From contig NC_053400.1 of the NCBI RefSeq assembly GCF_016859285.1, forward strand, positions 25,442,001 to 25,506,000: 64,000 nt of DNA, read 5' to 3'. Under the pieces are notes generated by a model. The model was not told where the DNA came from. It ran no database searches and worked only from the letters and a program-made list of their open reading frames with translations. Shown here piece after piece: positions 1-64,000 of this stretch; position 1 is the stretch's first letter, and each line of letters starts with the position of its first letter. A program made the position numbers and the translations under genes. The stretch comes from Xiphias gladius. Taxonomy: Eukaryota > Chordata > Actinopteri > Istiophoriformes > Xiphiidae.

Positions 1-1040
1 TCCAGTCCTGGACCACACCACGTTTATGCGCCTGTTCGTGGATTTTACACACGGCATCATAAAGCTCTCTCCCTCGACGGCTCTGTAGTGCTGATGTGTA
101 GTATCCTGCCGAAGACCTATGAGTCCTGCAGTTGCTGCAGAGTCATATGTCTCTTTTTAATTGTACACTCTAAAAAGGAGACACCATTAATAACAATACA
201 ATTTGTGTTTAAAGTAATTACCTGGTCGTTTGTTTTGATGGTTTCCCATACAGCATCCGTCCAAGACAATGGGAAAGATTAAACAAACCAGAATGTATCC
301 GGTTTGCATCCTGTCTCTCTAAATCTGTAAAAAAAAATCTCATTTAATTAGGTCATGATGCTGATCAAATCAGTCTTCCTTAAATGTGAGTGTTTTTTCT
401 AATGTTTACTCATGCATAACCAGATCTAGAGTTGTTGTATTTCCTCCTAATTGTCGGAAGTGCTTGTTCCCCGTCTCTTGGGTGGTGACTCTTTAGGTGC
501 AACATTTTCACAGGACATATAAATGTTGTAGTAGGTGGTATCATACAGTTTCCTGTTGAGTTGTTTTTCTTGATTTCCCTAGAAACTGCCACTGAAGTGA
601 TATTTGTCTTCCTGGTAGTTGTTAGCCACTTCCTATGTGAATGCATTTCTTAGAATTGCTGTGTTATATTTTACTGTTCTATGGAGGGAAACCCTAACCT
701 TAGTAGGTTAGGCAGATTTTTCAGAGGCATGCTTTTTAAAACAATGAAATTTAGACGACAATAATAAAGCAAGATACAACACAGTTTTCTAAGATTAAAG
801 TTAGAGACCACACACATGATGCACATTCCCTCTGCTTTAACATGTGGTAAGTACAAAGGAGTCTTCAACAAAATACTTTCTGAAAGCACTGCAGACCACA
901 ATGTATAATAATCAAAAACCAAGCCAGTCAAAATGCAGATATTGACCCAGATAAGTTGTATCTTAACTACCACATATTGGTTAGCCCTACTTACCACATG
1001 TTAAAGCAGAGGGACTCTCTGAAGACTCCTTCAACAAAAC

Positions 1041-1072
<32 letters not shown>

Positions 1073-1518
1073 CAAAGCCATGAAGTTGAAGAAACATTGT
1101 GAGATTGTGAGATTGATTGAGATAGGATTGTCTCGAGGCACAGATCTGGGGAAAGCTACAAAAAAATTCTGCTGCATTTAAGGTTCCCAAGAGTACAGGG
1201 GTCTTCGGCTAAGTACTGATTGTCAGTATGGGGTCTTGAATGTAGATTCTTGACGGTAAAAATGAATTTAAAGGATTTTAGCGTAAGGCTGCAACATTAC
1301 AAAATGCCAGAAAGGGGAAGGGGTCTGAATACTTTCTGAATGCAATGCATAATCACTGCCTAGAAATGAGAAACCTTTTTTTGTCTACCCTTGTCTGAAA
1401 TCAAGAACCCACTGTTTCAAAAATCACTAAGAATTTCTAGTGGTAAACCTGCAACCGTTTTCATTGTGAACTGCACATGTGCCAGATAGAACAGGAAGCT
1501 TAAAGGACAGGATCAGGT
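1..1518. other. Intergenic, no gene recognised
   Basis: AT-rich DNA with short open frames only. The one structured element is an inverted repeat with arms at 827-853 and 988-1014. Confidence 0.6.
827..1014. repeat. 27-bp inverted repeat flanking 134 bp
   Basis: The arm at 827-853 (TCCCTCTGCTTTAACATGTG...) is the exact reverse complement of 988-1014. Beyond the arms, GGAGTCTTCAACAAAA (inside) and GACTCCTTCAACAAAA (outside) look like a rearranged copy of one motif. It is probably a decayed palindromic mobile element. Confidence 0.7.
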
Positions 1519-2125
1519 TGTTAAAGGAATAGCTCAACTTTTTCAAAAATAAACATATTCACTTTGAGATGAGAAGATCAATATCAATCTAGTTACAGAG
1601 CTGGAAATGGACGCATTTAGCCTAGCTTAGCATAAAGACAAGCAGGGGGACACAACTAGCCTGACTCTGCCCAAAGTGAAAAACTATGGAAACCAACACT
1701 CATTTTTTTTAAAAATGTACATAAGCAGAAATATAAAAACATTTTACCCATTTTACTGTTATTCTGGGCAGGATCTCTTGTTAGTAATCTGATTGCCAGA
1801 TATGGCTGGTGGGCAGGCTTTGGTTCTTGTCTCTGTACAGGTACAATGGTACCAAACCTGGCAATCTCACTGTGACGACAGGACTCTGAGCAGTTACTGC
1901 ACCCAGCTGCTGTTTGCTAATGAAGAGGTCCAGCACTCACCACGCAACCAGAAATTATAGTTTTTACGTTTCTGCTTGTGGATGGGTTAAACAAACATAG
2001 ACACAATGAGTTTATTAGTGAGATTTAGAGGTGATGAAAGGCGTGTTTTTGAGCTTTAGACAGAACCAGGCTCGCTGTTCACCCGTTTACAGTCTTTTTG
2101 TTAAGTTAGGCTAACCATTTCCGGA
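1519..2125. mobile_element. Foldback repeat family 1, copy 1
   Basis: Left arm begins AAAGGAATAGCTCAAC and contains TAGCATAAAGAC and CTAGCCTGACTCTG. The right arm (about 2025-2125) is the inverted version (CAGAACCAGGCTCGCTG, ACAGTCTTTTTGTTAAG). A non-autonomous element with long imperfect inverted arms and no coding capacity. Confidence 0.7.
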
Positions 2126-3245
2126 CCCCAGAAAACGAATACACATATTTCCTTTTAGCTGTTAAGGGTCATTAGTTAGCAAACAATTGTCTACTTACAC
2201 ATCCATCAGAAACCAAGCAATATCAACATTCATTTGGATTCACAATTTTGGCCACCTGGACATTCACTGGCATATTGCTTTGTCATGATCTCCAACAACT
2301 ACCTAAATAATAATCTGGGTCCTATTCTATTTGTGACAACTAAGCTACTCAGTAACTTTGTCTGTCTGCTGGACGGCTAGTGCACAGTTGGTTTACCAGA
2401 GTCCATTTGCTGGAAACTGCAGACACAACCGTAAAGGAAATGTGCATAATTGTGCTGAAAGTACAGTTGTAGTCTGGTGATAATTTTCAGTGGGTTTTAA
2501 TATAAAATATATTGAATAATGCAGGTATAAAATGATATGCCATTTATTTTTAAGTACAGTTCTAGCCTAGGGCATCACAGTAGCACATATGCAGTAAAAG
2601 CAGTTATAGAGGAAATGAATGGTGAGGATGAAGAAATGATGAAGAGCAGCATGACAGTGACAGTAAGGATATTAATGTGGGTAAAGAGAACAGAGCTTGC
2701 ATGTTCAAAAACAAACATAGGTAAATGTTTTCCACAGAAGACCTACATATACACAATGGTTGGACAAGAGATGCATAATAAATTATGTAAATCCAGTTAA
2801 ATCACTTAAATATAAAAGTGGGATTTTAATTCATTAGCCAGTATGGAAAGCAACACTTCAACTGTAAAGAAAATGTACGAGTTGGACAATTCTGGATATG
2901 TCAGTATTAACAGTGTAAAGGCTTGTGCGGTAATGTATAAGCTCATATAATAACAAGAAGCAATTTTACATTTTCATATTACTTTCATTCATACTTCAAA
3001 GGTCTTTGCAGCTGACAGGTAAAGTAGCTTGTGTCAGTGTTCTGTCTTACTAAAGGAGTTTTTTCCTGAAAAAGGAAACATATCTTTGGCAATTCAGAAA
3101 TACAAGATGTTATATGGAAAAATTAAGACACTACACTTAAATGTTACAAAATGAAAGTTCAATATGAATTCTTTATTTTAACTACAGAATACTGTACAGG
3201 ATGGTGGTGAAGATGGATATGACATTGACTAGTAAACCCAACTTG
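2126..3245. other. Intergenic, 3' flank of IL-1R copy A
   Basis: AT-rich, no gene recognised. On the minus strand AATAAA at 3177-3172, 79 bp past the stop codon, is a candidate poly(A) signal for copy A. Confidence 0.5.
3172..3177 (-). terminator. Candidate poly(A) signal of IL-1R copy A
   Basis: AATAAA on the minus strand, 79 bp downstream of the stop codon. This would give a short 3' UTR; more distal signals are possible. Confidence 0.4.
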
Positions 3246-3255
3246 GCTAAACATT

Positions 3256-6200
3256 TTACCACAACGCAACATCCTGAATTGTCTGTGGTAAAAGCCTCAT
3301 TTTTGGTGCGTGCTGTGGCACAGGTAGGTGATAACGTAGCTGCTTCCAGAAGGAGGAGGATGGTGGCATGGAGCTTACGCCCTTCCAGGTGACACAGTCT
3401 CCAGCCTCAGTAAGAAGATGTAAGGCCTCGTGTAAGGAACCTGACATCGACATTTCAGTTGTCTCAGTTTTGATGAAAATCAATCGAGTCTGCCGCTCCA
3501 CAAGGGCTGCATGGATGGCACTCAGCAGTCCAGACCCTGGACCAGGATCTGGAGAGGTGGGAACCAAAACCACCGTCCGGCTCTGCTCTGTGCAGTCTAA
3601 CACTGCCTCTGCTGCAGCTGCAACCAACCAGAGCTCAGATTACACATGACTTCATTAATATTTTTAGGTCAGTTTTCTTCAAAGTATCTTTTAAATACGC
3701 ACCTTTCCCTGGTAGGACATCACGATCATAAAGACAGAGACGGTAACCAAACGTCTCTTCCAAAACACTCTCCAGCCATCTTCTGTCATGAGCATTTAGT
3801 CCTTCATCTGTGTCGCTCTTATAATACATCAAAAAGGCATCGTAGCTTTTTCCATCTAATTAAACAACAACAAACCACAACAGCTCTGTCACTGCTGTCA
3901 AATTGTCTGCAGAAACAAGCATGAATGTATCTCTAAACTATAAGCTGCTAGTTAAAATGAAACAAATAGCCAAAAATATGACTCCCACCTGATCCGCTGC
4001 TATGGCAGCCAAGAGTGTCTCTTAGGAAAAGCGTGATGTCAATTTTCAACTTCACATAGATAACTAATGCCACAGCCATTACCACCAAGATGCCCACAAC
4101 GCTGAGAGCCAGGGAAATGTATGAAGGGCAAGCTGCAGGGTAATAATGGAGAAAGTAAAATTATTAAATGGTAATTTAAACACTCAGTCATTTGAATGTG
4201 AATATTATGTCAAACTGATACATGAATTCACTGATTAAGTGACAGAAAATTATGACTTTTTTTGACGAATAAAATCATTATTTTTTTATCTAATTAATTA
4301 ATCAAAAATAATAATAAACTAACTGAGCAATAAAGTAAATAACTAAAAAAGTACCACTAGGCAAACCTTTTTTGATCAGAGTGATGGTGACAAAGCTTGA
4401 GGTTTGGTAGACAGTTTCCAGTTTACAGGTATAATTTTTTGATAGATCCTCCTCCGACACCTTTCTGAAGACCAGAGATGCTGTCATCTTTATTTCTTCA
4501 GCATTATTTTCCCTGGAAAACAAATGAAAGGACATAATACTGGAGGATTAGGAAAGACAAGCTATTTTATGTGTGTGTTGAGTGTTCATGTGGCCGTGTG
4601 TGACATTGGCAAATTTGTTGTAATAGTTGTGCTGTGCAGTGTTTACCGTGTGCAATTGTAGAAAACTGATAAGTTGGCCTTTTTGTCGACAAATGATTTC
4701 CCACTCAACCAGAACACCCCGTCAAAGTCCGAATATGTAACAGCTTTACAATCAATCACCACTGTTGAGCCTAGACAAAGCAGTTCACAAACACTTTAAA
4801 AGTAGTAATTTGGAAAGGTAGGAAATGTTCATATGTGTATCCATGCTACAAGATTGAAGCTCACCCAAATCTACATGAAATACATCATTCTTGCGTGGCG
4901 AAACGATTACTGCAGTTTTCTCCGATTCTGCGCAAAAAAGGAGAAAACTCTTTACACCTTTTTTTGAACATATGAACTTCAACTTCAAGATAAACATATC
5001 GATAAAGTGTTTTTCTTACTCTTTGGTTTGACATCAAGTACCACTGTAAAGGTCATATTGTATGTTTGTCCATGATACAGGTAAGATCTGGTACAGGTGT
5101 AAACACCGTGGTCTTTCTCTTCCACACTTGAGAAGTAACCGTCTTTAGACAAAGACTCACCCTCCTACAAGATGAAAAATGAGTTGAATTTTTAAGCATG
5201 AAGTTACTGAAAACCAGCCTCAAATGAATGGAAGACACATTTAAAGTCCAAAAAAACTACAGTATACTGAAGGGTAAAAGTTAAAAAATGGATACATAGA
5301 TTTGTAAATCTAATGGGTTAAAACATGCTGTCCCCACCAGACCACATGTCTACAGCTTCTAATTATAAAACCAGATTGCATTCACAGTCAAAAATCTGCA
5401 GTGTAAAATTACCTTGTGCCATGTGATGCTGTTACGGGTAATATTCGGGATATTTTCAGCAGGGATATTTACATCTGGGCAATTCAATTTGCAGGACTCT
5501 TGTGCGTAACATGTCTTAGAGTACTTGGTCCTCTCTTCATACTCTCTGGACTGTGCTGTGTTTACTGTCAGCATGAACCATAACTGGCTGCTGACATTCC
5601 TGTCATGTCATAAAAGAAACAATTATATAAACATACTGTATGAAGGTTTTTCACTTCACATTTATATCGCAGCAACTCACTCTGAATGTGGAAGTAAAGA
5701 AAGCTTTAAGGATCATTTTCCAAAATTTTTCATAGTTTTTCCAAAATACAAAAATGTTCCTCTTATCCGGTGTGCCAAAGACGCAGCATTAGAAGAAACC
5801 AGGATAGCTTTGTCAACCCATTGTGACGTATTTGGACTTAAAACATAGACTTTGAAGGAGGCGTCCCTTGACATGGCATGTGGCTATTGTCTTACATTAC
5901 TAGCTGGCTGTGTACAAAGCTATCCAGTGCTGTAATCTCACAGAAAGAAACAAAAGAAAAAAGAGCTTTAAGTATTCACAGTACATTCACGAATCAATGT
6001 AATCGAACACGTCCCTCTGCATGACAGTGCAGCAGAGTGTCACAAATACCAGCGAATCCCATTTATGAAAAGACATTATGTTGCTGTTTTAGAACTATTA
6101 TACCAGGGAGAACGGATGTCTGCGGCAGACATCTCCTGGATGACTTGCCTGGATGGCTGACAGATTAAAAATGCACAGATTCTTGTCCTTGCTGATGCGT

Positions 6201-9200
6201 TCGCTTCCCATAATTTCTGCAGATTTGTCAGCTGCACATTCATGCAGCGAATCTCCCGTTCTACCACATCCGAAATATGCGCTACTGGATCCAGATCGAT
6301 CTGGTGACTGCGGAGGCCACGGAAGTACACTGAACTCACTGTCATGTTCATGAAATCAATTTGAGATTTTTTTTAAGGGGCCCAAAGTGTGCCAAGAAAA
6401 AACTCCCCACACCATTGCACCACCACCACCAGCCTGGACTGTTGACACAAGGCAAGTTGGGTCCATGGATTGATTCATGCAGTTGATGCCATATTCTGAC
6501 CCCTCCCATCTGCTGCCTCGGGAAAAATCCAAATTCATCCGGCCAGGCCACGTTTTTTCAGTCTTCAGCTGTCCAGGTTTGGTTAGCCTGCCGCTCACTG
6601 AATGTATTTTGTATGCGGCATCATTCCGAGTAAACTCAAGAGACTTTTGTGCGTGAAAATCCTCGGAGATCAGGAGTTTTTTCACAAATACTCAAACCAG
6701 CCTGTGGCGACCAACAATCATGCCACTGTCAACATCTCTGAGATCACATTTTTTTCTTCATTATGATGTTTGATGTGGCCATTAACTAAGGCTCCTGACC
6801 TGTATCTACATGATTTTCTGCACTGCACTGCTGCTACATCATTAGCTGATTGCATGAGTAACCTGGTGCATAGGTGTTCCTGCTTAAGTGCTTGGGGAGT
6901 GTAGGTACAGCCTTGTACAGTGTCAGACTGAAATATGAAAGCTTACACTGTATAAATTAATTTTTAATGATAAGGAAACATAATCTTAAGATATTAGGAT
7001 ATAAAACAAAGTCAGGATCATTGTAGGACTGACAGGTATTTACCCCAGAGAGCAAGAGTAATTCCCCTGATGATTTTCAGATGCACTGAGAATAACAAGG
7101 CTCATCCCATAAACCTGCACTCCCATCTGCCTCTGCTCAGCTGATGACATGTTGGTCAGATCCACCTCCTGGGTGGCATAACTGGTCCAGATCGGTTTGG
7201 CATCACTGTTATGATTAATGTGAGAAGGGCACTGCAGCGCCACCATCTCACCTTCCTTGACACATATCTCCTTGTGTCTCGGGCGGCACGCACCTGTCAA
7301 AGAGTGTCACAAATGTTAGCTCATTTTACTGTGTAAAACTGTAACATGAACTGACCTGTGGACAGCTAGAACTAAATGTCAAAGATGTAATTATTGTATT
7401 GTTGTATCACAGAGATATGTGGCTGGTTAAAACCAGTACCAGCCGGTGTCCTGCCCACTGTTAAACTGAGGCTCGCACGCAAACTGATCGGTTTATCTCA
7501 CTGTCAATCAACAAATCAATAGCCCTGGTCCTTATGTGCAGAACGAGTTAGACCTCTGGTTGTAACCCTTCTTTGCATGTTCTTACGGGGATCCAAACGA
7601 CATGTGAGCATCTAAGTGCGGTTGTGTCTCTTTCTCTGTAAGGGGTAAGAGGTCGTAAAGAGTTCACTAAACAGCTGCCTGTGTTATCAATGGTAATGAG
7701 GCTCATACTTCCTGTCAGATTCACCAGAAGTTTAAGCTGATTCCACTGATTGTTTGGATTACTGTTCTGTACTGAGCTATCATATTCAAACCCTCCAGAA
7801 CTCTGATAAAATGCTTTGTTTGGTGAATTTATTTCTGGGCAAACCTAAATTCTACACTTACATAATCAATCACAAATCTTGACCACAACTACTATTATGT
7901 TTCTCTGAAAATTACATGTGCAATAAGTTTGAAGTTAATAAGAATCTTTGAAGGGCATATGACTTGAAGTAGGACAAAAATACTGTTTATTAATTATAAT
8001 TATTATTTATTATTAATTATAATTATTATTAATTATTCATTATTCATGTCTATTAATTAACAATTTACTGCCGTCAACCAATCAGAGATTTCCTTCAATT
8101 AGGGATGTAGATTGGTTTGTTAAAGCAAGTTGACCGGCTATAATATAACAATTTATTTTAAAATGTATTTTAAAATTTGAATGATACTGACAACAGTAGA
8201 AGTTTGCCTCTTTGTGAAACAGCACGAGCTTGGCTGATCCCTCCATTCTTAGACTGAACTGTAGGGGTGGCTAATAAGTTACCATGATCTAAGGGATCTG
8301 GTTGGAACATATCGTCTGATGAACTTGCTCAGGTAAACAGGGGTAAGGCCATGGAGACGAAACGAAGGATCTTAAAAATCCATTGTAAAAGACAAAGGCA
8401 GCCAGTGCAAGGCTTTAAGAGCCGGACTGACGTGGTCTCTCCTCTTGGTTCAGGTTAAGATTCTTGCAGCAGTGTTTCGTACCTGCTTTAGATGTGGAAC
8501 AGTGGTCTAAGAGAGACCGGTCAACAGTAATCCAGTCTAGCTGACACCAGAGTATGTGCGTTTCTTGCTCTCAGCTAAGCAACTGCTATAAATCAAGAGT
8601 GGGGGTTCTTAACCACATCCTAGTTTCTTGGTGTCCATGAGTCTTGTGATTTCAGTGTGAAGGAAAACGGGTAAGGTTTGTGGAAAGCAGCACTTGTCGG
8701 TGCATTAAAGAAAAGATATGTGTTGAGATGTTGAGTGCCAATGTATTTAAAATGTGAGTGTATATAATATTTGCATAATGTGTCCATGCTTTAATTACAT
8801 CTGCATGTGACAGTGTAGCACAGAAACAACAGCCTCTGCTGTTATTATGATTTGTGGCTGCCAGGATCACTATGCTCATAAACCATATTAATTTTCAGCG
8901 GTTTTGTCCAGTTTAATTAATTCACATGATCTACAGTTTTGAGGTCCTTGTACTTTGCTTGAGTTTATCCATTTTTATTCTTGTACTCCACAACAATTCA
9001 GAGGCAAATATTGTACTTTTTACTCCACTACATTTATAACTTTAGTTAATAGTTACTTTGCAGATTCAGATGAATCATACAGAATATAATCACTGACTAG
9101 ATTATAATGTATTATTATAGGTTAAAATAAGTACTTTTACTTGTGGTACTTTAAGTCTTGTTTTTTTTTTTAACTTTTATTTGCGCTTAAGTAAAAATCT

Positions 9201-9597
9201 TGTACATTTCTACAACGTATTGTTGCCTTCACTTAAATAAGATATGTGATACCTGATGCTGTGTTACAAGCTATTTATAGTTGAGTATGTACTTCATTGT
9301 TATGTTTTTTTTTTTTTTGCTTTTTTGCTTTTCTGTGTCCATGTCTCCTTGGACTGAATCAAGGTTTTTTTTTTGGTTCTTCTTTTTCTTCTTCCTCTAT
9401 TTTGCTTTTTTTTTTTTTTTTTTTTTTTTTTTGGTTTGTTTGTTTTTTGTTTGTTTGCATGGAGACGTGCGTTATTTGGATCTTCTTTTTTTGTGTGTGA
9501 CTAATCCCTTATCGTCCTTTCACACCATTAAGAGCATTCTCTTACCTGTTTTTGATGTAAGGAGGAGAATCAGAGGGAGCAGAAGTACTTTCACCAT
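3256..9597 (-). CDS. Interleukin-1 receptor family protein, copy A (IL1R1-like, Ig-Ig-Ig-TM-TIR)
   Basis: Type I membrane cytokine receptor that should bind an IL-1-family ligand outside the cell and signal through a cytoplasmic TIR domain. Ten coding exons, all with matching phases: 9597-9546, 7293-7044, 5599-5413, 5164-5020, 4927-4865, 4770-4647, 4512-4367, 4132-3989, 3855-3703, 3617-3256; 1626 nt, 541 aa. Seen: signal peptide (residues 1-17, leucine-rich), Ig1 (about 18-105), Ig2 (about 125-210), Ig3 (about 215-320) with paired cysteines and many N-glycosylation sequons, a membrane helix (about 327-350), then TIR box 1 (YDAFLMY), box 2 (DRDVLPG, 414-420) and box 3 (FWKQLRYH). Length is normal for the family. 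The FWKxxRYHxP end and the juxtamembrane KIDI motif resemble IL1R1 more than IL18R1 or ST2, but the subtype is inferred. It is the left member of a tandem pair. Intron 2 carries a Tc1-like remnant that copy B lacks. Confidence 0.9.
4370..5727. repeat. Near-identical tract in copy A (gene-conversion-like)
   Basis: Exons 3-7 and the introns between them match 17343-18618 almost base for base, apart from a roughly 70-bp segment (about 5287-5356) missing from copy B and some small differences. Similarity drops sharply at both ends, inside intron 2 and at the end of exon 7, whereas flanking introns are hard to align. Confidence 0.75.
6070..6690 (-). mobile_element. Tc1/mariner-like transposase remnant
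   Basis: Lies in intron 2 of IL-1R copy A, same strand as the gene. Two pieces of a Tc1-type transposase are readable in different frames: GGGGAMVWGVFSW (6350-6690) and LDPVAHISDVVEREIR with NVQLTNLQ (6076-6351). Frameshifts and a missing middle make it inactive. Copy B has no counterpart, so it was inserted after the duplication or lost from B. Confidence 0.85.
6691..6905. repeat. Dispersed repeat fragment
   Basis: Block with the common fish repeat pattern GACCTGTATCTACATGATTTT and GGTGTTCCTGCTTAAGTGCTTGG; a related tail (ATTAGGTACACC, GCAATAAATCCTACC) is at 13438-13520. It ends close to the Tc1 remnant and may belong to a nested insertion. Confidence 0.55.
8230..8560. repeat. Dispersed repeat fragment (fish LINE-tail type)
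   Basis: Contains GTGCAAGGCTTTAAGAGCCG, TGACGTGGTCTCTCCTCTTG and GAGACCGGTCAACAGTAATCC, a block I recognise as very common in teleost genomes, probably a retroelement fragment. No intact reading frame. Confidence 0.5.
8935..9245. repeat. Dispersed repeat family 3, copy 1
   Basis: Rich in GTACTTTTACT/AAGTAAAAGTAC motifs, with the string TACTCCACTACATTTATAAC, shared with the other family 3 copies in this window. Confidence 0.6.
9405..9432. repeat. Poly-T tract
   Basis: About 28 T's in a T-rich block (9306-9490). On the receptor's strand it is a poly-A tract, perhaps a retroposed tail. Confidence 0.8.
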
Positions 9598-10061
9598 CTT
9601 AAAAGCCTGCAGCACTGTGCACCAAACATTCAACAGCGTTGTCAAAAATGTGCTCTGAACAAACAGCCCCCAAATGCAGCTCTGATACAGCTGTGCATTG
9701 CCCTAAAGTTGTGAATCATATTGCGTGATGATAGAAGTGAAACTTAAGGAAATGCGTGACATTGTCGCTGTCATGTAAACACCCCCTGAATCTCCAATAT
9801 TACTATTATTAGCGTCATCATTTTTTGTATTCATTTATGGACTAATTGTTTATTTTGAATATACCTTTCTTGATGCTGAGTTTTTCCCTTCTGTGATAAA
9901 TGCAAACAATGAAAATCCAACTTTAAAAACATCTCATGGTGCAGTTTCGTGTCATCCGCAGTGAGATGTGGAAACGGGGCAGGGGAAACACGCGTCACTG
10001 GCTGCGCAAGTGTGCAACCAGAGGAAACAATAAGGCACTGACTAATTCATTCCTTGTGATA

Positions 10062-10205
10062 GGGAGTCCACTGGGGACTTTGACCGTCTCTCAGCAGAAG
10101 TTGGACTTAGAGAACAAGCTGACAGTGATCCAACGACACATCTGGCCCGTGGCCGGGACACTGGTCCAGTCTCTGTATTCAAAGCAGGCCAGGCCACGGG
10201 CCATG
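10062..10205 (+). pseudogene. Degenerate copy of ccdc81 exon 3
   Basis: The stretch encoding SQQKLDLENK, then VIQR and LVQSL, aligns with ccdc81 exon 3 (22298-22451), including the GGTGAG donor. It lacks about 9 nt near the start of the exon and has many substitutions. Intronic DNA shortly after it (10328-10361) also matches ccdc81 intron 3 (about 23130-23170). No other ccdc81 exon was recognised nearby. It sits just upstream of IL-1R copy A, in the same relative place that intact ccdc81 holds beside copy B, so it is a leftover of the tandem duplication. Confidence 0.85.
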
Positions 10206-10479
10206 GGTGAGCGCAGCAAACAGGGTATCCCTATAAAGAATGAATAAAGGATAAAGAGAGCAGGGGAATGAAATTAAAGCAGAGCAGGGGCAGGATAAGA
10301 TAGTCATTAGTAGCTCGCACTTGGTTCGGATTTGAATCTTACAGCGAGGGATCAGAAAGAAGCTGGTTTAAGAATTTCTTTGGACAAAATAAAGAATATC
10401 AATACTTGTTAAATCTGTGCAGTTTGCTGTTGTATTTATGCAGTGAACAAACAGAATATATCATTGAAATGTTATTACT

Positions 10480-10719
10480 GACACGTGTAACCAGCATTTT
10501 AATATTGTCAAAGTTTAGCTAATTTTAACAAAATATACAATTGGGTATTTTAATCTATAATAGTATGAACTGATCACAGTTTTTACTTAAAATATTTATC
10601 TAAAAAGTAACTATGGTTGTGAAATAAAGTGGAGTAAAAAGGGCAACATTTCCCTCAGAAATGTAGTGGAGTAGAAGTATAAATTATCATAAAATTGAAA
10701 TACACAAAACCTCAAAACT
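10480..10719. repeat. Dispersed repeat family 3, copy 2
   Basis: AT-rich DNA with GTGGAGTAAAAAGGGCAACATTTCCCTCAGAAATGTAGTGGAGTAGAAGT-type strings shared with 19840-19900 and 39360-39420; adjoins the LINE remnant. Confidence 0.6.
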
Positions 10720-11955
10720 GTTGTCTAGTACAGTACTTGAGTACATGTACAACTGCAAAGATGAGCATATCTTCGATAAAATTCAGTCTGGCTGCCGCCG
10801 CTTGCACTCAACAGAAACAGCTTTTCTCAGAGTCTCTAACGATATTTTGATACACAGTGATGCAGGAGAATGTTTCGTGTTGGTGCTGTTGGTTCTCAGT
10901 GCTGCTTTCGATACTGTGGACCAACGTATCGTGTTTGCAGTGGTTCGTTTCCTACCTCTCGGATAGGAGAAAATCGGTTTCTGTTGGCAGTTTTGCCTGC
11001 TCATCTGAATTTCTGTATTGTGGTGTGCCCCAAGGTTCAGTCTTTGGTCCTATTCTTTTCACCTTGTATATGCTTCCCCTTAGATAATAGGGCACTTTAA
11101 AGGTATCTCCCATCACTTTTATGCAGATGACATTCAATTACATTTCTAATTCAAATCTCAAAACATAGCCAAATTGTAAGTTTTAAATACTATTTGAATA
11201 AAAGACTGAATGGTTGCTAATTTCTTACAGCTAATTGCTGAAAAAACTGAGATCTTTACTTCTGCCCCTCCTAGTGTTGTCCCTAAAATAATGGATGGTC
11301 TATGTGTCTCTAGGTGTCACAATGGACCAGGCTCTGGACCAACATGTTCAGTGTCTTATTTGCTTGTTTTCTCCAGCTGAGAAACATTGTAAAGCTCAGG
11401 CCCCTTGTATCTCAAGTGGAAATGGAAATGTTAATCCATGCTTTTATATTGTCCCGTCTCGACTATTGCAACTGTCTTTTAAACTGCCACGGCAAAACAT
11501 CCCTGGATCGTTTACAAGTTGTCCAAAATGCTGCTGCTAAGCTCTCGACCAGGTCCCTCAAAAAGTCTCATGTGACACTGATTCTAATTACTCTTCACTG
11601 GCTCTCCATCAAAATCCGAATCCAATTCAAAGTCCTTGAGACCACCTATAGAGCTCCTTTGCTGGTTGTTCCTGCAGCAAGGTTTTAAACTAAAAGAGAC
11701 TGCACTTTTGAGGTTGTGGCTCCTAGACTTTGGAACTGTCTCCCCTGGAATTCAAGATCTGTGGACACATTTAAAAGGTAGCTCAAGGCCTACTTGTTTA
11801 GGCTTGCCACTGTGTAATTTTTCTATTTATTCTGATTTTTATTACACTTTATGTCTGTATATATGTCTTTTTTTTTTTTATCTCTGTAAAGCACTTTGTG
11901 ACATCTCTGCTCTTCAAAGTTGCTATATAAATAAAGTATTTTCTTACTTACAATC
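10720..11955 (+). mobile_element. L2-like non-LTR retrotransposon remnant (reverse transcriptase and 3' end)
   Basis: Frameshifted pieces of a LINE reverse transcriptase: QSGCRRLHSTETAFLRV and LSAAFDTVD (10780-10930), GVPQGSVFGPILF (11020-11070), FYADDIQL around the catalytic Asp pair (11118-11145), SRLDYCNCLL and LDRLQVVQNAAAKL (11450-11550). A block before LLVVP is deleted. The 3' end has the L2-type tail GTAAAGCACTTTGTGACATC and GCTATATAAATAAAGT (11885-11945). Inactive and 5'-truncated. It separates the two duplication units. Confidence 0.88.
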
Positions 11956-12854
11956 CACCACTGCATTTATGTACATATCCGTATCTGCAACACAACTAAC
12001 AGTGTATAGGTGAAAGTCACAGCTGTGTCTCACAAGTGATTCATTTCATGATTTCATTTCTGCTCTTCATCCGACCTTTGGGATCTGAATAAATTCATAT
12101 TTTAAACTTTAAAGGAAGCAGAAATATGTATTAAAAACACAAAATTGTTTATATTTTCAGATTTTGCTTCATCATTGCTTTAGTTCTTGTGAATAACTAG
12201 ATAATTGTTAGAAAGAAAAAAATGCTCTTTGATTGAACTGGCAAAAATCAAAGAGCATATCAGGATAAAAGATAGACAACCAGTTGACATTGCTTCATTT
12301 TGAGGTGTGACAAGCTAAAACCACTTCTTTGAAGTAGTCCGGTGATATAGTACTGAGTCAGGGGACTCACCACAGACAGACCAAGTCCGAGATATCCTCA
12401 CTTATAGTCCTACACTTGGTCCTACCCTTCCTATAATGCAACATTGATGAAATTATCAGGGGTTATTTTCAGAGACTTGAATAAGCTTCTCCTGAGCCAC
12501 AGCAGACATTATACAACCTACTGGATGCGACTGAGTCGTACTCCCCAATATAGTTTGACCTTTATCTGTAAAATCAGTGGAATTTCCACTTGAGCACAGC
12601 GACACTTGGCTTACATTCTATATTTTGACTTAGCGCTTTCAGTTTGTACTGATTTATTTTTGGCAAATGTCACATGATCCATGTTCTTTCTTCATAAACA
12701 GTAGTTTATAACATTGCAGCATTACACCACCTGGCACACCAGTCATAACCACACAAACCACACTGTAGCTGACAGACAAACTGACAGCAGCATCAAATTA
12801 ACTAATAACTAATTCTTGTATAATAGCAATGTATAAAATGGTGAAACAAACTTG
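11956..12854. other. Intergenic, no gene recognised
   Basis: AT-rich. Contains a perfect 12-bp stem (12222-12233 with 12247-12258, ATGCTCTTTGAT) around a 13-nt loop, probably a short palindromic repeat. Confidence 0.5.
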
Positions 12855-13250
12855 ATAATGTGAAAGGGGTCGCTTGCAGTGATGAACGTACAGACAATTA
12901 TAACCTGAATCTGCAGCTCCCCTCAGCTCCACGGAGCCTTACAGTGGGTTTCAAGTCATTGTTTGGCTCTCTGGCCCACAACTTTACTCGTCACTTTCCC
13001 TGCCCACATAGCATGGTTTTTGGTCGTAGCAGGAAGCTGTTTTCTGTGAAAAGGCTCTAGAAATTCACAGTACAACACCTACTCAGCACCAAAAAGGAGA
13101 CAAACAAAGTTAGAGACTAGCCGGTGAACACAGTGGAACAATTAGCAGCAAAAGAGCCAGATGTTTCCCTCAGGAGTTGATAAAGACCAAAAACAGAACT
13201 CAAAGGGAGTGAAAACTGGACTTACACCAAGTGGCCAGAAACATGACTCA
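12855..13250 (+). mobile_element. Dispersed repeat family 2, copy 1
   Basis: Begins near GAAAGGGGTCGCTTGCAGTG and includes CTGCAGCTCCCCTCAGCTCC, ACTCAGCACCAAAAAGGAG, GACTAGCCGGTGAACA and GGAGTTGATAAAGACCAAAA, in the same order as the copies at 26690, 36440 and (inverted) 33085. No coding capacity. Confidence 0.7.
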
Positions 13251-16164
13251 TAATTTTATAAAATGTTGATGTGTAAAAGAGCAGTTTCCTAACAATCACA
13301 TCGCATCCTCTTAAAAAGTGAAAGGTGGTTCAAAGTTGTAATCCTTAAGATTTTCATGAGATCAAACCCTGTTTTTGATGCTATTTAAGGTTGGCATTTT
13401 TCAGCAATAGCCATTCAATGTCCAGTCAGTTGGCAGTTAATTAGGTACACCTACTGTCCTGCAATAAATCCTACCTCCAGGAAGGTTATGTTGTTCAGTT
13501 TTTATATGGTGCCGTTGAATTGTATTGCAGACAAGTGTTTCTATTGTTTTAGTTCACCCCATGTATATCTGAGGGTAGGCTCGATAACAGACAAAAACAA
13601 ACGCCTCCCTGTGTAATGCAATACAGAGAGGTGTCAGTACTATTGCAAACCAAACATTTCCTACTGCTGCAGCTTCACATTAAAAGTGTTCAACTAGTAA
13701 AGAGTATGGCCACAGTGAGCTACACGTGACCACACACCTCTAACTCCACAGCACGGTAACAAACTCTCTTCACCGTGCTCTGCTGTTGTGTGGACAACTA
13801 CTCGCACCATGTGCAGCGTGAAATCAGATCGCAGTTCCAATTATTACTGATAGGCTGTTTTTTATGTATTAAAACAATGTGAGTTCTTAGGCTGTGCTGA
13901 TAGCAGATACACCGGTTGAGCTTCCGTTGTATCTGTGACAAAGTAGTAACAGTTGTTGCCAAATCAACCAGGACTGAAATTTCAAGGATCACATATATTA
14001 ATCATACTTCGATAGCAAGGCCTTGTGAATGGGCTAATCTGCAGGTTGGCACAAGAAGGTCCACCCAAAGATTCTTTTCCTGCCCGTTTCTCACCATAGC
14101 AGGGCAATATATTTCACCTTTACAATTCTGGAGGGATCACAACATTAGGCTCAGTTTACAAGGCTGGATTACAAACCAGGCACAGCAAGCAACTACCCAG
14201 GGGCCCCAGACCCCCAGGGAGAACAAGAGCCCCAGTTTCACTCCATATCGTTTCTGTCTACATAGTTTGATTAATCGCAAATTTGTTGTAAATTTTTACA
14301 ACTGATGTAGGATACCAGTTACGACGGGTCCTTTGCTTTCCATGTTGTGGCCCTGGTCTTGTAGAGGGACCCTAAGTCAAAATCTAGTTTTAAGACCTTC
14401 ATTGTTTTAGTTTATATTAAGATCATTATTTGTTATGTTGTGTTTCATCATAATACTGCCATTAACACACAGCAAGCAAGGTAGTATTTCTCCATCATGG
14501 GTATATAAACAATTCCATCATGGGTGCATAAGGCTGCAAGCAACAATTATTTTCATTATCAATAGGTCAGAGAACTATTTTCTTTAATAACTGACTGTTA
14601 TTTCAGTGTGTAAAATGACAAAAATAATGAAAAATACCCACCCTTATTTCCCTGAAGTCCACGTTTACATATTAAGAATGGTTCATTTGTCTGACCAACA
14701 GTCAAAAACCCAAAGATGTTCCCTTTACTATAATAGAAAATTGGGAAAACTAGAAGCTGGTATCAATGAAATCAGATCACAGTTCAGAGAGGGGGCTTGA
14801 ATATGCAAAAAAAACTTTCACTAACCTTCCATGACAACAGTTTTGACTGTTTCAAGCATCAAATTGAGCAGACTTTGAAAGTTAAAGGTTCATTTTACAG
14901 TTATGGCAATACAGTATATTCTGTGTTTCAAAGGAGTCATTCTTTGAAGCTGCACTTATTTTTTTGTCCAGCAGGTGGGAGAAAAACATCAAATAAGCTC
15001 ATCATCATGCTCAGTTAAACTTAATGAGCAATCACTGGCCTACTTACACAGAAAACAGGGAGAAACAATGTGTTCTCTGCCACCTGATGAATAGAAGTTC
15101 AATATTCACTGGCCTTTTGACTCAGCTGTGATCTTGGGGAAAATATCTGGGTCCTTAGCTGACAAATATTCCGCTTTCTTCACTTGTTTACTGTTTGCTA
15201 TTCGATGCTGAGTAGGTAGTGTTAGGTTTGGTTTATCAGAGCTTGTTTGCCAAAAAGGGCTTGGCTGCCTTCGGGGAGTTCATGAGAACATCCGACAGTG
15301 AAAAATACGGTAAATTGTCAAAATGTAAAATTAAAACAATATACCACAAGAGGCTAAACCATCCAACCCTTTCACGTTACACATACTCATTTCATATTTT
15401 TGATATCAAAAACATTTATTAATGCAGGTTTGAAAGAACTGGTACAAGCGAAATTACAGAAAAGTGCAATTTTAACAATTTAGGAGGATATTGACCTGGG
15501 GAAGTGGGCCTGGAGAAGCTCACCACTGCACATTTTCCATCTTTCCCTGCAGTGCTTAGACCTGATCAGCCTTTTTGCACTAAAGACATTTTTAGACGTC
15601 ACAGAAAGAAAGGCTGACGTATAAATAATCAAATTAATGATGGCTGAATTCCATTGAGCTGCTTCATTCTCAGCGTCCTGGTATTATGCATGCTGGCTCA
15701 CCTTCACACTGTCATAACCTACGGGTTGTTAAAGTTACAACACAAACCACGATGACAAGTCAAAATCTGTGTTTAAAAAGGCCTATTTGCTCAATGGCAT
15801 GTGCTCAGTCAGTCCAGAGCTGATCGGGTGTGGGCGGATTGGGTAGAGATGGAAGACATGTAGTGCTGGGGCTCACCCGGATTGGGCACCACTACACTAA
15901 GGTGTTGCTTTTCATGATATATTGAGTGGTAAGTGGTAAGTTGAAGTTATAGGGTTGACTAGAAGTTACAGGGTTGAAGGAGGAATGGGCGGCATCATGA
16001 GAACAAGACCAGTAGTTCCAGTAGTAAGTAAGGAGCTTCAAAAACTATTTTAGGCAAATTTTGAATCCCAGAATTCAAAATCTTAGAAATATATGTAGTT
16101 AGTTTTAATGTGATTTAAATGTATACTTATGTAATATACTAAAAACTGTGATATGATATATTCA
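13251..16164. other. Intergenic, no gene recognised
   Basis: Includes a repeat tail (13438-13520) and other AT-rich DNA. The 14161-14245 stretch with CAGGGGCCCCAGACCCCCAG looks like another dispersed repeat scrap. No reading frame has the look of an exon. Confidence 0.5.
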
Positions 16165-16184
16165 TTCTGACTTTGCTAAACATT

Positions 16185-19100
16185 TTAACAATGATCATCC
16201 TGGGCAGCTGTCTGTGGTAAAAGCCTCATTTTTGGTGCCTGCTGTGGCACAGGTAGGTGATAACGTAGCTGCTTCCAGAAGGAGGAGGATGGTGGCATGG
16301 AGCTTACGCCCTTCCAGGTGACACAGTCTCCAGCCTCAGTAAGAAGATGTAAGGCCTCGTGTAAGGAACCTGACGTCGACATTTCTGTTGTCTCAGTTTT
16401 GATGAAAATCAAGCGAGTCTGCCGCTCCACAAGGGCTGCATGGATGGCACTCAGCAGTCCAGACCCTGGAGCAGGATCTTGAGAGGTAGGAACCAAAACC
16501 ACCGTCTGGCTGTGCTCTACGCAGTCTAACACTGCCTCTGCTGCAGCTGCAAATAACCAGAGCTCAGATTACACATTACGTCATTAATATTCGATTCAAA
16601 CTATACAAGGAGTAAATTATGTTAATGATATCTATGTCAATATAATGCAAAACTTATTTCATTATTAGGAGTACGATACGTACCTTTCCCTGGTAAGACT
16701 TCATGATTGTAGAGACAGAGACGGTAACCGAACCTCTCTTCCAAAACACTCTCCAGCCATCTTCTGTCATGAGCATTTAGTCCTGCATCCGTGTTGCTCT
16801 TATAACACATCAAAAAGGCATCGTAGCGTTTTCCATCTAATCAAATAACAACAAACAATTGTCCAGCAGGTCACAGCCATGCTATCTCAGAAATGGATAC
16901 TAGTAAAGGTAGAAACAAAATGGATGCCTGCTCCAGCACAACCATGCAATTGTGGGAAAAATGAGATCCTGTGATACCAAAGTTATTTGAAACAAATTGC
17001 CAAAGATATGACTCTCACCCGAGCCACCGCTATGGAAGCCAAGATTGTCTCTTAGGAAAAGCGTGATGTCAATTTTCAACTTCACATAGATAACTACTGT
17101 CACAACCATTACCACAATGATGCCCACAATGCTGACGGCCAGGTAAATGTACAAAGGGCGAGCTGCAGGGTAATAATGGAGAGATTGTTATAAACATTAA
17201 ATAAACTTTACAGATAACACTTTAATGTTGCTTGAATGTGGTTTGAGCTTTATGATAGTTTACTGAACACAACACTGCTGCAAACAACCATATACAATAG
17301 TAAAGCCAAAGCTAAGCTCTGTTTATCTATCTTACAAACTTTTTTTGGCCAGAGTGATGGTGACAAAGCTTGAGGTTTGGTAAACACTTTCGAGTTTACA
17401 GGTATAATTTTTTGATAGATCCTCCTCCGACACCTTTCTGAAGACCAGAGATGCTGTCATCTTTATTTCTTCAGCATTATTTTCCCTGGAAAACAAATGA
17501 AAGGACATAATACTGGAGGATTAGGAAAGACAAGCTATTTTATGTGTGTGTTGAGTGTTCATGTGGCCGTGTGTGACATTGGCAAATTTGTTGTAATAGC
17601 TGTTTACCGTGTGCTGTTGTAGAAAACTGGTAAGTTGGCCTTTTTGTCGACAAATGATTTCCCACTCAACCAGAACACCCCGTCAAAGTCCGAATACGTA
17701 ACAGCTTTACAATCAATCACCACTGTTGAGCCTAGACAAAGCAGTTCACAAACACTTTAAAAGTAGTAATTTGGAAAGGTAGGAAATGTTCATATGTGTA
17801 TCCATGCTACAAGATTGAAGCTCACCCAAATCTACATGAAATACATCATTCTTGCGTGGCGAAACGATTACTGCAGTTTTCTCCGATTCTGCGCAAAAAA
17901 GGAGAAAACTCTTTACACCTTTATTTGAACATATGAACTTCAACTTCAAGATAAACATATTGATAAAGTGTTTTTCTTACTCTTTGGTTTGACATCAAGT
18001 ACCACTGTAAAGGTCATATTGTATGTTTGTCCATGATACAGGTAAGATCTGGTACAGGTGTAAACACCGTGGTCTTTCTCTTCCACACTTGAGAAGTAAC
18101 CGTCTTTAGACAAAGACTCACCCTCCTACAAGATGAAAAATAAGTTGAATTTTTAGGCATGAAGTTACTGAAAACCAGCTTCAAATGAAGGGAAGACACA
18201 TTTAAAGTCCAAAAAAACTACAGTATACTGAAGGGTATGTCTACAGCTTCTAATTATAAAACCAGATTGCATTCACAGTCAAAAATCTGCAGTGTAAAAT
18301 TACCTTGTGCCATGTGATGCTGTTACGGGTAATATTCGGGATATTTTCAGCAGGGATATTTACATCTGGGCAATTCAATTTGCAGGACTCTTGTGTGTAA
18401 CATGTCTTAGAGTACCTGCTCCGCTCTTCATACTCTCTGGACTGTGCTGTGTTTACTGTCAGCATGAACCAGAACTGGCTGCTGACCTTCCTGTCATGTC
18501 ATAAAAGAAACAATTATATATACATACTGTATGAAGGTTTCACTTCACATATATATCGCAGCAACTCACTCTGAATGTGGAAGTAAAGAAAGCTTTAAGG
18601 ATCATTTTCCAAAATAGAGTAATTTGATGGATTGCAGTTAAATTTTGTGCATTCATGTCCCCCTCAGGATGATTGTGCTAGCTGATGATGCATACTTTTT
18701 CTCTAGCACCGTCATCGGGTCTAACTTTTAATTTGTCCATACTTACGATCTTTACTTACGATACTTTACGATCAAATACCTGTAAAACTAATGACATTCC
18801 CAAGAGCAAATACATAAAACATATAAACTTTGTCTTCATTGAGATATAACTGCTTATAGAAATAGTGACGTGAAACCTCATCCATTAGTCATCTTTGTCG
18901 GTTTTTTTTCAGCTAGCCAAAAAAAGATTTTTAGGAATATAATCTGATTCATCGATGAACTACTCATGCTACATAGTCATTCTTGTTACAAGAGAGTTCT
19001 AGAGTTATTTTTCACGTTAGGAATATTTGGTCATTACCCCAGAGAGCATGAGTAATTCCCTTGATGGTTTACAGATGCGCTGAGAATCACAAGACTCCTG

Positions 19101-20272
19101 CCATGTACGAGCACACCCATCTGTGACAGGTCAGCCGATGACATGTTGGTGACAAACATCCTCTCGGGTGTGTGACTCGTCCAGACCAGTTTGGTATGAC
19201 TTTGATTATACCCTGTGTAAGGGCACAGCAGCGCCACCACCTCGCCTGCCTTTGAATGTATCTCGCTGTGTCTTAAGGGACACACGCCTGCAAAAGAGTC
19301 CAACAAATTTGATTTCATTTTACTGTGTGAAACTACAACATGAACTTGTTTGTGTACACGGAGAATGAAATCTCCAAAATATCATTACTGTATGCTCACA
19401 AAGCCACTGAAATGTGGCTGGTTAGTCATTTAATCAAATTATCTATCAATGACAATTTACTGCTGTCAACCAATCAAATAATTTCTTCAACTTGGGAGTT
19501 AGATATGAAAACTGACTTCCAAGCAGAGCTAAGCATGTCCTGGCCGCCGCTTTGTATTGAGAGTGGTATCGATCTTCTCACCTAACTCTTGGAAATAAAG
19601 AGAATGCGCACATTTCCCAACATGTGCCACTTTTCTTTTGGTGGTGATAACATTGACAGGATATGTTAAACCTAACGGTAAAAGTATTCATCGTGCAAAA
19701 TATCGGGCCCTGACAGTGACATATCTTAGGAGCTAGTTTGAACTAATTTATACGAGGTTAGGTAGTTTAGTCCAGTGGTTCTCAACCGACTGGATTATTC
19801 AGGATAAACCTGAGGGGTCCTTAGAAGAAAAAGTCATTTTCCCTCCGAAATGTAGCAAAGTTGAAGTCAAAGTGGCATTAAATGGAAATGCCCAAATAGG
19901 AAATAAAGCACAAGTACCTCAAAAAAGTTCAGCACTCAGGTGAATGTAGGCTACTTAGTTACTTTCCACCAGAGCATCTTTATTATTAGTGCACTCATGT
20001 AGAACTATAAATTTAATTACACCCACTGAAACTCGATGTAAGGTAGGTGGAGGTTATTATAATATCATCATTATAATATTTTATATATTTATTATATTTT
20101 ATATTAAATATTTAACACCACATAAAGTCTCGATTCGCCTGTTACAACCAACAGATTTACACAGTATTCGAAGTGCGCGAATGCCATTCATAACAAACCT
20201 CGACGACGTGGTCATTTTCTTACCTGCCAATGATGTAAGGAGGAAGAGCAGGGGTATTTTCACCGTCGTCAT
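16185..20272 (-). CDS. Interleukin-1 receptor family protein, copy B (IL1R1-like, divergent TIR box 2)
   Basis: Tandem paralogue of copy A with the same ten exons and, apart from exon 1, identical exon lengths: 20272-20224, 19287-19038, 18490-18304, 18125-17981, 17888-17826, 17731-17608, 17485-17340, 17162-17019, 16836-16684, 16546-16185; 1623 nt, 540 aa. Signal peptide starts MTTVKIPLLFLL. Three Ig domains, one membrane helix and a TIR domain are present and the frame is open throughout. Ig2-Ig3 (exons 3-7) are almost identical to copy A, whereas Ig1 is only about 60% identical and the membrane exon about 73%. TIR box 2 reads NHEVLPG (413-419) instead of DRDVLPG, losing the usual Arg-Asp pair; box 1 has Cys in place of Tyr. 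The exon 7 donor (A|GTTTGT) is weak and lies 4 nt from a better GTAAGA site. Head-to-head with ccdc81, with an IRF-type element upstream. Reduced or altered signalling is an inference. Confidence 0.9.
17343..18618. repeat. Near-identical tract in copy B (gene-conversion-like)
   Basis: Partner of 4370-5727, covering the Ig2 and Ig3 exons with their introns. Confidence 0.75.
18640..18800. repeat. Dispersed repeat family 4, copy 1 (intron 2 of IL-1R copy B)
   Basis: Contains CCCCCTCAGGATGATTGTG and TTTTTCTCTAGCACCGTCATC, matching the other family 4 copies (for example 35170-35230). Absent from copy A. Confidence 0.6.
19533..19628. mobile_element. Foldback repeat family 1, solo right arm
   Basis: GTGGTATCGATCTTCTCACC and AAATAAAGAGAATGCGCACA match the end of the right arm of the 59883-60505 copy. 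Confidence 0.6.
19785..19985. repeat. Dispersed repeat family 3, copy 3 (intron 1 of IL-1R copy B)
   Basis: TCCCTCCGAAATGTAGCAAAG, AAGTACCTCAAAA and TACTTAGTTACTTTCCACC match the other family 3 copies. Confidence 0.65.
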
Positions 20273-20442
20273 GTTGACGCCTCACGTCAAGGGTCCGGGC
20301 GAATGATGGCGTCTCTGAAACGCGGCTTCTTTTAAGGCTCAGCAGCCGCACTTCAGGGGAAATGTCAAAGGTTAGAGTCAAACACCGGCCTCTCCACGTC
20401 GTAGCACATTTACTGCGGGTCGGACAAAAAAAAAAAAAAAAT

Positions 20443-20452
20443 GAAACTGAAA
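20443..20452. promoter_or_regulatory. IRF/ISRE-like element upstream of IL-1R copy B
   Basis: GAAACTGAAA fits the IRF-binding pattern GAAANNGAAA and lies 171 bp upstream of the copy B start codon. Copy A's upstream DNA has only GAAACTTAAGGAAA (about 9738-9751), whose spacing is wrong. Function is inferred from the motif alone. Confidence 0.5.
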
Positions 20453-21231
20453 GGACAGAAGGAATGGAAACACCTCTCAGCGCAAACTGAGTTCGTTGCT
20501 CTATCGTTCAAGCCAAGGTAAACATTTCCTACACTTGACCTAGTCTACCACAGACGGGTTTTACCATTTATTAGAAAAGGGACGTATACCCTAAAAAAAA
20601 ACAAAAAACAAAAAACGTGTGTTGCCTTTAATAGGCTAACGGGGGGGAAAAAATGTCAATTTGTATAATTTATTTGTATAAATAAAATCAATGTCTTTTT
20701 CTAGCACCCTCAGGCGCTGTCAAATTGCTATTTTAATATTTCACACGTGGTGGAGAGGAGATTGTTACCAGTGGCAACCGTGAAGTTGTCAGTTAGTTAG
20801 CCTGATGAAGTTTAACTGAGCTGTAACGCGTCAAAAATTATGTATTAACCGTTAATAAAGTAGTAAAGTAAAGCGAGTAATTATAACTTATAAACCATGT
20901 ATAAATAGTGCCTTGTCAGAAAGTGGTACCGTTACGATTAACAACGTTTTCGATACTTGTTTTACATTATCATTGAAACAGGTTTACGGATTTACTTGAA
21001 TTAGCTTAAACAGCTTACTATGCCCAGTGCACCCTCGTGATTGGGACTTTTTTTCTCTCCTCCAAATAACCCAGCTGTCACAGGGCCTTCTCCGGTAACA
21101 ACGATGTCAAGTACCTGACGAAATGAACTGGCAACAGCTGCTTCGTTGGGGCTTGATGTCATCAGCAGGGACCAGGGCATTCGTACGCTCCGCTGCGCGG
21201 AACCGGGCCGTGGGCGTGCCCCGCGGGAGCG

Positions 21232-21246
21232 GATTTCCAGGGCAAC
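21232..21246 (+). promoter_or_regulatory. X-box-like (RFX) motif upstream of ccdc81
   Basis: GATTTCCAGGGCAAC: a good right half-site (GGCAAC) and an imperfect left half, about 175 bp before the start codon, in a CpG-rich block. RFX factors commonly drive ciliary genes through such sites. Confidence 0.45.
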
Positions 21247-21419
21247 CGCGGCTCCCGAAACCTCTTTGTATTGGTCTCTGGTGGTTGCGGCCACGCAGGG
21301 CGATAGCGGGACTTGGAGAGACCGTTTTTGTTTTGGTTTTTTTTTAAAAAAAAGCTTCTTCCTGCGAGGTTTTCTCTGGTTTGTTTTGGTTTGGTTTCTT
21401 ATCCGACGGGTTAACAGAG

Positions 21420-24400
21420 ATGGCTGACATACTGCGGCTGGTGTCAGAAGCAGACAGGCGGACTTTACCTACACTCTCCCAGCTCTCTGAAAACGGTCGG
21501 ACAACAAAACGTTTTGGTGACAGTGTAGCAAACTGTTCTTTCAGCTGCTGGTAGTTTACACACTGCTAATAACGTGCGCATATGTGTCAATCACGACATT
21601 TCCATGTCGCCATATAACCAAACTTAATGTGTTTTTTCAGATATTGACTGTATTTGGGCTGATGTATCCGCCTACATTGAACGTCAGATGACCTTACAGA
21701 AGGCTAGTCTACCTACCTACCTACCTACCTATCTATCTACCGACCTACCTATCTACCTACATATCTATCTACCTACATATCTATCTACCTACATATCTAT
21801 CTACCTACCTATCTACCTACATATCTATCTACCTACCTACCTACCTACCCACCCACCCACCCATCTACCCACACATCCATCCACCCACATATCTATCTAC
21901 CCACATATCTATCCACCCACCCATCCACCCACATCCATCCACCCACCCACCCATCCACCCACACATCTATCTACCTACATATCTACCTACCTACCTATCT
22001 ATCTACCTACATATCTATCTACCTACATATCTATCTACCTACATATCTATCTACCTACCTACCTACATATCTATCTACCTACATATCTATCTACCTACAT
22101 ATCTATCTACCTATCTACCTATCTACCTACCTATCTATCTAACTACCTATCTACCGTTCTATCTATCTATCTATCTACCTATCTACCTACCTACCTACCT
22201 ACCTATTTATCTATTTATCTATTTATCTATTTATCTATCTACCTATCTACCTATCTACTTATCTATCTATCTGAAATTGATTGACCTCTTTAAATAGGGG
22301 GTCCATCTGGCAGGACTGGGTACTTTCACCTTCTCGCAGCAGAAGTTGGACCTAGGAAACAAGTTCACAATGATCCAACGACCCATCTTCCTCCTGGCTG
22401 GGAAACTGGTCCAGTCCCTAGGTTTAAAGCAGACCAGGCCACTGGCTGCAGGTGAACACATATCAGTTGGACATACAGGAATAATTTGACATTTTGGGAA
22501 ATACACTTCTTTGCTTTCTTGCCACGAGTTAGATGAGAAGGCTAATACCTTTTTCATATCTGTATCGTAAATGTGAAACTACAGCAGCCTGGTTATATTA
22601 GGTTACGACAAAGACTAGAAACAGAAACGGGGGAAATTTGGGGGGGGGGCAAGACTATTTCGTTGCAGACTAAGAGGACAATAACAAACTTAAGTTGCCA
22701 GGCAACCAACGGAAACTCCAAGAAGTCCCTGTGTCTGGCCAATAAACTGACTGGCACATAACCTCACGTAAAACCACAAACTTTCATTTTCACACATTTC
22801 TTAAAATGTTTTTTCAAGCATATTTAATAACTTAGCTAGATAGGTTAGCTTAGCATAAAGAATGGAAACAGGGGAACACAACTAGCCTAACTTTGTCCAA
22901 AGGTAACAAAATCCATCTACCAGCACCTCCAAAGCTCACTAATTAACATATTATATCTTATTTGTTAATTCTGTACAAAAAGCAAAGTATAAAAATGACA
23001 AATCACAATTTTATAGTAGTAGTTAATACAGTAGAAGCTTCATATTTAGCGTACAACACTGTACGTTTTTTTTTTTTTCATATCCTGGTGAATTATAGCT
23101 GCACTGATAGAAATAGAGATACAGTATACGAGATTTGGATTTGCATCTTACAGTGGGGTGGATCAGAGAGAACTGTGTTTGACACATTAACAAAAAAGCA
23201 GTGAGGATTTGTGTGTGTGTGTCCCTTGCAGCAACACACCTACCAGTGGTGCAGCTAAACTTTACAGCCGTGTCACAAGAGACTCCTTTCGGTCGAGACG
23301 TAGTGGAGGGCTGCATTAAAGAAACTCTTCTGCTCCTCTTCAGAGGTTTGGCCTCGGAACAAAACATGTTTATCACCTTCCAGGGAATTGGAGTTCTGTC
23401 CTTTCATAACAAGAAGGTGGCTCGGTTGCTCTTATTTCTCATGCTCTGATTCACATCGTGGACTTTGACAGCTGGGTTTTCATTAAATCTAATCCCATTT
23501 GATGTATTTCAAAGGTCCAGATGAAATTCAACAAAGATTTTGTTAATGCCATGGATGGAACTGGTAGGCTGCTGTTAGCCTTCAACAATGTGAGTTTGAA
23601 TAATTGCATGTGTTTGCATGTTACAGTACATAATGAATGTACAGTATTGTATGTATTCATATAGGTCACTGGTACTTTTGCCTCTTCAGAGACCTGGCAG
23701 CAGTGTCTCTTTACTGTCCGGTGAAGTGTCCAAGCTTCAGAGGCCCCAGACATCCAACCCCTTCACCCTGCCACCTGTCTGTTCTCATCAGCCAGACAAC
23801 AAAGCCGGTGACAAAGATGGATGGTGCTTGTCTCCAGCTCCAGACAAGAGGAAAGCTGGAGGTGAAAGAGCCTTTTACACAAGGCTGACAGTTAGGTTTG
23901 GGGTTTGATTACACTTTAATGAATCTAAATTAAAAAATGAATCCCCATCGCTCCATCTCATCAACTTGCTGCACAGAAAACAGACATTTGTTCCTCACTG
24001 TGAGGCTGAGCCGGAGCTGCAGTGGCTGCAAAAGCTGAAATAAACATGATATTAATTCGTTTTTATCATATATGCAATGTGTAACTGCTTTACCTGTTTA
24101 GAGGAGTAGTCATCTTTGTCACTTTGGAAAACAAGGCTTATTTGGTTTCTTCCCGTAAGGTTAGGTGACCCTTTAAAATGAAACTACAGCCGACGGCTGA
24201 AACGTTAGCATAGACTGGAGGAAGGGGGAAACAGATAGCCTGGCTCTGTCCAACGGCTCACTAATTAACACGCTGTATCTCGTTTCTTTAATTCGTACAA
24301 AAAACTAAGTGTAAACATTACTGTTAGGGAATCTTCTATTGGGTGGGCCTTGAGGTCTCAGCCAAAAATGCAGCAAATCTTTCTGAAAAGCACACTGTAT

Positions 24401-27400
24401 TCTCTCCTTAAGACGTTGGGAAGGTGTCTGAGGTTATTTGGGGAAAACAGAGCCATTCTGATCAAAGTGAAGCAGCGTTGCTGTAGTAACAAAGGTCAGC
24501 GAAGATGGCTGTTTTTGCCTGCCTATACGCCATAGATTGGGGTCTGCTAGAATCCATGGGCATAGCCAGATAACAATGGCTCCAGACCAGGATGTGCTGA
24601 TGTTATACTGATGGCTAGACACAACTAACACAGGTAAAAACATTTCTCTGTTTACAGAATAGCGAACCAATAGACTAACTCCACATACTGTGGAGGCATT
24701 CAGCTTGAGCATTTCTAGGCGTAAAGTATTTGCAGCATAATCTGTAGGGGTTAAAAGACTGAGCACAGGGGACGGCATCATGCACATAAACTTTTACCGA
24801 TAATTTCTCCGTTTTCTTTGGCCAAGCTTCAATAAATATTTTCAAAGTAAGGCATCCTGGCTCCTGAACCTTTTCTTCCCGCACGAGTTGACCATTAATC
24901 AGCAAAATCTCCACAACAATTAAAGTTGGTGGTTTTAAGGGGGAATTATGTGCTGAAATGCTTCTTGGTAGGAGCGCTGACTTTCTGGAGTCTCAGGTGG
25001 TTGACGGGGAAGTTTTTGTACACACAGGCTAGCTGTTTTCTCCGTTTCCAGGCGTTGTGCTAAACTTTTTTAACCGTTGCCTTGCTGTAGTTTCATATTT
25101 GTCACACAGACATGAGAGTGATAGCAATCTTCTCATCTAACACTGGAGCTTTGTCGTGGCACTAGAAGATGAACTGGTTTCACCAGGAGGATGAGAAGGA
25201 GCACTCGTTCTCACGCTATACAATAGGACTCAAGCGTTTACTTTCAGTTTGATGCACCATTTGCAGTGTTTAAGATTGGACAGCTCGTTGCTAATGATAA
25301 AAGACGAGATACAGTGACTGGGAAAGGGATTAGTTCAAGCTTAATGACTCTAGGCATAGCATATCAACTTGGAGCTGGCTATTGAAAAGTCAAACACTCA
25401 AACAACAAAAACAAAAAAATAAATAAATTTAAAAAAACCCGAAATAAATAAATAAACAACAACCCCAAAACCTTGAAGTCAAAAACAGAATTAATAGGGT
25501 GTAAAAGAAGTTAAGCTAAAACAAAAGTATAATAGAGTGCAGAATGACAGAATCAATAGTTATAGATTTGGAGCTGTCAAATAAAGAGTGAGATATGTGC
25601 AGTACCAGTATGTTTAGGAACAGTGAACCTACTCAGAGTGTTGTGTGTCTCTACAGAAGTTCCCCAACAGAGAGAATCTAAATCCCATCAGACACTGCAG
25701 CCTGCCAAGATGAAAGCTGTCAACCTCTCTGAGGAAATGAATCCAAAACCCCCTATGGAGGCCACAGACAAGTATTCCACACACAAAGACACGAGCATAC
25801 ACACAGGAAAGGTTCAGTTTGCAGTGGAAAGAGCTGTTGTTTGCAGGTAGATGGGTCAGTGAGAGCTGAGAGCTCAGTGGTGGTCCCATATTGTTACTGC
25901 CCCGAGGCAGCTTCCAGCTCCATCAATAATGCACAACTACCCGTGGAACAGATTCCTCTTCCGTCATCACCTCCCTTCACTGTCACCTTCCACGCTTGTA
26001 CACATAAACACACACACACACACAGACACACACCTGTAATCTGGGAAAATTGTCATGGTGAAAATTTCCTTCTGGTTCAATAACACAACCCAAATTGCAT
26101 GGAGCAAGCTTTAGGAAGGATCTGACAAATAAAGTGTGAATTGAATGTTCATGCAGACATGTCACACATCAAGAATAATCTAGAATAATCTACCAACAGT
26201 TTCACACCAAGCTGCACATGTAGAAGCCAGGGAGTCGCTCTCTTTCATGTACATCATACAGTAGTAAAATATCTGTTTCCACTCCTAGGCCCGTCAACTC
26301 CATCTCACCACCAGAGGTTGCTCCAAAACAGGAGGAACCTCTTGTGAACGTTAGTTGCTCTGGTCACACCCGTGCAGGACAGGTGAGTGTGTTTAAGTGG
26401 TGGCGCTTTCATGTATCTTTGTACTGCAGATAGATGGGTTTTTATGACTGGGGAATTGGATTGAAATTGAGATGTTATTTATTAGGAATCTGGTTTTATG
26501 GATATTACTGTTTGAGTATGAAATTGCCCGGGGTCTAAACCGCCTCTCACCTAGAGTAGGCTATGATGGGCTCCAGAATTCTGAGACCCTACACAGAATA
26601 AGGAGGGGTTTGGAGTTTGAAATTCCATTTCAAGTATTGAGTTGGGCCTGAGAAGGCGAAATGTAAAAGTTTTATTGCTTGTAGGGCAGCTCAGGTCTTT
26701 GTCAAGGGAGTCGTGGGTGTTGTACTCACATCTGACTCACTGTTTTTGTTTTGCCGCCCGCAAACTCTCTTTTCTGGTTCAATCTCACCACTCCCGTAGT
26801 GTCATTTCCAGTTGCAGCACACAGCACTGTCCAGCAAAAAAAAGCCCCAAAAACCCACCGAACACTATCTGCTCAGCACCAAATAGTAGATAAGACACAG
26901 TTAGCGACTAGCTGGTGAACATTGTGATGCAGTTAGCAGCTAAAGAGCAGGCCTCTGCCGGAGGCGACTCCACAGAGGAGCCCAGCAGGCAGACCCCTCT
27001 GGAGTTGGTGGAGAATAAAACGGAGCTAGAAAGAGAGAAAATATTGGACTTTAGGTTTGTCAGGTGGACAGAAACACAACTCCAAATGAATGAACGATAA
27101 GTAACTGTTTTCTAGCATGTTCTCCATGCCCCTTATTGCAGGCTTAAGTTGTTCAAAAGCCTGAGAGGAAAATGACTAAAGCATATATTTTAACCTTACA
27201 AACATGAAGTTTTTACATTACTGATCCTGTTACCTTGTTCCTATAGGAGCTGTGCTACCTGTGTATGCAGCGGGCCCAAAGAAATATTCCAGTGTGCCTG
27301 AGGGAGCAGCAGCAGGCAGAGGAGAAAGCTCAGGAGAAACTCTTATTGCTTAAAGAACAACAGAGAGAGAAGCAGTGTATAGAGGAAGAACAGGTGTGTG

Positions 27401-30400
27401 TGTGACAATAAGAGTCTGCAGCCACACAAAAATATGCACACTCCTATATGAGCTAAACGTCAGCATGCATAGCAATCCATTCAATAGTTGTCAAGACATT
27501 TCACTAAAAAACAAAATTTGAAACCTGATGGTGGCACTTAATTAAAAATCAGGGGGTCAACAGAGTCTTTAGGATTCATCGTTTGGGGAATATGAATGTC
27601 TGAACCAAATTTCATGTTAATCCATCCGACATTTGTTGAAATATTGCAACCTGGACCAAAGTGGTGGAACGACCCACAAGCCAATGGACATACCAACACG
27701 GACATACCCCAAACCACGCTGCTAGTGTGACTAAAAACTATGATTGGGCAGGTCAAGTGGGCAAATCTTCTTAAAAGTGTGTAAAATGTTTGAATAGATA
27801 CAGTTGTTTTTTTTAATTAGATTTTGGCAACTTGAATATCTACAGTATATGATCCTCTTCATACTGTCTGTTACTTAAGGTGATTTGCGAGTGCTCTCGG
27901 AATAACCTTTCATTCTAGTCAAGAAAAAAAATGGGATCAGAAAACCACACAACCAACAGACTGGGCATGTAAAAACTGTTGGTTTTACACAGCCAGAAGT
28001 AGAAATAAGATAAAACTCAAACCATTATGTCAAGACAAAGTGAAAGCAGCAATAAAAACTTTTAAAAGCAAAAAAAGACATCTCCAGAAATGAGGAGTTA
28101 AGGGTGGTTCCAGTCAGGACCAGTGAGCTGAGAAAAAAGGCCTCATCCTGTTGTTGTTTGTTGTTTTTGCCAATATGATATCGTGGTTCAACAAAATGGC
28201 CTCTAAAACAGAGCAGCATGTCCCAAGAATCAATCGAGGGGCCAAAGCCCTGTGAAAAAAGTTCACTTTTTACCCTGTGAGTATGATATGTCATGCTTTT
28301 CTGCAGTCAATGTGATGATAAAAGCATTTGTTTTTGTGTGTGCATTTGGCAGGCAAAGCAGAGTGAGCAACGTGAGCATGCAAAGCAGGTTGCTATATTC
28401 AACCTGCAAATGTCAGAGAAAAAAGAGAAGACTTATTGTCCTCTGTACCCGGTGAGTAGAAATTGCAGCCCCGTTGTTCAAGGTGCTCCTAAGTTCAATC
28501 TTTGCCTAGTCAGAACATAAACGTTTACTTTAGCAAATTAAGACAAACCAGTTACTACGTAGAGATTCGTTTTTGCTGAATATTTACACCTTCTATCTGG
28601 CAGATGTAACTGTTACATATTGTTAGTTAACTGAATTAACATATGACCCCTTTAGACAGAGGTGTTAAATTGTTAATTTTCTTGACAATATCTGATCTTA
28701 CACTTCAAAATGCTGTCTAATAATGATGTCAACTGAGAAGATTTTAAATTAAATTTCACAAAAACTACAGTATACCTCAAATTACAATTCAGGTGGTTAA
28801 TCATGTCGACTAAATGACCAAATACTGTTAGATTAGCTTAATCGGATATCTCCCACTGACTCTCTAACACACAGATTTCTATGTGGACGTAGATATAAAT
28901 AAAAGGAAATCTTACTCAAATTTGCAAAGGATTGGCAGTGAGGTTTGGCCCAAAAATGTTATTTTTGAAGGTTATATTACAGCTTGTGGTGTTACAAACA
29001 CTTCCTGTTTACATAGTTGATACATTTTCCAGACATGTTCCATAGCAACTGATTTACCCATTTCTAGTATTTACTAGCCAAAATATTTCTTAAGTTTTAC
29101 TGTTGCAACTTGATTAGGTAAATCACTAGTTTGAAACTAGTGGTTACTAAGAACTTAGGATGGACTTTACATACAAACTTAGTAAAGTATTTATAGCTGG
29201 TGCAACATAGTCCTGGACATGAAAGTTTTAATCTTTACGATTCCAGTCATTGTTGATTTGGCAACACCGTTGGTAACATGGTAAAAGCAAATACAGTTCA
29301 ACACTACATGGTTCAGAATTCTGGGATATTAAACAGAACAGCTGTATCTGTGTACAGTGCACCCAAACAAACTCAGCAAAGAGACGTCAGCAAATAATTG
29401 GCCTTTTCCCATTATCTGATTTCGTGTTGCACACAGCACAAGTAGCAGGGAAAAGTAAAATTGGTTACCTTCCCTGCAATATCTAAATCGGATCTGCTGT
29501 CAGAAAATGCAGAAAATGATTGATGTCTTGTTTTGTGGACACATTTTTGATGAACGGTCAGAAGTAAAAGTATAAAGCCTAAAAAAAGTGAAAGTCATCC
29601 TGTGTTTTTCTAGTTGAAGGCTTTTAATGTGAACCAGCAATGGTAAGAGCAGTAACTTAATACAGCTCTGGTACGACTTTGGGGAAGCGAACAGTAAACT
29701 GCGAGGCAGATATAAAAAATCTACACGGTGAAATTCCTGTGAATCCTTTGTGTGTGTCTTAGTGGTGGATTCTTAACAATTCTAACAATGATAAATACCA
29801 TACAAAGAGGTACTTACTGAATGTCAATACAATAAATCTCCATTGCAGAAAAAAGGCTGACCCTAAATATTATCAAAAATAGGGTCTGAGTTCATGAATA
29901 TGTTAAGGATTATTACTTTAAAAACATCAAATAACACATTACAGTTCTCAACACTCTCTGCATCTTTCTAGTGGCCTGTTAAAAGTCAGTGTCTTCTCCG
30001 GGCTCCTTAGACTTCATTCATCTTCCCGACTCGGCCCCTCACTCCTGCCAAGAGGATTCAGCAGCATCGTTACATGAACGATCTTCAGAGCCAGGTAGAG
30101 AGCCGGCGGCAATGCAAGGTTCGGGACCAGCAGAACCGTCTTCTAATGGAGCGTCTAGACCGGGTCCAGCTGGTCCAGGAGTGAGTCCGAAACAGGCTTT
30201 GCAAACAATCATCTGCTGTGATAACTAGTGTGTCATATGGTGTATGTTTGTGTTTTAGGATCGCTTTGCATGGGGCTCGGCAGCTCCAGCAGAAACACGA
30301 GAGAACTAAGCATTACAAGAGGGCTCTGGACACTCAGGCAAGAAAACACTTTAAAAGTGGACTTTCACACGTGACATTTTGCAAAGGATGTTGAAATATT

Positions 30401-33400
30401 TTTTGGAGTATTTGTATTGTCGCACACATAGAAACAAAGCAGCACAAGCGACGATCACCAGTGTCAATATGAGGAGGGAAGGGAGTAAAATGCCTTCCTG
30501 TTTAGTCTAACAGCGAGTCATTTCAGATTTTAGTGTATCTCAGAGAATAACTATATCAGAGTTTGGAGTTTTAAAAGAGAGAATTTCTTTCCAGCTCACT
30601 CATTTGAAGAAATATGTTTTCTGAACAAAATCATTCAAGTATCTTTGTTAATAGGGAAGCACATATACTGTATATAATTGCCCGGATATATTGTAGTTAC
30701 TGGGCCCTAAAAGGTGCTTTCTATGACACAACTAAGCCATCTTAATCAGATGAGTGAAGCATTTGAAGTGTATTGAAGTCAGTAAGAAGTTTTACATCAG
30801 TAAAAGAGAATCTGCAGGTTGACTTGTTAAAGTTTAATCATCATTATCATCAGCACATGGCTTCACCACCTACTTCACAGGAAAGAAAAAAAGGTCAATA
30901 CCTGCCTTCAGCATCAACCTTTCTATTTTTGTCACTCATTTTGTTAAAGGGGAATTCCACAGATTTTACACAGTTAAGTCTGTGTACAGGTCTTGGGGAG
31001 TACTACTGCTTATGTGAAAAAAGTTTCAAGTTGTATAAGTTGTAAGTCTTTTGGCTCCGCAGGTACAGTAGTTGTGTGAAATCTGATAAGTTGCCACAAG
31101 CAATGTAACTTGAGTCAGCATCAGTTGGGACTGAAGACTACGAGATAAAATTGAAAAAATATGGGAAGGTGGAGTTACAAAGTAGTGAGCTTACTAGACC
31201 TCGGAAATCGCTACTCATCTTTGCTTGAAGTGGCTCAGGTTTTGACGAGGAGGAAGAATGCATGGGATTAAAAACATTCTTCTTTAAGAAAAGATGTCAA
31301 TCCTGACTCCCGGCAGGAGTGTAATGCTAAATCAGAAGAGTACCCTTTGCATCCTAGCCAGCTGTTCTTTTGACAGACTAAAATGATGTTTGTGTCCTAT
31401 GTTCAGGATTGGGGATGTTAGCAAAGGGCACCAGCAACAAAAGTTTCATTTTTTGCTTTGTTTCGAACTTGCGGGTCAGAACGGACCTGTCACCAGGCCA
31501 CATCTTGCCGAGGGGCTGTATTATGTCACGGTCTGCTCTATGGTAACCTTACAACTGAACTGAGTGTGTTCTGTCCTGTAGGTGGGGGATAAGAAGTACA
31601 CAGACCCTCCAGTGTACCCGGCTGACAACTCTGGGTTCACTCGCTGTGAGACAGCAGCCAGCAACGCAGAGAGCCGAGAGAGGGCGCAGAAGGTCACCTC
31701 TGTTTCTTATTGCTGCCATAAAAATTGCTTTTTAGTTGTGGCCTCGTGTAGATGGGAAGAAATAACCATAATCATAGTTGTTTGATTATACTAAAAGACT
31801 CTGCATCGTTCGTTGTTTTTTGCAGTGGCGGAAGAGATTCTCATATCCTTTACTTAAGGAAAAGTGCAGAAGTATTGCCAGCAAAATGTAGTAAAAGTAT
31901 CAAAAGTATTTAAGTAAGCAGAGTCACCTCTTTAAAGGTGTTATATTATGATATATTATATTACTGGATTAATATCATTGATGCATTAACATGGAAGCAA
32001 CAGTTTCATGTTGCAGCTGGTTGAGGTGTAGCTGATTTTAACTACTTCATATACAGTAAGATACAGTGGCTTAAACTATAAAATTGCATCATATTTTATT
32101 TGTTGATCCTATGTTTTGTTATCTGCAAATTAACTACAGTACTAACTACTGCAGGTGTCGGATAAATGTTGTGAAGTTCGTGTATAAGGTAGCATATGTA
32201 AATACCCAAGGTAAAATACAAATACCTCAAAAGTACAGTACAGTACTTGAGTAAATGTACTTAGGTACTTTCCACCTCTGTTTTTTGTAATTGTTCATTT
32301 TTTGGGGCTGACAGGCCTACAAATATTCTGAGAACTGTTACTGTATGTCCTATTTTTAAATTTGTCTACTACATGGTGAAGCTGATGTGGTGTTATTCTG
32401 TATACTTGCAGCTCTTCCAGGTAAATTACAGTGCTGCCACTCAGAGGAAAAAGAAAGAACTGCACAACCACCAGGCACAGCTGGAGAAAGAGAGGGAAAT
32501 GCTCAAACACAACAAAACAGAGTGAGTAAAGGATGGGGGAATTGAAAGAAAGGGAGGGTTTGGAGAAAACAGCAGCAGCCTTAGTTCAAAACATATTGTT
32601 TTTATGTGGAAACTATGGTAGTTTGTCTCTCTCTGATATGTTTTCACGCCAGGCTAATATTGGACCACATTAATCACTTTGAGAAGAAGCGGGACATCAG
32701 GAAGTCCTTAGAGGACGAGTGGAGTCGCAGTGTGAAGCTCAAACATCAACGAAAGGAGGAGGAGAGGCGCTTCCTGAGGTGTGCGAATGTCACCTTGAGC
32801 ATCATCACAAAATTTGGCATTTAGTCTTATTAGCATTAAACATGCAATAACGGATTTTTTTTGGGTGACATGGGCACCAAGGAAACGAATAATGAAAACA
32901 ACATTTACATATCATCACCTTCTGAGTTAATGATACGTAAGCAAACTTGTTATCAGACGGTTGGTTATTTACACATAGGTTACATTAGCTTTCATTTAGA
33001 GTTGTGCTTCAGGCAACCTGGAAAAAAATATAAGTCTAACATTCACTCTCTTTTTGCTCTGTTTTTGTTCTCTACCAACTACTGAGGGAACTATCGAACT
33101 TTTTAGCTGCTAAACGCTCAACTCTGTTCACCGGCTAGTAGCTAACTGTGTCTGTCTGCTCTTTGGTAGTGAGCAGCTAGTATACAGTGGGTTTTTGGAG
33201 CTTTTTCTTTGTTGTTGCTGCAAACAGCTGCCTGCTGCGTCCGAAATGACACTATGGGAGCAGTGAGAGTGAATCAGAACTGTAAAGTTGTGGCCTGGAC
33301 AGCTAAAGAATGAGCTCTGTAAAGCTGAGAGGAGCTGCAGATTTGGATGATAATTCTCTGTAGGTTCATCACTATGAGTGACCCTTTTCACATTGTCACA

Positions 33401-33931
33401 TTGTTTTCTCATTGTCATTTTATACATTGTTATTATAAAAGTATTTATTGTTATTTAAATTTAATGCATGCTTGAGGCAACTGACCTCTTTTTAATGTTC
33501 CATTAAGAGAAAAGTGATTTTATTGAATGTTAAACTTTCAAACTTTGAAAGGCCAAAACACCCTGCGCACATTGTTTTCATTTTGAGTAAATTATCTCCT
33601 GATTTCTGGTATTCAAGGACTGAGCTTCTCTGTCATTGCTTGCACAACACTCTTCTGATTGTGTTAAACCTGAGATGATGCACCTTGTTACTGACCTGCC
33701 TAAAAAGGTGCCTACATCATTCATGTGGGGTGACATGTTTTCCTGGTAATTCATTTGTTCTTCCATTCTTGATTATGTCTCCCTGTGGTCAGGTCTGCTG
33801 GTCAGCCCATGGTGGATAAACTTGCACAGTACAAGCGCTGCTGCCAGTGCAAGAGGAGGACCACTGACTTTGGAGAGACCAACATCTGGAAGGACTCTCA
33901 TTACCTCTCTGGCTCACAGTTCATGATTTGA
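21420..33931 (+). CDS. ccdc81: Coiled-coil domain-containing protein 81 (HU-domain, centrosome/cilium-associated)
   Basis: Sixteen coding exons with consistent phases: 21420-21495, 21641-21702, 22298-22451, 23232-23416, 23521-23589, 23690-23861, 25657-25846, 26289-26382, 27247-27393, 28353-28451, 30011-30180, 30259-30337, 31582-31692, 32412-32521, 32653-32778, 33793-33931; 1983 nt, 660 aa, close to the mammalian length. Recognised from the motif [17 protein letters not shown] and the block around RAGQELCYLC. Two tandem eukaryotic HU-type domains occupy about residues 10-97 and 100-185. They are followed by a variable linker, a C-x2-H...C-x2-C cluster (C326, H329, C337, C340), Glu/Lys/Gln-rich coiled coils (about 340-610) and a short Cys-containing tail. 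The family is associated with centrosomes and cilia, but its molecular function is poorly defined. Introns 2 and 12 need GC donors (AAG|GCTAGT and CAG|GCAAGA); intron 2 is nearly all CTAC microsatellite. Introns 6 and 8 hold dispersed repeats. Confidence 0.95.
21707..22275. repeat. CTAC/CTAT/CCAC tetranucleotide microsatellite (ccdc81 intron 2)
   Basis: About 570 bp of CTAC, CTAT, ATAT and CCAC units. It fills nearly the whole 595-bp intron 2 of ccdc81 and starts within a few bases of the 5' splice site. It creates a spurious 198-codon open frame of Tyr, Leu, Pro, Thr and Ser. Confidence 0.97.
22480..23007 (+). mobile_element. Foldback repeat family 1, left arm only (ccdc81 intron 3)
   Basis: Starts GACATTTTGGGAAATACAC and runs through TTAGCATAAAGAATGGAAAC, AACTAGCCTAACTTTGTCC and CACCTCCAAAGCTCACTAAT. 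The inverted right arm is missing. The matching place in the left duplication unit lacks it. Confidence 0.7.
24170..25145. mobile_element. Foldback repeat family 1 copy (ccdc81 intron 6)
   Basis: Left arm 24170-24320 (GCCTGGCTCTGTCC, GCTCACTAATTAACACGC) and inverted right arm about 25020-25145 (CAGGCTAGCTGTTTTCTCC, GAGAGTGATAGCAATCTTCTC), with about 700 bp of other DNA between. Confidence 0.65.
26642..27105 (+). mobile_element. Dispersed repeat family 2, copy 2 (ccdc81 intron 8)
   Basis: CACTCCCGTAGTGTCATTTCC, CTGCTCAGCACCAAATAG, GCGACTAGCTGGTGAACA and GTTGGTGGAGAATAAAACGG follow the same order as the other family 2 copies. Confidence 0.7.
27420..27760. repeat. Dispersed repeat family 4, copy 2 (ccdc81 intron 9)
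   Basis: ACCAAATTTCATGTTAATCC, TTGTTGAAATATTGCAACC and GGACCAAAGTGGTGGAACGA are characteristic of this widespread fish repeat. Confidence 0.65.
28452..30010. other. ccdc81 intron 10
   Basis: 1.56 kb, AT-rich; no exon or clear repeat recognised. Confidence 0.6.
31825..32290. repeat. Dispersed repeat family 3, copy 4 (ccdc81 intron 13)
   Basis: Starts CAGTGGCGGAAGAGATTCTC and ends CTTGAGTAAATGTACTTAGG...TTTCCACCTCTG: both ends of this common teleost repeat are present, with AAGTAAAAGTA-type cores. Confidence 0.7.
33085..33410 (-). mobile_element. Dispersed repeat family 2, copy 3 (ccdc81 intron 15, inverted)
   Basis: Reverse orientation of the family: GTTCACCGGCTAGTAGCTAAC, CGAAATGACACTATGGGAG and GAGGAGCTGCAGATTTGG. 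Confidence 0.7.
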
Positions 33932-34197
33932 TGAGCTGCAGAGCTTGGTCCAGCGCTTGAACACCAATACTTCACAGCCTAGACAAGACCTAAAACCTTT
34001 ACTACTCACCATGGGATGGTCACTAAAGATTAAATTAATATTTTAAGCATACTTCCATGTTATTGTGTGTAGTATGCACAGTGCGCCCTATTCTCTGTTT
34101 TCATGTGAGATTTATTCTTACTCCTTTCCTAAATTAGTCTTTGGAGTTCATGTTTATTATACTTATGGTTGTTTTAAGGTAATTTCAATTGTGAAAA

Positions 34198-34203
34198 TAA
34201 ATA
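34198..34203 (+). terminator. ccdc81 poly(A) signal
   Basis: AATAAA, repeated in overlapping form (AATAAATAAATAAAC), 267 bp after the stop codon. First such signal downstream of ccdc81. Confidence 0.7.
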
Positions 34204-35139
34204 AATAAACAAACAAATCTCTACTCAGTCATTTATTTTGGCTCAGAGGCCCAGTGCGTTGACGTGAGACTGTGTATTATTGGAGACGAGCTGAGGCTAA
34301 TCACAAAGTAGCTACAGTAGTTAGCATGCAGGTGGCATGCAAGTACTTTGTTAAAATGGCTTACACTCAATTCAGAACCAGTAAGAATCCTCCTCTTTAT
34401 TGAGTGCAATCTAAATAGGCTATTAAAAAAATCTGCTTGGAGAAAGTAAAAAATACATTAACATATAAACTTACATTATGTAATTACTTTTATATTAACA
34501 TATAAAAGGGATTTTTACAGATTCCAAAAAGCTTATACTAGCTTATATTAAAGAGACTGATTGTGCTGTCCAATATCTAGATCTGAAGTTGTCTATGCCA
34601 CAGTACACACAGAGAAGTACATTACTTACAGAGAGATGAAAAACAAGAGGGGCCCAAGAGGGCCCCTAGTTTGTGAGGATTATGAGGATAGAAGGAGGAA
34701 AACGCAAAAACATCATTATAAAATATCGTGGGTTTCTTCATAAATCATACGTTAAAAAGAGTTGGAGCAAAAAGAAAAGTTAGGAAAATAAAACTAGGTT
34801 GAAAGAGAGTATGCCGCTTTAATATGGGTGAATGGGTTCATGCAGTGGGGAGTTTCTATAGATGATAAATGTGTTGAAATTTTCTTCTGGCAGTAGTCCC
34901 AGTTCTCTGTGAAGCCAGAACCCCCTTAATGAGCTCATGGGGGCATTTCAAGGTCTTTGTACTGAAACAGATGCACAATAAACTGCCGCACACACACTGG
35001 CTGATTAATTCACCAACTGACAGATCGCACTGTATGTATGGACAAAGAAGTGTGTGTTGTTGTGTATAAACTGTTTGGTGGTACAGAAACACTTCTCCCT
35101 CATAATAACAATATCTTAACATCTATGAAATGGATTGGT

Positions 35140-35480
35140 ATAACATTTTATAGATATCCATGTTCCCCAGAGGATGAATCCTAATGCCTTGGGTGATCCC
35201 CTGACTTTTTCTCTAGCACCACCATGAAACTGAAATTTGTGTGTGAAATCTCTGGTCAACCATGAAATAGATTGCCATGAAATTTGGATGAAATCTCAGG
35301 ATGAAATGCATAACTTTAGTGATCCCTTAACTTTTCATCTAGTGCCATAATCAAGTCAAAATTTCAATATCTCTGACTCTTTTCGACAAATGAAATTCCC
35401 ATTCCTGAGCTGTAATTTGTATTTAGTCTCTAATTAGCAAATGTTACCTTGCTAACATGCTAAACTAAATTAGGGAATAT
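35140..35480. repeat. Dispersed repeat family 4, copy 3
   Basis: TATCCATGTTCCCCAGAGGATG, ACTTTTTCTCTAGCACCACC and TGAAATTTGGATGAAATCTC, ending with a TTAGC-rich block (GTTACCTTGCTAACATGC). Confidence 0.65.
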
Positions 35481-35965
35481 GTTAAAAATCATACCTGCTA
35501 AACATCAGCATATTAGTCTCTTAATCTTGTTTTATTTTTAATTACTAGGCCTTATGATCTCGGATGTATTAAGGTTGCTGGATACGACGCTGCAATTCAA
35601 TGTTTCTCCCAGTGGCCGCTCACGGTATTGCAAAAAAACCCAAAAAACATCAACCTTTCTCCATAGACCACCATTATAAAAGAGGCATTTGTAAAACTTT
35701 TGACTTTGTCACTTCCTCTTTGGGCATCTATGCTCCCCCTGTGAGAAGCAGACAGCAGGAGACCAGTGACAACATACTTTATGCTGTTTGTCATGCACAT
35801 GATGACTGATAACCAGTGGAAAGGGTTATGTGAGGCTGAGCAATTTTGTTCTGTAACAGCACTAAAGTGTCCTCATATATTTGGTTCAAATGTGAACTTA
35901 TTTGTGTGAAATTAAAGAAACTTGTGAAATATATAACACCCTCGATCTCATTCTTTGGCTGTTCT

Positions 35966-35970
<5 letters not shown>

Positions 35971-36036
<66 letters not shown>
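35971..36036. repeat. (GT)33 microsatellite
   Basis: Uninterrupted GT dinucleotides. Confidence 0.98.
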
Positions 36037-36038
<2 letters not shown>

Positions 36039-36439
36039 CCAGATTCCCAGGCTAGTAGATCTAATGGACATCCTTCCGATTTTTACTGGCAGGGAAATTG
36101 TTTTTGGCTTTTTGACAGTTAGTGTCTGAGATTCATTTCAGATCCAGATGTTTCCATCCTGCCCACACGCCATCCCACAATGACTAGATTGCAGTCCCCA
36201 CAAGCCAAACATGGGTGGGCTGTGTCACTGAATGACAACCAGCACATGATCAGTTGTTTACACTCTGAAGGAAACTAACGTGGAACAACATTATTTGTAA
36301 GAAAAGGTATTATGTATGGAATATGGTTAGAATGAACAATTCTGTACATTTGTGTTGCTCTGACAGTGTCACTCTGAATACTGTTTAATGGTCAGGGTCA
36401 GGATGGTGTGAATTAAGAAAAGTAAAAAAGATACTTTAA

Positions 36440-37135
36440 AGCTGCACTAATCCATATTTTTATATTAGCAATGGATCAAATGACTGTGTAATTTAATAGG
36501 TGAGCTAGTAATCATGAACCCGTGGAGAATAATACCTGACCCTGCAGTCCACCTCATTTTAGCATCTTTCAGTTCATTTGTTATGGTTTTACAATTTGTA
36601 ACTTTACTGTTCTAGGGCTCAATTCACCAAATTTATAACGTGCAAGTTGCAATTTGCAAAATGAGATAATCCTCCCGTTTATTTTGACATATTTCATGAA
36701 TCAAACTGAAGTCTATACTTACTACTCATAAATGAGCATTCAAGAGCCCCGTAGTGCTTGAGCAACCATCATTTGTGAAACATGACGTATTTGCGATCTG
36801 CATTTAAGCAGTGCTCAAAAAATTGCTTTAGTGAAAGGAATTTCTGGTTCAGCCTCTCTGCTTTCATCAACGCCATTTCCGGCAGCAGGTAGCTGCTTTC
36901 AAGCTCTGATTAACCCACTGTACATTACCCGCCCAGCAGAAAATGGAAGACAGATAAGTTAGCGACTAGCAAGTGAATATGATGGAGCATTTGGCAGCTA
37001 ATTAAGTTATATTTCTCCGGACTTGGTGGAGACCAAAACAGAGCTAAAATGAGAGTGAATATTTTGATTATTCGGCCAGAAAACACAACTGCTTGAAAAC
37101 TGAATGAAAAGCTACGAGTAAAGGTTTGCAATCAA
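36440..37135 (+). mobile_element. Dispersed repeat family 2, copy 4 (longest)
   Basis: Begins AAAGCTGCACTAATCCATAT, the likely true 5' end, and includes GTTAGCGACTAGCAAGTGAA and ACTTGGTGGAGACCAAAACA. About 0.7 kb. Confidence 0.65.
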
Positions 37136-38789
37136 ACTTTTCTCACTGTCAAAAAAATCTAAATGTCTCTAAGATATCAGCAAGAGTTGATGATGGTTAA
37201 GAAAAAAAAACATATTTATCATCAAAAGTTACACCTGTTATTGATTAGAGTCGTCATCAGCACGTCTGAGAACCAAAAGCTGTTTCCTCCGATGTAACCA
37301 GTGCAGGCCAGAGCCCAGAAACAACCACGCCTGCTCCCTTAGCCCCTTAACAGTGTGTCTGACATATGAACATGTGAGTGGTCACACACTCACGTGTACA
37401 CACAGCCTTTTTCTCCCTGTCTCACACAAACAGTACACACACAACCGGAAAGAAACCCATGTCACACATAGTGCATGTCAAAAACTGTCATTTCCTGACA
37501 AAAGCATACTTCTGCCATTCAAGTGAGGCCTCCTTTCCTGTTCCTCTTCTGATCATAAGGTACATCCTAATGGTCCACACATGAATAACCTCAATACATA
37601 CGCATGCCGATACACACAGAGAAATTATTTGTACTGTTGCGTAAGGGCAGTAATAGTGATTAGGACAAAACTTCATAGAGTCATACAGTCTTGACTTTTG
37701 AGCTCCATTCTCCTTATTCCCCATCCCTCCCCTCATAATCCCCATCCCTCTTATCCACATTTTGCCTTGTTTTCTGACCAGCTAAAAGATCAGCTTTCAC
37801 CCCTTTTCCTTCCCTCTGCTTGTCCTTCATCTCCCTCTCTCAACTTGTATACTTTTGGACTTTGATAAATGTCCTTCTAGATGTCTTCGTTTATTCTTCC
37901 AATACTTCTCTTGATATTTGTTCCATCTTCCTTGTATCTATCCCTTTGTGTTTGCCTGTCCCCAGTGTATTGTCTGAGGTTCCTGCCCACCTTAATACTA
38001 CACACATATCTACAGTTATAAGCATAAAGACACAGCTGCTGCAGGGAGGCCATTTTGGCAGCAACACGGGGAGATCAACATGGACGTGCCAAAGTGTGTG
38101 CATGTGGTGTTGTTTGCGGCTTTTAAATTAGTTTCATTTTCCTGTTGCGTGTTTTTGTGTGTACATGTGCATCTGCACGCTGCGTTTGTGTGTTGCTCAG
38201 CCCTCTCTCATGCCTGTTTATGGTCAAACTATGCTGGAAAGGTCTCTCAGGGCACAGCCAGTGGACACTGGAAGAGGGCAAGAGAGTGATTGAGAGAAAA
38301 AGAGGGAGGAAAGAGAAAATATAACTTGCCTATGCAGTATAGTTTCTCTATGTCACTTAATGACAGTTCCTCCAGATTTGTCATCTTTCCCCCATAAAGT
38401 ATAAAAATTCAGTGATAAAATGTATTTCACACTCATTTGAACTTTGTCTCTTTGCATGAGTTCACGTCAGTACTTTCATATCCCACAAGAGAAATTTGAT
38501 TTGCACATTTCACAACGTGTAAAAGCAAAACACACGACAGCAGTGGTGGGCAAGATACTTGAAAAATTAAATCGATTTCTTGGCACATATTATAATACTT
38601 TACTAACTGCCCAAAAGCAAAAATAATTACTTACATTACTCCTTACATTACTGGTCCTTTTGTTACTGAGCACTGCTCTGTCACAGGAGTCTTTAAACAA
38701 AATCAAAGCCTGCACACCCACATGTCATATCAGCTGTATCTAATGATGTGCAAAAAGATGCCATTATGAGTAAGAGTCTTTCATTTAGA

Positions 38790-39485
38790 ATCTTACTAAA
38801 GTGAAAGTACAGAAGTATTACAAGCTAAATGTACTTGAAATCTGTGAAGTAAAAGTACTCATTCTTGAAAATTTCCCTCCCTGTGGTTGATATATTATTT
38901 TACTGTATATGACACTTTCAGATGGTTATATATTTTTGCTTCCGCGCAAAAGCAGCATTTTACTGTTGTAGGTGGTCGAGTTGGAGGTGGTTTTAGCTGC
39001 TTTATGTACAAAGAAGTAATTTAGTCCAGTCATTCCCAGTCTGGGGGTCCAGATCTGAGGGGTCATAAAATGATTAACGGCGTAGAAAAGAAGAAAAAAT
39101 AAAGTTCATTTCTATAATCATTGTTTGTTTGTGTTTGTCTTTTTGTGAAATGTTGGATAATTTTACTTCTTTGGACTTTAAACAGTTATTTAAATTAACC
39201 AAATAAACCAAAAGTCTAGAGTTGCTCAGACATCTGAAATGGAACGAAAGGCCCCGAGCACAAGCCAAAAAAGGTCATATTGTATTTTATAAGCTTATAA
39301 TTTTAATGTAAAACCTTGTTCTAAAAAATTGTCTATCAACTATAGCTGTCTAATAAATGTTGTGGAGTAAAAAGTAAAGAATTTCCTTCTGAAATGTATT
39401 GGAATAGAAGTACAAAGAAGCATACAATGAAAGCACTCAAGTGTAGTACTTGAGTTCATCTGCTTAGTTACTTTCCACCACTGCC
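38790..39485. repeat. Dispersed repeat family 3, copy 5
   Basis: AAAGTGAAAGTACAGAAGTAT at one end and TTAGTTACTTTCCACCACTG at the other, with an inner block (AGTCTGGGGGTCCAGATCTG) resembling copy 3. Confidence 0.65.
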
Positions 39486-40374
39486 GACCATCACCACATT
39501 CCTGTAGGTTTGCCAGCGGCTAACGTCGGCCGGCCGGCTAAGAACATACGGCATGTAAATTAGACAACTTTGTAGTCAATGGAGTCACATTTTTTGACAC
39601 GACCAGTCCCTTCACTGAACACAGAAAGACTGTATTAATATCAACCCACCATCAGATTCTGGCTAAGACAGCAAAAAAAGCTGATCCGCAGAATGTCGAA
39701 CCGATTGTGCGCTGCTGGGGCGATGACTGTAATGTAATCGCTTCAAATTGTAACCCTTTCGGTTACTGAAATTACTGAAAAAGTAATCATATTACTATAA
39801 CACTTTGCTAAGTAATGGATTATGGAATTACAAATAAAAGGCACAAAAATATACACACACACACACAATCTAAGGGGGTCCCAGTAACACAAAACCGCAT
39901 GCAGCCAGTCCCCATGTCATCACCTGTTAATCAACAACAGTCCATTCTCTGCGATCCCTCTGCACTTATTCTGTGTCCTTTAGTGACTGAGACAGAGGGT
40001 GTCTCCTGATACTATGAAGGAACAGGTCCCAGTGAGCTTTAGTTTCAGGTTGAGTCTGAAAAGCACAAATCGGAATTTTTTTTTTTTTTTTTACGGAGCA
40101 CTTTGGCAGATAACACAGGGAGAAGCCTCTCGAGATTTCAGTATGATCCATCTAAAGTATTGCAGCAGAATGACCGATTACACTGCTGCTCTGCTGCTCT
40201 GCTGAACACAAACACCACATTCAATATCAGTGTGTGTGTGTGTGCGCGTGAAAGGTCTGTGTTCAGGTCAGACCTTTAACTGCTTATCAAGTGCAGTCTT
40301 GATAGATGTGAGCAGCTGGGAAAGGAGGGAAAGAGAAAGCGAGATGGAGATAATGTCGATAACCTGCCTGTGTG

Positions 40375-40382
40375 CGTGTGTG

Positions 40383-40413
<31 letters not shown>
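40375..40413. repeat. GTGT/CTGT microsatellite
   Basis: Short GT run passing into (CTGT) and (CTAT) units. Confidence 0.85.
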
Positions 40414-40594
40414 ACTTGCAAGGACCTACTCTTGAAAGGCTGCTGAAGACATTTCAAGTTGTGAGGACATTTTGGTCGTTCCTCGATGCATGAAAATTTT
40501 AACAAAGGGTTAAGTTTAAAATGGGTCAAAGTTGATAAAAGCTGCACTTGCCCCTAATGTTATGGTTGGGTCAAATGTGTATGTGACACACACA

Positions 40595-40720
40595 GAGAAG
40601 GATCACCCGACTCTGCAGCTCCCCTTAGCTCCACGGAACATTTTAGTGTCTTTCAGCTCACTGTTTTGATTTTTACCGTCTTAGTTCTCACTGCTCTCAA
40701 CAGCATTGTTTTTGGCCGTA
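40595..40720 (+). mobile_element. Dispersed repeat family 2, fragment
   Basis: CTGCAGCTCCCCTTAGCTCC and TAGTGTCTTTCAGCTCACTG match the 5' half of the family. Confidence 0.55.
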
Positions 40721-42469
40721 GTTGAGAGAAGCTCAACTGAACCTTTGTCTTCATTAAGTTACACAAATTGTCGGATGTGGTCCCCCCCAACTGAAAGTTG
40801 TAGAGGGGAGGAGGCGTCAGACGGTGTTTCACCATTAAACTTCATTTGAGCATGCTGAGACCTCCTTATCATTCATCGTGGCCGGACACTTAGGTGAATC
40901 CTATTGTTGTGTAATGTGTGCTGGATGCGTTACTGTTAGCGAACACATTTGCAATAGTAACTGACCAGGATATAATAAGAAGATAAGGAGATAATCATAT
41001 TGCGTTTAAAGATTGTTATGCTGCCTCCAAGTGGGCAAAAGAAAAAAAAAAAATCTTTGTTGTTTTAAGGTAAGGGTTAAACAAGTAGAGGTTACATAAT
41101 TCCACAAGGAATACATTTTAATATACTGTGTCCTCATAACTAAAGCAAAGCCAGGCTGTGTGTGTCTGTGTGTGCTGGTGGACTGCAGCTCAGGTCCATG
41201 ATCAGCACGTAACAAAACATAATTATTCACTGACCTGCAGTCAAACCAAACTGGCTGCAGGCCATTTCCAGCCACAGTCCCTGATCTACCCTGCACGTAT
41301 TCAGCATTACAACACTTTAATCGAAGTTTGATAGATTACAATGGAAAACCTTAGTGAACTGCAATCAGCCCTCTTTCAGAAACATTTCAGGCATAAAATC
41401 CTTGGAGGAAATTTTGGATTACATCTGCATCCTACTGAGAGACAAACTGCAATATGTCAAGTCATTTAAGTCAAAAAAACTGTCTCAAAATTCAGCTTTT
41501 ATAAGCGAATTATTTTGCTAGTAGGAAAACCCCTCTGGTTTCCACTGCAGTAAAACTTAAAAAAGAAACCCACTTTTTTTCCATTCCAGTGGTTCCATTT
41601 GAGCAGTATAAAAACATTACATAGCCTCAAATGAGGTGATATAGTTGAGGATTACATAAAACAAGTAGTAGTAGCTCAGTATTTTCCCTATTTTTTTTTA
41701 AATGGGAAAATTAGATTAAATACCTTTTTAAAACATATTTTGGAATGTGGAAACACTTCAGAGGTATCGCACACAATAGACGGAAGACATTGTACAGGGC
41801 CTGGACAGGAAAAAAGAAAATACCCATAGCATAAAACTGAGCTGATGGACTGATATCTGTATGAACTAGCAGGAAAACAGTGGAACAATATTCACACTGT
41901 CATAAAAACACGGGAAGCCCCTTTGTCAGAATGATGCAGAGGGCTCCCTCCTACTGTGCACACACCCCTTCCCACATGCAAGCTCTCATTAACCTAAAAT
42001 GCTCTAAACTTCCTGCTGGTCAGCAATTGTGCCCTACTTTACTAGTTACTATGGCAACGGTTGGTTTTGTGGGCGCAAGGGCGTCTGGATACAGAGGGAG
42101 GTCAAATGATGACTACAGAGAAATGTTTGTTGGGGGTGGACACAGACGCGGGCTGCACAGTAAGACGCCTTGTGTTTGTGGCTCAGCCCGTTACCTCATG
42201 CGACCATGGTGCAGCTTTATGGCTTCAGGAGCAATAGCAAGATCGGCAAATACAGTGCAGTTTTTTTCTCCGAGCTGTTAAGTGTTGCTGTTTTAGCTCA
42301 TTTGAACACATCGTACGTTTTTCCAAGTTATGTCCTCCGTTCAAATGGAGGTACTTCGCCTGTAAAAAACATTAAACAGGAAAACTCCTGCACATGAATG
42401 TGAGTAAAACAGCGTTAAAAGAATTTAAGAGTCTACAGCCATGTTGGCAGCTGTAAGGCACAGCTGTGC

Positions 42470-42960
42470 TTTGAGCTAAATGCTAAATTTAATATGCTAC
42501 CATGCTTACAAGGACAATGTTAGCATGCTAAGGTTAGCAGGTATAATGTAAACCATGTTCACTATCTTAGTTTAGTGTGTTAGCATGCTAACAACAAGGT
42601 CTTGTAGATAAAGCTGGTGTTACTCTTAATTTTTTCTATGACTCACCCAAAACCAGCAATGCGCTTGTTCGACTTCCCTACACTGTCCATGACACATAGT
42701 CCCAAGCCCCTTCATTCATAACAGTCATAAATAGGTAACTGGTCCCTTTTGTATAGTTTCAGTTTTAAAGAAGGCTAAGAGTCTACAGTCACAATGACAA
42801 TGCTAAGATTCAAAACTACAACTGTCAAAAGTCAGAGGATCAACGGGATTCTTCCTCTGGGCACCATGAATGTTTGTACAAACTCTATATTTCAGCCTAC
42901 ACCAAAGCATCGGACTGATCAACAGATCGACCGACATTGTCATCCCTAGTGCCATGCCTA
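42470..42960. repeat. Dispersed repeat family 4, copy 4
   Basis: TTAGCATGCTAAGGTTAGC-type palindromic block, then AGTCAGAGGATCAACGGG and CCTAGTGCCATGCC, part of the family pattern. Confidence 0.6.
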
Positions 42961-43919
42961 AAAAAAGCCTAAAATATGGTAGGTTGGTAGGTTTAAAATA
43001 ATTTGCTCTTAAAAAAGAAGATTTAAGATGGTTTAAAAGTTTAAAAGTTCGGAAAAAGTTAAAACACTGTTAAGTGACAGGTAACTAAACTATGGGAAAA
43101 ATGCTTAATGCTTCTATTTTTGTACATAGCCGTACGATGCAAAAGAAAAATAAGATCAGAGACAGAAAACAGAGATTATATTCCGTTATGTAACACATGC
43201 GAGCATAACAGAAAACCTTCTGCTGTTATTATACCAATGATGTTTCGTGTTCTCTGAGACATAAGGTTTCAACATGTAGTCTCCTTGCAGCCCTTCAAAC
43301 AACAGGAGCCATTCATAACATGCCTTATGTAGAGCAGATGCTCATGTACACAAAACTACAGACTGGTATTTATCTCAAATTTGGTTTCCCTACACCCCTT
43401 AAACTTTTTGATTTAGCACATCAGTCTCCGTGACAATTTCCTTCGGCCAAAAACCAGCTGAGTTAATTGTGCTTCTAACTGTGGGAACAGCCATTATAAT
43501 GTTCTGATTCATCAGACAAAAATGTCAAACCTCACAAGGACACAAAGTCTGGAAGCACTTCAGTACTTAACACAAGCACGTGAGCAAGATAACATTATTG
43601 GAAGGACTGCCAGCTGCCAAATGGACACTTGAAATGTAAGAATTTAGTCTTCCATTGTACTGCAAGGATGAGACTGAGAACAACTGCAGAATGTTTGTTT
43701 CCTCTAAACGAAGTTGGGGGAAAAGGCAGCACTCACGCACAGTGAAAAAAAACAAAATAATCGTCTGAATGTCTTGATCATTTCTGTTAATTTTTTTTTT
43801 TTTTTAACCACTAATTGACTGACAAAACTGCAGAAGCATTTTAGCGTCAAGCCTTCATCAGAGCCTGGGTTTCAACAGTGATCTCACTGATTCTGTCACT
43901 TTTATTAGACACGCTTGTA

Positions 43920-44230
43920 GCCTGGATTTAGGGATGGCAATGTCAGACGCTCCACCACTTGGGTCCAGAATGAAATATCTCAGCAGCTATTGGATGGATT
44001 GATATGAAATTTGGAACGGATACCCGTCCTTCACGGCAGCGCCATCAGCAGGTCAAAGTTTTGGTTTCTCCAGTGAAATATCTCAATATCTATCAGCACA
44101 AAATTTTGTACAGATATTCATAGTTGATTCATTCACGATTAATCCGATACTCTGACTCTATTTATGATCAAATACCTGCAAATGTTAGCGTGTTAGATAA
44201 ACTAAAAGCTGGAAAGACGCTGTATGGATA
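43920..44230. repeat. Dispersed repeat family 4, copy 5
   Basis: ATCTCAGCAGCTATTGGATG, GATTGATATGAAATTTGG and GGCAGCGCCATCAGCAGGTC are diagnostic strings of this family. Confidence 0.7.
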
Positions 44231-45774
44231 AACCCTGATTTAAGGCCCGACTAATTTTAGAGGCCAAATTTCTGTCTGTTGTTTGACATCAGCCTTGTCT
44301 CATAGAAATGACGTTTATATACAACTAATTTGCAACAGCAAATATGCTCTGAAGGAAACATAATAATGAAGGAAACATACGTTTTCTATTAAAGTAATGA
44401 GGAAATGTTTTTAATTTACAAATTTGGCAGGTTGCAATATTGTTAATACTGAGCATATCAGTAAGATGTTCACAGACAAGTATGTTGTATGTTTTCTGTC
44501 ATAATATCTGATCTTGCAGTACAATGTCGACCTGTAGTGACTTCAGCATTATGACTTTTTGGTTGGACTGCAACAGCGAATGTCCATGACTGACTGAGTG
44601 ATGAAGTTACACCACTGCTTGGCCGGCCATCTGTGTTTCTGATTAATTTCCCCATTGGCCATTGTTTTTTCAATGAACTGGCACAAACAGTTTCTGTTAT
44701 GTCATAAGGGTGTTTACAGGCAGTGCCTGGAAACACCAGTATTTCCCTGCGAGCGCAAGGTCGGGCTTCCCCTCTGCCATAGACGTGAATGACCTTCTAA
44801 CTTTCTCACTGAGTGATCATTTTACCAGTAAATATAGCTGAAATCACAGCACAGCAACCGTCTTTAACTTATGTGTATGGGGATTTTGTCAGACGACGTT
44901 GCGGTTATAAAATCAGGATTTCAGCAGTGCAGAGCAGCAGCTTGGAAATGGCTTTGGAGTGACTGCTGGTCAACATGTAGCCTTGATGGTCACATTACAT
45001 TTTTCACCACGACATAATTGGTAAAACAATCCAGCAATATATAAACATAATTTCTAGGAGACGGGATTGTTGACGCGCAGTTTAAGGGGGGGCCACAATG
45101 CCTGACTGATTACCTAAGCAATCAACAATCTGCTGTTCTATGGTCAAATTTCTCACATGGCTGCTGTGTAGCTGTTTCAATGAGTGAGCAGTGAGCTTGA
45201 TTTAATGTTATTAGATTAGTATTTTAAAGGTTGTGATTAAAACTTTAATTTTGAAAGAGACTGTGCTGTGATATAAAACAACTTCACTGCAAAACAGACG
45301 GATCTTGTCTATTTTCCATCCCTCTGTGGTTCCATATTATTCTTTCTTTTTTTTTTGTAGTATACTTTCACAAAGTAATTGTGACTTTTTGTCTGTTTGT
45401 GCCACACAGAGCTACTAGCGTGACTTTAGACATTTTTTTTAAACCACTGGAATACTGCTGTTTCCCTGACTTTGTTTTGGGGGAGCAAACATATTGCCAT
45501 ATCCTATCTTTTTGAGGCAGAGAACCCAACTCAAATTCAGTGTAGGAGTAGTTTTTATTTCTTCTTATGAAGTTGTAAAATTTCAAATATGAATTTTAAA
45601 AAAAACTCACACATATGAAGCCATATGCGAAAAGGTTTAGAAACAGGAAAGCAGTGCAGGCTGATCCATTTGAGACGAGGCAGGAAGAGAGCAGATCAAG
45701 CAGCTCAACGACCTGGAAGTGACTCTCACGTCTCAGATCCCAACACCAATCATTAACATCCCCCACACCTTCCA

Positions 45775-45881
<107 letters not shown>

Positions 45882-46740
45882 AACTCCCCTGTGATGCAGT
45901 GGAGATAATTAGGTCTGGAACAGAGAAATCAAGATCATTTCGTCATCAAATGTGCATTTGCAATTGTGTGCACATGTGCATACAATTGTGGTCTGCTGGG
46001 GTCTCTACTATGGTCAGAAGTGACCTTACTGGTATGCTGACGGACTCCTTGGTCAAGCTCGTGTTGTGAGGTGAGACCACCTCTGCCTGGGCGGAAAAGT
46101 TTAACCTCTGACCTCTGAGCTGTTATATCATCAGAAATACAGAGTGGTGGACTGAGAGAGAGAGAGAGAAAGAGATAAACGTTACTGTCAGAAGTAGGAG
46201 CAAAACGAGAAACCTGCAGCTGAAAAACAGTCATTGTGCTGATGGTGTTTTAGGCTATCTGAGTCACGCAGATGAGACTAACATGCACTGTCCCTGCAGC
46301 TCTGGAAAGATTAATGCAGTGTCTGCTGGACCGCAGAGGCTCATCTTTCTCCTGATATTGCACCACATACTTGTTGCTTCCTAAAAAGTCTTAGTGTACT
46401 CTTGAACTGCTGTGGGTAAAGATATTATCTCAGGATGTAGTTTGACTGTGAGAAATGAGGCTCTAAATCAAACATAACTAATACAGACTCAAGGATGACT
46501 ATATTTTGCTCCGAGAATGAGACAATCCCTGGATATCAGCCCTGAAAAAGCCTTTGTAAAGACCCATGTGGCTTTAAGACAGATTGGATTCACAGCGATT
46601 CCTGATATATGGGGTCTATCTGTGGCTGACAGACTGCCACTTTCCTTAGTGTGTAGTTGCTCTCTCAGGGATGGGTGGATGCTCACACTGACACAACCTG
46701 GATCAGGCTAGGAGCAACCACAAGAAAATAAGGTGCTTGT

Positions 46741-46812
46741 CTTTTATAATCCAGCTGTGAGGCCTTCCAAAGGATGCTTCCTTTGGCCGGCCACACAGCT
46801 GGATTATAAAAG
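46741..46812. other. 72-bp near-perfect hairpin
   Basis: The first 19 bases (CTTTTATAATCCAGCTGTG) are the exact reverse complement of the last 19. The inner part pairs for about 33 bp in all with three mismatches, around a roughly 6-nt loop. The shape suits either a microRNA-like precursor or a short palindromic mobile element; no second copy was seen in this window. Confidence 0.75.
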
Positions 46813-47035
46813 TTGCTGATATCGTATGAAAATTCATGTGAACAGAATGATGATAAGTAAGACTTGCTTTGAGAAGATTTACTGTTGTGTTTTGTTGTGA
46901 AGCAAATTTTAGTTTCGAGCTTGGTGCTGTTGTGACAACTGCCTTTATCTATGTATCTATGTATTAAAGAGTCCAGCTACGGTCTGTCCTCGATGGTGTG
47001 GGACGCATACCTCGAACAGTGAGTAGTCTAAAAGA

Positions 47036-47330
47036 ATGACTGAACATTTTGGGAAACACACATACTTGCCTTATTTCCAAGAGAGAGATGGGATGTTTGA
47101 TATCAATTTCATGTCTGTGTGTTAAATATGTAGCTGCAGTCAGGGCATGGTTAGCCTAGCTTAGCCTAAAGACTGGACAGCTAGCCTTAGTTTAGGGAGA
47201 CTTACAGTACATAGTGTAACTATTTCTTGAAGAATAGTTTGTACATTTATTAGCACTTCTTGCCAGGCAAGTAGCGGAGATTCCAGGAAGTTACTGCTCA
47301 GAGCCAATAGATCATTTAACGCATAACCAC
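47036..47330 (+). mobile_element. Foldback repeat family 1, left arm only
   Basis: CTGAACATTTTGGGAAACAC, GTTAGCCTAGCTTAGCC and AAAGACTGGACAGCTAGCC. Confidence 0.65.
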
Positions 47331-47559
47331 TCTGATTTTACAATCATTTGACAGCTACAGTTACTAGTTACTTTACTATGGCATCATGCTGCCACCATGA
47401 CAAGAAATAACAGTGTTTTAGCAAGGTGCACTGGTTTTGTCAAATAATGAGAAAGTTTTGTGATATAACAAGATAAAGAGATATGTTGTTAAAACAAGAA
47501 AAGTTTCTCGGAACTGAATAATTTGGTAAAAAAATAATGAGAAAATAAAGTGCAAAAGT

Positions 47560-47905
47560 TTTTGACACTTTGTCTAGATTCTTATTCATCATGCAGTACC
47601 ATTAGGAGAGGCGTCTGATCGATCCCGGATTCTTTCTGAAGCATGACAACGACCCAAAACATACGGCCAGAGTCATAAAGACTGAAGAAACTATCTTCAG
47701 CGACGAGAAGAACAAGGAGTCCTGAAACAGATGCTCTGGCCCCCAGAGAGCCCTGACCTCAACATAATGGAGTCGGTCTGGGATTATACGTAGAGACAGA
47801 AGACACTGAGACTGCCTCAATCCACATAAAAAGTATTCATGGCATTTTTGAAAGCCTGCTCACTTTACTTTTAGTGCCTAAAACTTTTGAACAGTACTGT
47901 ATGTC
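47560..47905 (+). mobile_element. Tc1-like transposon 3' remnant
   Basis: Plus-strand frames read HDNDPKHTARVIK (around the second catalytic Asp region of Tc1 transposases), then WPPESPDLN-like and a terminal-repeat-like AAAACTTTTGAACAGTACTGT end. Frameshifted and truncated. Confidence 0.8.
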
Positions 47906-48089
47906 ATAATAACATCAAAAATATCTTGTAAATGGGGAAGAATTTATCATTATATTGAGAAAATAAGCAAAATGTTTTAGTCATGGTGGCAGCAATATGC
48001 TGCCATACTTTACAAGGCAAGATTTTAAAAAAACATGATGAGTGTAGAAATTATGATGTACTTTTATGGATTAATGTACCAAACAGGAT

Positions 48090-48365
48090 ATAAAATACTT
48101 AAAATAGGCCTAGAATTGACCAACTACAACAGTAAAATGCTACTTACACATTAATGCATCAATAATAATAATCAAATAATATAAGAACTTTTACTTTGAT
48201 ACTCTAGGTACATTTGACTAATAATACTTACATATTTTTAATTAAGTGACATTTTATATGCAGGACTTTTACTTATGGAAATAGAGTATAGTATTATATC
48301 GCAGTATTGCTACTTTTACTTAAGTAAAGGGTTTAAATACTTCCACCACCGATGACATCCGTGCT
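48090..48365. repeat. Dispersed repeat family 3, copy 6
   Basis: GCTACTTTTACTTAAGTAAAGG and AATACTTCCACCACCG mark the end of the element. Confidence 0.65.
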
Positions 48366-49240
48366 CTGATTTTACTCGCAGTATTAAAAGTGAACTGTAT
48401 TTTTCTTTTTCAAGTAGATGGAGGTACGTTTTGCGGGGCTGTTGTCTGGAATTGCATTGTATGCTTTATGATGTTATATGCTGACCCGGATCAAAGTCAC
48501 AAGTAATTAAACCAATCATTGAATCATTTTATCTAATGACATAAACTTGTAGAATAGAGGTCTTAGAACATTTGCTAGTTCAGATGCTGCAAAGTGGCTA
48601 ATCTGTAAATTTTTAGAAACTGTTTGTGTCAAAATTTGATGTGTTAGTCTGAGGTGCAAACTATCCATCAAATAGAGTTGTTGAACTCAGCTGCTTCCGT
48701 GATCCAGTGTCATCAATGCAGACTCAGACTGTATTGTTTTCAAACGATATCGAACATCCTGTTGTACAATAAAACTTGCAGAATCATATTTTTGTGAGCC
48801 AAAGAAAAATACAATTAAAGCCACACTGACTGCCTGAAAGGGGTCGTGAACCATTCCTGGGTCACAGCCCGACTAAAGCTGTCCAGCTGTCCAGGAGAAC
48901 TCTACAAAAAAAAAAAAAAAAACCTCAGCAGAGATGGAAAATCAACATAATCTCAGGGGAGGCAATTAAAAGAGAGTTACAGATAAGGACGACAGCACTT
49001 ACAAAATAATAAACAAAGATTTTTAACAGTGGAGTGGCTCATTTTCGTCATTCCCTCTACATCTGCGCTATCACATCACGGGTCTATTTGAAATAAACTG
49101 CACCCATGACTAGCATTCAGCATCCATTACTGACGGGTAAATACCACAGAACTTTTGTATAATGAAGGACTCAATGTTTTGATTAAATCACTTTTTGATC
49201 TGATTACATGCATTGGCCTTATGAGTGAAAAATGACCTCA

Positions 49241-49262
49241 GAGGAGAGGAGAGGAGAGGAGA
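49241..49262. repeat. (GAGGA)n short tandem repeat
   Basis: About four units of GAGGA/GGAGA. Confidence 0.8.
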
Positions 49263-49779
49263 GTTCAAATAATCGCTACCTTCGAAATGAACCAAATTAC
49301 ATTTGTTCAAATGACATCAAATCGTAACCCAAAATCCCGGCAACACAAAACCACAGCTTCTGGCGGTTGTCATAAATGTTTTGCTATATCTTTCACAAGG
49401 ATGTGAGTCATTTTCCACTGAGCCAGAGTATCACATGCCCCACCAGGCCAAGGGGTTTACCCATAGTCACAGTGCAAGACTACTTTGCTGTAGGCGAAAA
49501 CTGTTTACAATAGCTCAGTCATCAAAACCATGTGTCTGTGAGGGGACACTGAGTGAGAGAAAAGAAATGCTGTCACTGTGTATATTGTTTGTTTGCTGAT
49601 TCACATTATGACTCCCTGTTTCTTCTGAATCCTCTGCGTTAATTGAATGCCATACAAAGTTTTGGTGACTGGATGTAAAAATGTAAACCCTAAAGAAAAT
49701 TTTACCAGGGTGATCCCCGCCCTCTCTGACTGAAAGCTTTAAGTCTCGAGCATTTCTGACCACAGTAACCATCACTGAT

Positions 49780-50243
49780 AGGTACGGTCAGACGTGCGCG
49801 CCGTTGCACCTGTAACCACACCCAACAGTGATGTCGCAGTGTGCTGACCAACCCCTGGAGTACACCTCTACATCACTGCAGCAAGGTGTTAAACCACTGG
49901 AGGTCAGCAAAAACGATTTTCAGTTGGTTTTAAATTGACCTTTTTAAGAGTAAAAGTAAAAATCTTTTTCTGACCTCCAGTGGTTTGACTTCTCCCCTTA
50001 CTGTAGCGTTGAACGGATGGACACCAGGACCCCTCAAGGTCACTATTAGATGTGCTTACAGGTGTGAAGGAGCACACTTTCTGACCACACCCAACCTCAC
50101 GTGCGGGGTGTTTTTATTTATTTAAAAAAAAAAAAATACAACAGAGGAATGAGGGAGCAATGACTGTAGGAGGTGTGGCCTCGTGGCTACGCAGTGTGTG
50201 ACGCAGGGATTGTGGTTACGTGATGGGCGCCGTCTGACCACTG
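49780..50243. mobile_element. Non-autonomous element with terminal inverted repeats
   Basis: Left end GGTCAGACG...CACCTGTAACCACACCC and right end GATTGTGGTTACGTG...GCGCCGTCTGACC are imperfect inverted repeats of about 40 bp. Inside, a perfect 17-bp inverted repeat (49891-49907 with 49970-49986, AAACCACTGGAGGTCAG) and partial repeats of the ends (GACCACACCCAAC) occur. No transposase frame. Confidence 0.65.
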
Positions 50244-51795
50244 CTCAGTGTAGCATGGTTAGCAGCCATTTTACCAGCCTTACTTCTTTCTCTCTTGGAA
50301 AGACAGGGAGTCTGGTGGAGCTTTGGCAGTCACTGGAAGCCCATTTGTGGTCCTTTGAGAGGAGGAGAGCGCCAGAGGGTGCCGGTCAATGTAAAGAGGA
50401 ACGTTAATGCAGATTCCAAAAAATAATCTCGAAAATCAACATGGCAAATATCTGACGAGGAAAGACATACCTTATTTGGCCTTTGTTGGGTTTGAAGGAT
50501 ACATGGTGCGCTCTGGGAGAAACACTGAATGTAAACATCATATCCTAAAGCATTGACATGGTGTCGCATCACCACTAGAACTAGAAAAGTTACATTTTTT
50601 CTACTATTAAATTACTATCAGACAGAGGCCCACCAACCCAGCTGTCACAACATCGTTGACTGCACAATGTCGACATTTCCAGCGTGTGTGGTTGCTATGT
50701 TATCATCAATATTATTGTTGGACTTGGAAATGGCATTCTGGTTAAGAGGGGAATTCACAAAATGATATATTAGTATACAAGCAGGGTGAAAGAGAGTAAA
50801 TACTTCTCAGCACATCATCATCACAAAATAACTCTCCCTGAATGTACTGAGCATCAAGAGCGGAAATTACCATCAACAGCAGCTGAGCAAAATGGAGTTG
50901 ACCATTTTCTACAAAAGGAATTGGAAGTTATATATCAAATGTGCTTGCCAACAATTGCATTATTTTCCTTTTGGCTTTGTCGTGAGCCTTAAACTTGGCT
51001 GAGGTTTCCCCCAAGATTTCACAGCAAATAACTTGTGTCAAAAGACCTCTGTGGTTGTCTTGTTTTGCCAAACAGCTGTTTAATCCCCATTTGGGACGAG
51101 CGAGAGAAGAGGTCCGGGACGGGAGAGATGATTCAAACAAGAGACTGAAAGGCACAGAGATGGAGAAAAAAACGGAAGGAACAGAGACACACAGAGGGAG
51201 ATAAAGAGAGAGAATTCAAACATGTGAGGCCTTCCACACTTGCTTGATTGTGTCTGTGGCCAGAACTGAGAGGAGGAGAGTGGGAGGAATAAAACAATTA
51301 ACATGAACAGTACACCGGGGAATGTGGGTTTCCTTGACAACAGGGGGCATAGCCAAACAAATGGGCTCTTTCATAACAATACAAGACAAACAGAAACGTC
51401 TCCCTTATTAGCACCCAGGCATTGGTAAAAAAAAAAAAGGAGCATTCCCTCCTGTCGTCCTAGAGAAGAAATATAAGCATGTATATTTTTCAAGAATGTT
51501 TCCTTTATGTTCATTATGGCTTCTGCGCTCCATATTTTAAGTGCATTGTGGATTTGCACAGATAAAAAACGGATTATTGTCAAACAGCAAAAACTGATCT
51601 GTCGGAATGGCAAGAAAATATCCACAGAGAGTTTTGTTATAAAACCCCCAGTAGCTTCGGGTTCATGTGAAAACATGAGAAACCAGCAGAGACGGGCGAA
51701 GCTGCAGAGCTGATCATAGTTAACCGGACGAGAGGAGGATGAGACACTGGCAAAATTCTCCTGCCCCAGATACTGCTCCAGAGAGAGAGCGAGAG

Positions 51796-51798
<3 letters not shown>

Positions 51799-51834
<36 letters not shown>

Positions 51835-51860
51835 TGTGTGTTTGTCGGGGGGGGGGGGGG
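51799..51860. repeat. (GT)n followed by a G-run
   Basis: GT repeat to 51840, then TTTGTC and a run of 14 G's (51847-51860). Confidence 0.95.
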
Positions 51861-51942
51861 TCTCCAGAGCAGTGCTTGATGAGCCAGCAGGTCCACCCTG
51901 TGTCCTGGCAAAGGTGCTGATCTATAATCAGTTGCAGGAGAC

Positions 51943-52735
51943 TTTGAAAAGTTCAACATTTTATTTGCTTTCTTGCTGAGAGTTGGATGGGAGGACTGAC
52001 TCCGCTCTCAAGCCCTACCAGTAAATATAAAGCTGGAGCCAGCAGCCAGTTAGCTCAGCTCAGCAGAAAGACTGGAAACAGGGGGAAACACCTAGCCTGG
52101 TTCTGTCCAAAGGTAACCGAATCTGTTAGAAGCACCGCTAAAGCTCACTGATTAACACATAATGATTTGTTTGGTTAATCCAACCAAAAAATGAGGGTGT
52201 AAATGAACAATTGGTTGCTTTGAGGGGGTAATGCCCTGGACTACTTCTTTGCCAGCTGCAGTAACTTCTCGAAGTCTCGACTGGCAACCTCACCATGACA
52301 ACAAGAATTACAGAGTAACTTGAGAACCAGGATGAAAACCAGCGGTTTTTTTGTTGTTGTTGCCCTCTCTGGTTGAATGTTTCAAGCCTGTTTCAGCTTG
52401 GGTGAAACAGTGTGCCGTGCTGCACCTCTGACTAAAAATACACCTGTACTTCCCTGTCGCAAGGTGTAAAGTTAGACCACCGCGCGTCAGATTCGAAGGA
52501 GGCTTTATAACGTGTTCATTAGTGAGCTTTTGAGGTGCTGGTAGGTGGATTTTGATACTTTTGGACAAAGCCAGGCTAGCTGTTCCCCCACGTTCCAGTC
52601 TTTATACTAAGCTTCCCTAAGCTGCTGCTGGGTCTTGTTACAAAGTCAGAGTGCAGAAAGAGAGTGACAGTGCAATTCTCCTCCAGCTTTCTGCCAGAAA
52701 GCATATCTACCAAAAACGTCGAACTATTGCTTTGA
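51943..52735. mobile_element. Foldback repeat family 1, two-armed copy
   Basis: Left arm from AAGTTCAACATTTTATTTGC through AGCTCAGCAGAAAGACTGG and CCTAGCCTGGTTCTGTCC. The inverted right arm (TTAGTGAGCTTTTGAGGTG, AAGCCAGGCTAGCTGTTCC) ends AACGTCGAACTATTGCTTTG. About 0.79 kb. Confidence 0.75.
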
Positions 52736-54559
52736 TTTCGCAATAAACAAACTCAGCCGCACGGGGCGATAAATTCTGCGCGTGCTTCACAAGAATGCAA
52801 GTTGCTGACAGTATGTTTTTCATGACAAAGTCTGTCCATGAGCAACTTGCTGCAGGACATGGAGGCGTTGGTGGAGGTTGGTTAACTGTCCAGCCATGCA
52901 TGAGTCCCCAGCTACCACCCCCACCCCTCTTGTTCTTTCCTTCTGTCTCCCTGTCTCTCTGATGGCACTTGAGCCCAATGAAGTAATTATATAGCACAAA
53001 TATTTAGCAACAGCTTGCACATTTTTTTTAAAGCTCAGGTGGGTAAAGCGGAAACTGCTCAGCTACTTCCTCAGAACAAACAGTCACACTGAGGTTGTTT
53101 TTGAATCTAAATGTCATATTTCAGAGAGAATAATTACGGCTGCGTGATGTGGAATGAGCGAGTTTTTTTTTTTTTTTGCTGTGAAATGAACAAAAAAATG
53201 TCCCAAGTGAATGGTCTCTGTGATTTATGCCAAGAGTCATGAGGGCAATCAACCCAGTGACTCAACAGTGTGAAAGCTTGTTTGGGCGGAACATTGGTGT
53301 GTGTGTGCTAAGTAGTTATTTAATGAGTAGTTTGACGGGATTCGTGGATGTGTTTGTGTGTGACAGAAAGAGCGAGAGACGCAAAGAGAGAGAAAAGGGG
53401 AAAGGAGGAGGGGGAATCCGGTTGTGTTACCCGATCTAAAGAACGAATGTGGGTCACTGTTTATGCGACGAGTCGGTCGCACGACCGCATGTGGCACGGC
53501 TCAATCTTTCTCTCAAACACTAACAAATATAAACAGCTACGCCCGCTTCATGCGCCTTTTCCATCATCCTCTCTGCACTCCGACATTACCTCTGTTGGAC
53601 AGACGGCACTTGTCTGAGTTCAGCTATTTTGCCACGTCCCGCTGGTACCAAGACATCAAGTGACTGTAAAACTCCGAGCAGCTCCTCGCTGCTTGTCTTG
53701 TCCGCTCTGAATGTAAGTGAATGGGTGACTCTGAATCTGTTGAAAAAGACCTCATATGACGATAGAACTTCCCCGTGGAAAGTCCATGTAATCCCTTTAA
53801 GATAAGGATGTTACGGTCATGAATTAGCACCACAAACAAAATTTAAATAGGTGAAGGGAAAATGTGGCCATTTCCTGTAAGATGGAATAATACTATGAAC
53901 TATGGCCACTACAAGGTAAAATCACTATTCAGAGGTCATTATATTCTTCATATTACAAAGGATAAAATGAATGTTGTACATTATAAGGCCTTTATATTTG
54001 TATACACGTTATTAAAAAGCAAGTCCAATTCATAACTCACAATAAGAATGTAGAGATTTGTGCTGAATTATTACCTGGTAAATCAAGACGCTGATTGACA
54101 GAAAACTAATTGTTGTTGCTATTATTTGTTGGTTATCACTGCAATATGCCTATTGTGGTTTTATACTTTTATCCATAAATTCCAAATTTCATGCTTTTAT
54201 TGATTTTCATTTTTTTGCGTGTCTCTTTTTTTTTTTTTTTTTAATGGTCTATAAATAAATTTACATCAAAGCTGACACTCAAATGACACGACAATCAGCT
54301 GGTCCCTAATCTCTTTAAATATTCTCAACAGTTGTCCAAAGAAAATACACCGTCTTTGTCACCGGGAACTTGCAGGTCCATCCGTCATAGTTGTCTGGAA
54401 TTTTTTTTAAAAACTAAACTGTTACTAATATCATCCATAAAGAAAACAATCATTGGTTGCACCCTCGGGTGAGATATTCCTCTTTAATACTGGTGAGATG
54501 TGCAGAAGCGCACGGACATTAGTCAAAATTGAAAATAAATACACGCATCCCATCTAACC

Positions 54560-55066
54560 GCAAAACACACGACCCCGCACTCGACCTGGAGATGACTACA
54601 GGCTTATTGAAATGACCGGACACCGCCGGTGGGTAGATGACGAACAGCCGTGAGCTGGCAACTAAGCCGCAGCAGGAGACGCGGTGTGTCACGTGACCGC
54701 GTCGGGGTCGGACATACCCGCGCCGCATGTCCTCGTCGGCAGATGCGGCACACCTCCTCCCGCCGCGCACAATGACACAACCTCCTCCGCCGTCGGCCCC
54801 ACTGCCTCTCTCGGACGACCCCGAACCGTCACGGACTGAGTGAGGCCGGCAGCTCCTGGGAGAAGAGCCGAGAGGACGAGGGACCGGTCTCTTGCTGCTG
54901 CTGCTGCTGCTGCTGCAGGGGTGTTTGCCAGTTCAACTCCCGCCGCAGACATTGCCAGTCCTGGTTTGAGGAGGGGGGAGGAGGAGGAGGGAGGTTTCCC
55001 GACAGTGCGAAGCCACCAGCTCACCTGAAGACGTTACGCCATGCGCTCCCGGTCTGCGCTCCCCGG
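54560..55066 (+). promoter_or_regulatory. prss23: GC-rich promoter/5' UTR of prss23
   Basis: A sharp rise in G+C and CpG content against AT-rich surroundings, ending at coding exon 1. It includes a (CTG)8 run at 54894-54917 and a GAGGAGG-rich stretch (54968-54992). Expected to hold the transcription start; no exact start can be read. Confidence 0.7.
54894..54917 (+). repeat. (CTG)8 trinucleotide repeat
   Basis: Eight consecutive CTG triplets within the probable 5' UTR or promoter of prss23, 124 bp before the start codon. Confidence 0.95.
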
Positions 55067-56897
55067 GTAAGTCACCTCCACGTCAGGTGTGGCTGTGCGC
55101 AACGCAGTAAGCTTGGCAAAACTTAGGCAAGTTATAACAATAAGAAGGAAATGTTGCCTAAACAGTTAACATTTAATTGATGCAGCAGTGAACAAAACAG
55201 AGGGATGAAGAATGACTTTACAGAAAATCACTAGTTTTTTCTGCTTAGACACAGATCTTAAAATCTGGCCTTTATACTGCGTGTGTTGCACGAGTTGCAA
55301 GATACAGACAAGATTGTGATGTGAGTGTGTTTAAGATACGAAACCACGGCGTGGTATTCAGCCGCTCTTGCGGGCTTAAGGGCAGTGCCCCAGGCCATTT
55401 AAGGAATTTTTCATCACAGCCTTGCAATGCCTGATCTTTGCCCTGTCTGTGATATCAGTGAAGGTTTACAGCTGCCAAATTCCAGCGTAGACAAACATTC
55501 TTTAAGAAAATATTTTCCCTCAACTCCCATGCCTTTAATTATAAATCCGTGATGATGGTTCTAGGAATGAGGATGTTTCTCATGCAGACGCTAAGAGGGG
55601 CCCAGACATCCTGTTTGACCACAACTACGTGGGCTCTGCATAAATGTTTGGTCCTATACACGTCATCTCTTGAGCACAGTAGTTCACCTGGTCTCTCCTC
55701 CTGCCCACCCACAGGTTTGCCTCCCTCCTTTTTCTCCTCGTCCTCCCCCCCGTTTTCTCCTCCTCCTCCCGCCCCCAGTGGATTCCCCAGCGTGTCCCTG
55801 TGGTCCTCCCACAGAGCACGGAGGCTCGGCCTGCCCCTCACTTCCTGTCGCCGGCTCGTCTGGATGTCACCTCCCAGTGTGACCCAGAATGCCACAAGAG
55901 AGCGCCTCAGCGGAGCTACTGGGACCTGCGGCATCTTTTGGCCTATGAGACTCTCCACTCTGACGGTCAACTAACCGAGACCGCCGTTGGGATCTATGGC
56001 TACAACTCCAACCTCGTCACCAGTCCGGCCTACGCCACAGGGTCATCTGGGAAGGCTGAGCGGTCACATGTCAGGAGAAAGCGACAGATCTTTGGCCATG
56101 ATGGGCGTTTTAGCATTGCTGGACAGAACTTCCTGCTTAAATATCCATTCTCAGTGGCAGTCAAACTGTCCACTGGGTGCTCCGGTACACTGGTGGGGGA
56201 CCGTCATGTTCTCACGGCTGCTCATTGTGTTCATGACGGTAAAAACTATGTGAAGGGAGCACAGAAGCTCCGGGTTGGCTTTTTAAAACCCAAGCAACGA
56301 GACACACAGCCTTCTTCCTTTTACCTTCCCTCCAACTTCACCAACCATGTGGAAGGGGGCCCGGCTCCTTACGCCCCACCAACCAACAACAAAATGAAGT
56401 TCCAGTGGATCAGAGCCAAGCGCACCCACGTTCCCAAAGGATGGATTAAAGGGAATGCCAATGACATTGGGATGGACTATGACTACGCTTTGCTTGAGCT
56501 CAAGAAACCCCACAAACGCCGCCACATGAAGTTAGGAGTCAGCCCCCCAGTTCAGAGGCTGCCTGGTCGACGGGTCCACTTCTCAGGATTCGATAATGAC
56601 CGTCCAGGCCAGCTGGTGTATCGGTTCTGTCTGGCCGGCGAGGAGACATCAGACTTGCTTTACCAGCACTGTGATGCTCAACCTGGGGCCAGTGGCTCAG
56701 GGGTGTACGCCCGAATGTGGGATGGGAGGCGCCGGCGTTGGGAGCGGAAAGTAATTGGTGTCTTTTCTGGGCATCAGTGGGTGGAGCGACAAGGGGCGTC
56801 TCAGGAATTTAATGTAGCGGTGAGAATCACGCCCCTCAAATACGCTCAGATCTGCTACTGGATAAAAGGTAACTTTGTGGACTGCCGAGAGGGGTGA
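55041..56897 (+). CDS. prss23: Serine protease 23 (secreted trypsin-like protease)
   Basis: Two coding exons: 55041-55066 (ATG plus eight codons and two bases, donor GG|GTAAGT) and 55715-56897 (acceptor CACAG), in frame; 402 aa (human 383). The signal peptide is formed across the junction: MRSRSALPG followed by a leucine-rich core (residues about 12-23). A basic RRKR site (129-132) just before QIF matches the family's predicted processing site. The S1-type triad is visible: His179 in LTAAHC, Asp265 in DYDYALLEL, Ser335 in PGASGSGVY. The Ser distinguishes it from PRSS35, which has Thr there. The C-terminal third is almost family-invariant (FNVAVRITPLKYAQICYWIKG). The product should be secreted; its physiological substrate is not well established. 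A GC-rich promoter region lies upstream. The first downstream AATAAA is at 58081. PRSS23 is close to CCDC81 in other vertebrates, supporting orthology. Confidence 0.96.
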
Positions 56898-58080
56898 GGA
56901 AAAGGCGGGGGGTGAGGATGGCGCTGGGGTCTAGCTACGAAACCATAGGCCAACTACATTCTCATACATCTTCTGGGATATTGGGGCTGCAAGAATCCAC
57001 ACTTTTCACCCCACTACATTTAGCACAGCTTCAATATAAATATTAAAATATTGTTTTGTGCCCCTACTGTCAGAGGCCAATCTCAGTAATGTAAAGACAG
57101 ACACAAATCCAGTAATGCAACTAAATTATGTAAACAAGACGTGTTCATTTAATTTATGCTTAGTTTTGCATCCCCGCTCGCATTTCTTAAACATGAAAAT
57201 ATTAGTTCTATTTTTGTTAACTGGTGAAACATTTAGGTCTGGTGGTTTTTGCAGAATAGGGAGGTGTTTTCTTGGAACATTCATCTGGACAACAAAGTCG
57301 TCTGCGAGCTCCTCAGATCGGGAACAAGGACTGATGTAGAAAGATGTTTTGGAAGAGAACCTAAGCAGCTGGACTGGGAAAGCTGTTTTCAATATGCATC
57401 ATAGCCCCTTTCTTGAGCTAATACTAAAGATTGCACTGCTGAGACTTTTTTCTACTGAAAATTATAGTTGGTTTTTTTTTTTGTAGATGAATGTACAAGT
57501 CAGCTACCAAAGGCGCCAACTGTTTCTCTCCAAACTATCAAGTATCTCCTTTCAGTGGACACACTAGTTATCCACAGGCATCGTGTACTCTATCAGCTAA
57601 ATTAACAGTGAAGAAAGTTTCTGAAAGAACATTCGACTCCTCACACGGAGTGATGTTAAACGACCGCAGATCACTCTTGCCAAGGCTGCAGACCACCAGT
57701 TATACGGAGCACACAGTTGTTGAATGTTGTACTTTAATGCTTAGCTCCCTCTGGTGGGAAAGGTAAGACATTGCAGGTGTCAGCAATCAACAGCGTGCCA
57801 ACTTAGCTTAGGCCTACGTAAGCACTTTTTTAAACTTTCTTGTCACGTCTGTGACACTGCATTATTTGTGTTTATGAAACTGAAGACTGGCAAATTTAAT
57901 GAAATATATGCTTTGAAATATGCAACTGTGTCACATATTTCTTCTCACTCTGCTCATGCAACATGTTTCATACACAGAAATACACACGTAATCTTGGTTT
58001 AAACACCATTTGTTTTATTTCAGATGTCAAAAAGCATTTTCAGAAATGCTGTGGGGAAACTAAACACCGTAAAAAGCTGA
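56898..58080 (+). other. prss23: Probable prss23 3' UTR
   Basis: No gene in this stretch; AT-rich DNA up to the first AATAAA at 58081-58086, giving a 3' UTR of about 1.2 kb. Confidence 0.5.
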
Positions 58081-58086
58081 AATAAA
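58081..58086 (+). terminator. prss23: Candidate prss23 poly(A) signal
   Basis: AATAAA, the first on the plus strand after the prss23 stop codon. Confidence 0.5.
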
Positions 58087-61081
58087 AAGGACCAGTTCCG
58101 ATGACTTCTCCAGCACCAACACATTTAACCAGGAGTCTGAATCCTGGGATATGGCACATTTGAAAACAAACTCTGCGACTCGATTCAATGATTTTCATAG
58201 TAAGCGGGGCACAGATCGACATCAAGTGTCAATTTTACTTTTATTGTATCTCCAAATTTCATGTAGGCCAGAGGACAATCAAGTACACTTCACACTCGAC
58301 CTGCAGTGTGGTCAGGTCACGACTTAATTGTCTGTCCAAACCAAAAAAAGCAGACAGAATGTCTGTTATTTGAGCAAAGACTTAACACTCAAATAAGAAC
58401 TGTAATAGAGGCAGAATTTAAAGCAAACCTTAAAATGTCCCCTTTCTATATTATTGAGATGAGGGCAAGTTTAAGATAAAATAATACTACACCCATTCAA
58501 AACTGATACTTCAGTGACGGCGCTCAATTGAAGGCTACCACTACCAATTACAAAAACATGCCAATTCAAGTCAACGGCAACATTCAGTTGCAAAATTTGC
58601 TACATTCAAGTGGAAATATGATCGTAAATGGAATATAAGCACCAAAAAGCTGATTTAAGGGCTGAGTTTGCAGACAAAGCAGAATAATGGGCACATGATT
58701 GACATTTGAGTTTAACACAACTGCTTCTTTTATCCAGATGTGCACACTGGGTCATCACAAAAGTGGCTTCCTTAACCTCATCTACACTCAACCTGAAACT
58801 TGACTGAAGCAGTGAATGTGAAATTCACCACACCACAGGAAATATTGATTCTCAGATTTTCTACTCCGACTTTACCCCTTGATTAAAAGGCTTTTCTGTT
58901 CAAGTTTTATTGATTTCGCTCTGAATACTGGACAGCTACCGGGGCCTGACACTAATACTGAATACTGCCCGAAGTTATGCACTGCCTGTGGATTAGAGCA
59001 AAGGAAGGAGTGCAGGCTCATAGAGACTTGAGAGTAAAAGGAAGTTAACCAAGTGTGACTAAACAGAAAGGCAACAACATGCAAGGCAACCTGTTTGTAA
59101 CACCGTTCCAGTAACTGAAAGTACATGAACGGGTAATGAGGTGACATATACAGTCCTTCCCCTCCAGCTGTCTTCACCCTTTTATTTTGTATTTATCCCC
59201 CATGGAAATGTCACCATTGAACATCCTGTGCTGTCAAATACACTTAAGAGCGCGATGAAAAGGACATATTTGGGATAAAGGTTAGATCCTGGGACGTACC
59301 AATAGAAAACTTTGTTAGCCACATTCGTTCTGTTATCTGCATCCAGTCCACAAAGAGATGGACCTGTTTTGAGATAGTCCTCACTCCCATTACGGTTTAG
59401 GCATTCAGGCACCAAAATTCAATAAAATAGAGTCTGGATGGCTTTAAAGAACACAAATGAGTCATACGTATCACGGTAAGAATATTTCTGCTTGTCAAAG
59501 TGTGATCTGACATCAGTAAGAGTTTTGAATTTCATAATGACCTGTTACAGCAGCAGCCTTTCAAACTTTTCACTTTTTAATGAACCAGAATGAGGGCAGG
59601 CAGGGCTAAAAAAAAACAAACACGCCAATAGTATCTCAATCCCTTCTCACTTGTTGGCAGCCTCATGAAAGTTGTACATGCCTGGTGCTGCCCCTACAGA
59701 TAGCCAAGATGTGAAACAAGCAGGTACTGATAGTAAAAGGTGAGAAAGGTGAATGAGGAAGAATACAGCATTCTCTGCAGAGGCAGTGGACAGGAGTACC
59801 TATGGTGTTTTACCTACAGACTGATCTTAAGTCAAAATTTTATTCGACATTGTGGTTAAAATCCACACTGAGGCTCTGCTTTAAGAATAGTTGGACATTC
59901 TGGGAAATTTGCTTATCCTCATTCTGTTAGGGAGTTGGATGAGAAACTCTGTAACTCTCGTCTGTACGGTAAAGAAAAAGATACAACCGGCAGTCGGGGA
60001 TTGTAGCTTAGCATAAAGACTGCAAACAGGGGAAACGGGGAACGGGGAAACAGCTAGTCAGGCATTGTCCAACTGTTACAAAATCTGCCTACAAGCATGT
60101 CTAAAACTTACCAATTAAAGCGTTATATCTTGTTTGGTTAATATATACAAAAACCAAGGTGTAAAAACAACAATTTACTGTTTTATGATGGGTTATGTGC
60201 TGGGCCATTTCATGGTCAGTGAAAAACTTCACAGCAAATAACAACCGGGAACATGTTGAATAATTTTTACACTTTATCTTTGTTAAACAAAAGGAGATAT
60301 AAAATGGCAACTGCTGAGCTTTAGCGGTGCTGGCAGGCAGATTTTGTCACCGTTGGACAGAGCCAGTCTAGCTCTCTCCCAATTTCCAGTCTTTATGCTT
60401 AGCTCACACTGATATTTACCCTGCGGCCATGAGAGCGGTATCGATCTTCTCATTCTCCACCGGAAAGCAAATAAAGGTATTTTCAAAAATGTTGAGCTAT
60501 TCCTTAAAGAGCAGTGACAAAAGATCAGCATTAATTTCTGCAGCAATGCTGAAATGATGAAATCATCCTGCTACCCCAAAACAGCAACTGGTTCCAGATT
60601 TAAGATTTGGGAGCCTTAAGGTTGAAGCAGATTATAGAAAATCCAGGATTCAGGATCTCAGGCACGACTCCTTCCACTGCCCTGAATTGCTCATCTAGTT
60701 TAACTGACTGTCAGAGGCCAAGCCCGCTCTGTGATTGGCCAACTGCACTTAAAATATCTTTGGTGAAAGTCACCTCCTGGCATTCCCTGACTTCCCTGTC
60801 GCCTAGCAACAACATAACACAACAAGCTAATGTTGTCAGTGTGGTAATGCCCGGCGTAACTCGAAATAGTATACAAAATAAAAATATTCTTTTAAATAGG
60901 TATATATAAACATTGCATTAAAAATAGAACCGTATCAAAACACAATTATGAGTTCACAGTCTGTCCCTTAACCTCCAAGCGTGAGTGCTAAACAACCCTC
61001 CAGTCTTCCGCTTGACCAGACCTCCACCCATCTCCCCTCCAAATCCAGAGTTCGTAGGTGAGGTCTCGCTGTGCTGAGCCT
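58087..61081. other. Convergent intergenic region, probable tmem39a 3' UTR
   Basis: No coding exon seen. Minus-strand AATAAA candidates for tmem39a occur at several places (for example 59843-59838), so the 3' end is not settled. Holds the foldback element at 59883-60505. Confidence 0.45.
59883..60505. mobile_element. Foldback repeat family 1, best-preserved two-armed copy
   Basis: Left arm AGTTGGACATTCTGGGAAAT ... AGCATAAAGACTGCAAACAG ... CCAATTAAAGCGTTATATC. The inverted right arm runs GAGCTTTAGCGGTGCTGG ... GGACAGAGCCAGTCTAGC ... AAAAATGTTGAGCTATTCC. About 0.62 kb with no coding frame. Confidence 0.8.

Positions 61082-64000
<2,919 letters not shown>

Follow-up and report, generated by a model that had tools for sequence, protein, structure and literature searches.

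Near-identical Ig2-Ig3 block, very probably homogenised by gene conversion, in an otherwise diverged tandem pair of IL-1 receptor family genes of the swordfish

Mammalian TLR1 and TLR6 are tandem innate receptors in which a converted block lies beside a diverging, ligand-discriminating part. In the account of Kruithof et al. (2007; PMC2077338), the block covers the C-terminal LRRs, the membrane segment, and most of the TIR domain in nine mammals, and the homogenisation is explained by shared binding partners. PILRA/PILRB and EMR2/CD97/EMR3 are likewise presented there as immune receptor genes that owe their form to both duplication and conversion, PILR being a pair of inhibitory and activating partners and EMR2 a maintained mosaic (PMC2077338). 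Tandem receptors of the IL-1R family are known from fish in the rainbow trout, where il1rl1 occurs as alpha, beta, and gamma copies (Shaw, Gao and Wiens 2018). Among the matches listed, the available text of the open-access literature on gene conversion and IL-1 receptors contained no conversion in an IL-1R-family pair, and that on tandem fish IL-1R genes did not name gene conversion. The swordfish pair described here looks like a new and clear instance of this process, and mammalian TLR1/TLR6 is a direct precedent for it. It consists of two copies instead of the three of trout, and its core block, seen in one genome, corresponds to Ig2-Ig3.

The window, the whole stretch of DNA that was analysed, comprises 64,000 nucleotides of Xiphias gladius (contig NC_053400.1, positions 25,442,001 to 25,506,000), and positions below are counted from its first letter. 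Two IL-1R-family genes lie in tandem on its minus strand, copy A at 3256..9597 and copy B at 16185..20272, the span 3256-20272 running from the stop codon of copy A to the ATG of copy B. Each has 10 coding exons, whose boundaries were placed by hand at GT-AG sites, and the frames are free of stops and encode proteins of 541 aa (copy A) and 540 aa (copy B). The coding exons of copy A are 9597-9546, 7293-7044, 5599-5413, 5164-5020, 4927-4865, 4770-4647, 4512-4367, 4132-3989, 3855-3703, and 3617-3256; those of copy B are 20272-20224, 19287-19038, 18490-18304, 18125-17981, 17888-17826, 17731-17608, 17485-17340, 17162-17019, 16836-16684, and 16546-16185. Exons 2-10 have the same lengths in both copies (250, 187, 145, 63, 124, 146, 144, 153, and 362), as the initial annotation had stated, and exon 1 measures 52 in copy A versus 49 in copy B. 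Both proteins have the features of the IL-1 receptor family, namely a signal peptide (assigned from hydrophobicity and a splice-donor scan), three Ig domains, one membrane segment (located by eye), and a cytoplasmic TIR domain. Pfam Ig and TIR models scored over the cut-off in both copies; Ig matches fell in three regions of copy A, and one of two Ig_3 stretches could be placed in copy B. Matches in the PDB were IL-1R2, IL-1RAcP, IL-18R1, IL-1R1, ST2, and IL-18RAP.

The pair is probably il18r1- or il1rl1-like because it adjoins an IL18RAP-like gene. IL18R1 and IL18RAP are neighbours in this order in the human genome, and the swordfish neighbour lies, like the pair, on the minus strand. Its probable Ig1 exon, an open-frame reading, occupies 1..156; the gene extends to the left beyond the window, with a TIR piece near 25435.5k of the contig, 6.4 kb left of the window, best matched by IL-18RAP (E 5.9e-12). 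When compared with human sequences, the TIR domain of copy A scored highest with IL18R1 (213) and then IL18RAP (202), and that of copy B with ST2 (191) and then IL18R1 (188). Both TIR domains were closest to IL-18RAP in the PDB, which does not include all TIR domains of the family, and the ectodomain of copy A was closest to IL-1R2 (55 bits; IL-18R1, 35 bits). The human IL-18 receptor alpha and beta chains are described with three Ig domains and a TIR domain, as in the swordfish pair (PMC4275594). D1 of human IL-18R alpha is without the f-strand cysteine, a feature not known to hold for fish IL-18R alpha, whereas both swordfish copies retain this cysteine (YSCSLG).

Identity between the two copies changes sharply along the gene. 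Exon 2, encoding Ig1 (7044..7293 in copy A and 19038..19287 in copy B), is diverged, with 50 of 84 residues identical, dS of 0.586 ± 0.143, and dN of 0.276. Exons 3-7, encoding Ig2-Ig3, share 212 of 221 residues, and their introns 3, 4, 5, and 6 are identical at 97.8, 97.8, 100, and 99.2% of the aligned bases. Identity amounts to 35/48 residues in exon 8 (the membrane exon), 43/51 in exon 9, and 107/121 codons in exon 10, stop counted. Introns 2 and 7 cannot be aligned, giving the background value of 51-52% in a forced global alignment. The residue comparisons confirm the initial reading of about nine differences in exons 3-7 with matching introns, about 60% identity in exon 2, and about 73% in the membrane exon. 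Uniform synonymous divergence had been named beforehand as evidence against conversion; the silent difference is instead about sixteenfold between Ig1 and exons 3-7 (dS 0.586 vs 0.037). By rounded counts, silent sites differ at 23/56 in exon 2, 5/140 in exons 3-7, and 10/66 in exons 8-9 (Fisher's test against the block, p 2e-10 for exon 2 and 0.007 for exons 8-9). The non-coding sequence follows the same pattern, with 9/616 differences in the block, 28/110 in intron 1 beside exon 2, and 64/252 in the tail (p against the block, 2e-17 for intron 1 and 6e-28 for the tail).

The near-identical block, which we read as a conversion tract, extends from the last part of intron 2 to just past exon 7, at 4362..5726 in copy A and 17335..18615 in copy B, with 1256 of 1281 aligned columns identical. 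The 25 substitutions are spread over exons and introns, and, relative to copy A, copy B lacks 70 bp in intron 3, 12 bp in intron 6, and 2 bp in intron 2. The borders are abrupt, as had been proposed: similarity starts at 5726 of copy A within intron 2 and ends at 4362, next to the border of exon 7. Differences already climb over the final 53 bp of this exon (4419-4367), which hold six of the 25, so that near-identity in the strict sense reaches to about 4420. We carried out shuffle and segmentation tests of our own on the three alignable stretches, joined without the unalignable introns (241 differences in 2552 columns). The longest identical run was 225 bp, compared with a mean of 60 and a maximum of at most 163 in 20,000 shuffles. 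Segmentation of the joined columns placed a 1.6%-different segment between one of 28.5% (exon 2 and before) and one of 10.5% (from 4419). Its 5' change point, at 7067/7066 in the joined stretches, falls within the final 23 bp of exon 2, which we did not count in the tract because their silent divergence is high. Differences inside the block are clumped when the four longest gaps are considered (p 4.5e-4); the longest gap taken alone is of ordinary length (p 0.19). The GC content of the block is 37-38%, compared with 51% in exon 2, and GC-biased conversion was rejected as the driver because block GC is not raised.

Exons 8-10 take an intermediate position, with dS of 0.10 versus 0.59 for Ig1 (Fisher p 1e-6); taken together they differ from the block with only p 0.039. 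Exons 8-9 have a dS of 0.168, below the 0.586 of Ig1 (p 0.002), and within the TIR exon two large stretches are block-like, with dS of 0.03-0.04. Exon 10 of copy A contains a second near-identical run at 3311..3445, 135 bp identical to 16240-16374 of copy B (partner placed by exon offset), the longest in the exonic tail (shuffle p 5e-5). The suggestion that the cytoplasmic part is free to diverge was therefore too simple.

The age of the duplication can be read from the relic of one CCDC81 exon that lies next to copy A (10074..10208, plus strand; tblastn E 1e-14, 30/45 residues identical), which we take as part of the duplicated unit. CCDC81 itself stands head to head with copy B on the plus strand, spanning approximately 21640..32830. 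Its exon at about 23230-23420 matches PF18289 (HU-CCDC81_euk_2, E 1e-21), and its remaining exons were assigned by their likeness to human CCDC81. The label of the relic rests on its homologue, exon 22319-22453, on the order of that exon before the PF18289 exon, on a PF14908 match that is weak (E 0.032), and on likeness to human CCDC81; the open frame around the relic gave no Pfam match of its own. A 132-bp similarity between 10070-10201 and 22315-22446 was considered as a 5' exon of the receptors and rejected, the plus strand reading as CCDC81. Relics of the two adjacent CCDC81 exons, before and after, were not found in 1-16100 of the window. The relic is open across 45 codons, with dS of 0.355 ± 0.124 and dN of 0.208. 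Since only 107 of its 135 bases are identical to the real exon (28/135 differing; 28/139 in Fisher's test against the block, p 7e-15), the duplication is old, and a young duplication was rejected because both relic and flanks are too diverged.

Tandem duplication and divergence, followed by interlocus gene conversion across exons 3-7, is, very probably, the best explanation of the locus as a whole. The tandem duplication, of which the two genes and the CCDC81 relic are visible, would have taken in an ancestral gene of the IL-1R family together with an adjoining piece of CCDC81, and the copies would then have diverged. Later gene conversion, a step that is strongly supported, would have transferred about 1.3 kb, covering exons 3-7 and their introns, from one copy to the other. 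The inner introns are near identical, the flanks are diverged, and the borders are abrupt, with six differences in the 53 bp before the end of exon 7. Other events, supported by the strata of silent divergence, probably evened out portions of exons 8-10, either before this or to a lesser degree, whereas Ig1, both unalignable introns (2 and 7), and the far end of the C-terminus would have escaped. More than one conversion event is probably involved. Of the originally proposed recurrent conversion of Ig2-Ig3, conversion is borne out by near-identical inner introns between unalignable introns 2 and 7, and recurrence is indicated indirectly by the divergence strata and the clumped differences.

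Alternatively, one copy's central block might have been overwritten by the other during assembly, or an allele might have been misplaced. Tandem blocks as alike as these are known to cause assembly errors, and the pair was seen in a single assembly. However, the blocks differ by their 25 substitutions and gaps of 70, 12, and 2 bp across exons and introns, and both genes remain open. A protein search of the whole genome (690 Mb, 30 best candidates scored) listed 29 places, the best 18 of which all lie inside copies A and B, and no spare copy was among them. We regard an artefact as unlikely. The same search, on which the statement of two copies rests, also bears on exon shuffling, by which the copies would be younger twins, one of them having received a foreign Ig1 and other parts from a third paralog. 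In favour of this, Ig1 dS does exceed that of exons 8-9, and nominally that of the CCDC81 relic. On the other hand, intron 1 near exon 2 (28/110) and the relic (28/139) are old as well, introns 2 and 7 are unalignable, and a third close paralog was found neither among the genome matches listed nor in the surrounding 264 kb, which makes shuffling very unlikely. Purifying selection alone, with a constrained Ig2-Ig3, relaxed flanks, and no exchange of DNA, might be attractive in that Ig2-Ig3 would hold co-receptor contacts. But silent (5/140) and non-coding (9/616) sites of the block match roughly as well as the protein does, and protein constraint does not predict near-identical introns; we rejected this explanation, which would need constraint on introns 3-6 at the level of single bases, as scarcely credible. 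Positive selection on Ig1 was rejected as an established fact, with dN/dS of 0.47 overall and about 0.68 in residues 1-62.

In the description of the human IL-18 receptor, D1 contacts the ligand (Site I) and D2-D3 face the co-receptor, and the counterpart of Ig2-Ig3 also holds one of the two ligand sites (PMC4275594). By this comparison, both swordfish proteins would keep the same Ig2-Ig3 surface, which in the related human receptor faces a shared co-receptor. Exon 9 encodes TIR boxes 1 and 2, and box 2 reads LYDRDVLPG in copy A (3703..3855, minus strand) and LYNHEVLPG in copy B (16684..16836, minus strand), with HE in place of the RD of the family consensus RDxxPG (R9-D9; PMC7075850). The RD is kept in seven of seven comparators (four of them human sequences) and in four other family members of this genome, and its loss in copy B suggests altered signalling. 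The SIGIRR chain (PDB 7fcl), like copy B, is without the RD and reads NTNILPG. SIGIRR is, however, a single-Ig receptor (PMC7075850), counted among the regulatory receptors (PMC3705552), whereas copy B carries three such domains and stands beside an RD-bearing twin. Copy B also differs from PILRA/PILRB and EMR2/CD97/EMR3, members of other receptor families, in retaining a TIR domain with a changed box 2.

The Ig1 ligand contacts would differ along with box 2, and the two receptors may share partners yet prefer different ligands or give different signals. The first proposal, of two variants for ligand contact and two for signalling, is plausible from the divergence of Ig1 and the loss of the RD in copy B. 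A more speculative reading, to which we give a rather low probability, is an activating/decoy couple that gene conversion keeps in register. Copy B, sharing the Ig2-Ig3 co-receptor face and bearing an RD-less TIR domain, would compete for ligand or co-receptor and damp signalling, while its different Ig1 would tune the ligand captured. If true, this would be an IL-1R-family decoy born of TIR decay, in contrast to IL-1R2, which is without a TIR domain. The locus offers a clean case, open to dating, of tandem cytokine receptors whose central ectodomain is apparently held alike by exchange, while they differ at the tip that contacts the ligand and in one signalling motif. The idea from TLR1/TLR6, that conversion preserves surfaces for shared partners, thereby becomes testable in the IL-1 receptor family.

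The block of near-identity between the two tandem IL-1R-family genes, spanning exons 3–7 (Ig2–Ig3) and their introns, lies at 5726–4362 in copy A and 18615–17335 in copy B. Both copies are encoded on the minus strand by ten coding exons, copy A from 9597 to 3256 (541 aa) and copy B from 20272 to 16185 (540 aa). We placed the exon boundaries by hand at GT-AG sites, and the resulting reading frames are open, without stops, in both copies. Exons 2–10 have identical lengths; exon 1, sought as a hydrophobic start with a phase-compatible splice donor behind it, had one candidate per gene interval (52 nt vs 49 nt). In both proteins, Ig and TIR domains scored above the Pfam cut-off. Intron 2 of copy A carries a transposase relic, presumably Tc1-like, at 6076–6691 (-); intron 2 of copy B is much shorter and no counterpart was seen there. 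Between the two genes lies another relic, which we assume to be reverse-transcriptase-like, at 10667–11688 (+). The window also holds a trypsin-like open frame of 404 codons at 55683–56897 (+), which we take to be PRSS23-like, and a TMEM39 gene (PF10271) at 61082–63735 (-).

Exon 2 (Ig1) of the two copies agrees at 50 of 84 residues (dS 0.586 ± 0.143, dN 0.276), and exons 3–7 at 212 of 221 (dS 0.037), with zero differences in exons 4 and 5. Identity falls to 35/48 residues in the membrane exon 8 (dS 0.154) and 43/51 in exon 9 (dS 0.185). Exon 10 agrees at 107 of 121 codons including the stop (dS 0.056): dS is 0.031 for codons 1–40 and 0.042 for codons 41–110 (68/70 residues identical), and the two copies share just 3 of the final 10 residues. 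Among the introns, 3–6 are 97.8–100% identical over aligned bases, introns 8 and 9 are 66% and 79% identical, and introns 2 and 7 show no more than background similarity.

The three alignable stretches of the pair contain 241 differences in 2552 columns, and their longest identical runs measure 225, 207, 205, 180 and 135 bp; in 20,000 shuffles of the columns, the longest run averaged 60 and never exceeded 163. Because coding constraint can itself create such runs, the non-coding comparison carries more weight. Non-coding differences within the block number 9/616, compared with 28/110 in intron 1 flanking exon 2 (Fisher p = 2e-17), 28/139 in the CCDC81 relic exon described below (p = 7e-15) and 64/252 in the tail non-coding DNA (p = 6e-28), the last being overstated because poorly aligned stretches were included.

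The duplication itself is far older than the central block would indicate. CCDC81 and copy B are arranged head to head, with CCDC81 upstream of the receptor (PF18289, E = 1e-21, one exon). Upstream of copy A, a single copy of this exon (10074–10208, +; homologue 22319–22453) differs at 28/135 nt and 15/45 residues (dS 0.355 ± 0.124, dN 0.208), and such divergence implies an age beyond that suggested by the block. We term it a relic because the preceding and following CCDC81 exons were not found beside copy A; its frame is still open across the 45 codons, and Pfam did not recognise it as CCDC81 by itself. A 39-bp piece beside copy A (10325–10361) resembles 23134–23172. Together with the lone exon, it suggests that the duplicated unit probably comprised the receptor and part of CCDC81.

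Introns near-identical inside the block and unalignable outside it, with sharp borders at 5726 in intron 2 and at the end of exon 7, are hallmarks of interlocus gene conversion, although differences already climb in the last 53 bp of exon 7. Such conversion would have homogenised the block between the two copies, likely in more than one event, because exons 8–10 are intermediate (dS 0.10; p = 1e-6 vs Ig1, only 0.039 vs the block), a separate identical run of 135 bp lies in exon 10 (3445–3311), and the 25 block differences are clumped (p = 4.5e-4 when the four longest gaps are taken together and 0.011 by sum of squares, but 0.19 for the longest gap alone). Inferring the direction of conversion requires an outgroup. 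Neither a third donor nor a spare haplotype copy was among the 29 places listed in a whole-genome protein search (30 candidates scored): the best 18 of these all fall within the two genes, and the next-best place listed is an il1rap-like gene on C7 (E = 0.0055).

To the left, the neighbouring receptor gene is on the same strand and IL18RAP-like: its TIR piece matches IL-18RAP at E = 5.9e-12, ahead of a runner-up at 2.2e-9. It lies directly downstream of copy A at 1–156 (-), extending left into C1:25432001–25442000 of the same contig, and farther left is a kinase-like gene, presumably STK16-like. Position thus favours il18r1 or il1rl1. Among the comparator sequences used, the TIR domain of copy A matches IL18R1 best, then IL18RAP and ST2, and that of copy B matches ST2 best, then IL18R1 and IL18RAP. 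The closest PDB match of the ectodomain is IL-1R2, and the pair has the D1 f-strand cysteine, whose absence is a feature of human IL-18R alpha. We label the pair il18r1/il1rl1-like. It is not the sole IL-1R-type receptor of the genome, since there is a TIR region, which we take to be IL-1R1-like, on a different chromosome at C16:22908500–22914500.

In box 2, which in copy B lies within exon 9 (16684–16836, -), copy B reads NHEVLPG where copy A reads DRDVLPG; N, H and E replace D414, R415 and D416 (copy A numbering), so that the box 2 RD is gone from copy B. This RD was retained in 7/7 comparators and in four further family members encoded in this genome; it belongs to the IL-1R family consensus in PMC7075850. 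A SIGIRR chain in the PDB lacks it, like copy B. The loss may blunt signalling by copy B.

The pair is a real, well-defined new case of a known process, with an extra twist in copy B. PMC2077338 describes the same conversion logic for TLR1/TLR6 in nine mammals, and trout is reported to carry il1rl1 genes in tandem. In the human IL-18 receptor, D1 of the alpha chain contributes to ligand Site I and the co-receptor is met by D2 and D3 (PMC4275594), with Site II on D3 by our own reading of its residue numbers. Should the two fish receptors function in this way, conversion would keep the face for a shared partner equal, while Ig1 would be left to differ.
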